Source of the DNA: a virus
IMG/VR virus record: IMGVR_UViG_3300017605_001520
Span: 1-46,613 of that record
Length of the DNA stretch: 46,613 nucleotides
Direction: 5' to 3' (one strand)
This document shows, in pieces, positions 1 to 46,613 of the stretch. A program made the position numbers and the translations under genes. Under the pieces are notes generated by a model. It was not told the DNA's origin and made no database searches. It worked only from the letters and a program-made list of their open reading frames with translations. Numbering within the stretch: position 1 is the first letter of the stretch; every line of letters starts with the position of its first letter.

Positions 1-141
1 GCAGTTGTGGCAGTCGATCGCTCCGCCGTTCGCCCAGAACCCGAAGCCGCCGCCGTGGTAGCCGCTGACGTGCCAGAACGTGCCCGTCTGCCCGCTCCAC
101 AGCACGCACGAGCCGCCCGAGTACATCGCCGTGTTCTCGAC
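1..141. repeat. Direct repeat, left copy (overlap of a circular genome)
   Basis: These 141 bases are identical to 46473-46613. Joining the copies gives a 46,472-bp circle and restores an unbroken reading frame through the tailspike gene. A length of exactly 141 matches a common largest k-mer of metagenome assemblers, so this is most likely an assembly overlap and not a physical terminal repeat. It does not show whether the virion DNA is circularly permuted or has fixed ends. Confidence 0.97.
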
Positions 142-561
142 GACGCCGAAGCCGCCCGAAATGATGTTGAACTGATCGAGCGCCACCAGGATGCAGCGCT
201 TGATCGTGCCGACCTGGCCGTCGATGGTCTGCTGCCCGGTGGCGGTCGCTTCGATGTAGAGCCCGGTGATCGTCCACGCTTCAGAGTTCGTGACCGCGGG
301 CCCGGCTCCGACCACGATCCGCGCCTTCGACTCGCCGTTGGCGCGCGAGAAGCCGGTCACCTTGACGTCGGCCGCGGCGCGTATCAGGAGGTCGACGGCG
401 TTCGCGTTGCTGATGGCGAGGTCGAGCGTCGTCGCCTGGACGTTCGTCGCAGTGATGATCTCGATGACCTGGTCTTCCGTCGGATCGTCGCCGATGTCGT
501 CCTTCGCGTCCTGGATGGACGGGAAGTCCGCGCCGACGTTGCCGACCGTACGGATCGCCAC
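1..561 (-). CDS. Tailspike, N-terminal part (continues at 46472 across the junction)
   Basis: This is the start of a 1073-residue protein whose remainder is at 43812-46472. The GTG at 559-561 follows the stop of the upstream gene (TGA at 565-567) by three bases, and a weak GGGA sequence lies before it, so translation is probably coupled. The first residues read V-A-I-R-T-V-G-N-V-G-A-D-F-P-S-I-Q-D-A. A stretch rich in short beta strands follows (for example VDLLIRAA, ARIVVGAG, WTITGLYIEA), the pattern of a parallel beta-helix spike or lyase domain. No stop codon occurs from 561 to base 1, and the frame matches the copy at the right end. Product identity rests on the complete protein; see the right-hand entry for its domains. 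Confidence 0.85.
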   Translation of the reverse strand, partial: MAIRTVGNVGADFPSIQDAKDDIGDDPTEDQVIEIITATNVQATTLDLAISNANAVDLLIRAAADVKVTGFSRANGESKARIVVGAGPAVTNSEAWTITGLYIEATATGQQTIDGQVGTIKRCILVALDQFNIISGGFGVVENTAMYSGGSCVLWSGQTGTFWHVSGYHGGGFGFWANGGAIDCHNC

Positions 562-564
562 GGG

Positions 565-861
565 TCAGTCGTCCCGGTTGTCGATCGTCACGCTCACGAC
601 GACGTCCGCCACGTCGTTGCGGCACATGCGGAACGCGTTGATGCGCGAGCGGCTCTCGAGGACGAGCGGCGGGTCGCTTGACTTCAGGAGCATGCCCGTG
701 TCGGTGTCCGGGTCCTCCTCGCCGTCCCACCTGTAGCGCAGCTCGCCGCCTTCCACCTGGATGACCATGAAGTCCGCCTCGAGCGCGGCGAGGGTCGGAA
801 ACAGGTCGACCAGCCCCACGACCGCGTCGGTGACGGTGATCGTCGCGAACTTGCCTGGCAT
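565..861 (-). CDS. Small virion-associated protein candidate, first gene of the late operon
   Basis: 98 residues. The ATG at 859-861 is preceded by GAGGAGG at ideal spacing; longer frames upstream run through the divergent control region and lack this signal. The sequence starts MPGKFATITVTDAVVGLVDL and is rich in beta-prone valine, threonine and isoleucine, with an acidic middle (WDGEEDPDTDTG). There are no membrane segments or cysteine motifs. It is the first leftward gene after the divergent region and ends three bases before the tailspike start in the same frame, so it is probably co-translated with the spike. A small beta-sandwich tail or spike-base protein is a guess from position; no family was recognised. 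Confidence 0.8.
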   Translation of the reverse strand: MPGKFATITVTDAVVGLVDLFPTLAALEADFMVIQVEGGELRYRWDGEEDPDTDTGMLLKSSDPPLVLESRSRINAFRMCRNDVADVVVSVTIDNRDD

Positions 862-963
862 GTCGGGCCTCCTCGTCGCGATCCTATCACGCACGAGGAG
901 AGGCTCCGCCGTGGCGGAGGAAACTCCCGAGGATGCTCGGCCCCGCACGGTAGCATCCGCCGC
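862..963. promoter_or_regulatory. Divergent control region between late (leftward) and early (rightward) operons
   Basis: 102 bases separate two head-to-head genes, so promoters for both operons are expected here or just inside the genes. Two inverted repeats are visible. GCCTCCTCGT (about 867-876) faces ACGAGGAG plus AGGC (about 893-904). CTCCGCC faces GGCGGAG at 904-919. A TAGCAT hexamer at 951-956 sits seven bases before the GTG at 964, which would give a leaderless rightward transcript, but no convincing -35 accompanies it. Leftward, TAGGAT (complement of 882-887) could be a -10. Only the gene arrangement and the repeats are certain; the promoters are inferred. Confidence 0.5.
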
Positions 964-1527
964 GTGAGCGAGCCCGACGACGAGAAGCCGCGAGAGGCCG
1001 ACTGCTACCGCATGAAGCCGCGCCTGATGCGCGGCGTGCGGCACGACTCGTTCCACGCGCAGCGCGGGTTCGTCATCGAGATTGCGAGGAAGTTTCTCTA
1101 CTGCACGCTCTGCGGCTCGCTGAGGCCATTGCAGCCGTACAACTCGCCGTGGTTCCAGGTCGGCGACCCCGAAGAGATACGCGAGTGGACGCTGAAGCAG
1201 TGGGGGCTCGACCCCACGATGTTCCGCAGCAAGACGCGCAAGAAGGTGCTCGAGGAGAAGAAGCGCGCCGTCCCGCCGCCGGTCGAGCCGCACGCCAAGG
1301 GGAGCACGTGGACCGCGGCGCAGCTCGACGATCTCGTGGCGCGGCACGAGCGCGGCGAGACGTGGAGACGGATCGGCCGCGCGTACGGGCTCGCGGAATC
1401 CACCGTGCAATATCTGGCGCTCCGGCGCAAGCGGCTCAAGGTCTACGACCGCGTCGCGCGAGAGCCCTTCTACGAACACGTGAGGCCGAGACTCGGAGAG
1501 GTCCGGCGCAAGGAGGCACAAGCATGA
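964..1527 (+). CDS. Helix-turn-helix protein with CxxC motif
   Basis: 187 residues from GTG 964. There is no Shine-Dalgarno sequence in front, and a possible -10 lies seven bases upstream, so it may be translated from a leaderless or nearly leaderless transcript. The N-terminal half contains CTLCGSLRPL, a single CxxC with aromatic and basic surroundings. The C-terminal half (about residues 115-160) begins TWTAAQLDDLVARHERGETW and continues into GRAYGLAESTVQYL, a typical helix-turn-helix for DNA binding. Its stop overlaps the start of the methyltransferase (ATGA), so both are made together. It could be an early regulator or a specificity partner of the methyltransferase; the exact family was not recognised. 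Confidence 0.75.
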   Translation: MSEPDDEKPREADCYRMKPRLMRGVRHDSFHAQRGFVIEIARKFLYCTLCGSLRPLQPYNSPWFQVGDPEEIREWTLKQWGLDPTMFRSKTRKKVLEEKKRAVPPPVEPHAKGSTWTAAQLDDLVARHERGETWRRIGRAYGLAESTVQYLALRRKRLKVYDRVAREPFYEHVRPRLGEVRRKEAQA

Positions 1528-2363
1528 TCCGCGTCGTCCACGGCGACTGCCTGCGCGAGATGAAGAAGATGGAGACGGACTCCATCGACGTCTGCATCAC
1601 GGACCCGCCCTACAACGTCGGCATCGACTTCGGCGGCGGCCGCAAGAAGGACCAGCGCGGCCGCCGCGGCTACGTGCGCTGGCTCGGGCTGCGCATGAAG
1701 GAGGCCGCGCGCGTCGCGCGTCACGGGATCGTGTACTTCCCCGGCAAGCGCATGTTCTGGACGGTGCAGGACGTGCTGGCGATCGCGCGGCTCGAGCCGG
1801 ACTGGCAGCTCCTCGGCTGGCACAAGCGCGAGTTCTGCGGCGACGTCTTCGCGCGCGGCCGCCCGGGCATGTCCTGGGAGCCGGTCGTGTGGGCCCCGAA
1901 GAAGCGCTACGTGAACCTCGCCGGGTGGGGCGCGACGAAACGCGACTTCCTCGCGGTCGACAGCCACCGGCAGGAGACGGGCGCGGTCGGCTTCCCCACG
2001 GTCAAGCCGACGGAGGTCATCTCGTGGCTCGTCGGCATGTTCTGCCCGCCGGGCGGAACGGTGCTCGACCCCTTCGCCGGCAGCGGCACGACCGGCGTCG
2101 TGTGCGCGCGCGTCGGCCGCGGCGCGGTGCTCATCGAGGTTCGGAAGAAGAACGTCGACATCATCGAGGGCCGCCTGGCGCTCGAGTCGCCGCTGTTCAA
2201 GTCGCGCGCGACGCTGCAACACGAGATTTTCAGCGCTGACGAGGCCGCGCCGGCGGGCGCGTGGCTCGACCCGAAGACGTCGATCCTGCCGAGCGCGAAC
2301 AACTCCTTCGCCAAGGCGCAGGTGACGGTGAGCGACGCGTACAAGCCGGAGGTCCGCCCGTGA
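1524..2363 (+). CDS. Orphan DNA methyltransferase (N6-adenine or N4-cytosine, beta class)
   Basis: 279 residues from ATG 1524, with AAGGAGG seven bases upstream. It transfers a methyl group from S-adenosylmethionine to an amino group of adenine or cytosine in DNA. The catalytic motif DPPY is at residues 27-30 within the typical opening MIRVVHGDCLREM. The sequence FPTVKPTEVISWLV (157-170) resembles motif X, and DPFAGSGTTG (182-191) is the AdoMet-binding motif I. The order catalytic motif, variable region, AdoMet motif defines the beta class, which includes RsrI- and CcrM-like enzymes. The middle (about 40-150) should hold the recognition domain. No restriction endonuclease lies beside it, so it probably protects phage DNA or alters regulation. 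The preceding and following genes overlap it by four bases. Confidence 0.93.
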   Translation: MIRVVHGDCLREMKKMETDSIDVCITDPPYNVGIDFGGGRKKDQRGRRGYVRWLGLRMKEAARVARHGIVYFPGKRMFWTVQDVLAIARLEPDWQLLGWHKREFCGDVFARGRPGMSWEPVVWAPKKRYVNLAGWGATKRDFLAVDSHRQETGAVGFPTVKPTEVISWLVGMFCPPGGTVLDPFAGSGTTGVVCARVGRGAVLIEVRKKNVDIIEGRLALESPLFKSRATLQHEIFSADEAAPAGAWLDPKTSILPSANNSFAKAQVTVSDAYKPEVRP

Positions 2364-2815
2364 CCGCGCTGCCGACGTCGGAGTGCAAGCTCTGCGGCAA
2401 GCCCGTCGTGTGGGCCGAGGGGAAGCTCGCGACCGGCGCGCCGGCGAAGCTGCCCCTCGACGCCAAGGCGCCGTGCTACGTCGTGACGCGCAAGTTCATG
2501 TCGTCGATCGGCTGCGAACGAGCGTCCGAGGCGATGGTGCTGCACCACGCGGTGTGCGAGGGGCTGCGCAAGCGGCCGCCGGCGGACGATGAGCAGCTCG
2601 ACGAGGAGTTCACGGCCCTGCGCGCCGAGGTGCAGAAGTACCACGACGAACTCATCGGCGAACGCGAACGCCTGGCTCGCTTCCTCGACAACCACGCCGC
2701 GGCCGCGGCCAGGAACTTCGACGGGATTGCCACGGGCCTGCCTCACCTGAAGCCGCACGAGGTGCACGCCGCGCTGCTCATCCAGATGGCGAAGGTCGTG
2801 AGGGCCGCCACGTGA
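2360..2815 (+). CDS. Small zinc-finger-like protein with coiled coil
   Basis: 151 residues from GTG 2360, which overlaps the methyltransferase stop (GTGA) and has GGAGG at 2348-2352. A longer frame exists upstream but would lie inside the methyltransferase gene. The N-terminus has CKLCGKPVVWAEG, a CxxC knuckle common in small phage proteins, followed by further cysteines near residues 32 and 46 that may complete a metal site. Residues about 75-115 (FTALRAEVQKYHDELIGERE) form a helical coiled coil. Function is unknown. Coupling to the methyltransferase suggests shared early expression. Confidence 0.8.
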   Translation: MTALPTSECKLCGKPVVWAEGKLATGAPAKLPLDAKAPCYVVTRKFMSSIGCERASEAMVLHHAVCEGLRKRPPADDEQLDEEFTALRAEVQKYHDELIGERERLARFLDNHAAAAARNFDGIATGLPHLKPHEVHAALLIQMAKVVRAAT

Positions 2816-3366
2816 GGCCAGGCCACGGCGCGAAGGGCGACATCAAGGAGGAAGTCCACCGCTGCCACGCGCCGACGAAGTGCTGGAACTACATCCGGAA
2901 GGAGCGGCTGCTCTGCGACTTCCACTGGACGAAGGTCCCCGACGACATGCGCCGGTCGTTCTTCGCGACGCACACGCCGACCGACGCGTGCGTCTCCTAC
3001 GCGCCCTCGCCGGCGTCGCGCGCGATCGTCTCGCACCTGACGCTCGTCGACCGCGAGGAGCGCCGCCGCGCGGCGATCGTCGAGCTGCCGGAGATCCAGC
3101 GCGTCGTCGCCGACACGGGCCCGGACGGTCCGGCGGTCGGAGTCCACTACTGGATCGGCGGCCGGTACGGGTTCGTGCCGCCGCCGCCGTGGCAGGGCGG
3201 AGGGAAGTGCTGGAACTGCGGCGCGACGCCGATCTCGATCTACCCGCCCTTCTGCGCCGCGTGCGCGCGCAGCCACTACGGCGACCGGATCTTCGAGCCG
3301 CACGCGCTCGCGTCGCGCGGCATCATGATCCAGAGGCGGCGCGCGGCACCGGCGGCCAGGCGGTGA
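2812..3366 (+). CDS. Cysteine-rich phage protein, CxxHW family
   Basis: 184 residues from GTG 2812, overlapping the previous stop by four bases. The N-terminal part reads RCHAPTKCWNYIRKERLLC then DFHWTKVPDDMRR; this cysteine, HW and proline arrangement recurs in small hypothetical proteins of phages and actinobacteria and looks like a metal-binding fold. A second set, CWNCGATPI followed by FCAACARSH (about residues 131-156), forms a separate zinc-ribbon-like unit. No catalytic motif is visible. Role unknown; nucleic-acid binding or recruitment of a host protein is possible. Conserved cysteines and tight coupling make it a confident gene. Confidence 0.78.
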   Translation: MRPGHGAKGDIKEEVHRCHAPTKCWNYIRKERLLCDFHWTKVPDDMRRSFFATHTPTDACVSYAPSPASRAIVSHLTLVDREERRRAAIVELPEIQRVVADTGPDGPAVGVHYWIGGRYGFVPPPPWQGGGKCWNCGATPISIYPPFCAACARSHYGDRIFEPHALASRGIMIQRRRAAPAARR

Positions 3367-3662
3367 GGTTCGAGCGTCTGCACTGGACGGCGAAGGACGA
3401 CTCCGACGTCTACCTGCACTCGTTCGCGCGCTTCGGCATGGGACAAGCGTTCGGCGCGTGCGTCAGCCGCGACAAGGGCCGCTGGCGCGCCGTCATAGTG
3501 CTGCGCCTGCACTGCCGCATCACGCCGAACCGTCTCGGCAACGAAGGCTTCACCACGGAGCGCGCGGCGAAGACGTGGGTGCGCGTGACGGCCGAGACTC
3601 TCGGGCTGCTAGTTCGACACGAGCTGCCACGCGTCGGCGCGGTGGTGCGCCCACCGATGTGA
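3363..3662 (+). CDS. Hypothetical protein, last gene of the first rightward operon
   Basis: 99 residues from GTG 3363, overlapping the previous stop (GTGA). The sequence starts VRFERLHWTAKDDSDVYLHS and has mixed strand and helix character, with an aromatic first third and a helical last third (TTERAAKTWVRVTAETLGLL). Nothing in it is a known catalytic motif. Its last 54 bases overlap the end of the converging leftward gene at 3609-3887, an unusual tail-to-tail arrangement. The real product could be shorter, but no earlier stop exists. Function unknown. Confidence 0.65.
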   Translation: MRFERLHWTAKDDSDVYLHSFARFGMGQAFGACVSRDKGRWRAVIVLRLHCRITPNRLGNEGFTTERAAKTWVRVTAETLGLLVRHELPRVGAVVRPPM

Positions 3663-3887
3663 CAGCTCCTTCTCGGCATCGGTGCCGGCCTCGTAGTTGA
3701 ACGTGCACGTCCACCCGCACGAGCAGCGCGCCGTGAGCAGTAGGTTCTGCACCACGGACGACTGCGATCCAGGCATGTCGCTGAGAACGATCGCGGAGCG
3801 CGGCAAGAGAGGCTCGTGTTCCGGCGCCGCGTAGCGGATGAGCGGCCGCAGGTGGCCGAACGACAGCCGTCCCTCGCCGGCGGTCAC
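3609..3887 (-). CDS. Small CxC/histidine protein, last gene of the leftward early operon
   Basis: 92 residues from GTG 3885-3887, which overlaps the stop of the upstream gene (GTGA). The second half contains ARCSCGWTCTFNYEAG, then ELSHRWAHHRADAW. Three close cysteines followed about 20 residues later by spaced histidines resemble a treble-clef or C2H2-like metal site. The first half has no recognisable motif. It converges on, and overlaps by 54 bases, the rightward gene 3363-3662. Function unknown; probably an early, small nucleic-acid- or protein-binding factor. Confidence 0.7.
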   Translation of the reverse strand: MTAGEGRLSFGHLRPLIRYAAPEHEPLLPRSAIVLSDMPGSQSSVVQNLLLTARCSCGWTCTFNYEAGTDAEKELSHRWAHHRADAWQLVSN

Positions 3888-4168
3888 GAGACGCTCGCCG
3901 GCGCGCACGCCGTGCAGATCGTTTTCTGCAGGTTCCACCAGCCGCAGCCGTCGTCGCACGCGCGCTCGTCGGTGCAGCCGCACATGAAGCAGCGTCCCGG
4001 CGTCGGCATGCGCCAGGTGCCTGGACGTCGGCCGCGGCCGTTGATCCGGCGGCCGCTGCCGCACTCCGGGCAGCACTGCCACCCGACGTGCTTCTTGTCG
4101 ACGTAGGCGACGCGCCGCCGGTGCGCGCAGCGCGGCCGCGCGGCGTTCGGGTCGATCGGGCGGCTCAT
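3884..4168 (-). CDS. Cysteine-rich zinc-binding protein
   Basis: 94 residues from ATG 4166-4168, with GAAGGGAG in front. Two metal-binding units are visible. The first combines RCAH with CCPECGSGRR. The second is CFMCGCTDERACDDGCGW followed by a final CTAC pair. The pattern CxxCGCTDxxAC...GCxW...CxxC is familiar from many small phage and prophage proteins of unknown function. It overlaps the next gene by four bases. The fold is probably a zinc ribbon or rubredoxin-like knuckle; the partner is unknown. Confidence 0.82.
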   Translation of the reverse strand: MSRPIDPNAARPRCAHRRRVAYVDKKHVGWQCCPECGSGRRINGRGRRPGTWRMPTPGRCFMCGCTDERACDDGCGWWNLQKTICTACAPASVS

Positions 4169-4380
4169 GATCCGGCTCCCTTCCGCAGCAAGCACAGCAC
4201 GTCGAACCTGAGCCGCTGCAGCACCTTCTTGCCGGCGCGGAGCTCGTTCGTCTCGGCGATGCTGCCCACCTCGAGGACGAAGCCGACCGTGCACTGCAGC
4301 CGTTCGCACTCGAACTCGACGTCCTTCAGCGCCTTCAGGTAGCCGCGCCTGTACGCGCCCGCCTTGGTCTTGTCGCTCAT
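4165..4380 (-). CDS. Small hypothetical protein
   Basis: 71 residues from ATG 4378-4380, overlapping the upstream stop (ATGA); its own stop overlaps the next start. It begins MSDKTKAGAYRRGYLKALKD, is basic and helical, and has two cysteines (ECERLQC) in the middle and one near the end. There is no membrane segment or recognised motif. The operon position is the best evidence that it is real. Confidence 0.7.
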   Translation of the reverse strand: MSDKTKAGAYRRGYLKALKDVEFECERLQCTVGFVLEVGSIAETNELRAGKKVLQRLRFDVLCLLRKGAGS

Positions 4381-4637
4381 CCTTCGTCGCCCTTCTTGCC
4401 GACGAACGATCGGATGCGAACCGCCGCCGCGTTGATCCCGTCGGCGATGGCCTTCATGCACTCGTCGCACAGGTCGAAGTCGAGCGAGGCGTCGGCGCAG
4501 GCGTTGTTCTGATAGTCCAGCGCGTCGCGCTTCAGCACCAGCTTCGCGTGATGAAGCCGAGGCGTCTCCGAGCCGCAGACGCGCATGCAGACGTCGCAGA
4601 TGATCTCGCGCTTCTCGGGGTACACCTTGGTGCTCAT
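4377..4637 (-). CDS. Small double-CxxC zinc-binding protein
   Basis: 86 residues from ATG 4635-4637. ICDVCMRVCGSE near the N-terminus and LCDECMKAIADG about 40 residues later give two CxxC pairs, enough for one four-cysteine zinc ribbon. The segment between them is helical and acidic. It overlaps the neighbours on both sides by four bases. No catalytic residues were seen. The arrangement fits a structural zinc finger used for protein or nucleic-acid binding. Confidence 0.8.
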   Translation of the reverse strand: MSTKVYPEKREIICDVCMRVCGSETPRLHHAKLVLKRDALDYQNNACADASLDFDLCDECMKAIADGINAAAVRIRSFVGKKGDEG

Positions 4638-5269
4638 CCGTGCACGCGCGCCTTCTCGCACGTGTCGCAGTGCGAGACGCCGACGCGCCACGCGTGCCAG
4701 CGGCCCTCGCCGTTGCACGTCTCGCCGTCGCACGGGTTGCCGGGGCAGTCCGGCGCGGGCCGGCCGAGGACGCACTTGCACGGCCAGAGGTGCGCGATCG
4801 CCGCGGAGTGTTCGATGACCTGGTCGTCGTGACGCGGAGGATCCTCGTGCTGCATGGTGTCGCCCTCGAACGGCATCGGGTGCGCGTCGATCCGGAACGG
4901 CCGCTCGCCCTCGCCGGGCCGAGCGCGCTTGGCGAGCCGGTCGCAGATGAGGATGACCGTGGCACGCACGATCGGCCCCTTGCCCTCGACGACGGCGTTC
5001 AGGTTGAGCGACGCCTTCTTCTCGCCGCCGTCCAGGTGCAGCCAGAGGCAGCCGTCGCCGTCGAGCTGCAGCTTGGCGATGCCGCGGCGCAGCTCGTCGA
5101 GGGACTCGCGCTGCTCGAGCATGTCGATCGCCTCGCAGATGCTCCAGACCATCGCGTCGGTCATGCGGATGGCGTTCGCGCGGTGCGACGGGTTCTTCAC
5201 CAAGGCGAGCAGCTCCGACTTCAGCGCCGAGAGCTGCTTCATGGGGTCGTTGACTCCGGAGTTCGTCAT
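4634..5269 (-). CDS. Hypothetical protein with C-terminal cysteine cluster
   Basis: 211 residues from ATG 5267-5269, which overlaps the upstream stop (ATGA). The N-terminal 75 residues are helical (MKQLSALKSELLALVKN and EQRESLDELRRGIAKLQ). The middle looks like a beta sheet (GCLWLHLDGGEKKASLNL). The last 55 residues hold cysteines spaced as CKC, DCPGNPC, CNGEG and HCDTC, a probable zinc-binding tail. The product is acidic overall. No enzyme family was recognised. It is one of the larger members of this small-gene operon. Confidence 0.75.
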   Translation of the reverse strand: MTNSGVNDPMKQLSALKSELLALVKNPSHRANAIRMTDAMVWSICEAIDMLEQRESLDELRRGIAKLQLDGDGCLWLHLDGGEKKASLNLNAVVEGKGPIVRATVILICDRLAKRARPGEGERPFRIDAHPMPFEGDTMQHEDPPRHDDQVIEHSAAIAHLWPCKCVLGRPAPDCPGNPCDGETCNGEGRWHAWRVGVSHCDTCEKARVHG

Positions 5270-5646
5270 GCGCCACCTCGGACCGCGAACTCGACCCCGT
5301 GCAGCCAGCCGCGCAGCGTTCCGAGTTCCGCCGGCGAACCGTAGACGCGCACGGCGGACTCGCAGCCGCCGAGTTGCACGTCCGCGAACTCCATCCTCGA
5401 GAACGTCTCCTCGAGGCGGTCGGCCTTGTCGCACCGCGCCTTCATCGCGTCGATCGTGGCGAGCACGACGGCGCCGCGCAGCGCGCAGCACTTGTCCATG
5501 ACGAGCTTCTGCATCTCGTCGTGCTTCAGCCGGTCCGAGAAGATCCCGTGATACGGGATCGAGACGAGTTCGCCGAGGGCGCGCTCGACGCGCGAGTCCT
5601 CGGCGATGTCGTGTTCGAGCACCTTGATGGTTTCGTTGTCCGGCAT
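5266..5646 (-). CDS. Hypothetical protein
   Basis: 126 residues from ATG 5644-5646, with GAGGAGA upstream. It begins MPDNETIKVLEHDIAEDSRV, is mostly helical and acidic in the first 85 residues (KHDEMQKLVMDKCC, MKARCDKADRLEETF), and ends with a short beta-rich part (ESAVRVYGSPAELG). There are no paired cysteines or catalytic motifs. Its stop overlaps the next start. Function unknown. Confidence 0.72.
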   Translation of the reverse strand: MPDNETIKVLEHDIAEDSRVERALGELVSIPYHGIFSDRLKHDEMQKLVMDKCCALRGAVVLATIDAMKARCDKADRLEETFSRMEFADVQLGGCESAVRVYGSPAELGTLRGWLHGVEFAVRGGA

Positions 5647-5680
5647 GTACCGTTTTCTCCTCGCGTTCGTACCGTTTCAG

Positions 5681-6307
5681 TCAGACGGGGCGGACGAGGC
5701 GGCTCACGGCCTCGGCGATCGCGGAGACGCGGCGCTCCAGCCGGATGAGCTGAGAGACGGCGCAGAGCCACGGGTCGCCGAACGAGTCCTTGTCGTGCGG
5801 CCAGAGTTCGCCGGCGACGGCCTTGTTCCAGAGGGCGGCCCGCGCGGTGTCGACCGCCTCGGGCATCGGCGGCGTCTGGAAGCACCTCGCGCCGACGAGC
5901 GCGTCGATCGTCTCCTTCGGCACGAACGGCCGCAGGTCGCCGGGTCCTTCGACGATACGCGAGACGCTCCCACCTCTCGGCGCCGGCTCCGTGAACCTCG
6001 TCGCCTGCGGCGCGGCGAAGTCACTGGCCTCCATGTCGTCGCCCCATCCGCGCGCGGACTTGTCGCACTCGACGGCGCCGGCGTTCGCGAGGCGCTGCTC
6101 GAGTGCGGCCTGACGGCGGATGAGGTCCTGGAACGCGTGCACAGAGACTTCGTCCTTGTACGGCTTGGCGTTGCGTTCGGCCCACTCCTCGAGCGCCTTC
6201 ACGCGCTCCTGCAGGCGTCCCTTCTCCTGCGCGAGCTCCGCGGTATTCCTCTCGAGGAGCGCGTTCGCGCTGCGCAGCTCGTCGCGCTGCTCCTTCATCG
6301 ACTTCAT
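5681..6307 (-). CDS. Coiled-coil protein, first gene of the leftward early operon
   Basis: 208 residues from ATG 6305-6307, chosen because AGGAGG lies nine bases upstream. An internal ATG three codons later is less well placed, and the longer frame runs through the divergent region. Residues 1-80 form a strong coiled coil (KEQRDELRSANALLERNTAE then AQEKGRLQERVKALEEW). The middle is proline- and glycine-rich. The C-terminus (SQLIRLERRVSAIAEAVSRL) is a second helical coil, suggesting an oligomer. No family was recognised. The 5647-5680 gap behind it holds only the next ribosome binding site. Confidence 0.75.
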   Translation of the reverse strand: MKSMKEQRDELRSANALLERNTAELAQEKGRLQERVKALEEWAERNAKPYKDEVSVHAFQDLIRRQAALEQRLANAGAVECDKSARGWGDDMEASDFAAPQATRFTEPAPRGGSVSRIVEGPGDLRPFVPKETIDALVGARCFQTPPMPEAVDTARAALWNKAVAGELWPHDKDSFGDPWLCAVSQLIRLERRVSAIAEAVSRLVRPV

Positions 6308-6570
6308 GGCGTGGTCCTCCTGGGTGAGCCCGCGAAGCTCGGCGCGGCGTGTCACCGCCGTGTCATGTTCCACGTGCAACCCCTTGACGCCGTCCGCGGC
6401 GCCGCTAGAGTCCGCCCCCGCGAGCTCTCCATGAAGTCCAATCCCTCCTCCCTGTGAAGCGCCGCCTCTGAGCGCATGCCCGTGCGCTCCGGATGGCTCG
6501 CAACTACCGACTTCGGGGCGGCGCCCCACGGCGGGGGAGGGAACGCGGCGAGGCAGCACGATGAGGCGTC
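6308..6570. promoter_or_regulatory. Divergent intergenic region upstream of the replication operon
   Basis: 263 bases between the leftward operon (start 6307) and the replication initiator (start 6571). It contains the rightward promoter candidate at 6384-6411 and the leftward ribosome binding site. A CACGTG-centred sequence (CATGTTCCACGTG, 6364-6376) may be an operator. No convincing gene is seen here. No clear leftward promoter was identified. Confidence 0.5.
6384..6411 (+). promoter_or_regulatory. Sigma70-type promoter candidate for the replication operon
   Basis: TTGACG at 6384-6389, a 16-base spacer, then TAGAGT at 6406-6411. The -35 matches five of six consensus bases, the -10 four of six. 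Transcription would start near 6418 and leave a leader of about 150 bases before the GTG at 6571. The direction fits the downstream operon. The call rests on sequence match alone. Confidence 0.45.
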
Positions 6571-7479
6571 GTGGCTGAGAGGCGGCCGGCGAGGAAGCGT
6601 CGGTCGATGGGCGCCGCGGAGCGCTACGGACTGGCGGAACACGAGCGGTTCGCGATGGTCCCGGAGCAACTCCTGCGCGTGCTCCGCGAGAAGGGCGCCG
6701 ACCCAGGCGACCTGGCCGCGGCCGTGTGCATCCTGTTCTCGTGGCGGCCGGAGAAGGGCAACGTGCTCACCTTCTCGAGCGGCGAGTTCGCCAGGCTGAC
6801 CGGGTTCGCGAAGTCCGCCGCGCATCGCTACCTGACGCACCTCTCCGAACTCGGCCTCGTCACCCTCGCCGTCGAACCCGGCCGCGCCGCCCGCGTCGAC
6901 CTGACGCCGCTCCTCGCCGCCATGCGCGGACACACCCTCGCCGTCCTGCCGCCCGCCGAGCCGCCGCCCGCCGACGCCGACGCCGTCGCCAGGCACCTTG
7001 CAGAAATCCGCGCCCGCTTCCCGAACCAGGGCACGCTGCACATGGGGCGTCCCACCGGCGGGACGGTTCAGGCTCGCACCGACCGTCCCATCGGCGGGAC
7101 GGTTTCGGACCCAACCGTCCCACCGGCGGAACGAACCGTCCCACCGGCGGGACGGTACCGTCCCACGGGCGGAACGAACCGTCCCACGGGCGGGACGGTT
7201 GCACCGAGTACTTACGACGACGCCGCGAGCCCCCGCGCAGACGCAGCCCTCGCGCGCGCGCGCGGAGAGGCAGAGATAGCAGAAGCAGACGCGGCGAACG
7301 CGCCCGCGGCCGGCTGTAGAAGTGCCGGCCCGCGTCCGCCGCGTACCGTCAACGGCGCCGGACTACCCAGGCAGCGAACGCAGCGCGAACTCCTCGCACA
7401 CCTCCGCGAGCTCGAGAAGCTGGACGAGCCACGCGCCGCCCCGCCGACGCAGCCACGCGCGCCACGCGAAGCCCTGTAG
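6571..7479 (+). CDS. Replication initiator, lambda O-like, with origin iterons inside the gene
   Basis: 302 residues from GTG 6571 (short GAGG in front); ATG 6607 with AGGAAG upstream is a possible alternative. Residues about 15-110 look like a winged helix: VLTFSSGEFARLTGFAKSAA, then HRYLTHLSELGLV and a basic wing. This is the arrangement of phage O-type initiators and other Rep proteins, whose N-terminus binds origin repeats. The centre (about 155-210) is low-complexity with repeated PTGGT units, because this stretch of DNA consists of six palindromic iterons. The C-terminus (QRELLAHLRELEKLDEP) is helical and may contact the host helicase or its loader. In lambda, the O gene likewise contains its own origin. 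Family assignment is by architecture, not by clear sequence match. Confidence 0.72.
   Translation: MAERRPARKRRSMGAAERYGLAEHERFAMVPEQLLRVLREKGADPGDLAAAVCILFSWRPEKGNVLTFSSGEFARLTGFAKSAAHRYLTHLSELGLVTLAVEPGRAARVDLTPLLAAMRGHTLAVLPPAEPPPADADAVARHLAEIRARFPNQGTLHMGRPTGGTVQARTDRPIGGTVSDPTVPPAERTVPPAGRYRPTGGTNRPTGGTVAPSTYDDAASPRADAALARARGEAEIAEADAANAPAAGCRSAGPRPPRTVNGAGLPRQRTQRELLAHLRELEKLDEPRAAPPTQPRAPREAL
7049..7196. repeat. Six palindromic iterons: probable replication origin
   Basis: Core GTCCCACCGGCGGGAC or close variants start at 7049, 7085, 7117, 7138, 7160 and 7181. Differences are one or two bases: T for C at 7091, A for G in the third and fifth copies, and CGGG for CCGG in the last two. Flanks extend four copies (7049, 7085, 7138, 7181) to near-perfect dyads of about 22-24 bases ending in ACGGT. 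The last four cores are 21-22 bases apart, two helical turns, so bound proteins would lie on one face. All are inside the initiator gene. The arrangement matches iteron origins in general and the lambda origin within gene O in particular. Confidence 0.78.
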
Positions 7480-8053
7480 CCCTCGTAGGCCTGAACCGAA
7501 CCCGCAGGAGGAACGGGACTCCGACCCGTCCAGAGGAAACGGGACTCCGGCGCACGCACCGCGGACGGGGGGAGTCCTCACCTAGCAGCGGGGCGGCGGG
7601 GCGTCGGCGAGCCTGCCCCATGCCCGGCCGCCCCGTCCTCGTCGCCGACCGCGCGCGACGTCCTCCGCCCCGAACGTCGCATAATGGCTGTTATGGTGTG
7701 AACCGTAGGCTCGACTCCGCACCGCACTGCGCGCCGAACCACGTCGACCGCTACCTGTAGTGCGTGTCGGCTCCGGCCGCAGCGCGCGGACCACGTCGAC
7801 CAGGTGCTCGCGCACGTCGCCGCGGAGCAGCTCGACGACGTCGCCGGCGGCCCGGCCGCGACCGCGGATGAGGTGTCCGAACGCGCCCGCGCGCCGCGCA
7901 GCTCGAGGTGCGCATCGGGCGACGGAGAGCGGCTCGCGGACCTCGGCCCCGTTGCTTTCGCCGAGCATCCTCGGTAGCATCCTCGGGCCGCGAACGCACT
8001 GCACTGCGCAGTGCGGGGGACGGCAGGTCGAACGGTTCTGACGGAGGTGCATC
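7480..8053. other. 574-bp gap beside the origin without a convincing gene
   Basis: Reading frames exist on both strands but none has a good start signal or a natural-looking sequence over its full length, so a small gene cannot be excluded. Visible elements: ACGGGACTCCG twice, near 7513 and 7538; an AT-rich patch ATAATGGCTGTTAT at 7681-7694, exceptional in this GC-rich genome; ACCACGTCGACC twice (7738-7749 and 7790-7801); AGCATCCTCGG twice, near 7964 and 7977; and a perfect palindrome at 8001-8014. The radC ribosome binding site ends the gap. It may hold the unwinding element of the origin and the radC promoter. Confidence 0.5.
8001..8014. promoter_or_regulatory. Perfect 14-bp palindrome upstream of radC (operator candidate)
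   Basis: GCACTGCGCAGTGC is a perfect dyad 39 bases before the radC ATG. The AGCATCCTCGG direct repeat lies just upstream. Position and symmetry fit an operator for a dimeric repressor or activator. No regulator can be assigned to it. Confidence 0.4.
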
Positions 8054-8692
8054 ATGGCGGGACGCTACGCCGACAGGGTGAGCGAGCTGGTCGAGCGAGT
8101 CGACGCGCTCGCGGACGCCGAGCTGGTCGAGCTGGTCATCGGGGTGGACCGCGCGGACGCGGTCGAGCTGCTCGCGGGGCGCGGGTTGCGGGGCGCGCTC
8201 GCGTTGACGTGCGCCGAGGCGAGCGACGCGGGGCTCACGCCGTTGCAAGCTGCGCGGCTCCGCGCGCTTTCGTCCACGGTGTCGCGTGCGATGGTGGAAC
8301 CGCTCACGCGCGGTGCGCGGCTCGGCGGCGGCGCGGACGTGTTCCGCCACTATCACGCGTCGATGCGCGAGCTGCGGCACGAGCAGTTCCGCGTGTTGAT
8401 GCTCGACGGCAAACACCGCGTGCTCCGAGAGGAGCTGATCTCGCAAGGCACGCTGACGTCGTCGCCCATTCATCCGCGGGAGGTGTTCGCGCCCGCGATC
8501 CGTCATTCCGCGGCGGCGCTGGTCATGGTCCATAACCACCCGTCCGGCGATCCGACGCCGTCCGCCGATGACCTCGAAGTGACGCGCCGCCTCTGTGAGG
8601 TGGGGCTGCTCGTCGGCATCCGCGTCGTCGACCACGTCATCGTCGGCGACGGGCAGTACTGCTCGATGGCGGACCGCGGGCTGCTCCGATGA
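8054..8692 (+). CDS. radC: RadC family JAB/MPN-domain protein
   Basis: 212 residues from ATG 8054, with GGAGGTG upstream. Residues 1-75 resemble the helical N-terminus of RadC. Residues about 85-205 are the JAB/MPN domain: a glutamate near 126-127 (REELISQGTL), then HNHPSGDPTPSADD at 160-173. This gives the HxH (160, 162), serine 170 and aspartate 173 of a JAMM zinc site. The close VVDHVIVG is also typical of RadC. Length matches the family (about 220). Despite the name, the activity is not settled; the family is common on plasmids and prophages. It lies beside the origin and overlaps the next gene by four bases, so a role in replication, recombination or counter-defence is plausible. Confidence 0.93.
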   Translation: MAGRYADRVSELVERVDALADAELVELVIGVDRADAVELLAGRGLRGALALTCAEASDAGLTPLQAARLRALSSTVSRAMVEPLTRGARLGGGADVFRHYHASMRELRHEQFRVLMLDGKHRVLREELISQGTLTSSPIHPREVFAPAIRHSAAALVMVHNHPSGDPTPSADDLEVTRRLCEVGLLVGIRVVDHVIVGDGQYCSMADRGLLR

Positions 8693-8904
8693 GGTTCACG
8701 TCCGCGGGCGGCGCGCTGCGCGCGCGGCTCGTGCAGTTGAATGCGCGCGACCCCGACAACGCGGTCGCGCGCGCCGCGGAGTTCCGCGAGCTGCGCGCGC
8801 ACCTTGGGCGCGCGGCTCGTCGCGCGCGCCGCTCGGGCGCGTCCGATCATCACGCGTTGCGCACGTTGCTGCGCGAGGCGTGGCTGCACGCCGTTCTTCC
8901 CTAG
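8689..8904 (+). CDS. Small basic hypothetical protein
   Basis: 71 residues from ATG 8689, overlapping the radC stop (ATGA). It begins MRFTSAGGALRARLVQLNAR, is arginine- and alanine-rich and fully helical, and has no cysteine or membrane segment. Strong basic charge suggests nucleic-acid binding. It is the first of a chain of small genes that runs to 12815. Confidence 0.68.
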   Translation: MRFTSAGGALRARLVQLNARDPDNAVARAAEFRELRAHLGRAARRARRSGASDHHALRTLLREAWLHAVLP

Positions 8905-8907
8905 TTC

Positions 8908-8928
8908 GGTCCGCGCGCGCCGCGGACC
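8908..8928 (+). terminator. GC-rich hairpin after the radC-linked gene
   Basis: GGTCCGCG (8908-8915) and CGCGGACC (8921-8928) form a perfect 8-bp stem with a five-base loop, just after the stop of 8689-8904. There is no T tract, so it may be a partial terminator, a processing site or an mRNA-stability element. Confidence 0.4.
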
Positions 8929-8962
8929 GTTCGCGGCGCGCGCGCTTTCCCGAGGTGACTCG

Positions 8963-9223
8963 ATGACATCGACCAGGTGCTCGGCGAAGTGCCGCGCGTA
9001 CTGCGACGACGCGTGCCGCACTGCGAACCGTCGGCGCGCGCGGAGCGACGACGGGTTCGGGTTGGCGAAGTGGGCGCGGGAGTCCGCGGGCGCGGACGTG
9101 CGCGAGCTGCGCGTCGAGTCCGCGCGGCTCGTGCTCGGCGACGTTCGGTTCGGGCGCGCGGTGTTCGCGCGCGCCGGACGTTGCATCGGTTGCGGCGCCG
9201 ACAAGCGGCGCGAGGAGGTGTGA
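8963..9223 (+). CDS. Small cysteine-rich protein
   Basis: 86 residues from ATG 8963, with GAGGTGA in front; longer frames start inside the preceding gene. The N-terminus is MTSTRCSAKCRAYCDDAC and the C-terminus has RCIGCGADKRREEV. Four cysteines at the start and two at the end could form one or two metal sites. The middle is helical and arginine-rich. Function unknown. Confidence 0.7.
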   Translation: MTSTRCSAKCRAYCDDACRTANRRRARSDDGFGLAKWARESAGADVRELRVESARLVLGDVRFGRAVFARAGRCIGCGADKRREEV

Positions 9224-9225
9224 AC

Positions 9226-9747
9226 GTGAGCACGGCAACGGTCCAACTGAAGAACGGCGGCAACGTGGTCGCCGAGGTGGCGGCGGACGTCGTCGGGTTC
9301 ATCGCGGTGCACCGTTCGCGGCCCGCGGAGTTCCGCGCGTGGACGCTGACTCACGTGCCGACGGGGTGCGCGATCGCGCGCGCCCACACCGAGGCGGACG
9401 CCGGCGAGCTGCGCGCGGCGCTGCTCCCGCACGATGCGCGGTGGAACTTCAGTGACCCCGAGGCGGCGCGCCCGCTCGCGGCCGTCGTCGGGCCCGTCAT
9501 CGCGGCAGCGTACGAACGCGACTCGCTCGACGACGCCGAGGACGCCGAGGAGCTGCGCGCGACGACGACGAACCGCCACACGAAGGAACGGCGGGAGTTC
9601 ACCTACACCTTGGCGGAGCTGCGCGGCGTGGTGATGGGCGACGCCGACGACGAATGCACGGGCCCGTGCGCGTGCAGCCCTCTCGAACCCGACGGAACGT
9701 GCAGCAAGGGCTGGCCGTCGCGCTGCCGCGCAGCGGGGCTCATCTAG
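9226..9747 (+). CDS. Hypothetical protein with C-terminal cysteine motif
   Basis: 173 residues from GTG 9226, chosen over the in-frame GTG at 9220 because GAGGAGG lies seven bases before it. It starts VSTATVQLKNGGNVVAEVAA, apparently beta-rich. Residues 50-105 contain ARAHTEADAGELRAALL, a small alpha-beta unit. The C-terminus has CTGPCACSPLEPDGTC with a further SRC, a compact cysteine cluster. It overlaps the next gene by one base (TAGTG). No family was recognised. Confidence 0.7.
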   Translation: MSTATVQLKNGGNVVAEVAADVVGFIAVHRSRPAEFRAWTLTHVPTGCAIARAHTEADAGELRAALLPHDARWNFSDPEAARPLAAVVGPVIAAAYERDSLDDAEDAEELRATTTNRHTKERREFTYTLAELRGVVMGDADDECTGPCACSPLEPDGTCSKGWPSRCRAAGLI

Positions 9748-10001
9748 TGCGCGGCGGGAGGTTCGAGCGGCGCACGTTCCTGTACGCGTTCCGGCTGACG
9801 TGGTCCGCACGCTGCACTTGCTGCCGCGTGCGGACGTGGTCCGTCGAGCAGTGGGTGAAAGGGCTCGGATGGATCGCGCTCGGCGCCCCCGGCCGCCGTC
9901 CGCGGCCCGCGCACTTCGCCGCGTTCGGGCCCGCGCTCGCGTTCCTGAAGTCGCGATCGCCGGCGACGGCGCGCGCGGTGGCGGCGGCGGTGCGGCCATG
10001 A
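9747..10001 (+). CDS. Small basic protein
   Basis: 84 residues from GTG 9747, which shares one base with the previous stop. It begins VRGGRFERRTFLYAFRLTWS and then has CTCCRVRTWSVEQW. It is strongly basic with several tryptophans and three cysteines. The end is helical and alanine-rich. Its stop overlaps the next ATG. Function unknown; one of the coupled small-gene chain. Confidence 0.65.
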   Translation: MRGGRFERRTFLYAFRLTWSARCTCCRVRTWSVEQWVKGLGWIALGAPGRRPRPAHFAAFGPALAFLKSRSPATARAVAAAVRP

Positions 10002-10414
10002 GCGAGCGCGGCATCACGGCCGAGGAACGCCGCCTGGTCGACCACGTCACGCGTTGGGGTAGCGACGGCTACGGCGCGATGGTGACGAAGCTCCGCAAGG
10101 GCCGGGGGTGGACGTGGGGCGGCGGGTTCGGGGTCAAGGGGCCGCCCGTCGTGTTCAAACGAAAGCGCGACGCCGTCGCGAGCTTCGAGGCGTTCCTCGA
10201 GGTCCTGCACGGCGAGCTGCGCGACGAAGCGCGGGCGCGAGCCGTCGCGGCCGCCGGCGCGGAGTTGTGCCCGCGGTGCTGCATGGCGCTCGTGTCGGGC
10301 ACGGCGTTCGAGGACGGCAGGCCGGTGCGCGTTTGCGGCTCGTGCGCGCTGGCGTCCATCATCGAGACGATCGGCAAGGGTTCCACGGGTTCACGTGAGG
10401 AGGTCACACCATGA
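9998..10414 (+). CDS. Hypothetical protein with CxxCC and CxxC motifs
   Basis: 138 residues from ATG 9998, overlapping the previous stop (ATGA). The N-terminal half is helical (ITAEERRLVDHVTRWGSDGY) with a lysine-rich turn. The C-terminal half has ELCPRCCMALVSG and, about 20 residues later, RVCGSCALASI, together a four-cysteine zinc ribbon. It ends overlapping the next gene. Function unknown. Confidence 0.72.
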   Translation: MSERGITAEERRLVDHVTRWGSDGYGAMVTKLRKGRGWTWGGGFGVKGPPVVFKRKRDAVASFEAFLEVLHGELRDEARARAVAAAGAELCPRCCMALVSGTAFEDGRPVRVCGSCALASIIETIGKGSTGSREEVTP

Positions 10415-10650
10415 GCGGTCACCGCAAGCTGCGCGAGACGTGGTACGTCGTGGGCGAGTTCCACGAGCCGGGCCCGAACGGCCGCCGCGTGCCGTTGCTG
10501 TACGAGATGGGGAGCGAGTCGCGCGCGCGGCGCGCCGCGGAGCTCGCACGCCACGCCGGCGCGGAGGTGTTCGAGGTCGCGCCGCTCTCGGCGCTCGTCG
10601 ACCGCATGCGCCCGAAGCTCCCGCCGCAGCTCGCCACGGTGCAGCCGTGA
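10411..10650 (+). CDS. Small hypothetical protein
   Basis: 79 residues from ATG 10411, with GAGGAGGTC closely upstream and an ATGA overlap with the previous gene. It begins MSGHRKLRETWYVVGEFHEP and reads like a small alpha-beta fold: two strands, a loop with GPNGRR, a strand, then the helix ESRARRAAELARHAG. No cysteines. Function unknown. Confidence 0.7.
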   Translation: MSGHRKLRETWYVVGEFHEPGPNGRRVPLLYEMGSESRARRAAELARHAGAEVFEVAPLSALVDRMRPKLPPQLATVQP

Positions 10651-11717
10651 CGCACGCGGATCTCTCCGCGCGGCGCGACCAGGCCCGGCGCAAGAAACGG
10701 CGCGAGCGGCTGTTCGCGCGGCTGCGCAAGGCGGCGAGCGCGGAGCCGACGCCGCAGCCGAAGAACCGCGCGCACGTCGTCAACCTGATGCGCCCGCGGC
10801 GGCGGCCGGCGGCGATCGGCGACGTGCGCGTCGTGCGCGGACACTCCGGGCAGCTCGTCCGGCGGGTCAAGTTCACCAACGTGGGCCGCAGCGGGCAGCG
10901 GTGGATGGACTACGCGCGGTGGTGGTGGCTGCGCCACAAGAGCCCGATCCCGGCCGGCATGGGCGTGACGCACGCGAACGGGCACCTCCTCGACGACCGC
11001 CCGCAGAACCTCGTCCTCACGTCATCCTCCGACCGTCTCGCGCGGTGGCATCTCGCGGACGGCCGCCGCAGCCGGGCGCAGCTCCGGCGCGCGTGGCGCG
11101 GCTGCGCGGAGTCGAACCGCGCCCGCGCCGAGGTCCGTTCGCTGCGCACCCTCTGGCCGACCAGGTGGTACGTGGTCGACCCCGCCGCACGAACGATCGA
11201 GACGAAGACGTGGAGGCGGCGGGAGGACGCGTACCGCGCCGCCGGCGTCGACGTCGACCGCCGCCACGTCTACGGCCCGCCGCGCCTCGGCGGCGTCTAC
11301 GGGTTCCCGGGGCTCTCGACGGCCGAGGGGGCGACGTTGCGCGCGATCGTCGCCGCGGCGGGCCGCGGCCTGCTCCTCGAGGAGCTGCGCCGCGCCGTCC
11401 CCGAACTCATCGCCGAGCGCCGCGCGTACATGCGCCCGCGCCAGTCCGTCTACAGCGAACACGTCGTCTACCGGCTGCGCCGCATGGGCCTGGTCAAGGG
11501 CCACCGCACGTACTGCCGCGGGCCCGTGCGCTACGTGGCGACCAGGGCCGCGCTCGCGCGGGAGAAGTGGGAGTTCCGCAAGTGGGTGCTGACCGGCGTG
11601 CAGCTCCGCACGGCGGAGTTCGCTGGATGGGAGCGCGTGCGCGCCGGCGGACGCTACTACGCGACCGAGGATCCTCGCGACAAGGAGCTGCTCGAGCTCC
11701 TCGAGGGCGCGGGATGA
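10647..11717 (+). CDS. HNH endonuclease with winged-helix-like C-terminus
   Basis: 356 residues from GTG 10647, overlapping the previous stop (GTGA). HNH nucleases cut DNA with one divalent metal ion. Residues 1-50 are very basic. The HNH unit is at about 105-135: GVTHANGHLLDDRPQNLVL gives histidine 109, asparagine 121 and, later, histidine 135 (ARWH). This is the form seen in phage homing enzymes (HNH_3 type). Residues about 215-340 contain repeated helical units (GLLLEELRRAVPELI, YSEHVVYRLRRMGLV) that look like winged-helix DNA-binding parts. It sits inside the early operon with coupled neighbours, unlike a freely inserted homing gene. It could be a homing enzyme, a packaging nuclease or a host-DNA-degrading factor. 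Confidence 0.82.
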   Translation: MTHADLSARRDQARRKKRRERLFARLRKAASAEPTPQPKNRAHVVNLMRPRRRPAAIGDVRVVRGHSGQLVRRVKFTNVGRSGQRWMDYARWWWLRHKSPIPAGMGVTHANGHLLDDRPQNLVLTSSSDRLARWHLADGRRSRAQLRRAWRGCAESNRARAEVRSLRTLWPTRWYVVDPAARTIETKTWRRREDAYRAAGVDVDRRHVYGPPRLGGVYGFPGLSTAEGATLRAIVAAAGRGLLLEELRRAVPELIAERRAYMRPRQSVYSEHVVYRLRRMGLVKGHRTYCRGPVRYVATRAALAREKWEFRKWVLTGVQLRTAEFAGWERVRAGGRYYATEDPRDKELLELLEGAG

Positions 11718-12055
11718 AGCGCCAGGGCGGGCGCAGGTCGGCGTGGATCGCGAGCCACCAGGACGACGTCCTCGCGGAGTTGTCGGAGTGGTTCACGTCG
11801 ATGGGCGGCGACCGCGAGGAGGACGTCCTCCTCGAGCGGCTCGAGCGGCTCGAATTCACGGAGCGCACCGCGCCAGTCTCCAACAGGCGTGTCGTGCGGA
11901 TACGGGCCGAGCACGAATGCGCTACGTGCAAGGCTTCAATCGCGAAAGGTACACGGTGCTGGTCCGTTTCGGCCGCGTGGTCGGGCGGGCGCGGCATCTC
12001 GTGGTGGTACTGCAACCGTTGCGAGCCGGTCGGCTCAGAGGAGACGAGGGTATGA
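11714..12055 (+). CDS. Hypothetical protein with zinc-ribbon C-terminus
   Basis: 113 residues from ATG 11714, overlapping the HNH stop (ATGA). The N-terminal 60 residues are acidic and helical (REEDVLLERLERLEF). The C-terminal half has CATCKASIAKGTRCW and then YCNRCEP: two CxxC pairs and one extra cysteine forming a probable zinc ribbon, with tryptophans between (SVSAAWSGGRGISWWY). This resembles small phage zinc-finger proteins of unknown role. Confidence 0.72.
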   Translation: MKRQGGRRSAWIASHQDDVLAELSEWFTSMGGDREEDVLLERLERLEFTERTAPVSNRRVVRIRAEHECATCKASIAKGTRCWSVSAAWSGGRGISWWYCNRCEPVGSEETRV

Positions 12056-12444
12056 AGTGCAAGGACAGACAGGGCGGATGGGGGACGTTCGAGCTCGATA
12101 CGTGCATCCACGTGATGCCGTGCGACGCCGAGGGCTACGCGCTGCCGCCGCACGTGGCGGACCTCGATTGCTTCTGCGAGCCGATCGTCCTCCCGGACAC
12201 GTTCAGTCTCGAGCGGTGCCTCTACAGGCACTTCGTCGTGCCCGACGTAGAGCTCCCGCTGCGCACACCGTACGCGCGCGGCTGCGGCACACCGCCGGCG
12301 AGCTCGTCGTGGTGGCCGACCTCGGCGGACGACGCCGCGATGCGGACATGGAAGACGCTGCGCGCGGCTCTCGTGTTCGTGGGCGCGGGGTTCGTGCTCA
12401 TGATGCTCGCGGCTGGCTTCGGCCTGATCGGCGGTGCGAAGTGA
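12052..12444 (+). CDS. Cysteine-rich protein with C-terminal membrane segment
   Basis: 130 residues from ATG 12052, overlapping the previous stop. Residues 1-50 carry several cysteines (MKCKDRQGGWG, CIHVMPCDAEG, LDCFCEP). The last 28 residues contain a single hydrophobic segment, LVFVGAGFVLMMLAAGFGLI, ending in GGAK. A soluble metal-binding head on a C-terminal anchor suggests action at the inner membrane, for example superinfection exclusion or lysis control. No family was recognised. Confidence 0.72.
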   Translation: MKCKDRQGGWGTFELDTCIHVMPCDAEGYALPPHVADLDCFCEPIVLPDTFSLERCLYRHFVVPDVELPLRTPYARGCGTPPASSSWWPTSADDAAMRTWKTLRAALVFVGAGFVLMMLAAGFGLIGGAK

Positions 12445-12815
12445 AGAAACCGCAGATGCCGCCGGAGGACACGAACCTGTCGTCGGCGCTCTACTACGCG
12501 ACGAACCACCCCGAGCTGTACGAGCTCCTCAAGAACGTGCAGGAAAGCCGGCCGATGGTCCACGACGCGCTCAGGCGCAAGGCGCTCGAGGAAGTGACCG
12601 CGCTGCTCAACTGGCTCGCCCAGGCGGCCACGTGCGGCGCGCAGACCGTGAACCTCGTCCACCAGCTCCTCGAGGAGATGAAGCCGTACCTCGACGAGGA
12701 CGGCTGCGCAGCCGTCGCCACGATCGAACGCGAGACGCTCTCGATGGCCGCCGGCATCCAGTCGCCGATCGTGGGGCTCGTCGGCATCGAACGGGACCGT
12801 CCCGACCCCGGCTAG
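12441..12815 (+). CDS. Helical hypothetical protein
   Basis: 124 residues from GTG 12441, overlapping the previous stop (GTGA). It starts VKKPQMPPEDTNLSSALYYA and is almost entirely helical (LYELLKNVQESRPMVHDALR, NLVHQLLEEMKPYL). It is acidic with two isolated cysteines. It is the last gene of the coupled chain that began at 8054. Function unknown. Confidence 0.7.
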   Translation: MKKPQMPPEDTNLSSALYYATNHPELYELLKNVQESRPMVHDALRRKALEEVTALLNWLAQAATCGAQTVNLVHQLLEEMKPYLDEDGCAAVATIERETLSMAAGIQSPIVGLVGIERDRPDPG

Positions 12816-13028
12816 CATCGAGAGCTTCAGTTCGGCGCGTGGAAGTGGTCCCCGGTGCAAGCGCTTCGACAGGCACTCACGTCCCGGGGCCGCGCAACCT
12901 GACCGCGGCGGATGGCGTTACAACCGGCGCCACACCGCGGCGACGCGGGCCACCTCAGAGGCCCGCCGGGCAGGTTCGATCGTGGTGGCAGCCACGAGCG
13001 CGCCGGACTCCACCAAGGGAGGTGCGAC
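12816..13028 (+). other. 213-bp gap between small-gene chain and recombination module
   Basis: No gene with a good start is visible. A TTCGATC sequence near 12976 looks like a tRNA T-loop, but the flanking bases do not pair. The end of the gap holds AAGGGAGG, the ribosome binding site of the next gene. A promoter for the recombination module may lie here, but no clear -35/-10 pair was seen. Confidence 0.4.
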
Positions 13029-13460
13029 GTGACGGAGGAACTCGACTTCGGCGGCCGCGAGCGCGTGCCGCTCAGGAACCAGGCGCAGGCCGTGCTCATC
13101 CTCGTGCAGGCCGCGCAGGACGCGCTCGACGCCGCCAAGGTCGCGGCGGAGAACATGGACGCGGAGCAGGCCGCGGCGCACATGGCCGCGATCCGGAAGC
13201 CGGCGCGCACGCTGATGGCGCTGCGCCAGGGAGCGAAGGAGGCCGTCGCGCAGTGGACGGCCCTCATGGACCAGCTCCCCTCGGTCATCACCATCGGGAA
13301 GATCGGCGACGACGCGCCGCCGGCGCCGAGATGGGAGGGCCCGAACCTCTGCAAGGCGTGCGGCGGCTCGAGGAGGACCTGGTCGAGCACACTCGAGCGC
13401 CAGGTGGTGTGCAGCAGGTGCGGCGGCACGGGCAAGGAGCCGACCACCACGAGCAGCTAG
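13029..13460 (+). CDS. Hypothetical protein with DnaJ-like zinc motif
   Basis: 143 residues from GTG 13029, with AAGGGAGG upstream. Residues 10-85 form long helices (QAVLILVQAAQDALDAAKVA, EQAAAHMAAIRKPARTLMAL). The C-terminus has CKACGGSRR and CSRCGGTGKE, the repeat unit of the DnaJ cysteine-rich domain, here with two instead of four repeats. It is the first gene of the recombination operon, with 58 bases before the nuclease. It could be a nucleic-acid-binding accessory factor. Exact role unknown. Confidence 0.75.
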   Translation: MTEELDFGGRERVPLRNQAQAVLILVQAAQDALDAAKVAAENMDAEQAAAHMAAIRKPARTLMALRQGAKEAVAQWTALMDQLPSVITIGKIGDDAPPAPRWEGPNLCKACGGSRRTWSSTLERQVVCSRCGGTGKEPTTTSS

Positions 13461-13518
13461 CGCGGCCGTCCCTGGTGCCGAGTATCCTCCGGAGGTTTCT
13501 CAACCCCGGAGGTGACAG

Positions 13519-14652
13519 ATGACAGAGGTAGAGGCGCCGCCGATCGTCGACGACGGCCGCGACATCATCACGAACTCGCGTCTCTCGACGTTCCGAGACT
13601 GCGCGATGAAGCACGCGCTCATGTACGAGGACGGCATCCGCCCGGTGCAGACGGAGGAAGCGCTGCGGCTCGGCTCGCTGTTCCACGTCGGCCTCGAGGC
13701 GTGGTGGTCGACGGTGAAGACGCAGGACGCCGGCATCAAGAGCGCGGAGGACGCCGAGACGTACGAACTCGGCGACGCGCTGCACGACGCGTGGCGCGCG
13801 GCGATCGCCGCCGTGCGCGAGTTCCCCGACACCGACCAGGTCGTGCAGGTCAAGGTCGAGGAGATGCTGCGCGCGTACCACACGAAGTACAGGTACGACG
13901 CGATGCAGTTCGAGGTGCTCCAGGTCGAGGTGCGCTTCGAGGCGCGCCTGGTCAACCCCGACACGATGCACGCGAGCAAGACGTTCCTGCTCGGCGGGAA
14001 GATCGACGTCATCGCGAAGCTGCGCAAGGACGGCAGCGTCGGCGTCATCGAGCACAAGACCTCGAGCGAGAACATCGGCGCCGACTCGGACTACTGGGCG
14101 AAGCTCGCGATGGACCCGCAGATCAGTTTCTACGTGATCGGCGCGGAGTCCCTCGGCCTCGAGCCGGCGTGGACGCTCTACGACGTCGCGAAGAAGCCGG
14201 ACCTGCGGCCGCTCGAGGCGACGCCGCGCGACAAGTGGGAGTTCAAGCAGCGGCGCACGGCCGAAGAGAAGACGTGGGCCGAGGACGACCCGCGCCTGCT
14301 CTACGCGAGGTGCCGCGCGACCGGCGAGTCGCTCGAGGAGTACCGCGCGCGCGTACGCGCGCTCCTCGAGGAGGAGGGTTCGCTCGAGCGGTTCTTCGCG
14401 CGGCGGATCATCTCGAGGACGCAGTCTCAGATGTACGACTTCCTCGCGGACACGTGGGTCCACGCGAGGAGCATCGCCGAGTTCCGCGCGAAGGGCCGGC
14501 GGCCGCGCAACCCGTCGGCGTGCCACCGCTTCGGCACGTGCGCGTACTGGAAGCACTGCGCGTACGGTGAGCCGCTGACCGAGGAGACGGACGGCGGGAA
14601 GTGGCGGCGCCTGTCGTACGTCCACCCGGAGCTGCTCGAGGTGCGTTCGTGA
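13519..14652 (+). CDS. Fe-S cluster PD-(D/E)XK exonuclease (RecB/Cas4-like)
   Basis: 377 residues from ATG 13519, with GGAGGTGAC in front. It is predicted to degrade DNA ends. LGSLFHVGLE (51-60) gives the conserved histidine 56. KIDV at 161-164 supplies aspartate 163, and IEHKTS (177-182) supplies glutamate 178 and lysine 180. Glutamine 201 and tyrosine 205 form the QxxxY motif. Cysteine 28 together with cysteines 335, 341 and 347 (CHRFGTCAYWKHC) matches the four-cysteine 4Fe-4S site of AddB- and Cas4-type nucleases. The next genes encode a Sak4-like ATPase and an SSB-like protein, so it most likely resects DNA for strand annealing or exchange. No cas genes are nearby. Confidence 0.9.
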   Translation: MTEVEAPPIVDDGRDIITNSRLSTFRDCAMKHALMYEDGIRPVQTEEALRLGSLFHVGLEAWWSTVKTQDAGIKSAEDAETYELGDALHDAWRAAIAAVREFPDTDQVVQVKVEEMLRAYHTKYRYDAMQFEVLQVEVRFEARLVNPDTMHASKTFLLGGKIDVIAKLRKDGSVGVIEHKTSSENIGADSDYWAKLAMDPQISFYVIGAESLGLEPAWTLYDVAKKPDLRPLEATPRDKWEFKQRRTAEEKTWAEDDPRLLYARCRATGESLEEYRARVRALLEEEGSLERFFARRIISRTQSQMYDFLADTWVHARSIAEFRAKGRRPRNPSACHRFGTCAYWKHCAYGEPLTEETDGGKWRRLSYVHPELLEVRS

Positions 14653-15575
14653 CGGGCCCGGCAGAACAGCCGCGCCCGGCCGTCACGCGCGGCGCGCCGG
14701 CGACGCGGCGCCGCAGCGCGATGCCGCCTCCGCAGGACGGGGCCCCTGCCGCGGCGCCGGCGACGCCGTCGCGGATGACGCTCGCGAACGTGGTGCGCGC
14801 GGGAGGCAAGGAGCCGCCGCTGCGCATCATGCTCGTGGGCACCGAGGGCATCGGGAAGTCGACGTTCGGCGCGTCGTGCCCGAACCCGATCGTCATCCCG
14901 GCGGAGCGCGGCCTCGACTGGCTGCAGCCGCCGCCGGCGACGTTCCCGCCGCCGGCGACGTGGGACGACACGATCGAAGCCGTGCGATCGCTCGTGACGG
15001 GCGAGCACGCGTTCGAGACGCTCGTCATCGACACGGTCGACTTCCTCGAGGGGCTGCTCTACGCCAAGGTGAAGAAGGACACCGGCAAGGACGACATGGA
15101 ACTCGAGGCGTACCAACGCTGGCTGAAGATCGGCATCGAGTACTGGCGGCACCTGCTGCGCGGCCTCGAGGTGCTCCAGGCGCGCAAGGGCATGAACGTC
15201 GTGCTGCTCGTGCACGCGTCGCTCGGCACGAAGAAGAACCCGGGCGGCGCGGACTATCAGTACTACAAGCCTGCGCTGCAGGGCGACCTCGCGCCGAACC
15301 TCCTCAAGAGCTGGTGCGACGCCGTGCTGTTCGTCACGTACGACCTGAATTACATCGACAAGGCGAAGGACGGCGTCAACCAGGTGCGCAAGGCCGAGTC
15401 GACAGGGCAGCGCACCGTCTACACGACGCACACCGCCGCGTACGAAGCCAAGAACCGCTGGCGCCTGCCGGAGATGTTCGAGCTCCGCGACGGCTGCGGA
15501 TGGGCGGACCTGATGTACTTCAAGGACCTGGGACTCAAGGGCGGCGCCGCGCCGCAGGAAGGCAGTGCACAGTGA
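14649..15575 (+). CDS. Sak4-like RecA-fold ATPase (phage recombinase)
   Basis: 308 residues from GTG 14649, overlapping the nuclease stop (GTGA). Sak4 proteins are short RecA relatives that support single-strand annealing or exchange, usually with an SSB. The first 55 residues are a flexible proline- and alanine-rich tail. Walker A is GTEGIGKST (64-72). Walker B is LVIDTVD (125-131). A later strand, VVLLVHASLGTKKNPGG, resembles the sensor or L1 region, and SWCDAVLFVTYDL follows as in the AAA_24 family. The nuclease lies before it and an SSB-like protein after it, all coupled. Confidence 0.87.
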   Translation: MTGPAEQPRPAVTRGAPATRRRSAMPPPQDGAPAAAPATPSRMTLANVVRAGGKEPPLRIMLVGTEGIGKSTFGASCPNPIVIPAERGLDWLQPPPATFPPPATWDDTIEAVRSLVTGEHAFETLVIDTVDFLEGLLYAKVKKDTGKDDMELEAYQRWLKIGIEYWRHLLRGLEVLQARKGMNVVLLVHASLGTKKNPGGADYQYYKPALQGDLAPNLLKSWCDAVLFVTYDLNYIDKAKDGVNQVRKAESTGQRTVYTTHTAAYEAKNRWRLPEMFELRDGCGWADLMYFKDLGLKGGAAPQEGSAQ

Positions 15576-16558
15576 GCATGGACATGGGACTGACCGGAGA
15601 TGAGGCGTGGGACAACGCCGTGCCGGCAACACAGGCGGGCGAGGCGGATCAGACAGCCGGCGCGCGTTGGACGCCGGGCGGCCGCTACGACGCGTGGATC
15701 GTGCAGAGCGGGCTCGGGTGGACCAAGGATCAGAAGCCACAGGTCGCCGTGCGCTTCGACGTGCCCAACGTCGGCTACATCACGTGGTACGGCTCCTTCA
15801 GCCAGGCCGCGTACGAGTGGACGGAGAAGAAGCTGCAGGCGCTCGGGTGGGACCCCGCGGCCGCCGGCGCGTTCGAGATGCTCGCGGACCCGGGCTACCT
15901 GATCGACCTGGCCGTGAAGAAGTACGGCGAGGAGAGCTGCCACGCGTCCATCACCGTGAAGCAGGAGGAGTACAACGGCAAGTGGAGCTGGAAGGTCGCG
16001 TTCGTCGACCCGCCAGGCGGCGGCGAGCTGCTCGTCGAGAAGATGGACCCGAACCAGGCCAAGAGCTTCGAGCAGGCCATGCGGTCCGCCATCCGCGGCG
16101 GCCGCGTCAATTCGCAGACGCGCAGCGCGGCCGCGGCGCCGCCCGCGCGCGCGCCCGGCGCGCCGCCGCCGCGCGGGAGGGCTCTCACGCCGCATCCGCA
16201 GGCGCAGGGTCCGAGCCGCTCCGTGCAGCCGCCGGTTGCCCCGCCGCCGGCGGCGAGGACTCAGGAGGAGGAGGACGCCGCGCAGCGTGAGCGCGAGCGG
16301 CAGGACTTTCTCCGCGGCCCCGGAGGCGGCGCGCCGCCCCCGGCCGCGCCCGCAGCCGCACCTCCGCAGGCGCCGCGGGCGCCGGTGCGTGGTGCTCCCG
16401 GACCTCAGCGGAGTCACGCCGGAAATCCTCGAGGTGCTGCGCCTCGACCCCAAGATGCGGGCGGACCTGGATCGGCTCGCCGAGCTCCTCCGCCGGCAGC
16501 TCCGGAGCAGACCTACCCTCCCTACGACCCCAACAACCCCGACGACATCCCGTACTAG
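15572..16558 (+). CDS. Single-stranded DNA-binding-like protein with acidic tip
   Basis: 328 residues from GTG 15572 (AGGAAGG nine bases upstream); ATG 15578 is in frame and cannot be excluded. Residues about 30-165 look like a beta-rich domain (GGRYDAWIVQSG, VAVRFDVPNVGYITWY), resembling DUF669-type proteins found beside Sak4 ATPases. Residues 180-310 are a long, disordered, proline- and alanine-rich linker. The protein ends PNNPDDIPY, very close to the DDDIPF tip with which bacterial SSBs recruit repair and replication proteins. This makes a non-canonical SSB the best call. It is the last rightward gene, 18 bases before the terminator. Confidence 0.8.
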   Translation: MSMDMGLTGDEAWDNAVPATQAGEADQTAGARWTPGGRYDAWIVQSGLGWTKDQKPQVAVRFDVPNVGYITWYGSFSQAAYEWTEKKLQALGWDPAAAGAFEMLADPGYLIDLAVKKYGEESCHASITVKQEEYNGKWSWKVAFVDPPGGGELLVEKMDPNQAKSFEQAMRSAIRGGRVNSQTRSAAAAPPARAPGAPPPRGRALTPHPQAQGPSRSVQPPVAPPPAARTQEEEDAAQRERERQDFLRGPGGGAPPPAAPAAAPPQAPRAPVRGAPGPQRSHAGNPRGAAPRPQDAGGPGSARRAPPPAAPEQTYPPYDPNNPDDIPY

Positions 16559-16575
16559 CGAGAGCTGAAGACGAC

Positions 16576-16607
16576 ACGGCCCGCACGGAGAGATCCGCGC
16601 GGGCCGT
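16576..16607. terminator. Strong hairpin between converging operons
   Basis: ACGGCCCGC (16576-16584) pairs with GCGGGCCGT (16599-16607). Inside, after one mismatch, CGGA and TCCG add four pairs closed by a GAGA tetraloop. No T tract follows on either strand, but the position, 17 bases after the rightward stop and 6 before the leftward stop, fits a bidirectional terminator. Confidence 0.75.
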
Positions 16608-16613
16608 TCGCGT

Positions 16614-16937
16614 CTACAGCTTGATGAGCAGCGCTTCGACGATCTTCAGGCCCGTGCCGAAGCCGGCAACGAGCGCCTCGAAGACCTTGCGCTCCTCGGC
16701 GTAGCCCGCGTTGACGAGAGCGCTGCGCGACGCGAGCGTGATGTTCTTCGCGGCCTCCTCCGCCTGCGCCGGCGTGAGGACGCCGGCGGCCAGGTCGCCC
16801 GCCACCTGGCGCAGGTTCGACGAGAACTCGAGGAGCTTGTCGCGCGCCTCGCCCTCGACCTCGTTCGCGAGTCCGACGACGGCGCGCTGCAGGCCGTCGA
16901 AGGCGTCGCGCACCTGGTCCTTCGTCTTGCCGCTCAT
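16614..16937 (-). CDS. Small helical protein, last late gene
   Basis: 107 residues from ATG 16935-16937, overlapping the lipoprotein gene stop (ATGA). It begins MSGKTKDQVRDAFDGLQRAV and is mainly amphipathic helix. The C-terminal end VFEALVAGFGTGLKIVEALL is hydrophobic but moderately polar and could be membrane-associated. It lies with a lipoprotein and a membrane coiled-coil protein in a lysis-like cassette. A holin or lysis regulator is possible; no homology was recognised. Confidence 0.68.
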   Translation of the reverse strand: MSGKTKDQVRDAFDGLQRAVVGLANEVEGEARDKLLEFSSNLRQVAGDLAAGVLTPAQAEEAAKNITLASRSALVNAGYAEERKVFEALVAGFGTGLKIVEALLIKL

Positions 16938-17194
16938 CGCTGCGGACCGGCGAGGTTCTTCGCCAACTCGAGCGCCTCGGCGTTGCGGCGCATGCGAGTC
17001 TCCTTGAGCGACGCGGGCAGCGTCGTGTCCGCGTGCGTGTAGGCCGCGTTTTCGGCGACGAGGGCCTCGAGGTTGTCGAGGTTCGCCGCGGCGCCCTCCT
17101 TGTCGAGCGCGGCGTGCGTCGCCGTGCAGCCGCCGACCAGGCCGCCCAGGACGAACACCGCGCCGACGACGGCAGAGAGCAACAGGGACTTCAT
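16934..17194 (-). CDS. Lipoprotein, outer-membrane spanin candidate
   Basis: 86 residues from ATG 17192-17194, with AGGAGGTGA at ideal spacing. The N-terminus MKSLLLSAVVGAVFVLGGLV is a signal sequence ending in VGGC, with the lipid-modified cysteine at residue 23. The mature 64 residues are hydrophilic and helical. Small phage lipoproteins next to a membrane-anchored coiled-coil protein are typical o-spanins, which fuse inner and outer membranes at lysis in Gram-negative hosts. It lacks the proline-rich stretch common in o-spanins, so the assignment is tentative. Confidence 0.68.
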   Translation of the reverse strand: MKSLLLSAVVGAVFVLGGLVGGCTATHAALDKEGAAANLDNLEALVAENAAYTHADTTLPASLKETRMRRNAEALELAKNLAGPQR

Positions 17195-17216
17195 GGTTCA
17201 CCTCCTGGCGCGGAGG

Positions 17217-17606
17217 TTACCGGCGGCGCACGAGCACGTCGATGCCAGTCTCGGCGCGGCCCAGGCGGGCGTCCATGCCCGCGAGCTTGTCGCGCAGCGC
17301 GTCGTTCATCTGCTCGCCGCGCGCGAGCGTCACGCGGATTTCAGAGAACGCCAGGCGCAGCTCGTTCACCGTCTGGACGGCGTCGGTCGCCTTGTCGGCC
17401 GCCGCCTCCGCCTTCTTCGCCGCCTCGGCGGCGACGGCCGTCACGTTGACGACGGCGGCGCGGTTCGAGTCCATCCGGTCCCACATGAAGCCGAGCGCCG
17501 CGAGGATCGTCGCCGACGCGCCGGCGGTGAGCCCCGTGTTGCTCTTGATCGCACGGTAGACCTGCTTCCTCGTCGTCTCGGGCTTGCCGTCTGCGGGTTC
17601 GGTCAT
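17217..17606 (-). CDS. Membrane coiled-coil protein, i-spanin or holin candidate
   Basis: 129 residues from ATG 17604-17606, overlapping the stop of the giant gene (ATGA). Residues 1-23 are polar and basic. Residues about 24-43 (GLTAGASATILAALGFMWDR) form a single moderately hydrophobic segment. Residues 65-125 form a coiled coil (ELRLAFSEIRVTLARGEQM, DKLAGMDARLGRAETGIDVL). An N-in anchor with a long periplasmic coil is the layout of i-spanins, and the next gene encodes a lipoprotein. A holin with a coiled tail is the alternative. Confidence 0.68.
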   Translation of the reverse strand: MTEPADGKPETTRKQVYRAIKSNTGLTAGASATILAALGFMWDRMDSNRAAVVNVTAVAAEAAKKAEAAADKATDAVQTVNELRLAFSEIRVTLARGEQMNDALRDKLAGMDARLGRAETGIDVLVRRR

Positions 17607-20600
17607 CGCGCTGCGCCTCCCTTGGATGTCGCCAGGATACGCTCGACCAGCTCGCGCGCCTCGCGCGCCTGCTCGAGGAACTGTTCGCCGAGCCGGTCCT
17701 TCTCCTCGCCGCTCGAGCGGAAGTACTGGCGCCGCGTCGACTGCATGGCGCGCGCGATCTCGGACACGGCCTCGCTCGCCTCGGAAGGGACGTGCGGCAC
17801 GCCGCCGGCGCGCGCGCGTTCGGGGGCGCGGCGCACGAGCTGCTCCTCCGCCTTCATCTTGTCGAGCTCGCTGCGGAGCTGCCAGAAGCGGTCGTAGTCC
17901 TTGCTCTCGATGCCGCTCACCGTGAAGCGCGACACGATCGGCACGCGCCCGCTCGCCTCGCGCGGCCGCACTCCGACCGCGGCCTCGCCCGTGTCGACCA
18001 CCTCGCGGTACGCGCCGCCCGTGTAGTAGTTGAAGAGGTAATCGAACGCGAGCGGCGAGAGCCCGAGCTTCGGCGCCACTTCGCGCGCGAGCCGGCTCGT
18101 GCCCTCTCCGTACTGCTGCTCGAGCGGCGCCTCCTCGAGGGACGGCGGAACGACGGGGCGGCCGCTGAACGACTGCTTGTTGCGGAAGACGTCGATCGCT
18201 CCCTGCGCGGCCGTCGGGACGAGCGGCGGCACCGTCGTCTGATACATCTGCGTGCCCCACTCGCTGAAAGCCTGCGGGTTCTTGCCGTTCATGTAGTCCA
18301 GCACCGCGAGCGGCAGGCCGGCGTAGATCGAACCGACGGCGTGCGGCATGGGGATGCGGATCATGTCGTTGGGGCCGCTGCCGAAGGGGACGAGCCAGTA
18401 GCCGTAGCGCATGTAGCCCGGGCGGCCGTACACGCGCTCGTCGTCCTTCGTGCTCGCCCACAAGGCGACCGTCGGCGCGGTGATGTAGACGACGCCGCGC
18501 GCGTGCGTCCGCGGGTTGCCCATCGCGCGCGCGACCTTGTCGATCGCCTGGATGGACGGGTTGAAGAACGCCGTCGCGACGTTCATCTTGGCGCCGAACT
18601 CGCCCATGCGCTTGAAGTCGACGGTGACGTTCTCGGCCGCGAGCGCGGCCTTGCGGATCAGCGCCTCGGACGCGGGCCCCTTCTTCGGCGTCCACCCCTC
18701 GTTCTCGAGGACGGTGAGGAACTCGGCCATGCGCGTGCCGCCCTCGACGCGCGACGCGAACTCGCGGATGCCGTGGCCCCAGTTGGTCGGGTCGATGACG
18801 CGCGCGGCCTTCTCCGCGGCGGTGAGCGGCGTCTTCTTCGACATCTGCTTCACGACGTCGGCGGTGAAGTCGCGGTCGTAGCCCCAGTAGCCGCCCGACT
18901 CCGCGCCGCTCGCCTTATACATGCGCGACTCGACCGACGACGGCATCGCGAGCGAGTGCGCGAACCCGCGGACGAGGTTCTTCGCCGCGGTGTAGACGGG
19001 CACCTTCCGGCGCACGCCGGTGAGCAGGTACATCGGGATGTCGCGGATCGGGTTCGCGACCTGGAAGCCGACGCTGTAGACGACGGCGCCGAGCCGCTGC
19101 GCCTTGCTGAAGAGTCCGAGGGTCCGGAGCACCGCGCCCGTCTCGCGCGAGTCCAGGCGCGACAGCGCCTCGCGCATCTCCGGGCTGACCTGGTACCACT
19201 TCCGCTTGCCGTTCTTCCAGAGCGTGACGATGTTGTCGTTGCCCTTGGGCTGCGGACGGTTGACGAACACGGTGAGGGCCTCGGAGCGTTCGGCCTTCGT
19301 GAGCTTGCCGCCCTTCAGCCCCTCGAGGAAGTCGCGGATCTGCCACGCCTGGAACGTCGCGCGCATCTTCTCCTTCGGCACTTCCTCAATCCACTTGCCG
19401 AGTCCCTGCGCGGAGTCGCCGGCGCGGGCGATCGCGTTACTGAGCTGCAGCCGGTCGCCGAGCGAAATCAGCCGCCCGACGTCGGCGACGTCGGCCTCGA
19501 GCACGTCACGGATCTCGCGCGTGCTGCCGGTTCGCCGGCGAACGGGCTCCGGCGTGCCCTCGATCGCCGAGCCCTTGCGGCCGCCCTCCTCGACGAGCGC
19601 GCGGATGTCGCCCTTCACCTCGGGGAACATGCGCATGAAGTGCGCGTAGTTCTCGTTGTGGAAGTCCTCGCGCAGCCGCTCGTACACGCGCCGCGAGACG
19701 CCGCCGCGGCGCACCATCGTGTCGTACATGAGTCGCTCGCGCCACTCGACACGCTTCGTCGCCGCGTCGGCCACGACGCCGTTGTCGAAGTTCCGCAGCA
19801 CGTACTCGACGTCTTCCTTGCGCAGGCCCGGGTCGAGTCCCGACTTGAAGTAGTCGAGAGCGCGGCGAGCGACGACGACGGCGCGGAACTCGCGCATCTT
19901 CCCGGCGTCGACCACGGGCCGAACGATCTCGCGCAGTCCGGGCCCGCCGCCCATGTCCGTTGCGAGGTCGCCCTTGTCGAGGAACTCCTTGGCCCTCGAG
20001 GACGCGGAGCGCGTGTACTGGCGCGCCATCTCGATGATCTCGGGATGACCGGATGCCTCGGCGAAGCGCTTGAGCGTGTCGAGGTCGTCGAGCCACCAGC
20101 GGTTCAGCTTCGCGAGCTGGTCGCCGGGATTGCGCCGCCACTCGCTGACGGCCGCGGCGATGCGCGAGACGAGCGACGGCTTGCCGGTGTGCTGGAACGC
20201 CTCGAAGCGGCCCTCGGGCCCCTGGTCCTCGTAGCGCTGCGCCATCTCGGCCGCGCGCTCGATGCCCTTCTTCACCTCGGGCGCCTGGTCGAGCACCGTC
20301 TCGAGCCACGCGCGCGTCGCCGGCAGCGCGTTCTTCGTCGCGCCCTTGTGCTCGACGCGCTCGCGCAAGAGCTCCGCGAACCCCTCGGCCTCGTAACTCG
20401 TCGCCGGACGCCGGCGGCCGTACAGCAGCTTGCCGAGGCGGTAGAGGTCCTTCAGCACGGGCTTGGGGACGTTCGCATTCTTCACGTCGCCGCCGAGGAG
20501 CTGCGCCTCGAGCGCGTGGCCGGCCTCGTGCGCCGAGGTCGACGTGTCGTTCGCGTGCTTGAGCCGGACCACTTCCTCGCGCAGCCGGTAGAAGCCGAGG

Positions 20601-23600
20601 ACGCTGCGCGTCTTCGCGCCCAGGCGGCCGACGCGGATCGGGCGGTCGATCGTGTCCTCGAGCTTCTGCACGATCTCGCTCTCGCGCACGATCTCGCCCG
20701 GCGTGCCGGGCTTCACCTGGCGACGACCTGGTGACGGCGCAGCGGGCGGCGCCGCGGCCTCCTCCTCGGCGAAGAGACTCGCGGGGCGTCCGGCGGCCGT
20801 CGCGGGGCCTTCGCCGGCGGCCTCGGTCTTCTTTATGTCGTACGCGATGCGGGCCTGGTCGCGCAGGTAGTCACGCTGCACGTCGATGCCCTGCTTCTCC
20901 ATTTCGAGCATCTTCTCGTTCGCGACGTCGAACTCGACCGGGCGCCACTTCCCCTCGTCGAGCACGAGCGCATCGTACGTGCGCGGGCCCGTCGGCTTCA
21001 TGTCGACGCCGGTCGCGCGGCGGTACTTCGACGCCGACACCTCCACCTCGAGGGGATGCTCCGCGTCGGTGAAGCGCGGCGACACGCCGCCCTTCTTCGA
21101 GTACTTCCGCACCATCTTGTTGAACTCGTCGACGCCGACGCGCTCGATGTTCTTCTTCGCCATCTCCCACGCGGCCGCGGCGGTCTTGCCGTGGCCGACG
21201 CCGGCGCCGCTGCGCGCCTCGCTGACGGTCCAGCCGTCCGACTCCTTCGTGATGAACAGGTTGTGCTCGCGCGCCCACTTCTGCGGACCGGGCGGCGCCT
21301 TGCCGGGCACCTCGCGGAACTTGCCCTCGTTCGTCGCGACGAAGTAGCGGTCGGGCTTCGTCGGCTCGGTCGGCAGCTCCTTCTTCGGCTTGGGCGGCTT
21401 CTCACCCTTCGGCTTCGGCGGCTTCGTCGCCTTGCGTTCGACGTCGCGAACGTGCGCCTCGATCGCCTGCGCGGCGAGCTCCTGGATCGTGCGCTTCGTG
21501 TCGTACGACGACGGCCTGCTGCCGCTCTTGCGGATCTCGGCGGCGACGTCCTCGACACGCTCGCCGGCGGCGACGCGCCGGAGTCCCTGCGCGACGAGCC
21601 CGTGCTCCAGCGCAAGGTTCTCGTGACGCTCGCGCAGGTCCGGCTCTTTCTCGGCCTGGCGCTTCATGCGCTCCAGTTCCTCGAACGCCTGCTTGGCGCG
21701 CCTCTCTAGCCGCTTCGCCTGCGGGTGCGGCTCGCGCTCGCCGGCGACCGGCTCACGTTTCGGCGGTTCCGTCTCACGAACGGGCGGCTTCGGCTCAGGA
21801 GCGGGCGGTTTCGTCCCGCGGACCGGCGGCGAGGCTTTGCGCGGCTTCTTCGCTCCGCCGAAGTCTGCGTCGGCGGCTGACTTCACGGCGTCGATGCCGC
21901 GCAGTTTCATCGCCTGCTGCGCGTCGGTCTTGTGCTTGAAGTCGGCGAACGTGCCGTCCTCGAGATACACGCGCCAACCGAGACGACCCTCCGCACCGTG
22001 GAAGTCCGAAAGCGTGCGCTTGCCTGGTTCGGAGTCCTCGGGCTTGACTTCCTTCGGCATCGGTCCGACAGCCTTCGCGTGGCGCGCGATCGCCACCTTC
22101 ATCGCGTGGTCGAAGTAGATCGGCGCCTGCTCGCCGGCGCGCCACGTGACCTTGCCGTCGCTCGCGCGCGTGTGCGTGTCGGGGAGCTTCTCGAGGTCCG
22201 CACGCACGGCGGCAGGGTCCTCGCCGGCGGCGACGCGGCGCATCGCGTTCGCGAGCTCCGTCTTGAAGCGGCTGTCGATCGTCTCCTCGCCCTTCGCGTC
22301 CGAACGCGCCTCGATCGCCTGCGTGTCGAACGCGGCCGCGCGCTTGAGGAGCTCCTGCGCGGCGGGGTGCTGCTCGACGGACGGCTCCTCGGCCGGCGGC
22401 TCCTCCGGCGGCGGCGCCGCGCGCTCCTCGAGCGTCTTGCGCAGCGTCTCGTCGGTGGCGGGCTTGCGCTCGACCTTCAGCCCTTCCGGCTGCGCCGCCT
22501 CTGCGGCCGCAGCTTCCTCGGGCGTTCGCGCGAGGACTGTGCGGACTTCGCGGCCGCTGCTATCACGCACCTGTACCACTTCGCGCGCTGCACCTTCGGG
22601 CGGCTTTTCGTCCGTTCCATTGATGAGCCTCCACGGCGTGCGCCCCTTCTTGGGGCGGTCCAGGTACGACAGGAACCCGCGCTTGACCTGCGCGTTGTCG
22701 AAGAGGAACTCGGCGCCGTCGCTCGCCTTGTACGGCCGGATATCGCGGCCCGTCTCGGCCGAGGCCCTCTGCGCCAGGCTCTCGATCGTGAAGTCGGCGA
22801 GCTGCTGCTCGCCGGCGGTCGGAACGGTGCCCTCGGACGGCGCGGGGCGGCCCCACGCCTTGCCCATCTTGAGCACCTCCTCGGGGAGCTGCGCCTCCGC
22901 CTCGATCGGCCGACGGACCGGGGCGGCCTCCGGCGCTGCCGTACGCGTCGGCGGCGCCGCGGGCGCGGCCGAGGGCTCCACCTGGATCGGCGGCTCCTTG
23001 AACTCGACCCTGGGCCCTCCTGGTGCGCCTGTCTCGACGTTGACCGACGGGGCCACGTCTCGCGGCTTGGGCGGCTGGATGACCCTCGCAGGCGCCTCCA
23101 CGGGCGCCGGGGCGGGGATCCTCGTCGGGAGCGGCGCCACCTCGGCCGCGGGGATCGGGGCGGGAGCCTCTGCAAGTGGGACCATCGCGGCCCGCGGCCG
23201 CGCGGCCAGGCTCTCGACCAGGCGCGCGCTCCTGCCCTGCAGGTTCGCAGCGCCGCGCTCGAGCGGACCGAACGCGACCATCGGCAGGATGCCCTGCCCG
23301 AAGCCCGCTCCGGAGCGTCCTGCGCGCGCGATCTCGTCTTCACTGCCGCCGGCGGCGATCGACGCCAGCTCGCCGGCGCCGCGGCCGATGTCGCCGGACC
23401 ACTCAATCGGCTTGTCGATGACGGCGTTGCTGAAGTCGGCGACCGGCGTCGAAGCGTCCATGCCCTCGCGCGCGGCCTCCTCCTTCGCCTGCGCGAGAGA
23501 TGCGCGGCTCGCCGTCAGCCCGGCCATGAGCGGATGGAAGCCGATGAGCGCGCCGACGCCGCCCACGAACCGCTCGCCGGCGGTGTCGCCGTGCACGAAC

Positions 23601-24196
23601 TGACTCGCGCCGTGCTCGATCGCCTCGAGGGGCGACTCGACCAGGCGGTGCGCGACGCGAAGGCCGGGCCCCTGCGCCTCCCACCGCTGCGCCGCCTCGT
23701 TCGCCTTCCTCGCCGCTTCGGCCTCCACGTAGCGGCGTCCGTACTCCTCGCGCGTCGGCCGCGGCGGCGGCATCTCGCGCGGCACCTGGCGCGGGCCGAC
23801 GAAGTTCGGCGGGTACTGCGGCGGCGTCTCCATGTACTGCCGCCCCGCGTTGCGTTCGCCCCACGCGTTGAGGTCCGCCATGTGCATCGCGTTGAGGTCC
23901 TCTTCCGTGGCGATCGCCGCGGCCCTCTCCGGCGTGAGCTCCGTGACGTACGGCGCATCGGAGGACGGGCCGAAACCCATGCCGACCGTGCCCGCGCGCG
24001 CAGCCGCGGCTGCGGGGTTCGATAGCGTGCGAAGTCCGTCGTCGGACAGGCGCGTGACGTCGCCGGCGGAAAGCGCCGTCAGGTCCGCGTCGGACAGAGC
24101 GCGCAGCGCGTCGGACGTGTCCGCGCCGGGGACGTAGAGCATCTCCTTGCGCGCGTGCTTCTCGACATCGACGCCGGGGAAGAGGTCGTCGCTCAC
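17603..24196 (-). CDS. Giant polyvalent internal virion protein with HEAGH zincin and LPD38-like domain
   Basis: 2197 residues from GTG 24194-24196, overlapping the previous stop. It takes up 14% of the genome. Near the N-terminus there are short repeats (LSDADLTALSAGDVTRLSD). Residues about 330-480 and 770-850 are long proline-, alanine- and lysine-rich linkers. HEAGH at 1223-1227, followed about 40 residues later by an EGFAE segment, looks like a zinc metallopeptidase (zincin). The last 600 residues (for example FFNPSIQAIDKVARAM, GYWLVPFGSGPNDMIRIPMP) resemble the large polyvalent-protein domain LPD38. Such proteins are carried in virions and injected. Two other ejection-protein candidates are encoded just upstream. 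The domain names are recalled from family patterns and have not been searched. Confidence 0.85.
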   Translation of the reverse strand: MSDDLFPGVDVEKHARKEMLYVPGADTSDALRALSDADLTALSAGDVTRLSDDGLRTLSNPAAAAARAGTVGMGFGPSSDAPYVTELTPERAAAIATEEDLNAMHMADLNAWGERNAGRQYMETPPQYPPNFVGPRQVPREMPPPRPTREEYGRRYVEAEAARKANEAAQRWEAQGPGLRVAHRLVESPLEAIEHGASQFVHGDTAGERFVGGVGALIGFHPLMAGLTASRASLAQAKEEAAREGMDASTPVADFSNAVIDKPIEWSGDIGRGAGELASIAAGGSEDEIARAGRSGAGFGQGILPMVAFGPLERGAANLQGRSARLVESLAARPRAAMVPLAEAPAPIPAAEVAPLPTRIPAPAPVEAPARVIQPPKPRDVAPSVNVETGAPGGPRVEFKEPPIQVEPSAAPAAPPTRTAAPEAAPVRRPIEAEAQLPEEVLKMGKAWGRPAPSEGTVPTAGEQQLADFTIESLAQRASAETGRDIRPYKASDGAEFLFDNAQVKRGFLSYLDRPKKGRTPWRLINGTDEKPPEGAAREVVQVRDSSGREVRTVLARTPEEAAAAEAAQPEGLKVERKPATDETLRKTLEERAAPPPEEPPAEEPSVEQHPAAQELLKRAAAFDTQAIEARSDAKGEETIDSRFKTELANAMRRVAAGEDPAAVRADLEKLPDTHTRASDGKVTWRAGEQAPIYFDHAMKVAIARHAKAVGPMPKEVKPEDSEPGKRTLSDFHGAEGRLGWRVYLEDGTFADFKHKTDAQQAMKLRGIDAVKSAADADFGGAKKPRKASPPVRGTKPPAPEPKPPVRETEPPKREPVAGEREPHPQAKRLERRAKQAFEELERMKRQAEKEPDLRERHENLALEHGLVAQGLRRVAAGERVEDVAAEIRKSGSRPSSYDTKRTIQELAAQAIEAHVRDVERKATKPPKPKGEKPPKPKKELPTEPTKPDRYFVATNEGKFREVPGKAPPGPQKWAREHNLFITKESDGWTVSEARSGAGVGHGKTAAAAWEMAKKNIERVGVDEFNKMVRKYSKKGGVSPRFTDAEHPLEVEVSASKYRRATGVDMKPTGPRTYDALVLDEGKWRPVEFDVANEKMLEMEKQGIDVQRDYLRDQARIAYDIKKTEAAGEGPATAAGRPASLFAEEEAAAPPAAPSPGRRQVKPGTPGEIVRESEIVQKLEDTIDRPIRVGRLGAKTRSVLGFYRLREEVVRLKHANDTSTSAHEAGHALEAQLLGGDVKNANVPKPVLKDLYRLGKLLYGRRRPATSYEAEGFAELLRERVEHKGATKNALPATRAWLETVLDQAPEVKKGIERAAEMAQRYEDQGPEGRFEAFQHTGKPSLVSRIAAAVSEWRRNPGDQLAKLNRWWLDDLDTLKRFAEASGHPEIIEMARQYTRSASSRAKEFLDKGDLATDMGGGPGLREIVRPVVDAGKMREFRAVVVARRALDYFKSGLDPGLRKEDVEYVLRNFDNGVVADAATKRVEWRERLMYDTMVRRGGVSRRVYERLREDFHNENYAHFMRMFPEVKGDIRALVEEGGRKGSAIEGTPEPVRRRTGSTREIRDVLEADVADVGRLISLGDRLQLSNAIARAGDSAQGLGKWIEEVPKEKMRATFQAWQIRDFLEGLKGGKLTKAERSEALTVFVNRPQPKGNDNIVTLWKNGKRKWYQVSPEMREALSRLDSRETGAVLRTLGLFSKAQRLGAVVYSVGFQVANPIRDIPMYLLTGVRRKVPVYTAAKNLVRGFAHSLAMPSSVESRMYKASGAESGGYWGYDRDFTADVVKQMSKKTPLTAAEKAARVIDPTNWGHGIREFASRVEGGTRMAEFLTVLENEGWTPKKGPASEALIRKAALAAENVTVDFKRMGEFGAKMNVATAFFNPSIQAIDKVARAMGNPRTHARGVVYITAPTVALWASTKDDERVYGRPGYMRYGYWLVPFGSGPNDMIRIPMPHAVGSIYAGLPLAVLDYMNGKNPQAFSEWGTQMYQTTVPPLVPTAAQGAIDVFRNKQSFSGRPVVPPSLEEAPLEQQYGEGTSRLAREVAPKLGLSPLAFDYLFNYYTGGAYREVVDTGEAAVGVRPREASGRVPIVSRFTVSGIESKDYDRFWQLRSELDKMKAEEQLVRRAPERARAGGVPHVPSEASEAVSEIARAMQSTRRQYFRSSGEEKDRLGEQFLEQAREARELVERILATSKGGAAR

Positions 24197-25398
24197 CTGG
24201 GTGCCGGAGCGGGCGCCGGCGCCAGCCCGCGGCGCTTCATCTCAGCGTCGATCGCGCCCTGGTCGATGCCGCCGGTGCCGCCGGTGCGGCCGGGCCCCGG
24301 GATGGACGGCACGCCGCCGGGCATCATGCCGGGGAAGTTGAGTCCGGGGTACGCGCCGCCGAGCACGCCGAACCACTGCGCCTGCACGGCCATGATCTCG
24401 TTCTTGATCTGATCCACGCGGCCCGTGATGAACTCGAGCTTCCTGTTCGCCTCGGCGCGCGCTTCCTGGGTCGCGTACGGATTGAGAGCGGCCTTCTCCG
24501 CTTCGAGGCGAACGCGGCCGAGCTGCTTCAGCTCCTCGTGCTGACTGCCCGTTGTCTGCGCCATGAGCTGCGCGATCTCGGACGCGCTCACGTTGCGCGG
24601 CTTGGCGACCGGCTCGAGTCCGGTCTGCGTGAGCATGTTCGTGTGCCGGATGTCCGCCTGCGCCTTGTTGATCGCGAGCGGCCGCGTGACGTCCTCGAAG
24701 CCGCGGTTGCGCGCGAGCGTCTCCTCGGCGATCGGGTCCTCGTAGCCCGCCTGGCGCCGCGCGCCGGCGACACGCGTCACGTCGTCCATGTAGCCGCCGC
24801 GCGCCGAGCGGGCGAGGTCCATCCCGGTTGCGCCGCCGAGCGGGTTCTGCGGATCTCCGACGTTCGCTTCCTCGAGCGCGCGCGCCGCGGCCTCCACGTT
24901 CTCGTCCGCCTCGCGGTTCTTCCTGCGCCGCTCCTCGTCGTTCGTGATGAACGAGATGGCGTCCTTCGCCGCGTCCACGCTGGTGAAGCCGCCCATCTTG
25001 TGCATCGTCGGCGACGTCGGGCCCGCGGTCCCCGTGCCGGTCGTCTTGCGGACGCCGGCGTCGCCGGTCGCATCCTCGAGCTGCGACGCGCCGACGTCGG
25101 CCGCGGTCGGCCGCGTGCTGTTGTACGCGTCCTCGAGAGCGCGCGCGTTGCCCGCCTCGACGTCGCGGACCTTCTGCGCTTCGCCGGATGCCCAGTCCTG
25201 GCGCTCCGCCTGTCGCGCCCTGTCGGCCGCCTCCGACGCTTCGCGCTCGCTCGTCTTGAAGCGCATGTCGGTCGACTTGTTGATGCCGGCGGCGAGTCCC
25301 TCGCCAGCCGCCGCGTACCCCGCGCCCTCCGCCGCGCCGGTCCTGGCGAGGAGCTCGCCGCGGTTCTCGCGCACTCCGATCAAGTCCCTGTAGGACAT
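24193..25398 (-). CDS. Internal virion (ejection) protein candidate
   Basis: 401 residues from ATG 25396-25398, with AGGAGGGG upstream. It is mostly helical and charged (ASEAADRARQAERQDWASGE, ALEEANVGDPQN). Its C-terminus is glycine- and proline-rich and ends PAPAPAPR. There is no signal peptide or enzyme motif. Podoviruses usually encode two to three long helical proteins in this place, released into the host at DNA entry; the neighbours on both sides share this character. Overlap with the giant gene suggests a fixed production ratio. Confidence 0.72.
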   Translation of the reverse strand: MSYRDLIGVRENRGELLARTGAAEGAGYAAAGEGLAAGINKSTDMRFKTSEREASEAADRARQAERQDWASGEAQKVRDVEAGNARALEDAYNSTRPTAADVGASQLEDATGDAGVRKTTGTGTAGPTSPTMHKMGGFTSVDAAKDAISFITNDEERRRKNREADENVEAAARALEEANVGDPQNPLGGATGMDLARSARGGYMDDVTRVAGARRQAGYEDPIAEETLARNRGFEDVTRPLAINKAQADIRHTNMLTQTGLEPVAKPRNVSASEIAQLMAQTTGSQHEELKQLGRVRLEAEKAALNPYATQEARAEANRKLEFITGRVDQIKNEIMAVQAQWFGVLGGAYPGLNFPGMMPGGVPSIPGPGRTGGTGGIDQGAIDAEMKRRGLAPAPAPAPR

Positions 25399-25408
25399 CG
25401 AGCCCCTC

Positions 25409-27613
25409 CTAGATGAACGCCGCGAGAGCCGCGCCGGCGAGCTGGCCTCCGGCCTGGTACAGGCCCGCCTTGCGCTGCGCGTCGGCCAAGTCCTGCGCGT
25501 CCTCCTGCGCCTTCTTCGCCTCCTGCGCGCCGAAGAAGCCGGTCGAGAAGTCGCCGAGTCCCTGATACGCGTTCTGCCCGAGCGGGCCCTGGTTCATGAG
25601 GATGCGCTCGAGGTCGCTGCGCTGCCCGATCTCGGCGCCCAAGTACTTCGAGCCGCCGGTCAGCGCATTCAGCGCGTCCTGCTCGCCGACGCGCTTGCGC
25701 AGTGCGGCCTCCACTTCCTGATCCGCCAGGTCGTTGCGCAGGCCGCGCCTGTTCTCGAGTCCGCCCGCGTACGACGTGCCCGCGAACGTCATCGGGTCCA
25801 GGCCGCGCGACGCCGCGAGCCGCGAGAGTCCCTGGTCGCCCTCGAGGAGCGCCGCGTCGGCCTTCTCGATCGTGTGGCCGCGCATGACCGCGTTGCCTTC
25901 AGCACCGAGCGGGTCGGGGTTCTCGGCGATGCCCTTCGCGATCCGTTCGTACTCCGCGCGCATGGGGTCGTTGACCAGCTCGTCGAGCGAAATCTTGCCG
26001 AGGTCGAACGCCTGCGAGCGGTCCTTCAAGTACTGCTCGAGTTCGTTCTTGCGCTGCTGGATCTCGAGGGCCGGACCGAACGCTTCCTTTGGGACGCCGG
26101 CGGAGTTGAGGTCCTTGAACGACTGCACAATGCCCTTGTCGAGCACGAGGCCGCTGTCCATGTTCGTGTCGGGCGGCGCGTACGGGTCCGCCGGCGGCTG
26201 TCCCGGCGTCTGCGGGAGCGGCTCCGCCGAGAAGGGCCGGTAGTAGATGCCGTAGCGCTCGAGCATCGCGCTGTGCTTCTGCAGCTCCGCCGCGTTCTTC
26301 GAGATGATGCCCGCGCGGCGGTCGGCGTCCGGCTCCTTGTCGGCTTCGGCGAGCAGCGCCGCCGCGTTCTGCGCCGCGTTCATCGCGCGCATGACGGCGT
26401 CGTAGCCCTTCTTCGTCGACGGGATCTTCAGGATGGTGTCCGCGGGGATCGCGGCGGTGTTGATGATGAGCGGCTTGCCGTCGTTCGTGAAGGCGCCCGT
26501 GCCCTTCTCGGCGTCGAACTCGAACGGCGGGAAGTCGGGCGCGTTCTTCGCGTCCTTGCCCCAGTAATCGCTCGCCTTCGGCGGGTTCGCGGCGTGCTGA
26601 TAGTCGTAGACGGCTCCCTGCGCGATGGAGTCTTCAGTCTGCCCCGGCGTGGGCCCGGCGCCCTCGGGTCCCGGCGCCGCCGGCGTCGGCGTGACGCTGT
26701 GGTTCTCGAGGTACTGCTTCTGCTGCGCGGGCGTCCCGGCGCGGAACTTGTCCATGTCGGGCAGCTTGTCGAGCGTGTAGTCCTTGCCGTTCCACCGGAA
26801 CGACTGGCTCGTCTGCAGCTCCTTCGTCGTGGCGTCCGCCACCTTCATGCTCTTGGTCGTCGCCGGCGGCGGCGCGGCCGCCGACGTCGTGGTCTTCGTC
26901 GTCGGCGCGGCCGCAGGCGGCTCGAACTTCCCCGTCTGCTGGTTCCACACGTAGCCCGGCGCACTGACGCCGCCCTGCACCGTCATGCCGCCGGTCGGCG
27001 GCGCAGCCGCGGGCGGCGCAGCGGGCGCAGGCGGCGCAGTGGGTGCGGGCACCGTGGTGCGCGGCGGCTGCGGAGGCATCACCGCCGGCGTCGCGGGCTG
27101 CTCGAGGTACGGCTTGGGAGCGGACACGGGCGCAGGAGCGGGCGCAGGCGGCGCACCCGGCACGCCCGGCCTGCGCATCGGCGGCCGCGCAGGGCCGCGC
27201 GGCGGCGCGCCGCGCGGCGGCGCAGGCATCGGCGCGGGCGCGGGGAGCTGCGCACTCAGTCCGTCGGCGGGCACCTTCTCGCTCGAGTTGTCGGTCTTGA
27301 AGTAGCCGTCGCTGCGCGCGTCGATCGCCGCGGAGTACTTCGGGTCCGCGGACGGACGCGCCTCGTTCGATCCGGGCGCGCCCGCGCCCGGGTACGCGTC
27401 TCCGCGGCCAGGCCCGGCGTCCGGCAGCATCCCCTGCAGGTAGCCCGCGGGATCGTTGCCGCGGAACGCGACGCCGGCGAGAGGGCCGAGCGCCGCGCCA
27501 GGCGGACCGAACGACGAGCGCGCGATACCCGCGCCAGGAACGGGCCGACTGTCGACTCCGACCGCGCCCATCGGCTGCACGTCGGGGTTCTGGACGCGCG
27601 GAGTCCACGGCAT
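25409..27613 (-). CDS. Proline-rich internal virion protein candidate
   Basis: 734 residues from ATG 27611-27613. The frame has an earlier GTG at 27620-27622, but AGGAGGTG lies eight bases before the ATG and overlaps the GTG, so the ATG is the start. Residues about 110-240 are extremely rich in proline and alanine and must be disordered. Residues about 250-640 are helical. The end, GLYQAGGQLAGAALAAFI, is a hydrophobic helix that could insert into a membrane. This suits an ejection protein that lines or docks a channel. No catalytic motif was seen. Confidence 0.74.
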   Translation of the reverse strand: MPWTPRVQNPDVQPMGAVGVDSRPVPGAGIARSSFGPPGAALGPLAGVAFRGNDPAGYLQGMLPDAGPGRGDAYPGAGAPGSNEARPSADPKYSAAIDARSDGYFKTDNSSEKVPADGLSAQLPAPAPMPAPPRGAPPRGPARPPMRRPGVPGAPPAPAPAPVSAPKPYLEQPATPAVMPPQPPRTTVPAPTAPPAPAAPPAAAPPTGGMTVQGGVSAPGYVWNQQTGKFEPPAAAPTTKTTTSAAAPPPATTKSMKVADATTKELQTSQSFRWNGKDYTLDKLPDMDKFRAGTPAQQKQYLENHSVTPTPAAPGPEGAGPTPGQTEDSIAQGAVYDYQHAANPPKASDYWGKDAKNAPDFPPFEFDAEKGTGAFTNDGKPLIINTAAIPADTILKIPSTKKGYDAVMRAMNAAQNAAALLAEADKEPDADRRAGIISKNAAELQKHSAMLERYGIYYRPFSAEPLPQTPGQPPADPYAPPDTNMDSGLVLDKGIVQSFKDLNSAGVPKEAFGPALEIQQRKNELEQYLKDRSQAFDLGKISLDELVNDPMRAEYERIAKGIAENPDPLGAEGNAVMRGHTIEKADAALLEGDQGLSRLAASRGLDPMTFAGTSYAGGLENRRGLRNDLADQEVEAALRKRVGEQDALNALTGGSKYLGAEIGQRSDLERILMNQGPLGQNAYQGLGDFSTGFFGAQEAKKAQEDAQDLADAQRKAGLYQAGGQLAGAALAAFI

Positions 27614-27657
27614 GAGCGGCACCTCCTGCCGGGCATCCTACCGCGCCGGCCGAGGAG

Positions 27658-28827
27658 CTAGTTCACCACGGGGTTTAGCAGGACAAAGTTCGTCCCGTCG
27701 TACACGATCAAGCAGAGCATGCTCGCGAGGATGTCCCCGGTCGCCGGCGTGGTGTTGACTCGCTTGACGATCGTCTTCGCCCCGAGGCCATTCACGTTGA
27801 TTGTGCACCCGGTCGTGTTCTGCGTATTCGCCTTGAAGATGATGAGCTGCCCAGTCTCGTAGGACGTGATCGCCGGCGAGAGCGTGATGACGTAGCTGTC
27901 GTTGGCCTGCGAGTCCACGGCGTAGTTCCACATCCCGAACGTCTTGCCGGTGATCTTCTCCGCCCCCGCGAGCGTGGAGAGCGTCCCAGTCGTCGGCAGC
28001 GTGACGTTCGTCGAGCCGGTAGTCGTCAGCGTGAGCGCGTTCGCGCCGGATGTCGTGAGAGCTGCAGCGGTGGTCAAGTTGCCGGCGAGGTTGACCGTCC
28101 GGTCGGCATCGTTCGTGACGACGTTGAGAGTGCGGCCCGCGGTGAGCGTCTCGTTCGGCTTGATCGTCAGCGCGTTGGAGCTGCCGCCCTTCACCACCAG
28201 GCCGGTCTGATTGAGCAGCACCGAAGTGATGTCCGTGTTCGCGCCGCTCGCGGCCGCCGAGAGAGTCGCCCGCTGCGCGGTCGCGTCCGCGTCGTCCACG
28301 AGCGCGCGTCCAGCCGTCGTAAACGTCGCAGTCGTCGCGGTGCCGCTGCCGGTGAAGTACGGGACCTTGTCGGCCGCCGACGTCGTCGAGGCGAGCGCAG
28401 AGAGCTCCGCGTCGAATGCCTGCACGTTTGTCCCGATCGCGAGGCCGAGGTTCGTCCTCGCTCCCGAGTCCGTCGTCGCGTTCGTCCCGCCGTTGGCGAT
28501 CGCCACCGGGTTCGCCCACGTGACGGCCAGCGTGCCGGAGGTCGTGACCGGCGAGCCGGCGACCGAGAACTCGGACGGCACGGTCAGCGCGACGCTCGTC
28601 ACTGTGCCGCTGCCGGAGCCGCCCGCCTGGTAGGTCGGCAGGTTCCCGGCGCCGTTGCTCGTGAGGACGTGCCCCGCGGTCCCCGGCACGAGCTGCCCCT
28701 GCGCGACGTCGGACGTCGCGTAGAAGATCGCGCCCTTCGTGTACGGGCCCGCGGCCATGAGCGACGACGTGACGAGGAATGCGAGCAGCACGGCGCAACC
28801 GACGGCAAGGAAACGAGTCGAGTTCAC
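27658..28827 (-). CDS. Tail fibre protein with N-terminal signal peptide
   Basis: 389 residues from GTG 28825-28827 (GGAGGGAG upstream), overlapping the previous stop. Residues about 65-135 show typical fibre repeats: SGTVTSVALTVPSEFSVAGS, ANGGTNATTDSGARTNLGL and NVQAFDAELSALAST. The C-terminus (QLIIFKANTQNTTGCTINV, GDILASMLCLIVYDGTNFVL) is a common fibre tip. Unusually, the protein begins MNSTRFLAVGCAVLLAFLVT followed by SSLMAAG, a classical Sec signal with a cleavage site. Virion fibres do not normally carry one. It may be displayed by the infected cell, or the hydrophobic end may anchor the fibre to the tail. Confidence 0.85.
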   Translation of the reverse strand: MNSTRFLAVGCAVLLAFLVTSSLMAAGPYTKGAIFYATSDVAQGQLVPGTAGHVLTSNGAGNLPTYQAGGSGSGTVTSVALTVPSEFSVAGSPVTTSGTLAVTWANPVAIANGGTNATTDSGARTNLGLAIGTNVQAFDAELSALASTTSAADKVPYFTGSGTATTATFTTAGRALVDDADATAQRATLSAAASGANTDITSVLLNQTGLVVKGGSSNALTIKPNETLTAGRTLNVVTNDADRTVNLAGNLTTAAALTTSGANALTLTTTGSTNVTLPTTGTLSTLAGAEKITGKTFGMWNYAVDSQANDSYVITLSPAITSYETGQLIIFKANTQNTTGCTINVNGLGAKTIVKRVNTTPATGDILASMLCLIVYDGTNFVLLNPVVN

Positions 28828-29519
28828 AGCTCCCTCCTCTTGATCGTGACGACGGGCCGCACCAGCGCGGGCCCGGACAGAGTCTCCTCGAGGAACAGGC
28901 GCAGCATGTCGCCGGCGAGCGCGTCGACCGTGTCGCCGCGGCCGAGCGCGGCGAAGAAGTCGTAGCGGCTGCCCGCTGCGAGCGCCGTCTCGGACGTGTC
29001 GATCGCTCCGAGCAGCTCCACCTCGCCGGTGCGACGGACGAGCTGCGCTCGGATGATCCAGCTAGCGGTCGCTGGGTCGACGTCGGCGCCCACCTCGAGC
29101 GACACACCGCTGATACGCCAGGAGCGCGGCACCTCGAGAAGCGGCACGACGTCGCCGCGGCTCCCCTGCACGATGACCTGCGTCGTGCCGAGGTACGCGA
29201 GGTCGGTCGTGTCCGCCACCTCGCCGCCGCCGCCGTAGTACGCGAGGACGAGGTTCGGCTCCGCGAACTCGAACGTGTAGCCGCCTCTCGGCGCGATGAG
29301 CACGGCCGCCCTGTTCGGGACGACGGGCAGCGCCGGCGAGACGGGCACGCCGCCGGCGACGTACGGGACCGCGAACGTGTGCGTCGATGCGGCGAAGACC
29401 GGCGTGCCGCCCGTGATGTCGGGCAGCTCGAGGACGACGCGATCGCTGCGGTGGATGAACCGCTTGCGGTCCTGCGCTACGAGACGCGGATCGTGGCCGA
29501 ACGGCTGGTCCTGGCTCAC
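28824..29519 (-). CDS. Tail protein of unknown fold (beta-rich)
   Basis: 231 residues from GTG 29517-29519, overlapping the nozzle gene stop (GTGA). It contains many beta-strand segments (VPNRAAVLIAPRGGYTFEFA, VIVQGSRGDVVPLLEV, SWIIRAQLVRRTGEVELLGA) and a helical end (ALAGDMLRLFLEETLSGPAL). Its place between nozzle and fibre genes suggests a fibre adaptor or minor tail protein. No family was recognised. Confidence 0.72.
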   Translation of the reverse strand: MSQDQPFGHDPRLVAQDRKRFIHRSDRVVLELPDITGGTPVFAASTHTFAVPYVAGGVPVSPALPVVPNRAAVLIAPRGGYTFEFAEPNLVLAYYGGGGEVADTTDLAYLGTTQVIVQGSRGDVVPLLEVPRSWRISGVSLEVGADVDPATASWIIRAQLVRRTGEVELLGAIDTSETALAAGSRYDFFAALGRGDTVDALAGDMLRLFLEETLSGPALVRPVVTIKRREL

Positions 29520-31309
29520 TTCCGGTCACGCCCGAACGAGAGCTCCGGCTCCAACTCGGTGACGTTCCACGGGACATCGGGGTCGCTCTGCTCGAGGCGG
29601 AAGCCGAGCGTGTTGCCGCGCGCGCCCTCGCCGTCGACGAACGTCTCGCCGGACTCCTCGGTGAGGTCGATCGCCGCGAGCTCCATCGCCTCGTCGCCGT
29701 CCTGGATCGCGAACACGCGCAGCGTGCCGTCCTCCTTCGTGCCGTGCTCGACGGCGAGGTTCTGCAGCTCCTTCTCGAGCCGGACGCTGTCCCAGTTGTC
29801 GTCTCCCGTCTGGAAGTACGCGCGGACGGTGCCGAACTTGAGCACCTGGTCGGCGACCGGGTCGGACTCGAACGGGTACATCGCGCGCACCGTGTTGCCC
29901 GCGGCGAAGACCATTCGATTGCGCTGCAGCACCTCGATGCCGTCCTCGTCGCGCACCTCGAACGGCACGCCGAGATACGCGCCGGACCAGGCCGTGCCGG
30001 TGAGCACGTTCATGCCCTCGGTCGTGTCGACGACGGTCGCTTCCCGCGGCGTGTTCACGTCCTCGAGGAGGTCGTTGTCGCCCTGCTCCATCTCGATGAC
30101 CTGGCCGAGGTCGTCGAGCGCGAGCACGTGCGGGCGGCCGCCGCCGTCGTTCACCTTGCCGGCGACGTTGAAGAACACCTCCTCGTCGACCGCGACGTAG
30201 CGCTCTCCGGGAGTGCGGTACTCGAGAACGATCGTGCACGACGAGATGGGATCGTCGTCGAGCGGCGCGCGGACCATGTAGCGGCCGCGGCGCACGTCGT
30301 GCCAGGCCCGCAGGAGCGGCAGCGCGCGGCGGTTCACGCGTCCCCAAATCGGCTCGAGCGGCGAGACGCCGACGTCCGAGAGCTGCGCGAGTATCTGCGG
30401 CGTGCCGCCTGGCGGCAGCATCATGCCGCCGAGGTCGGAGGCGAAGAACGTGAAGCTCTTGACCGGCAGCACGCCCCACTGCCCGAGCGCGCCCACCTCG
30501 GCCGACACGATCTCGATGTCCATGTCGATCGGGTCCGGACCGCCGTAGATGCGGTAGACGGCCTGCTCCTTGAAGACCATGAGCGCCTCGCCGTCCCACA
30601 GCACGCGCACGATCGGACCGAAGCCGTCGTTCGGGTCGACCGGGAGGATGGCGTCGTCGGGGAAGTCGGTGAGCACGTTGCCAGGCACGAGCACGCTCAC
30701 GCGCCGGAGTTGGCTGAAGTGCAGGATGGAGTCGAGGCCCGTCCAGCCGATGATCCGGCCCTGCGCGAAGATCCAGCCGCGGAACTTCGGCAAGTCGGTG
30801 ATGCGGTAGCGCTGCACCATCGGGAGCTGGTTCTCGAGCGTCGCGTCCGTCATCGTGTCCACGTACGGGCTCGCGTTCGCGTCGATCGTCGCGACCAGGT
30901 GGAACGGGCCCGACGGGACCTGCCGGTAGAGCCGCACCTTGGTGAACTGCGGATTGGCGACCGACGGGTCCGCGAACGTGTGCTGCACGTTCGCCGGCGC
31001 GCCGCCGACCGTGTGCTCGTACTCGACCGGCGCCGTCTCGGCGTCTAGGTAGGGGTCGTAGTGCGTGAAGCGGTAGACGAGCACCGTCAGCGCCGGGAAC
31101 GTCGCGCCGGCGACGTCGACCGTGGCCGGAGCCGCCGGCACGGCGCCGCCGATGTCGTAGAGCTCGCCGTCGTCGCGGTTCAGGTAGCACGGCGATCGCC
31201 AGCCGTCGGTGATGAAGTACTTGTCGTCCACGAGCAGCACCGACGGCGGCGCCGTCGGATGGAGTCCGGACGCGACGAGCGTCAGCGCGACCTTCATCGC
31301 GGCGGTCAC
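29516..31309 (-). CDS. Tail nozzle / DNA-stabilisation protein (P22 gp10-like)
   Basis: 597 residues from GTG 31307-31309, which overlaps the previous stop and has AAGGTG upstream; the in-frame ATG four codons later has no good binding site. The sequence is a long series of beta strands with repeated aromatic turns (LVYRFTHYDPYLDAETAPVE, KSFTFFASDLGGMMLPPGG). This fits the propeller-like nozzle that closes the tail tube in podoviruses such as P22. Residues around 180-230 (RYRITDLPKFRGWIFAQGRI) are typical of this group. It belongs to the connector block with the adaptor at 32361-33104. Confidence 0.75.
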   Translation of the reverse strand: MTAAMKVALTLVASGLHPTAPPSVLLVDDKYFITDGWRSPCYLNRDDGELYDIGGAVPAAPATVDVAGATFPALTVLVYRFTHYDPYLDAETAPVEYEHTVGGAPANVQHTFADPSVANPQFTKVRLYRQVPSGPFHLVATIDANASPYVDTMTDATLENQLPMVQRYRITDLPKFRGWIFAQGRIIGWTGLDSILHFSQLRRVSVLVPGNVLTDFPDDAILPVDPNDGFGPIVRVLWDGEALMVFKEQAVYRIYGGPDPIDMDIEIVSAEVGALGQWGVLPVKSFTFFASDLGGMMLPPGGTPQILAQLSDVGVSPLEPIWGRVNRRALPLLRAWHDVRRGRYMVRAPLDDDPISSCTIVLEYRTPGERYVAVDEEVFFNVAGKVNDGGGRPHVLALDDLGQVIEMEQGDNDLLEDVNTPREATVVDTTEGMNVLTGTAWSGAYLGVPFEVRDEDGIEVLQRNRMVFAAGNTVRAMYPFESDPVADQVLKFGTVRAYFQTGDDNWDSVRLEKELQNLAVEHGTKEDGTLRVFAIQDGDEAMELAAIDLTEESGETFVDGEGARGNTLGFRLEQSDPDVPWNVTELEPELSFGRDRK

Positions 31310-32361
31310 TTCTTCACCTTGAGCGGCTGCACGTACACGCGGCCGCCGACGATGATGAGCAGCTCGCGCGAGCCGTCTGTCTTGTCGTACTGCCCGACGT
31401 GCTGGCCCATGAAGCACGGGTTCGTGAGCTGCACCTGGTACGCGGGATTGCCGACGACCGTCGCGTGGTTCGCGCTGTACGAGTCGTCGTTACCGTCGCC
31501 GTTGAAATCGTAGTGGAAGGCCGCCTCGAGCGGGTTCGGCCAGGACTGGCGCGCGTAGCGCCTGCAGGTGTCGATGAGCGACCGCCCGTTGTCGCGCAGC
31601 TCCGCTGGATCGACGCCGGGCCACGGCACCGCAGTGATGGCGTCGATGACGCCGCCGGCGAACGCCGTGTCCGCCTCGAGGTCCGCCGGGATCGCACCGT
31701 CGGAGGTCTGTCCGAAGGTGAGTCGCGCGTCCTCGCTGCGCAGCACGACGGCGTCATCGCCGATGCCGTCGACCGTGTCCTCGAGGTCGTCGTTCACGTA
31801 CAGGTAGAGACTCCCGCCGTCGTCGGAGTACGGGTTGAAGAAGAGGAAGCCGCGGATGGTCGAGTTGGCGACCGTCGCCGCCTCGCACGTGAACTTCTGC
31901 GCGTCGCTGTCGCGCGAGAAGTGCGCAAGGAACGTCCCGTCGGCCTTCAGCTCGAGGCCGTAGCTCGAGCGGTGCGTCCCGTCGGCCACCTCGCGCATGA
32001 AGATGGCGACGCCGTCGTGGTCCGCCGGGTTGCCCGCAGGGCGCACTGCCTTGAAGTGGAAGAAGATCGACCACGGGCCCGCGGGGAACTCCTGCGCCGC
32101 GTGCCACGGCGCGTGCGCGTAGTCCCCGCCGTTCGCGATGACGACGGCGCCGGCGGTGTCGTGCGGGTTGTCGAGCCGCTGCACGACCTGCAGGCCGCCG
32201 CGGCGGCGGATGTCGCGCTTGTCCGTGCGCACGCCGCTCGCGGCGATCGTCGAGCCGCGGTTCACCATGCCGGGCTCGCTCCAGAGGTCGAGCCCCTTCG
32301 CGCCGATCGGCGAGATGCGCGGCTTGTCCCCCGGCCGGTCGCGCTTCCTCTCGGGAGGCAT
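31306..32361 (-). CDS. Concanavalin/LamG-like structural protein
   Basis: 351 residues from ATG 32359-32361, overlapping the adaptor stop by one base. The first 50 residues are basic. Residues about 95-260 resemble a LamG or concanavalin-like jelly roll: GPWSIFFHFKAVRP, DGVAIFMREV, SSYGLELKADGTFLAHFS, SLYLYVNDDL. The C-terminal part has a YDFNGDGNDDSYSAN sequence with a calcium-binding look and ends in a beta strand. This is probably a virion protein that binds glycans or decorates the tail. Function is inferred from fold-like patterns only. Confidence 0.72.
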   Translation of the reverse strand: MPPERKRDRPGDKPRISPIGAKGLDLWSEPGMVNRGSTIAASGVRTDKRDIRRRGGLQVVQRLDNPHDTAGAVVIANGGDYAHAPWHAAQEFPAGPWSIFFHFKAVRPAGNPADHDGVAIFMREVADGTHRSSYGLELKADGTFLAHFSRDSDAQKFTCEAATVANSTIRGFLFFNPYSDDGGSLYLYVNDDLEDTVDGIGDDAVVLRSEDARLTFGQTSDGAIPADLEADTAFAGGVIDAITAVPWPGVDPAELRDNGRSLIDTCRRYARQSWPNPLEAAFHYDFNGDGNDDSYSANHATVVGNPAYQVQLTNPCFMGQHVGQYDKTDGSRELLIIVGGRVYVQPLKVKK

Positions 32362-33104
32362 CACATCACCCCGGAGTTGAACTCGCGGTGCCAGTCGTCG
32401 TCGACCTGCTCGACGCCCGTCTCGTCCTCCGCGCCCTCGTACGACGTGATGAGGTCGTTCTTCAGCCGCTCGAACTCGAGCTTCAGCGGGTCGACGATCT
32501 TGCGGTCGTTCTCGCAGAGACAAATCGCCGTGTAGAGCACGATCAGCTCGTCGAACTCCGTCGGCGTGTTGATCTTGTTGTTGGGATCAGCGGGGATCGG
32601 GAACGCGATGTCCTCGAACGTGTGGTGGTACGTGAGCACGTAGTACCTGGCCTGCGAGCTGACCGGCAGGACGGGTGCGACCTTGCCCGTGGCGCCCGGG
32701 CCGCGGCGCACCCAGTAGCCGGGGCGATCGCCGACGACCGCGACCGGCAGCTCCGTGCGCACGCCGTTCTGCTGCTGCCTCTTGATCTTCGTGAACGACA
32801 CGCGGTTGCGGCCCGTGCCGCCGAGCGCGACGGGGTCGAGCACGAGCGCCAGGTCCTTGACGCCCATGAAGTCCGCCGGCAGCACGATCTGCGTCGCGTT
32901 CGCCGCGAGGAGCGTCTCGGCCGTCACCGTCTCGAAGAAGCCCGACTCGGTGAGGCGGCCGAACACCTGGACGACCTTGCGCCGCGCGTGCGACATCTGC
33001 TCGAGGATCGGCTCGTCGGTCCGCCACCGTCTCGAGCGCTCGTCGTTCGCCTTCCTGCGCGCGCGCGTGACGAGTTCCGAGATGAGCGTGCCTTCTGTCG
33101 CCAT
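32361..33104 (-). CDS. Head-tail adaptor (P22 gp4-like)
   Basis: 247 residues from ATG 33102-33104, overlapping the previous stop by one base. The N-terminal helix TLISELVTRARRKANDERSR and the following LEQMSHARRKVVQVFGRLTE are typical of podoviral connector adaptors that sit below the portal. The middle is beta-rich (QIVLPADFMGVKDLALVL), and the C-terminus is helical and acidic (LKLEFERLKNDLITSYEG). The place between head genes and nozzle gene agrees. Confidence 0.75.
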   Translation of the reverse strand: MATEGTLISELVTRARRKANDERSRRWRTDEPILEQMSHARRKVVQVFGRLTESGFFETVTAETLLAANATQIVLPADFMGVKDLALVLDPVALGGTGRNRVSFTKIKRQQQNGVRTELPVAVVGDRPGYWVRRGPGATGKVAPVLPVSSQARYYVLTYHHTFEDIAFPIPADPNNKINTPTEFDELIVLYTAICLCENDRKIVDPLKLEFERLKNDLITSYEGAEDETGVEQVDDDWHREFNSGVM

Positions 33105-33682
33105 CAGTCGATCCTCGAAATCATGGGCAGTCCGGCGCGCACGCGGTTCATCGCGCGCCGCATCCGCGCCGACATCTCCTGCCGCACCTCGCCCTCGGTC
33201 GCGTAGTCGTTCACGGCCCCGGGCGCGAAGCCGCCGATGCTCGAGGTCCGGTTGGCGACGTGGCGGGTGTGCCAGTACCGCCTCGCCTCGGCCCGGACGT
33301 CGCGCTTGCGCGACGCGCGCCATTCCTCGCGGCGCTCGTCGATCTCCTCCGCCTCACGCCACAGGTCCGACGCGCTCGCGCGGCGCGAGATGTCGCCGGC
33401 GCGCACGACGAGCACCAGGCGGTTGTCGAGCGGGAGGAAGCTGCGCTCCTCGTACGGGAAGGCGGCGCGGAACACGCCGTCGACGCCGAGCCAGCGGATG
33501 ACCACCTCGAACCCGGTGTGCCATTCCCCGTTCCACCAGGCGCGCCTGGTCGCGCCCACGGCGCGCACCACGAGCCAGTGGCCGCGGAAGCCGCACCACA
33601 CGAGCGAGAGGTTCCTGTCGATCCTGCGCAGCGCGTCGAGCACGTGCTGCTTGAAGCCGGGTCCGCGTCCCGAGAGGAGCAA
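33104..33682 (-). CDS. Head-tail region protein of unknown function
   Basis: 192 residues from TTG 33680-33682. GGAGGTGA six bases upstream decides this rare start. Residues 1-95 are beta-rich (RNLSLVWCGFRGHWLVVRAV, FEVVIRWLGVDGVFRAAFPY). Residues 100-150 are a charged helix (LWREAEEIDERREEWRASRK). No family was recognised. Its place suggests a minor head or connector protein. Confidence 0.72.
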   Translation of the reverse strand: MLLSGRGPGFKQHVLDALRRIDRNLSLVWCGFRGHWLVVRAVGATRRAWWNGEWHTGFEVVIRWLGVDGVFRAAFPYEERSFLPLDNRLVLVVRAGDISRRASASDLWREAEEIDERREEWRASRKRDVRAEARRYWHTRHVANRTSSIGGFAPGAVNDYATEGEVRQEMSARMRRAMNRVRAGLPMISRID

Positions 33683-33706
33683 GGCTCACCTCCGCGGGGG
33701 AGTCTA

Positions 33707-34432
33707 CTACTCCGGCGCGGGGACCTGTCTGCGCACGCCGCCGTCGAGTTCGCGCATCGTCGGCTCGTCGGCGTCGCGCAGGATGCTCGCCGGCCCGTCC
33801 TCGGGCAGCTCCGACGGCAGCTCGCGACGCACGGCCACGCCAGGCGTGATGCGGGCGTCGTCCTTCGCGTCGCTCATGAGCTCCGGCACCTCGGCGCCCT
33901 CGACGAGGTCCTGCGTCGGTCCGCGGCGGATGCCCGGGAGCGGGCGCGCGCGCACGGCGCGGATCTCTCGTGCCGCCTCCGCCTCGGCCTCCTGGCGCTT
34001 CATGCCGCTGGCGACCAGGTCGTTGACCGCGCGGGTGTAGTCCGCACGCGCGGCCGCGCGCAGCTCCGCCTCGAACGTCGAGAAGGACGAGTCGGTCGGC
34101 ATGCCGCGGTCGCGGGCGACGGCGTCCGACGGCGCGACGAACGGGTGGTCCTGCTCGCGCGCCCGCGCCGCGTCGATGTCGGTCGGGCCCGCCTCGGTCC
34201 ATGCCTGCTCCGTCGCCGTCGTGAGCACGTCGTGCTTCTTGTGGCTCACGGGGAGGTCTTCGATGAGCACCTCGCCCGAGTTGATCGCCTCCCTGAAGTC
34301 GTCGCGAGGAGGAGCTCGCCGTTCGCGGACGCGCTCCTGCGTCTCGCCGCGCCACGCGCGGCGGCCGCTGCGCCTGTCCTCGGCCGCGCGAGTCGCGGCA
34401 ACCGTCGGGTGCACCGTCTTCTGCTTCGCCAC
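33707..34432 (-). CDS. Hypothetical late protein
   Basis: 241 residues from GTG 34430-34432, with AGGAGGAG upstream. It is highly charged and largely helical or disordered (REINSGEV-like stretches, TFEAELRAAARADYTRAVND, EAEAEAAREIRAVRA). The end is acidic and proline-rich. A short dyad GGAGT/ACTCC at 33699-33713 covers its stop codon. It lies between capsid and adaptor genes. It may be a head-completion or internal head protein; the function is unknown. Confidence 0.68.
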   Translation of the reverse strand: MAKQKTVHPTVAATRAAEDRRSGRRAWRGETQERVRERRAPPRDDFREAINSGEVLIEDLPVSHKKHDVLTTATEQAWTEAGPTDIDAARAREQDHPFVAPSDAVARDRGMPTDSSFSTFEAELRAAARADYTRAVNDLVASGMKRQEAEAEAAREIRAVRARPLPGIRRGPTQDLVEGAEVPELMSDAKDDARITPGVAVRRELPSELPEDGPASILRDADEPTMRELDGGVRRQVPAPE

Positions 34433-34481
34433 GTCGCTCCTCCTCGCTTTGGGACTCGCTGCGTTCGTCGAAGTCGCGCCG

Positions 34482-34703
34482 CTACTCGGCGTCGTCCTCG
34501 TCCTCGTCCTCGTCGTCGTCCTGCTCGACCGGCTCCGGCGCCTTCTTCGCGAGCCGCTCGTCGCGCTCCTTGAGGATCTCGGCCGCGTTCTTCTTCGTCT
34601 GCGCCGGCGTCATCCCGCCGTACCCCTCGCCCTTCTTCGCTGCGCGCACGACGTCGGCGTCCGCCGGCGAGAGTTCGTGCGTCGCGACCTTCGACTTCGG
34701 CAT
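34482..34703 (-). CDS. Small acidic-tailed head protein candidate
   Basis: 73 residues from ATG 34701-34703, with GGAGGTG at ideal spacing. It begins MPKSKVATHELSPADADVVR. The middle is basic and helical, and the last 13 residues are nearly all aspartate or glutamate (QDDDEDEDEDDAE). It lies just downstream of the capsid gene behind a strong hairpin. An internal head, decoration or packaging-related protein is possible. No match was recognised. Confidence 0.72.
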   Translation of the reverse strand: MPKSKVATHELSPADADVVRAAKKGEGYGGMTPAQTKKNAAEILKERDERLAKKAPEPVEQDDDEDEDEDDAE

Positions 34704-34720
34704 CGTTCACCTCCGTAGTT

Positions 34721-34748
34721 GCCCGGGGCGAGTCTCCCCGCCCCGGGC
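34721..34748 (-). terminator. Hairpin downstream of the major capsid gene
   Basis: GCCCGGGGCG (34721-34730) and CGCCCCGGGC (34739-34748) form a perfect 10-bp stem with an eight-base loop, 79 bases after the capsid stop in the leftward direction and before the next ribosome binding site. No T tract follows. It may be a partial terminator or an mRNA 3'-end stabiliser that raises capsid expression above that of downstream genes. Confidence 0.6.
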
Positions 34749-34826
34749 CAGTCACCCCCGCAGGGGCCAGTTCCTTCGCAAGTTGCGGCCTTCGCCGCGC
34801 GAGTGGAAATCAGTCGAGGTCAGCCG

Positions 34827-36065
34827 TCACGCGGGCGTGACGTAGTTGTAGCCGCGCACCTGGTTGCGGCAGTTCTTGATCGCCAGCGTGACGCGCATGT
34901 AACGGTAGGCGATGTAGGCGTCCTTGCGGCCCGAGCCCTGGTCCAGGTGGAGCATCTGGCCGTCGCGGTTCATCCACGTGCCGCCCGGCCGCGGAGCCCA
35001 ACCGAACCGGAACATCCTCTCGTCGAGGAAGTACAGGTAGAGCGGCCAGCTCATGCGGTCGGCGACGATCGGGATCGCGTTCTGCCCGCCCTCGTACGTC
35101 AGAGCGGAGAAGCCTCCCGGGAGCGACTGGATGTTCACGAACCGCTTCTGCGCCGAGAGCACCTTGAAGATGTAGCGGCGCGTCACGTGGTCCGTGAGTC
35201 CGAGCGTCAGCTTCGCGTCCGAGCCGTTCTGCTCCGCCTCGTCGCAGAGCGTCTGCATGAACACCTCGGAGAAGGCGCCGCCCCCGTTCGACACGAGGTT
35301 CGCCTTCCAGAAGTCCTTGCCGGCGGCCGTGCGGTCGATCCCCTGGTGGATCGGCGTGCCGGTGCCGTCGTCCACGTGCGCGAGCAGGCCCGGGGGCTGC
35401 GTCACGCCGTGGTTGTCCTCGCGGATGATCCACGAGTTGTTCGACACGGTGACGTTGGCGTCCACCGTGATCGTGCTCGTGGCCCGGTCGATGTCGATGA
35501 TCTCGACCGAGGCCGCCTCCTCCGCACCGCCGGTCTTGGCGGTCCAGATGTCGATGACCATGCCCACCTCGAGCAGGCGGGTGTCCGGGTTGTCGACGAT
35601 GATCGTGTCGTCCGCGACGACCGCACCGTTGACCTGCGCGAGCGCACCGGAGCCGTCGCCGTGCAGATAGCGAGCGAGCTCCAGGTTCATGCCCAGGACC
35701 ATGCCGTTGACTTCCTCGTCGAGTGCGTACGCGAACGCTGCCGCGTTGCTGCCCTCCGAGACGTCGAGCGCGTGGCCCGTGAGCCGGATCGACCCGTAGA
35801 TCGACGCCAGCGTGGGCTGCGTGTTGTCGTAGCCGACGCGCCGCGGCGCGGGCAGAGCCGTGTCCTCCGCGCGCGCGCCGATGCCCTGGTTGCGCGAGAT
35901 GCGCAGCGGGCAGTTGATGTGGAACGACTTGCCCTTGATGACGATGTCCGCGACCTTGCTCTCCCAACGGGTGAGCAGGACGTGCGAGTTCACCTGGTTC
36001 TCGGTGATCTCGTCGTCGTAGAGCTCCTTCAGGATGTTCGCGATCGTGGTGGTGGTCGCCGACAT
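34827..36065 (-). CDS. Major capsid protein
   Basis: 412 residues from ATG 36063-36065, with AAGGAGG upstream. It forms the icosahedral shell, most likely with the HK97 fold. Typical features are the helical N-terminus (TIANILKELYDDEITENQVN), the loop and long helix (AAAFAYALDEEVNGMVLGMN), an inserted beta domain (about 145-200) and the C-terminal strand region (RYMRVTLAIKNCRNQVRGYN). It follows the scaffold gene by 15 bases, the usual podoviral order portal, scaffold, capsid. Confidence 0.85.
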   Translation of the reverse strand: MSATTTTIANILKELYDDEITENQVNSHVLLTRWESKVADIVIKGKSFHINCPLRISRNQGIGARAEDTALPAPRRVGYDNTQPTLASIYGSIRLTGHALDVSEGSNAAAFAYALDEEVNGMVLGMNLELARYLHGDGSGALAQVNGAVVADDTIIVDNPDTRLLEVGMVIDIWTAKTGGAEEAASVEIIDIDRATSTITVDANVTVSNNSWIIREDNHGVTQPPGLLAHVDDGTGTPIHQGIDRTAAGKDFWKANLVSNGGGAFSEVFMQTLCDEAEQNGSDAKLTLGLTDHVTRRYIFKVLSAQKRFVNIQSLPGGFSALTYEGGQNAIPIVADRMSWPLYLYFLDERMFRFGWAPRPGGTWMNRDGQMLHLDQGSGRKDAYIAYRYMRVTLAIKNCRNQVRGYNYVTPA

Positions 36066-36080
36066 GGGCGGCCTCCTTCT

Positions 36081-37247
36081 TCAGGTAGTGGAAAGCTCCC
36101 GCAGACGCTTCGCGACCTGGTCGACCATCGCCTGTGTCCCGATCCCCGGCCGCTTCGGCTTGTCGCCGCCGCTGCCCTGACCGGCTCCTCCGCCGTCCTT
36201 CCTCGGAGGAGGTCCAGGCGGGACCTTCGATCCGGGGCCGACGGACGGGGGCGCTGACTCGCGCCGCTGCGTCTGCTGGTGGTTGTCCTTCGTGGGCGCC
36301 GCAGGCGCGGCTACCCCGAACGCTTCGACCGCACGGGCGACCATGCCGATGTGGCGATGGTCGACCTTCAACGACTTGGTGAGTCGCAGTCCCGTCGCAA
36401 CCTGGTTGCGAACGATCTGCGCGCGCACCTCGTTCTCGAATCTCCCCGTGGCCGGGTCGAACTTGCCGAAGACCGCCGGGAACTTGGCGATTTCGGCGTC
36501 CACGAGGCGACGGTTCTCGGGCGGAGCGTCCTGCGCTTCTCGGACCTGGTCCCTCTTGACGAGGTCGGCCTGAAAACGCGCTTCCATGCGCTCACGATCG
36601 GCTCGACGGGCGCGCGAGTCGGCGGCTCTCTGGAGCTTGTTCGCGTCCAGCAACGCCTTCTTGTCGCCCTCCCCGATGCCCTTCTCCACGAGCGCGTCGT
36701 ACTGACTGCGCTCCTCGTCACTCAAGTACTCGAGCGAGTCGGCGTCTTCGGGGATCTCGCGTCGACCCCCTCGGCCTGCCTGCCCCGTCCTCATCGTGAC
36801 GGCGAGTTCCGTCTCTTCGAGCTGCCCGGTGAGTTCGTTGTACCGGATGAGCCCCCGCTTGATGTCGCGGTCGACCGCCAGGCGCCGGGCCGCCCGTTCG
36901 ATCTCCTGCTCTCGGTCCTCCGCACTGGGATGCGGAGCGAGTCCTCGCGAGAGCTGCTCTGCGAGTGCTCGCTTCGCATCCGGGTTCTTCGCCACCTCGG
37001 CGAGGCGGATCTGGCGCTTCTGCCCGTCCGGGCCGTCGTAGGTCACCAGGTCGTCGTCGTCGGGCTGCTGCTCGGCCGGCGGGATCTCGCCGCCCTCTTC
37101 GCCGGCGGCCGGGCCACTGGGCGGCGGCTCCTCGGCCGGCGCGTCCTCGCCGCCCTTCGCGGCGCCCGCCATGAGCCGCTTCGCGACTTCGTCCTTGCGG
37201 TCGATTTCAACCTCGCGCGTCGCACCGTCGACCGTTTCCTTCGGCAT
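36081..37247 (-). CDS. Scaffolding protein
   Basis: 388 residues from ATG 37245-37247, with GGAGGGACG in front. The composition is that of a scaffold: acidic, charged and helical throughout (EDREQEIERAARRLAVDRD, DSRARRADRERMEARFQADL), with disordered proline- and glycine-rich ends. Position between portal and capsid genes is the strongest evidence. It would guide capsid assembly and leave or be degraded before packaging. Confidence 0.82.
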   Translation of the reverse strand: MPKETVDGATREVEIDRKDEVAKRLMAGAAKGGEDAPAEEPPPSGPAAGEEGGEIPPAEQQPDDDDLVTYDGPDGQKRQIRLAEVAKNPDAKRALAEQLSRGLAPHPSAEDREQEIERAARRLAVDRDIKRGLIRYNELTGQLEETELAVTMRTGQAGRGGRREIPEDADSLEYLSDEERSQYDALVEKGIGEGDKKALLDANKLQRAADSRARRADRERMEARFQADLVKRDQVREAQDAPPENRRLVDAEIAKFPAVFGKFDPATGRFENEVRAQIVRNQVATGLRLTKSLKVDHRHIGMVARAVEAFGVAAPAAPTKDNHQQTQRRESAPPSVGPGSKVPPGPPPRKDGGGAGQGSGGDKPKRPGIGTQAMVDQVAKRLRELSTT

Positions 37248-37260
37248 CGTCCCTCCGTGG

Positions 37261-39429
37261 TTACGCCGCGACGGGGGCCGCGGCTGGCTGCTGCTGCGGC
37301 GGCATCATACCCGGCGCCGCTTGGGGCGGCCCCTGGCCCGGCGCAGACACGCCGCCCGGCATGCCGCCCATCTGCTGCGCGAGGAGCCACTGGATCAGGT
37401 GCCACTGCGTGTGCGCGCGCACGACGGCCTTCGTCGCCAGGTCCAGCCGCGACCACGTCTCGGTCTTCATGAAGTTGGCGTGCTCGATGAAGTGCACGAG
37501 GTGGTTGTCGACTTCACTCGGCTCCGGTGCGAGCCCGGCTTCCATCATGAGGTTCTCGCGCGCGGCCTTCGTCAGGTCCGCACGGCGCTCCTGCTGGAAG
37601 CGCTTGACCGCGCCGACGTCCATCAGCTCGAGGCCGAGCTGCTTGTCGTGCTGGTCGTTGACGGGGTCGAGGAAGCCACCGTCGCGCAGCGTCTTCAGCA
37701 CGTTCGCGCGGCCGAGCGCGTCGTCGGGCATGCGCGTGTCGACCACCATGCGCACGTCGGTCTGATCCAGCACGTCGGCGCTGCGGAACAGGCGCATCGC
37801 CGTCGAGAGGTTCGTCCCCGAGATGCGGAGCAGCTCCTCCTCGGGCACGTGCCGCTGCACGAGCGCGAGCAGGTACGCGCACTCGTCGGAGAGCACGTCG
37901 TAGTGCATGTCCTTCACGGGCCCGAGGCGCCCCGCGTCCTGCTGGCGCAGGATGTCGAGCTGCACGCCGGAGCTGCGCGCGGACGGCGCTTCGCCCATCG
38001 TCGCCTCGCGGATGCCGGCGATCTCGCGCATCCAGTCGTCGAACAGCGCGATGAGGCCCGACACGGACTGGGGCAGCTCGCCGCCGCGCAGGATGTCCAC
38101 GGCCTCGCTGATGCGGTAGTTGGTCGGCACGCGGATGACGCCGCCCGGCGAGTCGTTCAGGCGGATCGTGTTCTCCTTCAGCGCGACGTACTTCGGCGCG
38201 CTCATGCTGTGCACGATCGCCTCGGCCTTCGACGCCAGCTCGTTGATCGCGCGCTGCAGGTCGATGATGTCGCCCATGATCCCGCGGCCCCAAAACGACA
38301 CGGCGTCCCAGTCGTGGCGGTACACGAACACGGGCCAGCGCTGGCGCGGCATGGGGCGGCCCGGCTCGACCGGATAGATGGGGTTCGCGCCGTTGAAGAG
38401 GAGCGTGTAGTTCGCGACGAGGAGCATGCGCCCGCGCGGGTACCTCGAGGAGCGCGGCAGGTACAGCGTCTTCAGCAGCGTGGAGTCGCGGTCGTGGTGC
38501 GTGTAGCTCGCCCAGTGGTACCTCGACGCCATCGCCTGATAGCGCTGCAGGTAGTGCAGGCCGAGGTTCGACGCGCCGATCGGCTCGCTCTGGATGTACG
38601 GCGCGGCGTCGGGGAAGCGCTGGCGCAGCCACGACACCGCGACTTCGCGGTCGACGAACAACGCCTCGCCGTCGTCGTCGCCGGTCGCCTTCGGGTCCGG
38701 CACCATGTTGAACGGCGTGAGGATGTTCACGCGGTGCTGGCCGCCGGGCTTCGGCGGCTTGCCGTACATCTGGCCCGAGAGGTTCACGCCCTCGGGCATC
38801 TGGAAACTGCCGGAGAGCTCGCCGCCGGCGGACGGCGGGCCGAAGAAGTCCTCCTCGAACTCCAGCTCGTGCGCGGACGTGCCGACGATCGCGGCCAGCT
38901 TGAACGTCGCGGGGAGGATCCTGTCGTAGCGCAGGCGCCGCCAGTAGTGCTCGAGCGCTGCCTTCGCGCCCTCGCCCGAGAAGCGGTCGTCGATGTCGGC
39001 CGTCGCCGAGGTGCACGAGAACCGGACGTGGTCCTTCACGAGGATGGCCGTCGCGTGCTGGATGATCGGCTTCGCCTTGTTGAACGTGCGCCGCACCATC
39101 CACGAGGCTTTCTTGCCCTCCGTGCGCAGCGAGTTGCTGTCGTAGTCCCACGTGCAGTGCTGGTTCCCGGCGAAGAAGGCGAGCTCCTCGAACCACTCGC
39201 GCTCGTGGCCCATCATGTCGCGGCGCCAGCGCTCGTGCAGCGCTTCGACACGCGACGCGAGTTCGTACCCGTCCGCGTCGCCGAGGAACTCCTCGACGCT
39301 GCCGCCCTGGTAGAGGTTGCCGCGCGCCTGGCCGGCCGCGCCCTGGTCGTCACGCCCGGCGATCGCGCCGCCGCCCGCGCCCGTCTGAAGCGCGGTCATG
39401 ACTTCCTGCGCGCGGTTGATGTCAGGCAT
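37261..39429 (-). CDS. Portal protein
   Basis: 722 residues from ATG 39427-39429. The binding site in front is weak. Size agrees with P22-type portals (P22 gp1 has about 725). Residues 60-130 (RVEALHERWRRDMMGHEREW, SWMVRRTFNKAKPIIQHATA) and 380-450 (FWGRGIMGDIIDLQRAINEL) are typical portal helices. The proline- and glutamine-rich tail (GMMPPQQQPAAAPVAA) is disordered. It makes the dodecameric ring through which TerL drives DNA. It lies next to the terminase and the scaffold. Confidence 0.88.
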   Translation of the reverse strand: MPDINRAQEVMTALQTGAGGGAIAGRDDQGAAGQARGNLYQGGSVEEFLGDADGYELASRVEALHERWRRDMMGHEREWFEELAFFAGNQHCTWDYDSNSLRTEGKKASWMVRRTFNKAKPIIQHATAILVKDHVRFSCTSATADIDDRFSGEGAKAALEHYWRRLRYDRILPATFKLAAIVGTSAHELEFEEDFFGPPSAGGELSGSFQMPEGVNLSGQMYGKPPKPGGQHRVNILTPFNMVPDPKATGDDDGEALFVDREVAVSWLRQRFPDAAPYIQSEPIGASNLGLHYLQRYQAMASRYHWASYTHHDRDSTLLKTLYLPRSSRYPRGRMLLVANYTLLFNGANPIYPVEPGRPMPRQRWPVFVYRHDWDAVSFWGRGIMGDIIDLQRAINELASKAEAIVHSMSAPKYVALKENTIRLNDSPGGVIRVPTNYRISEAVDILRGGELPQSVSGLIALFDDWMREIAGIREATMGEAPSARSSGVQLDILRQQDAGRLGPVKDMHYDVLSDECAYLLALVQRHVPEEELLRISGTNLSTAMRLFRSADVLDQTDVRMVVDTRMPDDALGRANVLKTLRDGGFLDPVNDQHDKQLGLELMDVGAVKRFQQERRADLTKAARENLMMEAGLAPEPSEVDNHLVHFIEHANFMKTETWSRLDLATKAVVRAHTQWHLIQWLLAQQMGGMPGGVSAPGQGPPQAAPGMMPPQQQPAAAPVAA

Positions 39430-39443
39430 CCCGCGTCAGGGTA

Positions 39444-39764
39444 TCACGGCTCAGAGGCCCGCGACTCGGAGAGGCGCCTGTAGTAGTCCAGCCGCTTCTG
39501 CGCTTCGGCGAGCTCCACGGTCGACGGATGCTCCTTCTGGAACACCTCGCGCATCCACTCGACCTCGGCCTTCTCGACCTCGTCGAAGCGCGACGTGTCG
39601 ATCTCGAGCAGCTCCGCGATGTCGCCCTGCGGCTTCTCCTCGGCCTCCTGCCGCTCAGGCACTACGGGCTTGTCCTTGAGCGTGCGCACCACGATCCACG
39701 CGGCCAGCACGACGGCGGCCGCGAACGCGACGCCGGCGATCGCGATGCCCAGTCCGGTGCTCAA
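39444..39764 (-). CDS. Small membrane-anchored coiled-coil protein between TerL and portal
   Basis: 106 residues from TTG 39762-39764. The stop of TerL overlaps it (TTGA), and GGAGG precedes it by five bases. Residues 4-27 (GLGIAIAGVAFAAAVVLAAW) are a clear membrane segment. The rest is acidic coiled coil (DEVEKAEVEWMREVFQ, VELAEAQKRLDYYRRL). It may be a second i-spanin- or holin-like protein or a membrane tether for packaging. No family was recognised. Confidence 0.72.
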   Translation of the reverse strand: MSTGLGIAIAGVAFAAAVVLAAWIVVRTLKDKPVVPERQEAEEKPQGDIAELLEIDTSRFDEVEKAEVEWMREVFQKEHPSTVELAEAQKRLDYYRRLSESRASEP

Positions 39765-41662
39765 GACGCCTCCCCCTCCGTCTCGGTCGACGGGTCGTAC
39801 TCCTCGGCGAGCGGGTGCATCGCCACCTTGCCCATGAAGTTGACCGTCTCCGTCATGTCGGGCTGCACCTCGGAGAGCATGCCCTCGGTCGCCTGGTCCC
39901 GGGCCAGCTCCGTGAGCGCGTCGCCGACGACCAGGTCGTCGTGCTTGCCTCTCTCCGCGGCGAGCGTGCCCTTGCCGCTCTTGACGTACGCGAGCTGCTG
40001 GCGCAGGAGCAGCGCGTCGATCGGCGAGCGCGTCGCGTCGTCGTCGGCGTCGGGCAGCTCCTCGACGCGCGTCCTGGCGAGCGAGATGAGCCACGACTTG
40101 CTCGAGCGCGTCGACTTGAAGCCGGGCCGCATCTCGATCGTACCGTCGCCCTCCGCGGTCTTCTCGGTGCGCGGCCGGTTGAGGAAGCGCTTGAAGCCCA
40201 TGCGCTCCGCCAGCTTGATGAACGCGAGTCCGGGCCCGTTCGACTCGGGCATGATCCACGCGTCGCCGTAGAAGCGCGACATCATGAACCAGTGCTCCGC
40301 GGCCTCGTCGGGTTCGGTCTTCTCGTTGTAGCGCACGTAACGCTGGCCCGAGAGCCAGTCGGCGATGTAGCCCGCGGTGAAGTCCGTGTCGTTGCCGCCT
40401 GGCAGCGTGACGAGTCCCTCGGCGATGTCCACGCCGCCGACGCACTTCGCGCCGGACTCGACCTCCTCGAGGACCGTCAGCCAGCCGTGCGGGTCGTCGA
40501 TCATTTTCACGGGGCACTCGTCGTAGCCGCCGAGCGCCAGGTAGTCCGGGTCCCACTCGAGGCGCACGCGGCGCAGGCCGCCCTCCATCGCCTCGGCCGC
40601 GCGCTCGTAACCCTTGAGCTTCGCCGTGTTGAAGACGGGCAGGCCCGAGAACTGGAACGCCTCCTCGGGGAAACTCGGCATCTCCTGGTGGAACAGGCCG
40701 AGCGAGCCGCGGCACTTGTTGTCGATCCAGAGGCGCCGCCAGTGCAGTTGCTCCGCGGTGAGCGGCGCGAAGCCGAAGCTCATGCCGCGCAGGACGTAGC
40801 CGATCTTGCCCTGGAAGAGATCCAGCTCCTCGCGGCCGCCGTAGCGCCACGGGTCCGTGCGGCCGAGCGACTCGATGAACTCGGCCTTCTCCTTCGGGCT
40901 CTTGAACTTCCTCGAGTAGCGGTCGTGCTCCCACCACGCGGTGAAGATCGGCACCAGCTCGCCGCGGCCGGCGACGGCGTCGTTCCAGAGCTCGTAGGCC
41001 GCGTTGCGGCCGAAGGCCGTCGTCTCGACGAGCAGGAAGTTCCCGGCCTCGTCGTGCACGGACCGGATGAACGCGTCGATGCGCGTCAGGTCTTCCCAGT
41101 GCGCGTACTCCGACAGGTGCATGCGATTGAACGTGCCGGACCGCGCGCCCTGTCTCTTGCGCGCGGTCATCATCCTGCAGGACGACACGCGGTAGCGGTT
41201 CTCCTCGCGCGGCACGCCGTAGTGCCTGAAGCGGATGCGCGTGCCGGACGAGTTCTGCCGGACGCGGCCAGTGTGCTCGTGCACTTCGCGCGGCGTCTGA
41301 TTGGCCGCGAAGTCGACTTTCGAGAACAGCTCCACGGTGCTGTCGACGTCGTGCGCAACCGTCAGCTCCTTGCAGCCGGGCACGCTCTCGAGTCCCTCGG
41401 CGAGCATGTACTCGATCAGCGTCGAGTACCCGAGCTGGCCCGCCTTGATGATGATGCCGTAGAACGCGTGGCCCTTGTTCCACGTCTCCTCGATCATCTC
41501 GACCAGGCGGAGCTGGAAGGGCCTCAGCTTGAACGCCTTGAGCTGCCCGTCCTCCGTCTCGACGTTGCGCGACTCGAGATAGTCGCGCATCGACGTACGC
41601 TTGCGGTCGAGCAGCGACGCATACGCGTCGAGGACCTCGAACGGCAGAGTCGCGCCGCTCAC
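39761..41662 (-). CDS. Terminase large subunit
   Basis: 633 residues from GTG 41660-41662, overlapping the upstream stop (GTGA). It packages DNA with an ATPase motor and cuts it with an RNase H-like nuclease. Walker A is KAGQLGYST (73-81), a slightly deviant form of the usual KARQxGxST. The Walker B region is MHLSEYAHW with glutamate 185. Nuclease residues are aspartate 412 (GGVDIAEG), glutamate 473 (MPESNG) and aspartates 575-576 (KHDDLVVGD). The portal and two small-terminase candidates are close by. Confidence 0.92.
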   Translation of the reverse strand: MSGATLPFEVLDAYASLLDRKRTSMRDYLESRNVETEDGQLKAFKLRPFQLRLVEMIEETWNKGHAFYGIIIKAGQLGYSTLIEYMLAEGLESVPGCKELTVAHDVDSTVELFSKVDFAANQTPREVHEHTGRVRQNSSGTRIRFRHYGVPREENRYRVSSCRMMTARKRQGARSGTFNRMHLSEYAHWEDLTRIDAFIRSVHDEAGNFLLVETTAFGRNAAYELWNDAVAGRGELVPIFTAWWEHDRYSRKFKSPKEKAEFIESLGRTDPWRYGGREELDLFQGKIGYVLRGMSFGFAPLTAEQLHWRRLWIDNKCRGSLGLFHQEMPSFPEEAFQFSGLPVFNTAKLKGYERAAEAMEGGLRRVRLEWDPDYLALGGYDECPVKMIDDPHGWLTVLEEVESGAKCVGGVDIAEGLVTLPGGNDTDFTAGYIADWLSGQRYVRYNEKTEPDEAAEHWFMMSRFYGDAWIMPESNGPGLAFIKLAERMGFKRFLNRPRTEKTAEGDGTIEMRPGFKSTRSSKSWLISLARTRVEELPDADDDATRSPIDALLLRQQLAYVKSGKGTLAAERGKHDDLVVGDALTELARDQATEGMLSEVQPDMTETVNFMGKVAMHPLAEEYDPSTETEGEAS

Positions 41663-42210
41663 TCTTCGTCAGGCGGCGGCGCGCGGCGCTGCACGGCGCG
41701 CTTCACCACCTCCATGACGTTCGAGTGCCGCGACGGATCGAACGCGTCCTCGACTTCCTCCGGCGAGACGATGGTCGGGACGCCGTTCTGCCCTTCCTCC
41801 TGGCGCTCGCGCTCCTCGTCGTCCTTCTCGTTCTTCCCGTCGACTAGCTGCTTCTCGAGGAGCGCGGCCTGCGCCGCCTTCTCGTAGTAGAGGACGGAGC
41901 GATCGCGCAGCTTGTCCGCGTCCTTCAGCACCGCGGACACCTTCGTCAGCCGGTCGATGTCGAAGCGCTTGGCCTTCTTCACGTCGGCCTCGTACCTGCG
42001 CTTGGACTTCTTCACCGTGATCTCGCGCGACATCGCCTTGAGCAGACGGCTCGCGAGACGGCGCAGGTCGCGCGCGTCCTCGAGGGACTTCGCGCCGGAC
42101 CACGCGGCGAGCACGCGCAGGTTGCGCTGCATCGCGATGACGTCGTTCACGACGTCGTAGCGCCGTACGTCGATCGGAAGCCTGTCGGCCGGGGGCTGTA
42201 CGTGCGCCAC
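41659..42210 (-). CDS. Coiled-coil protein, small terminase candidate
   Basis: 183 residues from GTG 42208-42210, eleven bases after the previous stop. The binding site is weak, and a later ATG (MQRNLRVLAAWS) is possible. It is strongly basic and helical at residues 40-110 (RRLASRLLKAMSREITVKKS, KAKRFDIDRLTKVSAVLKDA) and acidic afterwards. Its position directly before TerL and its helical oligomer-like build fit a small terminase subunit, but it has no obvious DNA-binding helix-turn-helix; the next gene upstream does. Confidence 0.65.
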   Translation of the reverse strand: MAHVQPPADRLPIDVRRYDVVNDVIAMQRNLRVLAAWSGAKSLEDARDLRRLASRLLKAMSREITVKKSKRRYEADVKKAKRFDIDRLTKVSAVLKDADKLRDRSVLYYEKAAQAALLEKQLVDGKNEKDDEERERQEEGQNGVPTIVSPEEVEDAFDPSRHSNVMEVVKRAVQRRAPPPDEE

Positions 42211-42221
42211 GGAGTACGAGT

Positions 42222-42539
42222 CTATTCGCCGGCTTCGGGCGAGGACTGCCGGATGATCTCCTCGAACAGCTTGACCATGTTCGAGCGGACGAAGCCGCGG
42301 CCGCGGCGGATGATGAGCAGCGCGCGGCCGAGCGGGATGCGCTGCGCGTCGGGCTCGTCGGAGATGTAGTTCCTCATGCTGTCGGGCGAGACGCCGGCCC
42401 ACCCGGCGATGACCGAGAGGGGCTCGCCTGACTCACGGATGCCGCGCCGGAGCGCCGTCGCCACGCGCTCGTTCAGGCGGGCCAGCTCCTCCTTCGTCGT
42501 GACGTACGCGCGCGCGTCCACCTGCCTGCTCCTCGCCAT
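42222..42539 (-). CDS. Helix-turn-helix protein, possible small terminase or regulator
   Basis: 105 residues from ATG 42537-42539, with AAAGGAG eight bases upstream. Residues about 38-65 (PLSVIAGWAGVSPDSMRNYI) form a helix-turn-helix. The following RALLIIRRGRGFVRSN is basic. Its first 107 bases overlap the previous gene in another frame, which is exceptional in this genome. It could bind pac or cos DNA with the neighbouring coiled-coil protein, or regulate the late operon. Confidence 0.7.
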   Translation of the reverse strand: MARSRQVDARAYVTTKEELARLNERVATALRRGIRESGEPLSVIAGWAGVSPDSMRNYISDEPDAQRIPLGRALLIIRRGRGFVRSNMVKLFEEIIRQSSPEAGE

Positions 42540-42846
42540 CGACCGGCTCCTTTCTCTGCGCCATCAGGATGTCGAGCACTCTCGCGAACAGTGCCCGGTC
42601 GCGTTCGGTGACGCCGACGAGCACCTCGACCTGGCCGCTGAACTGCGCGATGGCCTTCTCGGCGTCGCGCAGCTCGATGTGCGCCTGCGAGAGCTTCGGC
42701 GTGCAGCCGAACGGACAGTCGTCGTGGTCGCCGAGCGTCCCCTCGAGGACGAGCTTCGCGATCGCCTCCGCGCCGGCGAGACGCACCGCCCTGCGCAGCG
42801 CGCGGCGGCCGCGCCACTCCCGCCACCGACGCAGCGTTTCACGCAT
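42433..42846 (-). CDS. Hypothetical protein overlapping the next gene by 107 bases
   Basis: 137 residues from ATG 42844-42846, with AGGAGAACGG upstream. The first 100 residues look natural: MRETLRRWREWRGRRALRRA, a CPFGC pair, and helices (AHIELRDAEKAIAQFSG, RALFARVLDILMAQ). The last 35 residues, read out of frame within the next gene, are low-complexity (GGRARVRHDEGG). They may be real but are probably under little selection. Function unknown. Confidence 0.65.
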   Translation of the reverse strand: MRETLRRWREWRGRRALRRAVRLAGAEAIAKLVLEGTLGDHDDCPFGCTPKLSQAHIELRDAEKAIAQFSGQVEVLVGVTERDRALFARVLDILMAQRKEPVDGEEQAGGRARVRHDEGGAGPPERARGDGAPARHP

Positions 42847-43201
42847 GGCCGTTCTCCTGCAGCCACTTCATGAGCAGCGAGCGCTGCTTGAACTCGACGT
42901 GCGACGTGTCCTTGTCGGGCGGGAGCTGCACCGCGTCGTCGCGGTTGAGCTCCGACGTGATGCGCCGGAGCATCGCGGACTCGCGCTCGTTCTTCAGCGT
43001 CGCGGCGATCGCGAAGAGGACGCGCACGACGCGGTCGTGCTCGACGACGGCTCCGTCCTCGAAGGAGTTGCGCGCGAGCGGCTTGCCGATGAGGCTCGCG
43101 AAGTGCCGCCCCTTCCCGCCGGTGAGCTTGTTGAAGCTCTCCATGCCGCAGTCGGTCCACCACTTCTCGAAGCGGGCCCGGACCCACTGCGAGTACTTCA
43201 C
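42839..43201 (-). CDS. Hypothetical protein
   Basis: 120 residues from GTG 43199-43201, overlapping the co-chaperonin gene stop (GTGA) and the next start by eight bases. It begins MKYSQWVRARFEKWWTDCG (first residue from GTG), has a basic GGKGRHF loop and long helices (RVVRVLFAIAATLKNERE, RITSELNRDD). There is no metal motif and no membrane segment. Expected to be made with the packaging genes. Function unknown. Confidence 0.72.
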   Translation of the reverse strand: MKYSQWVRARFEKWWTDCGMESFNKLTGGKGRHFASLIGKPLARNSFEDGAVVEHDRVVRVLFAIAATLKNERESAMLRRITSELNRDDAVQLPPDKDTSHVEFKQRSLLMKWLQENGHA

Positions 43202-43755
43202 TGCGGCGCGTCCTTGCCGAGCATCCCGCCCTCGACGTAGGTCGGCTCCTCGAGCCCGGGCACGACCTCGGCGAGCGAGTCGACGCCGCCGCCGCTCACC
43301 TTGCCGTGCAGGTCGCGCGCGTCGATGACGAGGAACTCCTGCTGGCGCTGTTCCTCGCCGGGCAGGCCGACCATGACCGAGATGCGGTGCGCCGCGAAGT
43401 CGGGAAAGAGGACCTCGTCACCGATGCGCACGCAGAGGCGGTCGTTTGGGAGGTGCAGCTCGTCCACCTCGAGCCACTCGCCGCGCGGGCCGCGCATCGT
43501 CCATCGCGAGCTCTGCTTCCAGAACTCGGGGACCGCGACGACGTAGCCCGAGAGCGGCGCGTCCTTCGTCTGCGGCAGAAGCAGGCCGCCCTTCGTGAGG
43601 TGTTCCGGCTGGCGCTGCAGCAGCACGATACGCGTGCCGAAGGGGACCACGGGGAACTCGTCGAGCGTCTCGCGTAGGCGCTCGAGCCACACCTTCTCGG
43701 CCGCGATCTTCGCTTCGCGCCGCTTCACCAGCTCGTCCGACTCTTGGATGTCCAT
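43198..43755 (-). CDS. GroES-like co-chaperonin (Cpn10 fold)
   Basis: 185 residues from ATG 43753-43755. It should cap the host GroEL chamber. The Cpn10 core lies at about 35-151: VVPFGTRIVLLQRQPEHLTK (mobile loop around 50-60), GGLLLP (56-61), GYVVAVPEF (70-78), GDEVLFPDF (112-120) and the last strand EFLVIDARDLHG. Added are a charged N-terminal helix (1-32) and a 34-residue tail. Bacterial GroES is about 97 residues, so insertions near 78-105 are phage-specific. Known phage counterparts are T4 gp31 and its relatives, which help fold the capsid protein. It lies upstream of the packaging genes. Confidence 0.87.
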   Translation of the reverse strand: MDIQESDELVKRREAKIAAEKVWLERLRETLDEFPVVPFGTRIVLLQRQPEHLTKGGLLLPQTKDAPLSGYVVAVPEFWKQSSRWTMRGPRGEWLEVDELHLPNDRLCVRIGDEVLFPDFAAHRISVMVGLPGEEQRQQEFLVIDARDLHGKVSGGGVDSLAEVVPGLEEPTYVEGGMLGKDAPQ

Positions 43756-43811
43756 GCCGGAGTTCTACGGCAAGCCGAGCATCCTCGTCAACGGGCTCCG
43801 GAGGGGACGAG

Positions 43812-46613
43812 CTAGCGGACTCGCGGCTTCCTGTACCGGCCGGGGATGCCGGTGCCCTGGTGGAAGCGGCCGCGGCCCTTGCCGGGCATCGTCGTCCTGC
43901 CGCCCTCGCCGGGAGTGACGGGGATCGGGAGCTCGTTCACGCCGGCGTGCGCGCCGATCGCGGTCGTCGATCGCCGGCGCCGGTCGTCGACCGCGTAGGG
44001 ACACCGCGCGGTGCGCGGCACGGCGTTCTCAGTCGGGCCGCCGACCTTCGGGCGCCAGTCGTCCGTGGCCGTGTCCACGGCGATGTCGGCGGGCACCAGG
44101 TCGCCCACGCCGTGCGCGTCGTCCTGGTCGACCGCGTCGCTGATCGTGCCGACGCCGTCGATGACGACATGGTCGATCGGGTCGCGCAGCTCACCCGGCG
44201 CGGTGCTCCAGTTGAGCGTGATGTAGGACGTGTCCTTCAGGAGCGAGTTGATGATCTCGGCGTGCGTCACGATCTGCTTCCTGTCGAGGAAGTCGCCGGC
44301 GCCAGTCTCGAACCTCGTCACGTTCCCGACCGGCGCGGAGCAGTGGTAGAAGCCGATGCCCATGCACGCGCGGAGCACGCTGATGAAGAGGCCGTTCGCG
44401 CCGAGCGGCAGCCCGATGATGTCGAGGAAGTAGTAGCCCGTCGCCGGGATGAACTCGGCCTCTGCTCCGTTGCGCATCTGGAACCACGTCGCCTGGCAGT
44501 TGAAGAACTCGCCGTAGGCGTTCACCAGGTTGCGGTGCCCCTGCTCCGCGAAGGACTGGAACATGTCCGAGTGCAGCGGGTTGCCGGCCGCTGGCGGTGG
44601 GCCCGAGCCGTCGTCGGTGCCGTCCGCGTAGATGTCCTGGCCGCGCGCGCCGAGGCCGGAGCACATGGGCGAGCCGAACGCCTGCGCAATACGGCGCTGA
44701 ATGAGGTTGCAGTACGTCGTGAGCGTGTAGAGGCCGTCCGCGCTGTCCTCACAGACGACGTAGTTGTCGCGCTCGTTCGGCCAGCGGTTCCCGTCGACGT
44801 CGGCGTCCGCCTCGAGGCCGCTGCTCTTTTCGCACGCGCGCCCGAACACGTACACGCCGCCGGTCCACGTCGCCGGCGTCACGAACGTGTGCCGCAGCGT
44901 CTTCGGCTCGTTGCCCGGCTCCTGCGCGGTCCGGCCGAAGCCGGTCAGCCGCGTGTTGCCGCCGAGGACGATCATCGGCGTCTGCGCGTTGTTCGCGTTG
45001 AGCGTGATGCGGTAGACCCACACGTCGTAGAGCTCGAGCTTCAGCCCCGGGCTGTACGCGCCGCCCGACGTGACGAACTTCACGTCGGTGGGGAGCAGGC
45101 CGTCCTGCGGCTTGATCGTGAAGATGCCCTCGTCGAAGTCGCAGAAGCCGTGCGGCCCGATGAAGTCGTACTCGCCGGCGGCGCCGAGCGCGACGCCCAG
45201 GCCCGCGTCGCCGTTGTCCGCCTGGCACTGATCCATGCAGCCGCCGGGAGTCGCCTTCGGCTGCGCGAGCGTCCCCGGGTCTAGGTCGTCGCCGAGCGGA
45301 TCGAAGTAGTACGTGCGCGCCGCGCGGATCGCGCCGCCCGGATCGGGCACGACGAACACCTCGCCGAGGTCCGTCGAGTTGCCCACGTTGCTGTACGCGA
45401 TCGCGTGCACGGAGACTGGGACGCCGGCGTCCCAGTCGTTCGGATCGAAGGGCACGTTGTAGTCCGGGTGCCCGTGGTACGCGTTCGGCGTCATGCTGGT
45501 GACGGCGATCGGCGCGCCGCCGCCGATCTCGAACTCGACGCGGTTCACGCCGCGCACCATCGCCGCGAGCACTCCGAGCTGCGTCGGCGCTTCGATTCCG
45601 CCGTACCGGCGGAAGTTGTAGATGGCCGCGGGGTAGAGCTTCTGCGCGCGGAACTTCGTCGCCCACAGACTGAAGCCCGAGTCGTTCAGCGCCTTCACGA
45701 CGATGTCGTACGTGCCCTCGGCCAGCGTCTCGCCGTCCACGACCAGGCGCCCAAACTCGTTGATCGTGAGTCCGGCCGGCGTGTCGCTCGTGACGTCGAA
45801 GGTCCACTCGGCGACGGCGCCGCCCTGGTTCTGGATCTGGAAGAGGTCGGCGCAGTTGGGGCCGACCTGCACCTGCATGCGGCCGCGGTTCGCGGCGATG
45901 ACCGGGACCTGGACGACCACCTCGATGTCGATAGGGCCCGTGTCCGATCCGGCGGCGTTCGTCGCCCTGCCGACGCACGCGTAGCTGCCGATCGAGGAGC
46001 CGTCCGTCGGCAGCGTGCCGGTGAGCTTCCCCGTCGCGGGGTTCATCGCGACGCCGGGCGGCGGGTCGTCGCCCAGGTCCGTGTCGAACTCCCAGTCGGT
46101 CGACGCGCCGCCGGCGTTGTCCGCGTCCTCGTCGAGGGTGTCGCCCTCCTGGAACGTGAACGGCGAGCCGGGCCAACTCGGATCGGGCGGACTGTCGGAC
46201 GCGGGCTCGTCGGCGCCGCACTCCGGCGTTGCGTCGCGAGGGTCGCCCTCGATGTCCGTCGCGAGGTCGACGTCGAAGCCCGTGGGATCCTCGGTGCTCG
46301 GGAAGGTGCCGGACGGCTCCGTCGTCGCCAGGTCGAACGTCCCCGCCACGACGCTGACGAAGTGCGCCGCGGCGTTCTGATAGTTCGTCGTGCCCGGGGC
46401 CGTCGCATCGCTCGAGACGTTGTTGTCGCCGCCGGCGCCGGCGAAGTCGCCGAAGCCGCCGCCCGCCATGTCGCAGTTGTGGCAGTCGATCGCTCCGCCG
46501 TTCGCCCAGAACCCGAAGCCGCCGCCGTGGTAGCCGCTGACGTGCCAGAACGTGCCCGTCTGCCCGCTCCACAGCACGCACGAGCCGCCCGAGTACATCG
46601 CCGTGTTCTCGAC
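43812..46613 (-). CDS. Tailspike, C-terminal part: beta-helix, Ig-like domains, second beta-helix
   Basis: This is the rest of the 1073-residue protein that starts at 561. In complete numbering, the first parallel beta-helix covers about 1-280 and ends with EGDPR (262-266) and GADE (273-276), the usual end signature of such helices. Three beta-sandwich units follow: Ig-like at about 282-375 and 376-465, and another at 468-563. YYFDPLGDDLDPGTLAQPKA (near 575) opens the second helix, with HSDMFQSF at 821-828. The tail after about 1015 is basic and flexible (GRGRFHQGTGIPGRYRKP). Most likely it is a receptor-binding spike or capsule depolymerase. No catalytic residue could be assigned. Confidence 0.87.
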   Translation of the reverse strand, partial: VENTAMYSGGSCVLWSGQTGTFWHVSGYHGGGFGFWANGGAIDCHNCDMAGGGFGDFAGAGGDNNVSSDATAPGTTNYQNAAAHFVSVVAGTFDLATTEPSGTFPSTEDPTGFDVDLATDIEGDPRDATPECGADEPASDSPPDPSWPGSPFTFQEGDTLDEDADNAGGASTDWEFDTDLGDDPPPGVAMNPATGKLTGTLPTDGSSIGSYACVGRATNAAGSDTGPIDIEVVVQVPVIAANRGRMQVQVGPNCADLFQIQNQGGAVAEWTFDVTSDTPAGLTINEFGRLVVDGETLAEGTYDIVVKALNDSGFSLWATKFRAQKLYPAAIYNFRRYGGIEAPTQLGVLAAMVRGVNRVEFEIGGGAPIAVTSMTPNAYHGHPDYNVPFDPNDWDAGVPVSVHAIAYSNVGNSTDLGEVFVVPDPGGAIRAARTYYFDPLGDDLDPGTLAQPKATPGGCMDQCQADNGDAGLGVALGAAGEYDFIGPHGFCDFDEGIFTIKPQDGLLPTDVKFVTSGGAYSPGLKLELYDVWVYRITLNANNAQTPMIVLGGNTRLTGFGRTAQEPGNEPKTLRHTFVTPATWTGGVYVFGRACEKSSGLEADADVDGNRWPNERDNYVVCEDSADGLYTLTTYCNLIQRRIAQAFGSPMCSGLGARGQDIYADGTDDGSGPPPAAGNPLHSDMFQSFAEQGHRNLVNAYGEFFNCQATWFQMRNGAEAEFIPATGYYFLDIIGLPLGANGLFISVLRACMGIGFYHCSAPVGNVTRFETGAGDFLDRKQIVTHAEIINSLLKDTSYITLNWSTAPGELRDPIDHVVIDGVGTISDAVDQDDAHGVGDLVPADIAVDTATDDWRPKVGGPTENAVPRTARCPYAVDDRRRRSTTAIGAHAGVNELPIPVTPGEGGRTTMPGKGRGRFHQGTGIPGRYRKPRVR
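46473..46613. repeat. Direct repeat, right copy
   Basis: Identical to bases 1-141. Removing one copy closes the genome and joins the two parts of the tailspike gene in frame (codon 124-126 corresponds to 46596-46598). Confidence 0.97.

Follow-up and report, generated by a model that had tools for sequence, protein, structure and literature searches.

We analyzed a window of 46,613 nt that comprises the whole of IMG/VR virus record IMGVR_UViG_3300017605_001520. Because the first and last 141 bases (1 to 141 and 46473 to 46613) are identical direct repeats, the record is probably a complete phage genome of about 46.5 kb, with 70% GC. It encodes structural and packaging proteins (large terminase, P22-like portal, and major head protein), proteins of DNA metabolism (DNA methyltransferase, PD-(D/E)XK exonuclease, and Sak4-like annealing protein), a RadC protein, and an HNH nuclease. 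Among the genes scanned, which included only part of the small ORFs, we recognized no polymerase, helicase, primase, helicase loader, or further initiator. Searches for related phages using the exonuclease, major head protein, and terminase yielded none apart from one terminase at 24% identity, and this phage lineage has almost no known relatives. Three other features of the genome were recorded. The minus strand at 17603 to 24196 encodes a 2197-aa protein, probably a giant virion protein, whose C-terminal part matches phrog_9854 (unknown function). An ORF at 14876 to 16558 (+) adjoins the exonuclease and Sak4 genes and ends in DPNNPDDIPY, which by eye resembles the acidic tail of single-strand DNA-binding proteins; this ORF has no PHROG or Pfam match. 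A tRNA-Arg (acg) was called at 31912 to 31996 (-), either antisense to the late genes or in their midst.

The locus of interest is a plus-strand ORF that opens at a GTG codon at 6571 and ends at 7479. A candidate ribosome site, GAGGAA, lies at 6591 to 6596, and translation likely starts at the ATG at 6607. From the ORF and its translation, we annotate 6607 to 7479 (+) as a putative replication initiator gene of 290 aa; the next recognized gene is RadC. AlphaFold2 run on the single sequence predicted a winged helix at approximately residues 20 to 105, with the element order H-H-E-H-H-E-E-H and a pLDDT mostly between 74 and 87 across the block. When the full-length protein was modeled with a 27-row alignment, the winged helix was kept, residues 138 to 209 were unstructured, and two C-terminal helices followed. 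Using AlphaFold2, Pfam, and Foldseek, we place the predicted winged-helix DNA-binding domain at about residues 18 to 105 (6658 to 6921, +); the predicted disordered linker, encoded in part by the iterons described below, corresponds to 7018 to 7233 (+).

The only Pfam match of the protein was a short helix-turn-helix (HTH_IclR, 5.8e-5). Foldseek matched winged helices in general: the best matches among solved structures were MarR/ArsR regulators, and those in the viral library included proteins named as replisome organizer, replication initiator, and lambda GpO N-terminal. A fold match at this level supports DNA binding and points to no specific family. An initial annotation of this DNA had described the product as a winged-helix protein unrelated in sequence to lambda O, and our results agree on both points: the domain is predicted at the N terminus by AlphaFold2, with a helix-turn-helix match in Pfam, and no similarity to Phage_rep_O (Pfam) or to the O-like PHROGs was detected. 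The protein also showed no sequence match to HTH_36, phrog_270, or any other initiator family. Protein searches of viral contigs and phages turned up no homologues, and those of plasmids nothing usable; a single bacterial protein match (L006) was rejected as a response-regulator helix-turn-helix with generic similarity only. Searches of phages and plasmids with the DNA of the iteron region gave chance-level matches only, and the single match L007 was likewise judged to be chance.

Six 18-bp palindromic sites with the consensus CGTCCCACCGGCGGGACG form an array that spans 7048 to 7197. On the plus strand, the sites are iteron 1 at 7048 to 7065 (CGTCCCACCGGCGGGACG), iteron 2 at 7084 to 7101 (CGTCCCATCGGCGGGACG), iteron 3 at 7116 to 7133 (CGTCCCACCGGCGGAACG), iteron 4 at 7137 to 7154 (identical to iteron 1), iteron 5 at 7159 to 7176 (CGTCCCACGGGCGGAACG), and iteron 6 at 7180 to 7197 (CGTCCCACGGGCGGGACG). 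Start-to-start spacings are 36, 32, 21, 22, and 21 bp. The whole array lies inside the ORF at 6571 to 7479, 440 to 590 bp into the gene, and the measurements thus confirm both the six near-identical cores within coding sequence and the 21- to 22-bp spacing of the last four that had been reported initially. Counting 20-mer matches with up to three mismatches on both strands, we obtained 10, compared to 0.06 expected by chance; no shuffle used as a control reached this number. Each copy has 6 to 8 of 9 possible palindromic pairs. The left half, CGTCCCA, is invariant in all six iterons, and variation is confined to the center and right arm, the latter reading GGAAC in copies 3 and 5 and GGGAC in the others. 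Copies 3 and 4 together and copies 5 and 6 together make up near-identical 43-bp units.

The iterons are read in two frames. Copies 1, 2, 5, and 6 are translated as RPTGGT or RPIGGT, whereas a different frame is used in copies 3 (TVPPAER) and 4 (TVPPAGR). The initial annotation had proposed that the repeat forces a PTGGT-rich linker on the protein, which is correct for copies 1, 2, 5, and 6 and incorrect for the two in the TVPPA frame. We also generated 5000 synonymous recodings of the protein with the phage's own codon usage. The six iterons have 5 site mismatches, compared to a mean of 24.5 in the recoded sequences (standard deviation 2.5, minimum 16), and 43 palindromic pairs, compared to a recoded mean of 28.6 (maximum 37). 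Given that two frames are used and that the sites are more alike than synonymous codons require, DNA rather than protein is what the iterons conserve, and protein-level selection fails to explain their likeness. The second frame and the recodings thus strengthen the earlier proposal that the DNA repeat, not the protein, is selected. Recent duplication could account for part of the likeness in the pair of 43-bp units; it cannot explain copies 1 to 3, because their spacers are uneven and mutually unlike.

We scanned 2.9 million viral contigs in IMG/VR for two copies of GTCCCA-N5-GGRAC within 30 bases and obtained 72 contigs. Eight loci (L016, L019, L022, L055, L062, L064, L065, and L068) were set aside by hand before ORFs were counted. 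In 48 of the 72 contigs, the sites lie within an ORF, about 90 to 150 codons from its start. At 70% identity these 48 cases collapse into 27 clusters, and by BLAST they separate into seven mutually dissimilar groups; one BLAST-linked group holds 40 of the 48, so the counts are not independent. We took 26 representatives, omitting L052, in which the repeats lie near the end of a long ORF. Phrog_270 (replication initiation protein) was matched by 25 of the 26, and most match several replication-initiation or O-like PHROGs; 23 match HTH_36 and one matches Phage_rep_O. Sites occur in more than one frame in 17 of the 26, and the GGAAC variant of the right arm recurs among these pattern relatives. 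A control scan with a permuted half-site returned seven contigs, of which at most one appeared initiator-like by eye. The window falls into the same layout class, with at least two GTCCC-N6-GG(G/A)AC cores in an ORF behind a predicted N-terminal winged helix.

Within the set L013 to L082, the core GTCCC-N6-GG(G/A)AC is common to initiators that have no BLAST similarity to each other, namely those of HTH_36 type, those of Phage_rep_O type, L020/L043, L035, L040, and L079, and it may represent an old or convergent recognition code. Many of the HTH_36-type genes have another short repeat just past the last iteron, as in L018, L023, L048, L036, and L044 (GGAACCTTCAAG or GAATCTAAAAG); it is perhaps part of an unwinding element, and we saw none in the window. 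Among other loci discarded, L061 is an intergenic repeat array, and L009/L010 carry an unrelated in-frame coding repeat, PTGGTP. Phage contigs L008 (1 to 960) and L011 (1 to 260) have a region that resembles an origin. L008 has an HTH_36 gene (97 to 753) followed by four palindromes of the TAGTTCA...TGAACT type, the last three 23 to 24 bp apart, and then by a DnaA-box-like TGTGGATAA and an A+T-rich stretch. Two TGTCCCACCAGTGGGACA sites lie 3' of that stretch and right upstream of a RusA-like gene, so the GTCCCAC half-site also occurs outside initiator genes. In L087, a contig from the control scan, a CTCGCA...GCGAG palindrome near 892 to 927 (-) lies behind an apparent helix-turn-helix domain, possibly marking another initiator with its own iteron code.

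The layout of palindromic iterons within a gene is already known, and the window is a divergent example of this design. In lambda, four iterons are annotated within gene O; they are spaced 20 to 24 bp apart and fall in three frames. The number in Stx phages is six: four are strong binding sites, and replication also requires the remaining two (PMC7466680). Like lambda O/ori-lambda and Stx phages P27 and 933W, the window pairs a putative initiator of winged-helix type with palindromic iterons placed midway along its gene, spaced by about two helical turns and read in mixed frames. Unlike lambda, the window has the shorter core TCCC-N6-GGGA rather than TCCC-N9-GGGA, and its protein has neither Phage_rep_O similarity nor a recognized P-like neighbor; no P/DnaC-like helicase loader was matched in the genes scanned, and a loader of an unknown family is possible. 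HTH_36 proteins have been reported as initiators of some plasmids (PMC3832669) and occur in Stx phage replication units (PMC8951638). The HTH_36-type/phrog_270 initiators in our set (for example, L013, L017, and L044) resemble the window in having GTCCC-N6-GG(G/A)AC palindromes in mixed frames, about 90 to 150 codons in and behind a winged helix; there the palindromes encode SPKNGT/SQKRD. The window protein differs from this group in having no family match, and a profile comparison was insignificant. Closest in style is L040 (IMGVR_UViG_3300036832_000481), a GC-rich phage (70% GC) that has an initiator-like protein and four GTCCCACCAGCGGGAC sites at spacings of 34, 21, and 32 bp that encode SHQRD/SVPPAGR in two frames. 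Its similarity to the window protein is insignificant outside the repeat-encoded part, and, unlike the window, L040 has a short A+T-rich stretch after the last site. Our literature search found no paper describing the GTCCC...GGGAC class as such.

The sequence flanking the iterons also departs from lambda. The 40 bases that follow the last lambda iteron are 78% AT; beside the iterons of the window there is no A+T-rich tract, with 26 to 27% AT past the last iteron versus 30% for the genome. Over the 80 bases past the last site, AT exceeds that of the contig by >0.02 in 22 of the 26 representatives (mean excess 0.09 for all 26), whereas in the window it is 0.03 below that of the genome. The AT scan placed the nearest A+T-rich stretch (50% AT) at 7677 to 7716, 480 bp past the last iteron, which we speculate is a promoter or a remote unwinding site. 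No DnaA box with up to one mismatch occurs anywhere in the genome, and sigma-70 promoter and terminator scans of 6400 to 8100 returned nothing. The GC skew curve dips locally near 8 kb but reaches its global minimum at 43.8 kb, and here it largely tracks gene direction. The proposal of a lambda-like origin therefore holds for the layout and the winged helix and fails for the A+T-rich tract and the helicase loader. Because no such tract adjoins the iterons and the protein matches no recognized initiator family by sequence, we do not call the locus a lambda-type origin in the strict sense. The idea that this is an independently evolved or very divergent replicator fares similarly. Divergence is clear, as no initiator family was matched; independent origin is doubtful, because the same core, including GGAAC, is present in HTH_36-type initiators and its GGGAC form in an O-type one.

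We conclude, with a probability of roughly 0.85, that the ORF at 6607 to 7479 is the phage's replication initiator gene, that the origin lies within it, and that it works in the manner of lambda O. This reading rests on the iterons and the evidence that they are constrained as DNA, on the structure predictions (winged helix, disordered linker, and C-terminal helices), and on the agreement of layout and core with annotated phage initiators. We also count in its favor that exonuclease and Sak4 annealing genes are present while no other initiator was recognized. From these data we infer binding, strand opening, helicase recruitment, and status as the sole origin, as follows. Dimers of the N-terminal winged helix would bind the six palindromic iterons; the four copies at regular intervals of two helical turns would form the center of an O-some-like complex, helped by the outer pair. 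The complex would then destabilize the DNA on its downstream side, and the C-terminal part of the protein would recruit the host helicase.

It is improbable that the protein is instead a transcription regulator whose own gene contains the palindromes as operators for autoregulation. HTH_IclR as the best Pfam match and MarR/ArsR proteins as the best solved-structure matches fit such a role, as does the similar palindrome pair that L008/L011 carry upstream of the RusA-like gene, outside any initiator. However, the helix-turn-helix match is a generic fold match, and six tandem sites this far into a gene and encoding a linker are typical of phage initiators and odd for operators. More improbable is that the palindromes are hairpins in mRNA or single-stranded DNA that act in regulation, pausing, or packaging. 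The predicted RNA folding energy is -100.9 kcal/mol, compared to -78.3 kcal/mol in shuffles (z = -5.4), but any palindrome array yields stronger folding. In addition, copies 3 and 5 vary in the right arm with no compensating change in the left, which is invariant, and there is no Rfam match. We give the least credence to a low-complexity PTGGT repeat of the protein, spread by slippage, in which the DNA has no role. The near-identity of the 43-bp units and the existence of the PTGGTP coding repeat in L009/L010 are in keeping with slippage; the two reading frames contradict it, and the uneven spacers and a DNA conservation far beyond synonymous codon need also argue against it.

Returning to the initiator reading, we consider one extension of it possible, though on balance doubtful: that the window protein represents a family of initiators new by sequence, one that uses the GTCCC...GGGAC iteron code of HTH_36-type and O-type initiators and melts a GC-rich duplex that has no A+T-rich tract alongside. 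If so, the recognition core would be very old or would have re-evolved repeatedly across phage winged-helix initiators. The missing tract raises the question of how GC-rich phage origins open. A candidate origin and its initiator can now be tested in a lineage of phages whose known relatives are very few. Our results suggest that in-gene palindromic GTCCC...GGGAC iterons flag initiators whose protein similarity is no longer visible, so that a brief DNA motif can be used to find origins in uncharacterized phages.

Follow-up and report, generated by a model that had tools for sequence, protein, structure and literature searches.

A tail-fibre-like phage protein with a Sec-type N-terminal signal, and the recurrence of such signals on fibres sharing its C-terminal domain

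The fibre gene and the genome around it

The window analysed here is the whole of the IMG/VR virus record IMGVR_UViG_3300017605_001520, 46,613 nt long with a GC content of 70%. An exact direct repeat of 141 nt is present at the record ends (1-141 and 46473-46613); we take it as the overlap of a circular sequence, so that the genome is probably complete at about 46,472 bp (about 46.47 kb). The late genes on the minus strand are arranged in the order terminase, portal, capsid, adaptor, nozzle-like gene, 231-aa gene, fibre and three large genes (Table 1), which places the fibre gene in the tail module, between the nozzle-like gene and the large late genes. Judging from its size and position, the product of the 2197-aa gene, the last of the three, may be an internal virion protein. 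Relatives of the capsid protein in named phages were found in 13 records, all below 60% identity and mostly from Arthrobacter and Microbacterium phages, and the nozzle-like protein had no relatives in viral contigs or phages. The Ig-domain protein, about 1073 aa long by arithmetic (187 + 933 - 47 repeated codons), is a candidate second spike or fibre of this genome; its gene runs across the record ends, and with the Ig domain in its larger part the window fibre is not the sole spike or fibre candidate. The 86-aa lipoprotein gene adjoins a TM gene (17217-17606), with which it might form a spanin pair, and a lipoprotein with a weak spanin match hints, and no more, at a diderm host. Moreover, five 20-nt copies of CGTCCCACCGGCGGGACGGT in a palindromic layout lie at 7048-7199 and may be iterons or regulator sites. 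The tRNA-Arg called by ARAGORN at 31912-31996 (minus strand) lies within an ORF and was set aside as probably false.

Table 1. Features of the fibre locus and of the surrounding genome (positions in the window)
Feature	Position	Strand	Remarks
Fibre ORF, 389 aa	28827-27658	-	GTG start at 28827, stop codon 27660-27658
Predicted signal peptide, codons 1-25	28753..28827	-	n-region MNSTR, core FLAVGCAVLLAFLV, c-region TSSLMA
Shine-Dalgarno AGGAGG	28833..28838	-	5 nt before the fibre GTG; within the 3' end of the 231-aa gene
In-frame ATG (M24)	28756..28758	-	would give a signal-less form; no Shine-Dalgarno; just past the hydrophobic stretch
Fibre-shaft modules, residues 26-293	27949..28752	-	phrog_24210 and Rhizobium phage matches
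C-terminal beta domain, residues 294-389	27661..27948	-	bead like those in the Pa193 tail fibre
231-aa gene, upstream of fibre	28824..29519	-	translationally coupled; no family match
Nozzle-like protein, 597 aa	29516..31309	-	called by position; the longer ORF matches phrog_511 (internal virion protein), E 5.9e-6
734-aa late gene, downstream of fibre	25409..27613	-	no family match
2197-aa late gene	17603..24196	-	phrog_9854 E 3.4e-47, function unknown
Terminase	39761-41662	-	phrog_2
Portal		-	phrog_156
Capsid		-	phrog_14242
Adaptor		-	SU10_adaptor
Ig-domain protein, main piece	43812..46613	-	He_PIG E 2.9e-5; no signal; continues in 1-561
Ig-domain protein, N-terminal piece	1..561	-	across record ends
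86-aa lipoprotein	16934..17194	-	GGC lipobox; besides the fibre, the one signal-positive ORF; weakly matches an Rz-like spanin family (phrog_5151, E 0.0068)

The coordinates, strand and reading of the fibre ORF given in a preliminary description of this DNA were found to be exact. The GTG at 28827 is the earliest start codon of the fibre frame and has the strongest Shine-Dalgarno sequence in it, whereas neither the in-frame GTG at 28791 nor the ATG at 28758 has a Shine-Dalgarno match by our own rule; a wrong start codon was therefore rejected as an explanation of the signal-like N-terminus. The start of the fibre gene overlaps the stop of the preceding 231-aa gene by 4 nt.

N-terminal signal and fibre modules

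The fibre N-terminus reads MNSTR-FLAVGCAVLLAFLV-TSSLMA/AGPY and contains one positive charge, a hydrophobic core of 14 residues (mean Kyte-Doolittle 2.92) and a small-residue site that is best placed after A25 (L at -3, A at -1), where cleavage is predicted; the alternative site after A26 has M at -3. The n-, h- and c-regions and the small-residue site of a signal peptidase I substrate are all present, and the uncleaved N-terminal tryptic peptide is predicted to be FLAVGCAVLLAFLVTSSLMAAGPYTK. Signals were called with a rule of our own, calibrated on 118 E. coli K-12 genes from three annotated regions, the annotated genes having been sorted by us into exported, inner-membrane and cytosolic lists. 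By this rule 25 of the 27 exported proteins were positive (19/21 non-lipoproteins and 6/6 lipoproteins), as were 6/26 inner-membrane and 1/65 cytosolic proteins. The fibre was positive with a score of 10.48, inside the range of the exported E. coli proteins; we rate it as moderate because it is exceeded by 17 of the 19 positive exported non-lipoproteins. Among 20,000 random N-termini of the window amino-acid composition, 207 were positive and 45 reached 10.48. Two of the 48 ORFs called in the window, the first and last of which are pieces of one gene, were positive, namely the fibre and the 86-aa lipoprotein. Together with the tail-fibre family matches given below, this upholds the earlier reading of a fibre-like protein with a Sec-type signal; the signal and its predicted cleavage site stand, whereas the length of 27 residues assigned to it was slightly too long.

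Downstream of the signal, residues 110-190 match the tail fiber family phrog_24210 (E 1.5e-10) and five further PHROGs match as well, among the tail-fibre families being phrog_4900 (E 8.2e-8), phrog_2097 and phrog_11303. Residues 101-179 match a Rhizobium phage tail fibre at the level of 71%, the middle part matches five named-phage records (Rhizobium phages and HMO-2011), and the matches to phrog_4900 and phrog_28171 lie in the C-terminal 96 residues. No Pfam family was detected in the whole protein at E <= 0.1, neither Pfam nor PHROG gave a match in residues 1-96, although many virion-attachment domains are undescribed, and no lysis family was found in the two scans. Antibody light-chain matches of the whole protein in a sequence search of solved structures (E >= 0.017) were taken as composition noise.

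The C-terminal domain matches 316 named-phage records, of which 297 belong to Pseudomonas phages. An AlphaFold (AF2) model of residues 294-389, built from 56 sequences, reached a pLDDT of 94.1, and its best PDB match in Foldseek was chain 2 of 9b45, the tail fibre of Pa193 (E 1.5e-5, TM 0.72), which was also the sole match at E <= 0.001. In PB1 the homologous domain occupies residues about 246-325 of a 964-aa tail protein, and residues 1-340 of the Pa193 fibre are described as a string of three beads attached to the baseplate (PMC11042391). Because of the fold match to Pa193 and the proximal position of the bead in PB1-like fibres, the modelled domain is best regarded as a generic fibre bead or shaft building block and not as a dedicated tip. 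The preliminary description had called both the fibre repeats and the tip unmistakable; the fibre assignment is borne out by the PHROG matches, and the tip is rejected.

Signals on related fibres

When viral contigs were searched with the C-terminal domain, 333 relatives could be confirmed and 79 loci were kept; reduction by likeness left 64, and 63 ORFs remained after one with an open 5' end had been dropped. A signal was present in 9 of these 63 dereplicated ORFs with a complete 5' end, and all nine were among the 28 closest (at least 48% identity), as compared to 0/35 below that level. When the domain lay at the extreme C-terminus, six ORFs out of seven carried a signal (L121, L122, L129, L134, L135 and L139, the exception being L123 with 72% identity), as compared to 3/56 when it lay elsewhere (Fisher p 8e-6). 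The background rate was 23/538 for the other genes of the same loci and 2/951 for genes in 80 capsid-relative loci, a comparison that favours the domain ORFs, for each of which several starts were tried as opposed to one per background gene. In a tree of 56 domains the window fibre falls into a clade with L121 and L122 (support 100/96), both of them signal-bearing and with locus GC contents of 42% and 38%, respectively. With tree labels set by hand and L208 and L140 excluded from the count, the signal needs 9 changes on this tree, of which at least five are forced by well-supported branches, and the signals are clustered (3 of 500 shuffles were as low). The signal is thus present in the nearest clade mates L121 and L122, absent in L123, and has been gained or lost at least five times. 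Correction for the tree left 3 independent pairs with a median p of 0.5 for C-terminal place versus signal, and a link between the two is not established once descent is allowed for.

The same domain is found in signal-bearing proteins of L207, L209 and L217, which lie on bacterial chromosomes as far as their neighbours can be read, and L206 and L212 look prophage-like by their neighbours; the neighbour identities given for L121-L149 and L206-L281 without a family search were read by eye from the N-termini. Also by eye, the signal-bearing fibre genes of L135, L139 and L149 appear directly after the capsid gene, as compared to the tail position of the window gene. On the basis of sequence, the comparison favours a genuine signal on the window fibre.

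Furthermore, signals were observed ahead of virion-attachment domains. In L128/L129 a 28-residue signal is followed at once by an attachment domain of the T7-gp17 type, which matches phrog_1640 (E 6.8e-30, the match beginning at profile position 10) and, below the family cut-off, PF03906 (E 5.7e-5). Searching with this domain minus the signal yielded six loci, two of which were the L128/L129 records themselves. L290 has a different signal before the attachment domain; in L291, L292 and L293 the protein begins with residue 2 of the domain, behind a good Shine-Dalgarno sequence and without a signal, and the canonical relative HTVC034P starts with the attachment domain, likewise without a signal. 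The signal-bearing gene of L128/L129 and L290 is located where a fibre is usually found, following a large late protein, and in the 42.8-kb L129 record it is the sole match to that N-terminus at E <= 10. In L149 the signal precedes Mtd_N (E 0.0021, below cut-off). These cases indicate that signals get added to genuine fibres, which may keep a virion role there, and for L128/L129 the retained attachment domain and the sole match in the record point to such a role. Two gene arrangements were seen beside these: in L291 (3998-6987) a 318-aa signal-less attachment protein overlaps the next gene, which codes for a 678-aa signal-bearing partner, and in L293 (5146-8357) five signal-bearing genes follow, (nearly) in a row, a signal-less T7-type fibre adaptor.

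Two properties of these signals bear on their function. The signals of L128 and L290 (28 codons) differ by 7 nonsynonymous and 7 synonymous changes, as compared to 10 and 44 in the next 122 codons, and the domain after the signal is 92% identical; the nonsynonymous changes in the signal and one inserted residue all lie within the hydrophobic part and mostly replace hydrophobic by hydrophobic residues. Such exchange is the usual mode of signal evolution. In Bacteroidetes, most signal peptidase I substrates begin with Gln after cleavage (PMC5837995). Q at +1 of an allowed site was present in all signal-positive genes of L121 (3/3), L149 (2/2), L027 (1/1) and the Prolixibacteraceae contig L207 (4/4), in part of those of L148 (2/3), L122 and L134 (2/4 each), L009 (1/2) and the prophage-like L206 (1/2), and in 0/19 of those of L128, L130, L135, L139, L290, L291 and L293; phages were classed as Bacteroidetes-like only once their signals had been seen, and host names exist only for L206 and L207. 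Since Q at +1 in several phages fits the Bacteroidetes rule, it counts for working signals there. In the window signal no allowed cleavage site is followed by Q. Additionally, an upstream in-frame start of a 1070-aa fibre-like ORF in L122 (2489-5701) adds a Q-rule signal, possibly making it a two-start fibre. It is speculation that this start and the M24 ATG of the window fibre could give exported and cytoplasmic forms from one gene.

Several further results count against an exported fibre. Searches for capsid relatives found 210 loci, of which 80 were kept; 48 of the 80 were examined, and none of the 48 showed a signal-bearing fibre downstream of its capsid gene. For the other 18 window proteins searched no match was obtained in the loci collected by that stage, the matches being those of capsid, portal and repetitive fibre modules. 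Among loci with window-like N-terminal modules, an N-terminal signal was present in 1/28 (L027). Three cultured Bacteroidetes phages (Croceibacter phage P2559Y, Flavobacterium phage 11b and Bacteroides phage B124-14) likewise yielded no signal-bearing fibre, their rule-positive ORFs not being fibres. The 1116-aa signal-bearing fibre of L121 had no match in cultured phages, and the fibres of L206, L128, L134 and L148 matched other phages over parts only, the context having been examined for two matches; a cultured phage with a signal-bearing fibre may exist. Signal-bearing tail fibres were not described among the literature matches listed, and one study reports that signal peptides are missing from DGR-target proteins of phages (PMC6199706).

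Proposed export of the fibre, rival readings and known systems

We consider it likely that the window fibre is exported. The suggestion in the preliminary description that the protein may be exported gains indirect support from the signals on domain-sharing fibres, the Q-rule cases and the bacterial-chromosome proteins; its premise that a virion fibre should not carry such a signal is too strong in general, as signal-bearing fibres are a minority but recur. With respect to function, our leading proposal, to which we give a little less than an even chance, is a Sec-exported fibre that is made late and acts outside the cytoplasm, masking receptors or debris. We propose that the type-I signal peptide (residues 1-25 or 26) would take the chain across the cytoplasmic membrane and that cleavage would leave a mature part consisting of tail-fibre shaft modules and then the bead-like beta domain. 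Being translated from the middle of the late operon and coupled to the preceding gene, the fibre would be made together with virion parts and, outside the cytoplasm, might bind host-envelope structures, mask receptors or debris late in infection and protect released progeny, much as T5 Llp or free pb5 does, except that here a fibre would be doing the blocking. Against this proposal stand the moderate signal score, the capsid-relative loci and cultured phages in which no signal-bearing fibre was seen, the signal-less L123, the loss of the C-terminal association on the tree, the single N-terminal signal among the 28 loci with window-like modules, the virion role to which L128/L129 point, and expression from the late operon, which misfits early superinfection exclusion.

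A less probable, though not negligible, alternative is that a true virion fibre passes through Sec: it would leave the cytoplasm ahead of lysis, stay in the periplasm or on the cell surface and attach to particles once the cell has opened. Signals before T7-gp17-type attachment domains in the usual fibre position (L128/L129 and L290), the single match to that N-terminus in the L129 record and the signal before Mtd_N in L149, below cut-off as it is, count for such a route, whereas the window protein has no recognised attachment domain and the genome encodes a signal-less second spike candidate. Moreover, we know of no tailed phage that completes its fibres outside the cytoplasm. It is unlikely that the protein is an exported adhesin altering the surface of infected or lysogenic cells, i.e., a moron in the tail module: the signal-bearing proteins with the same domain in Bacteroidota genomes (L207, L209 and L217) would fit this, as would Lom of lambda, a protein with a signal peptide whose gene lies between those of the tail tip and the tail fibre (PMC12309495), but the fibre gene is coupled into the late operon by its 4-nt overlap, and no integrase turned up among the genes to which a function was given. 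To the same low degree we would credit an accidental or silent signal on an ordinary, cytoplasm-assembled fibre, either because M24 is the effective start or because the protein folds before Sec can take it. The M24 form would begin with MAAGPYTKG, a plain fibre start, and in PB1-like phages the fibres that contain the domain belong to the virion; against this, M24 lacks a Shine-Dalgarno sequence as compared to the AGGAGG at the GTG, its use would open an unusual gap in a tightly packed operon, and signals recur on related domains. The tail anchor offered in the preliminary description, or more generally an uncleaved hydrophobic N-terminus anchored in membrane or tail, has only a slight chance: despite the single positive charge and the imperfect best cut site with L at -3, a 14-residue core is short for a membrane anchor, the cores of the window protein and of its homologues precede small-residue sites, several homologues have Q at +1, and in L128 and L290 the signal precedes a separate, intact T7-type attachment domain.

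The pairing of signal and fibre recurs in other uncultivated phages, which suggests, at the level of sequence, that infected cells may export the fibres of some phages and do not use them for particle building alone. From the repeated signal fusion onto fibres, the intact T7-type domains and the runs of neighbouring fibre-like genes (five in L293, three in L121) a bolder reading can be drawn, which we regard as a long shot: a class of tailed phages might send fibres or spikes through host Sec and show them at the surface before lysis; released virions would then pick them up outside the cytoplasm, one protein first masking receptors on the dying cell and later arming the particle. The general assumption is that the making and assembly of tail fibres take place in the cytoplasm. 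Should signal-bearing fibres be exported, adsorption proteins would gain a second life outside the cell, be it in masking, as decoys, in envelope cleaning or in late assembly, and annotation that makes all fibres parts of the virion would be in error for the signal-bearing ones. A Sec signal on a fibre is a simple sequence mark that can be counted across viromes and tested in cultured phage.

Compared to known systems, the closest likeness in structure is to the tail fibre of the Pbunaviruses Pa193 and PB1, which has the same C-terminal beta domain; there it forms one of the beads of a virion fibre, close to the baseplate (PMC11042391), whereas in the window protein it ends the chain and a signal starts it. 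T7 gp17-type fibres have an N-terminal attachment domain, which stands behind the signal in L128/L290 and was not detected in the window protein by Pfam or PHROG. Use of host Sec by phage proteins is established for secretory and SAR endolysins (PMC6116005), whereas the window protein has no lytic domain. Porphyromonas gingivalis phages (Nixviridae) carry genes of unknown function whose products have Q-rule Sec signals, in keeping with the signal peptidase of the host; in the available text of that report they are not described as fibres (PMC10367356), and the window signal differs in having no Q at +1. Lom of lambda is likewise a signal-bearing protein from the tail-fibre region (PMC12309495); however, it is an outer-membrane beta-barrel, whereas the window protein is a fibre, in which no Lom-like barrel was found by Pfam and of which the sole modelled fold (residues 294-389) is a fibre bead. 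With T5 Llp/pb5 and the Cor lipoproteins the likeness would lie in a phage-encoded, exported receptor blocker beside a receptor-binding gene: in T5 the genes for Llp and pb5 are neighbours, and infection is also blocked by pb5 itself when it is added (PMC9586334). In contrast to Llp, a small lipoprotein of the periplasm, the window protein is a 389-aa fibre without a usable lipobox, the only Cys of its signal (C11) lying inside the core.
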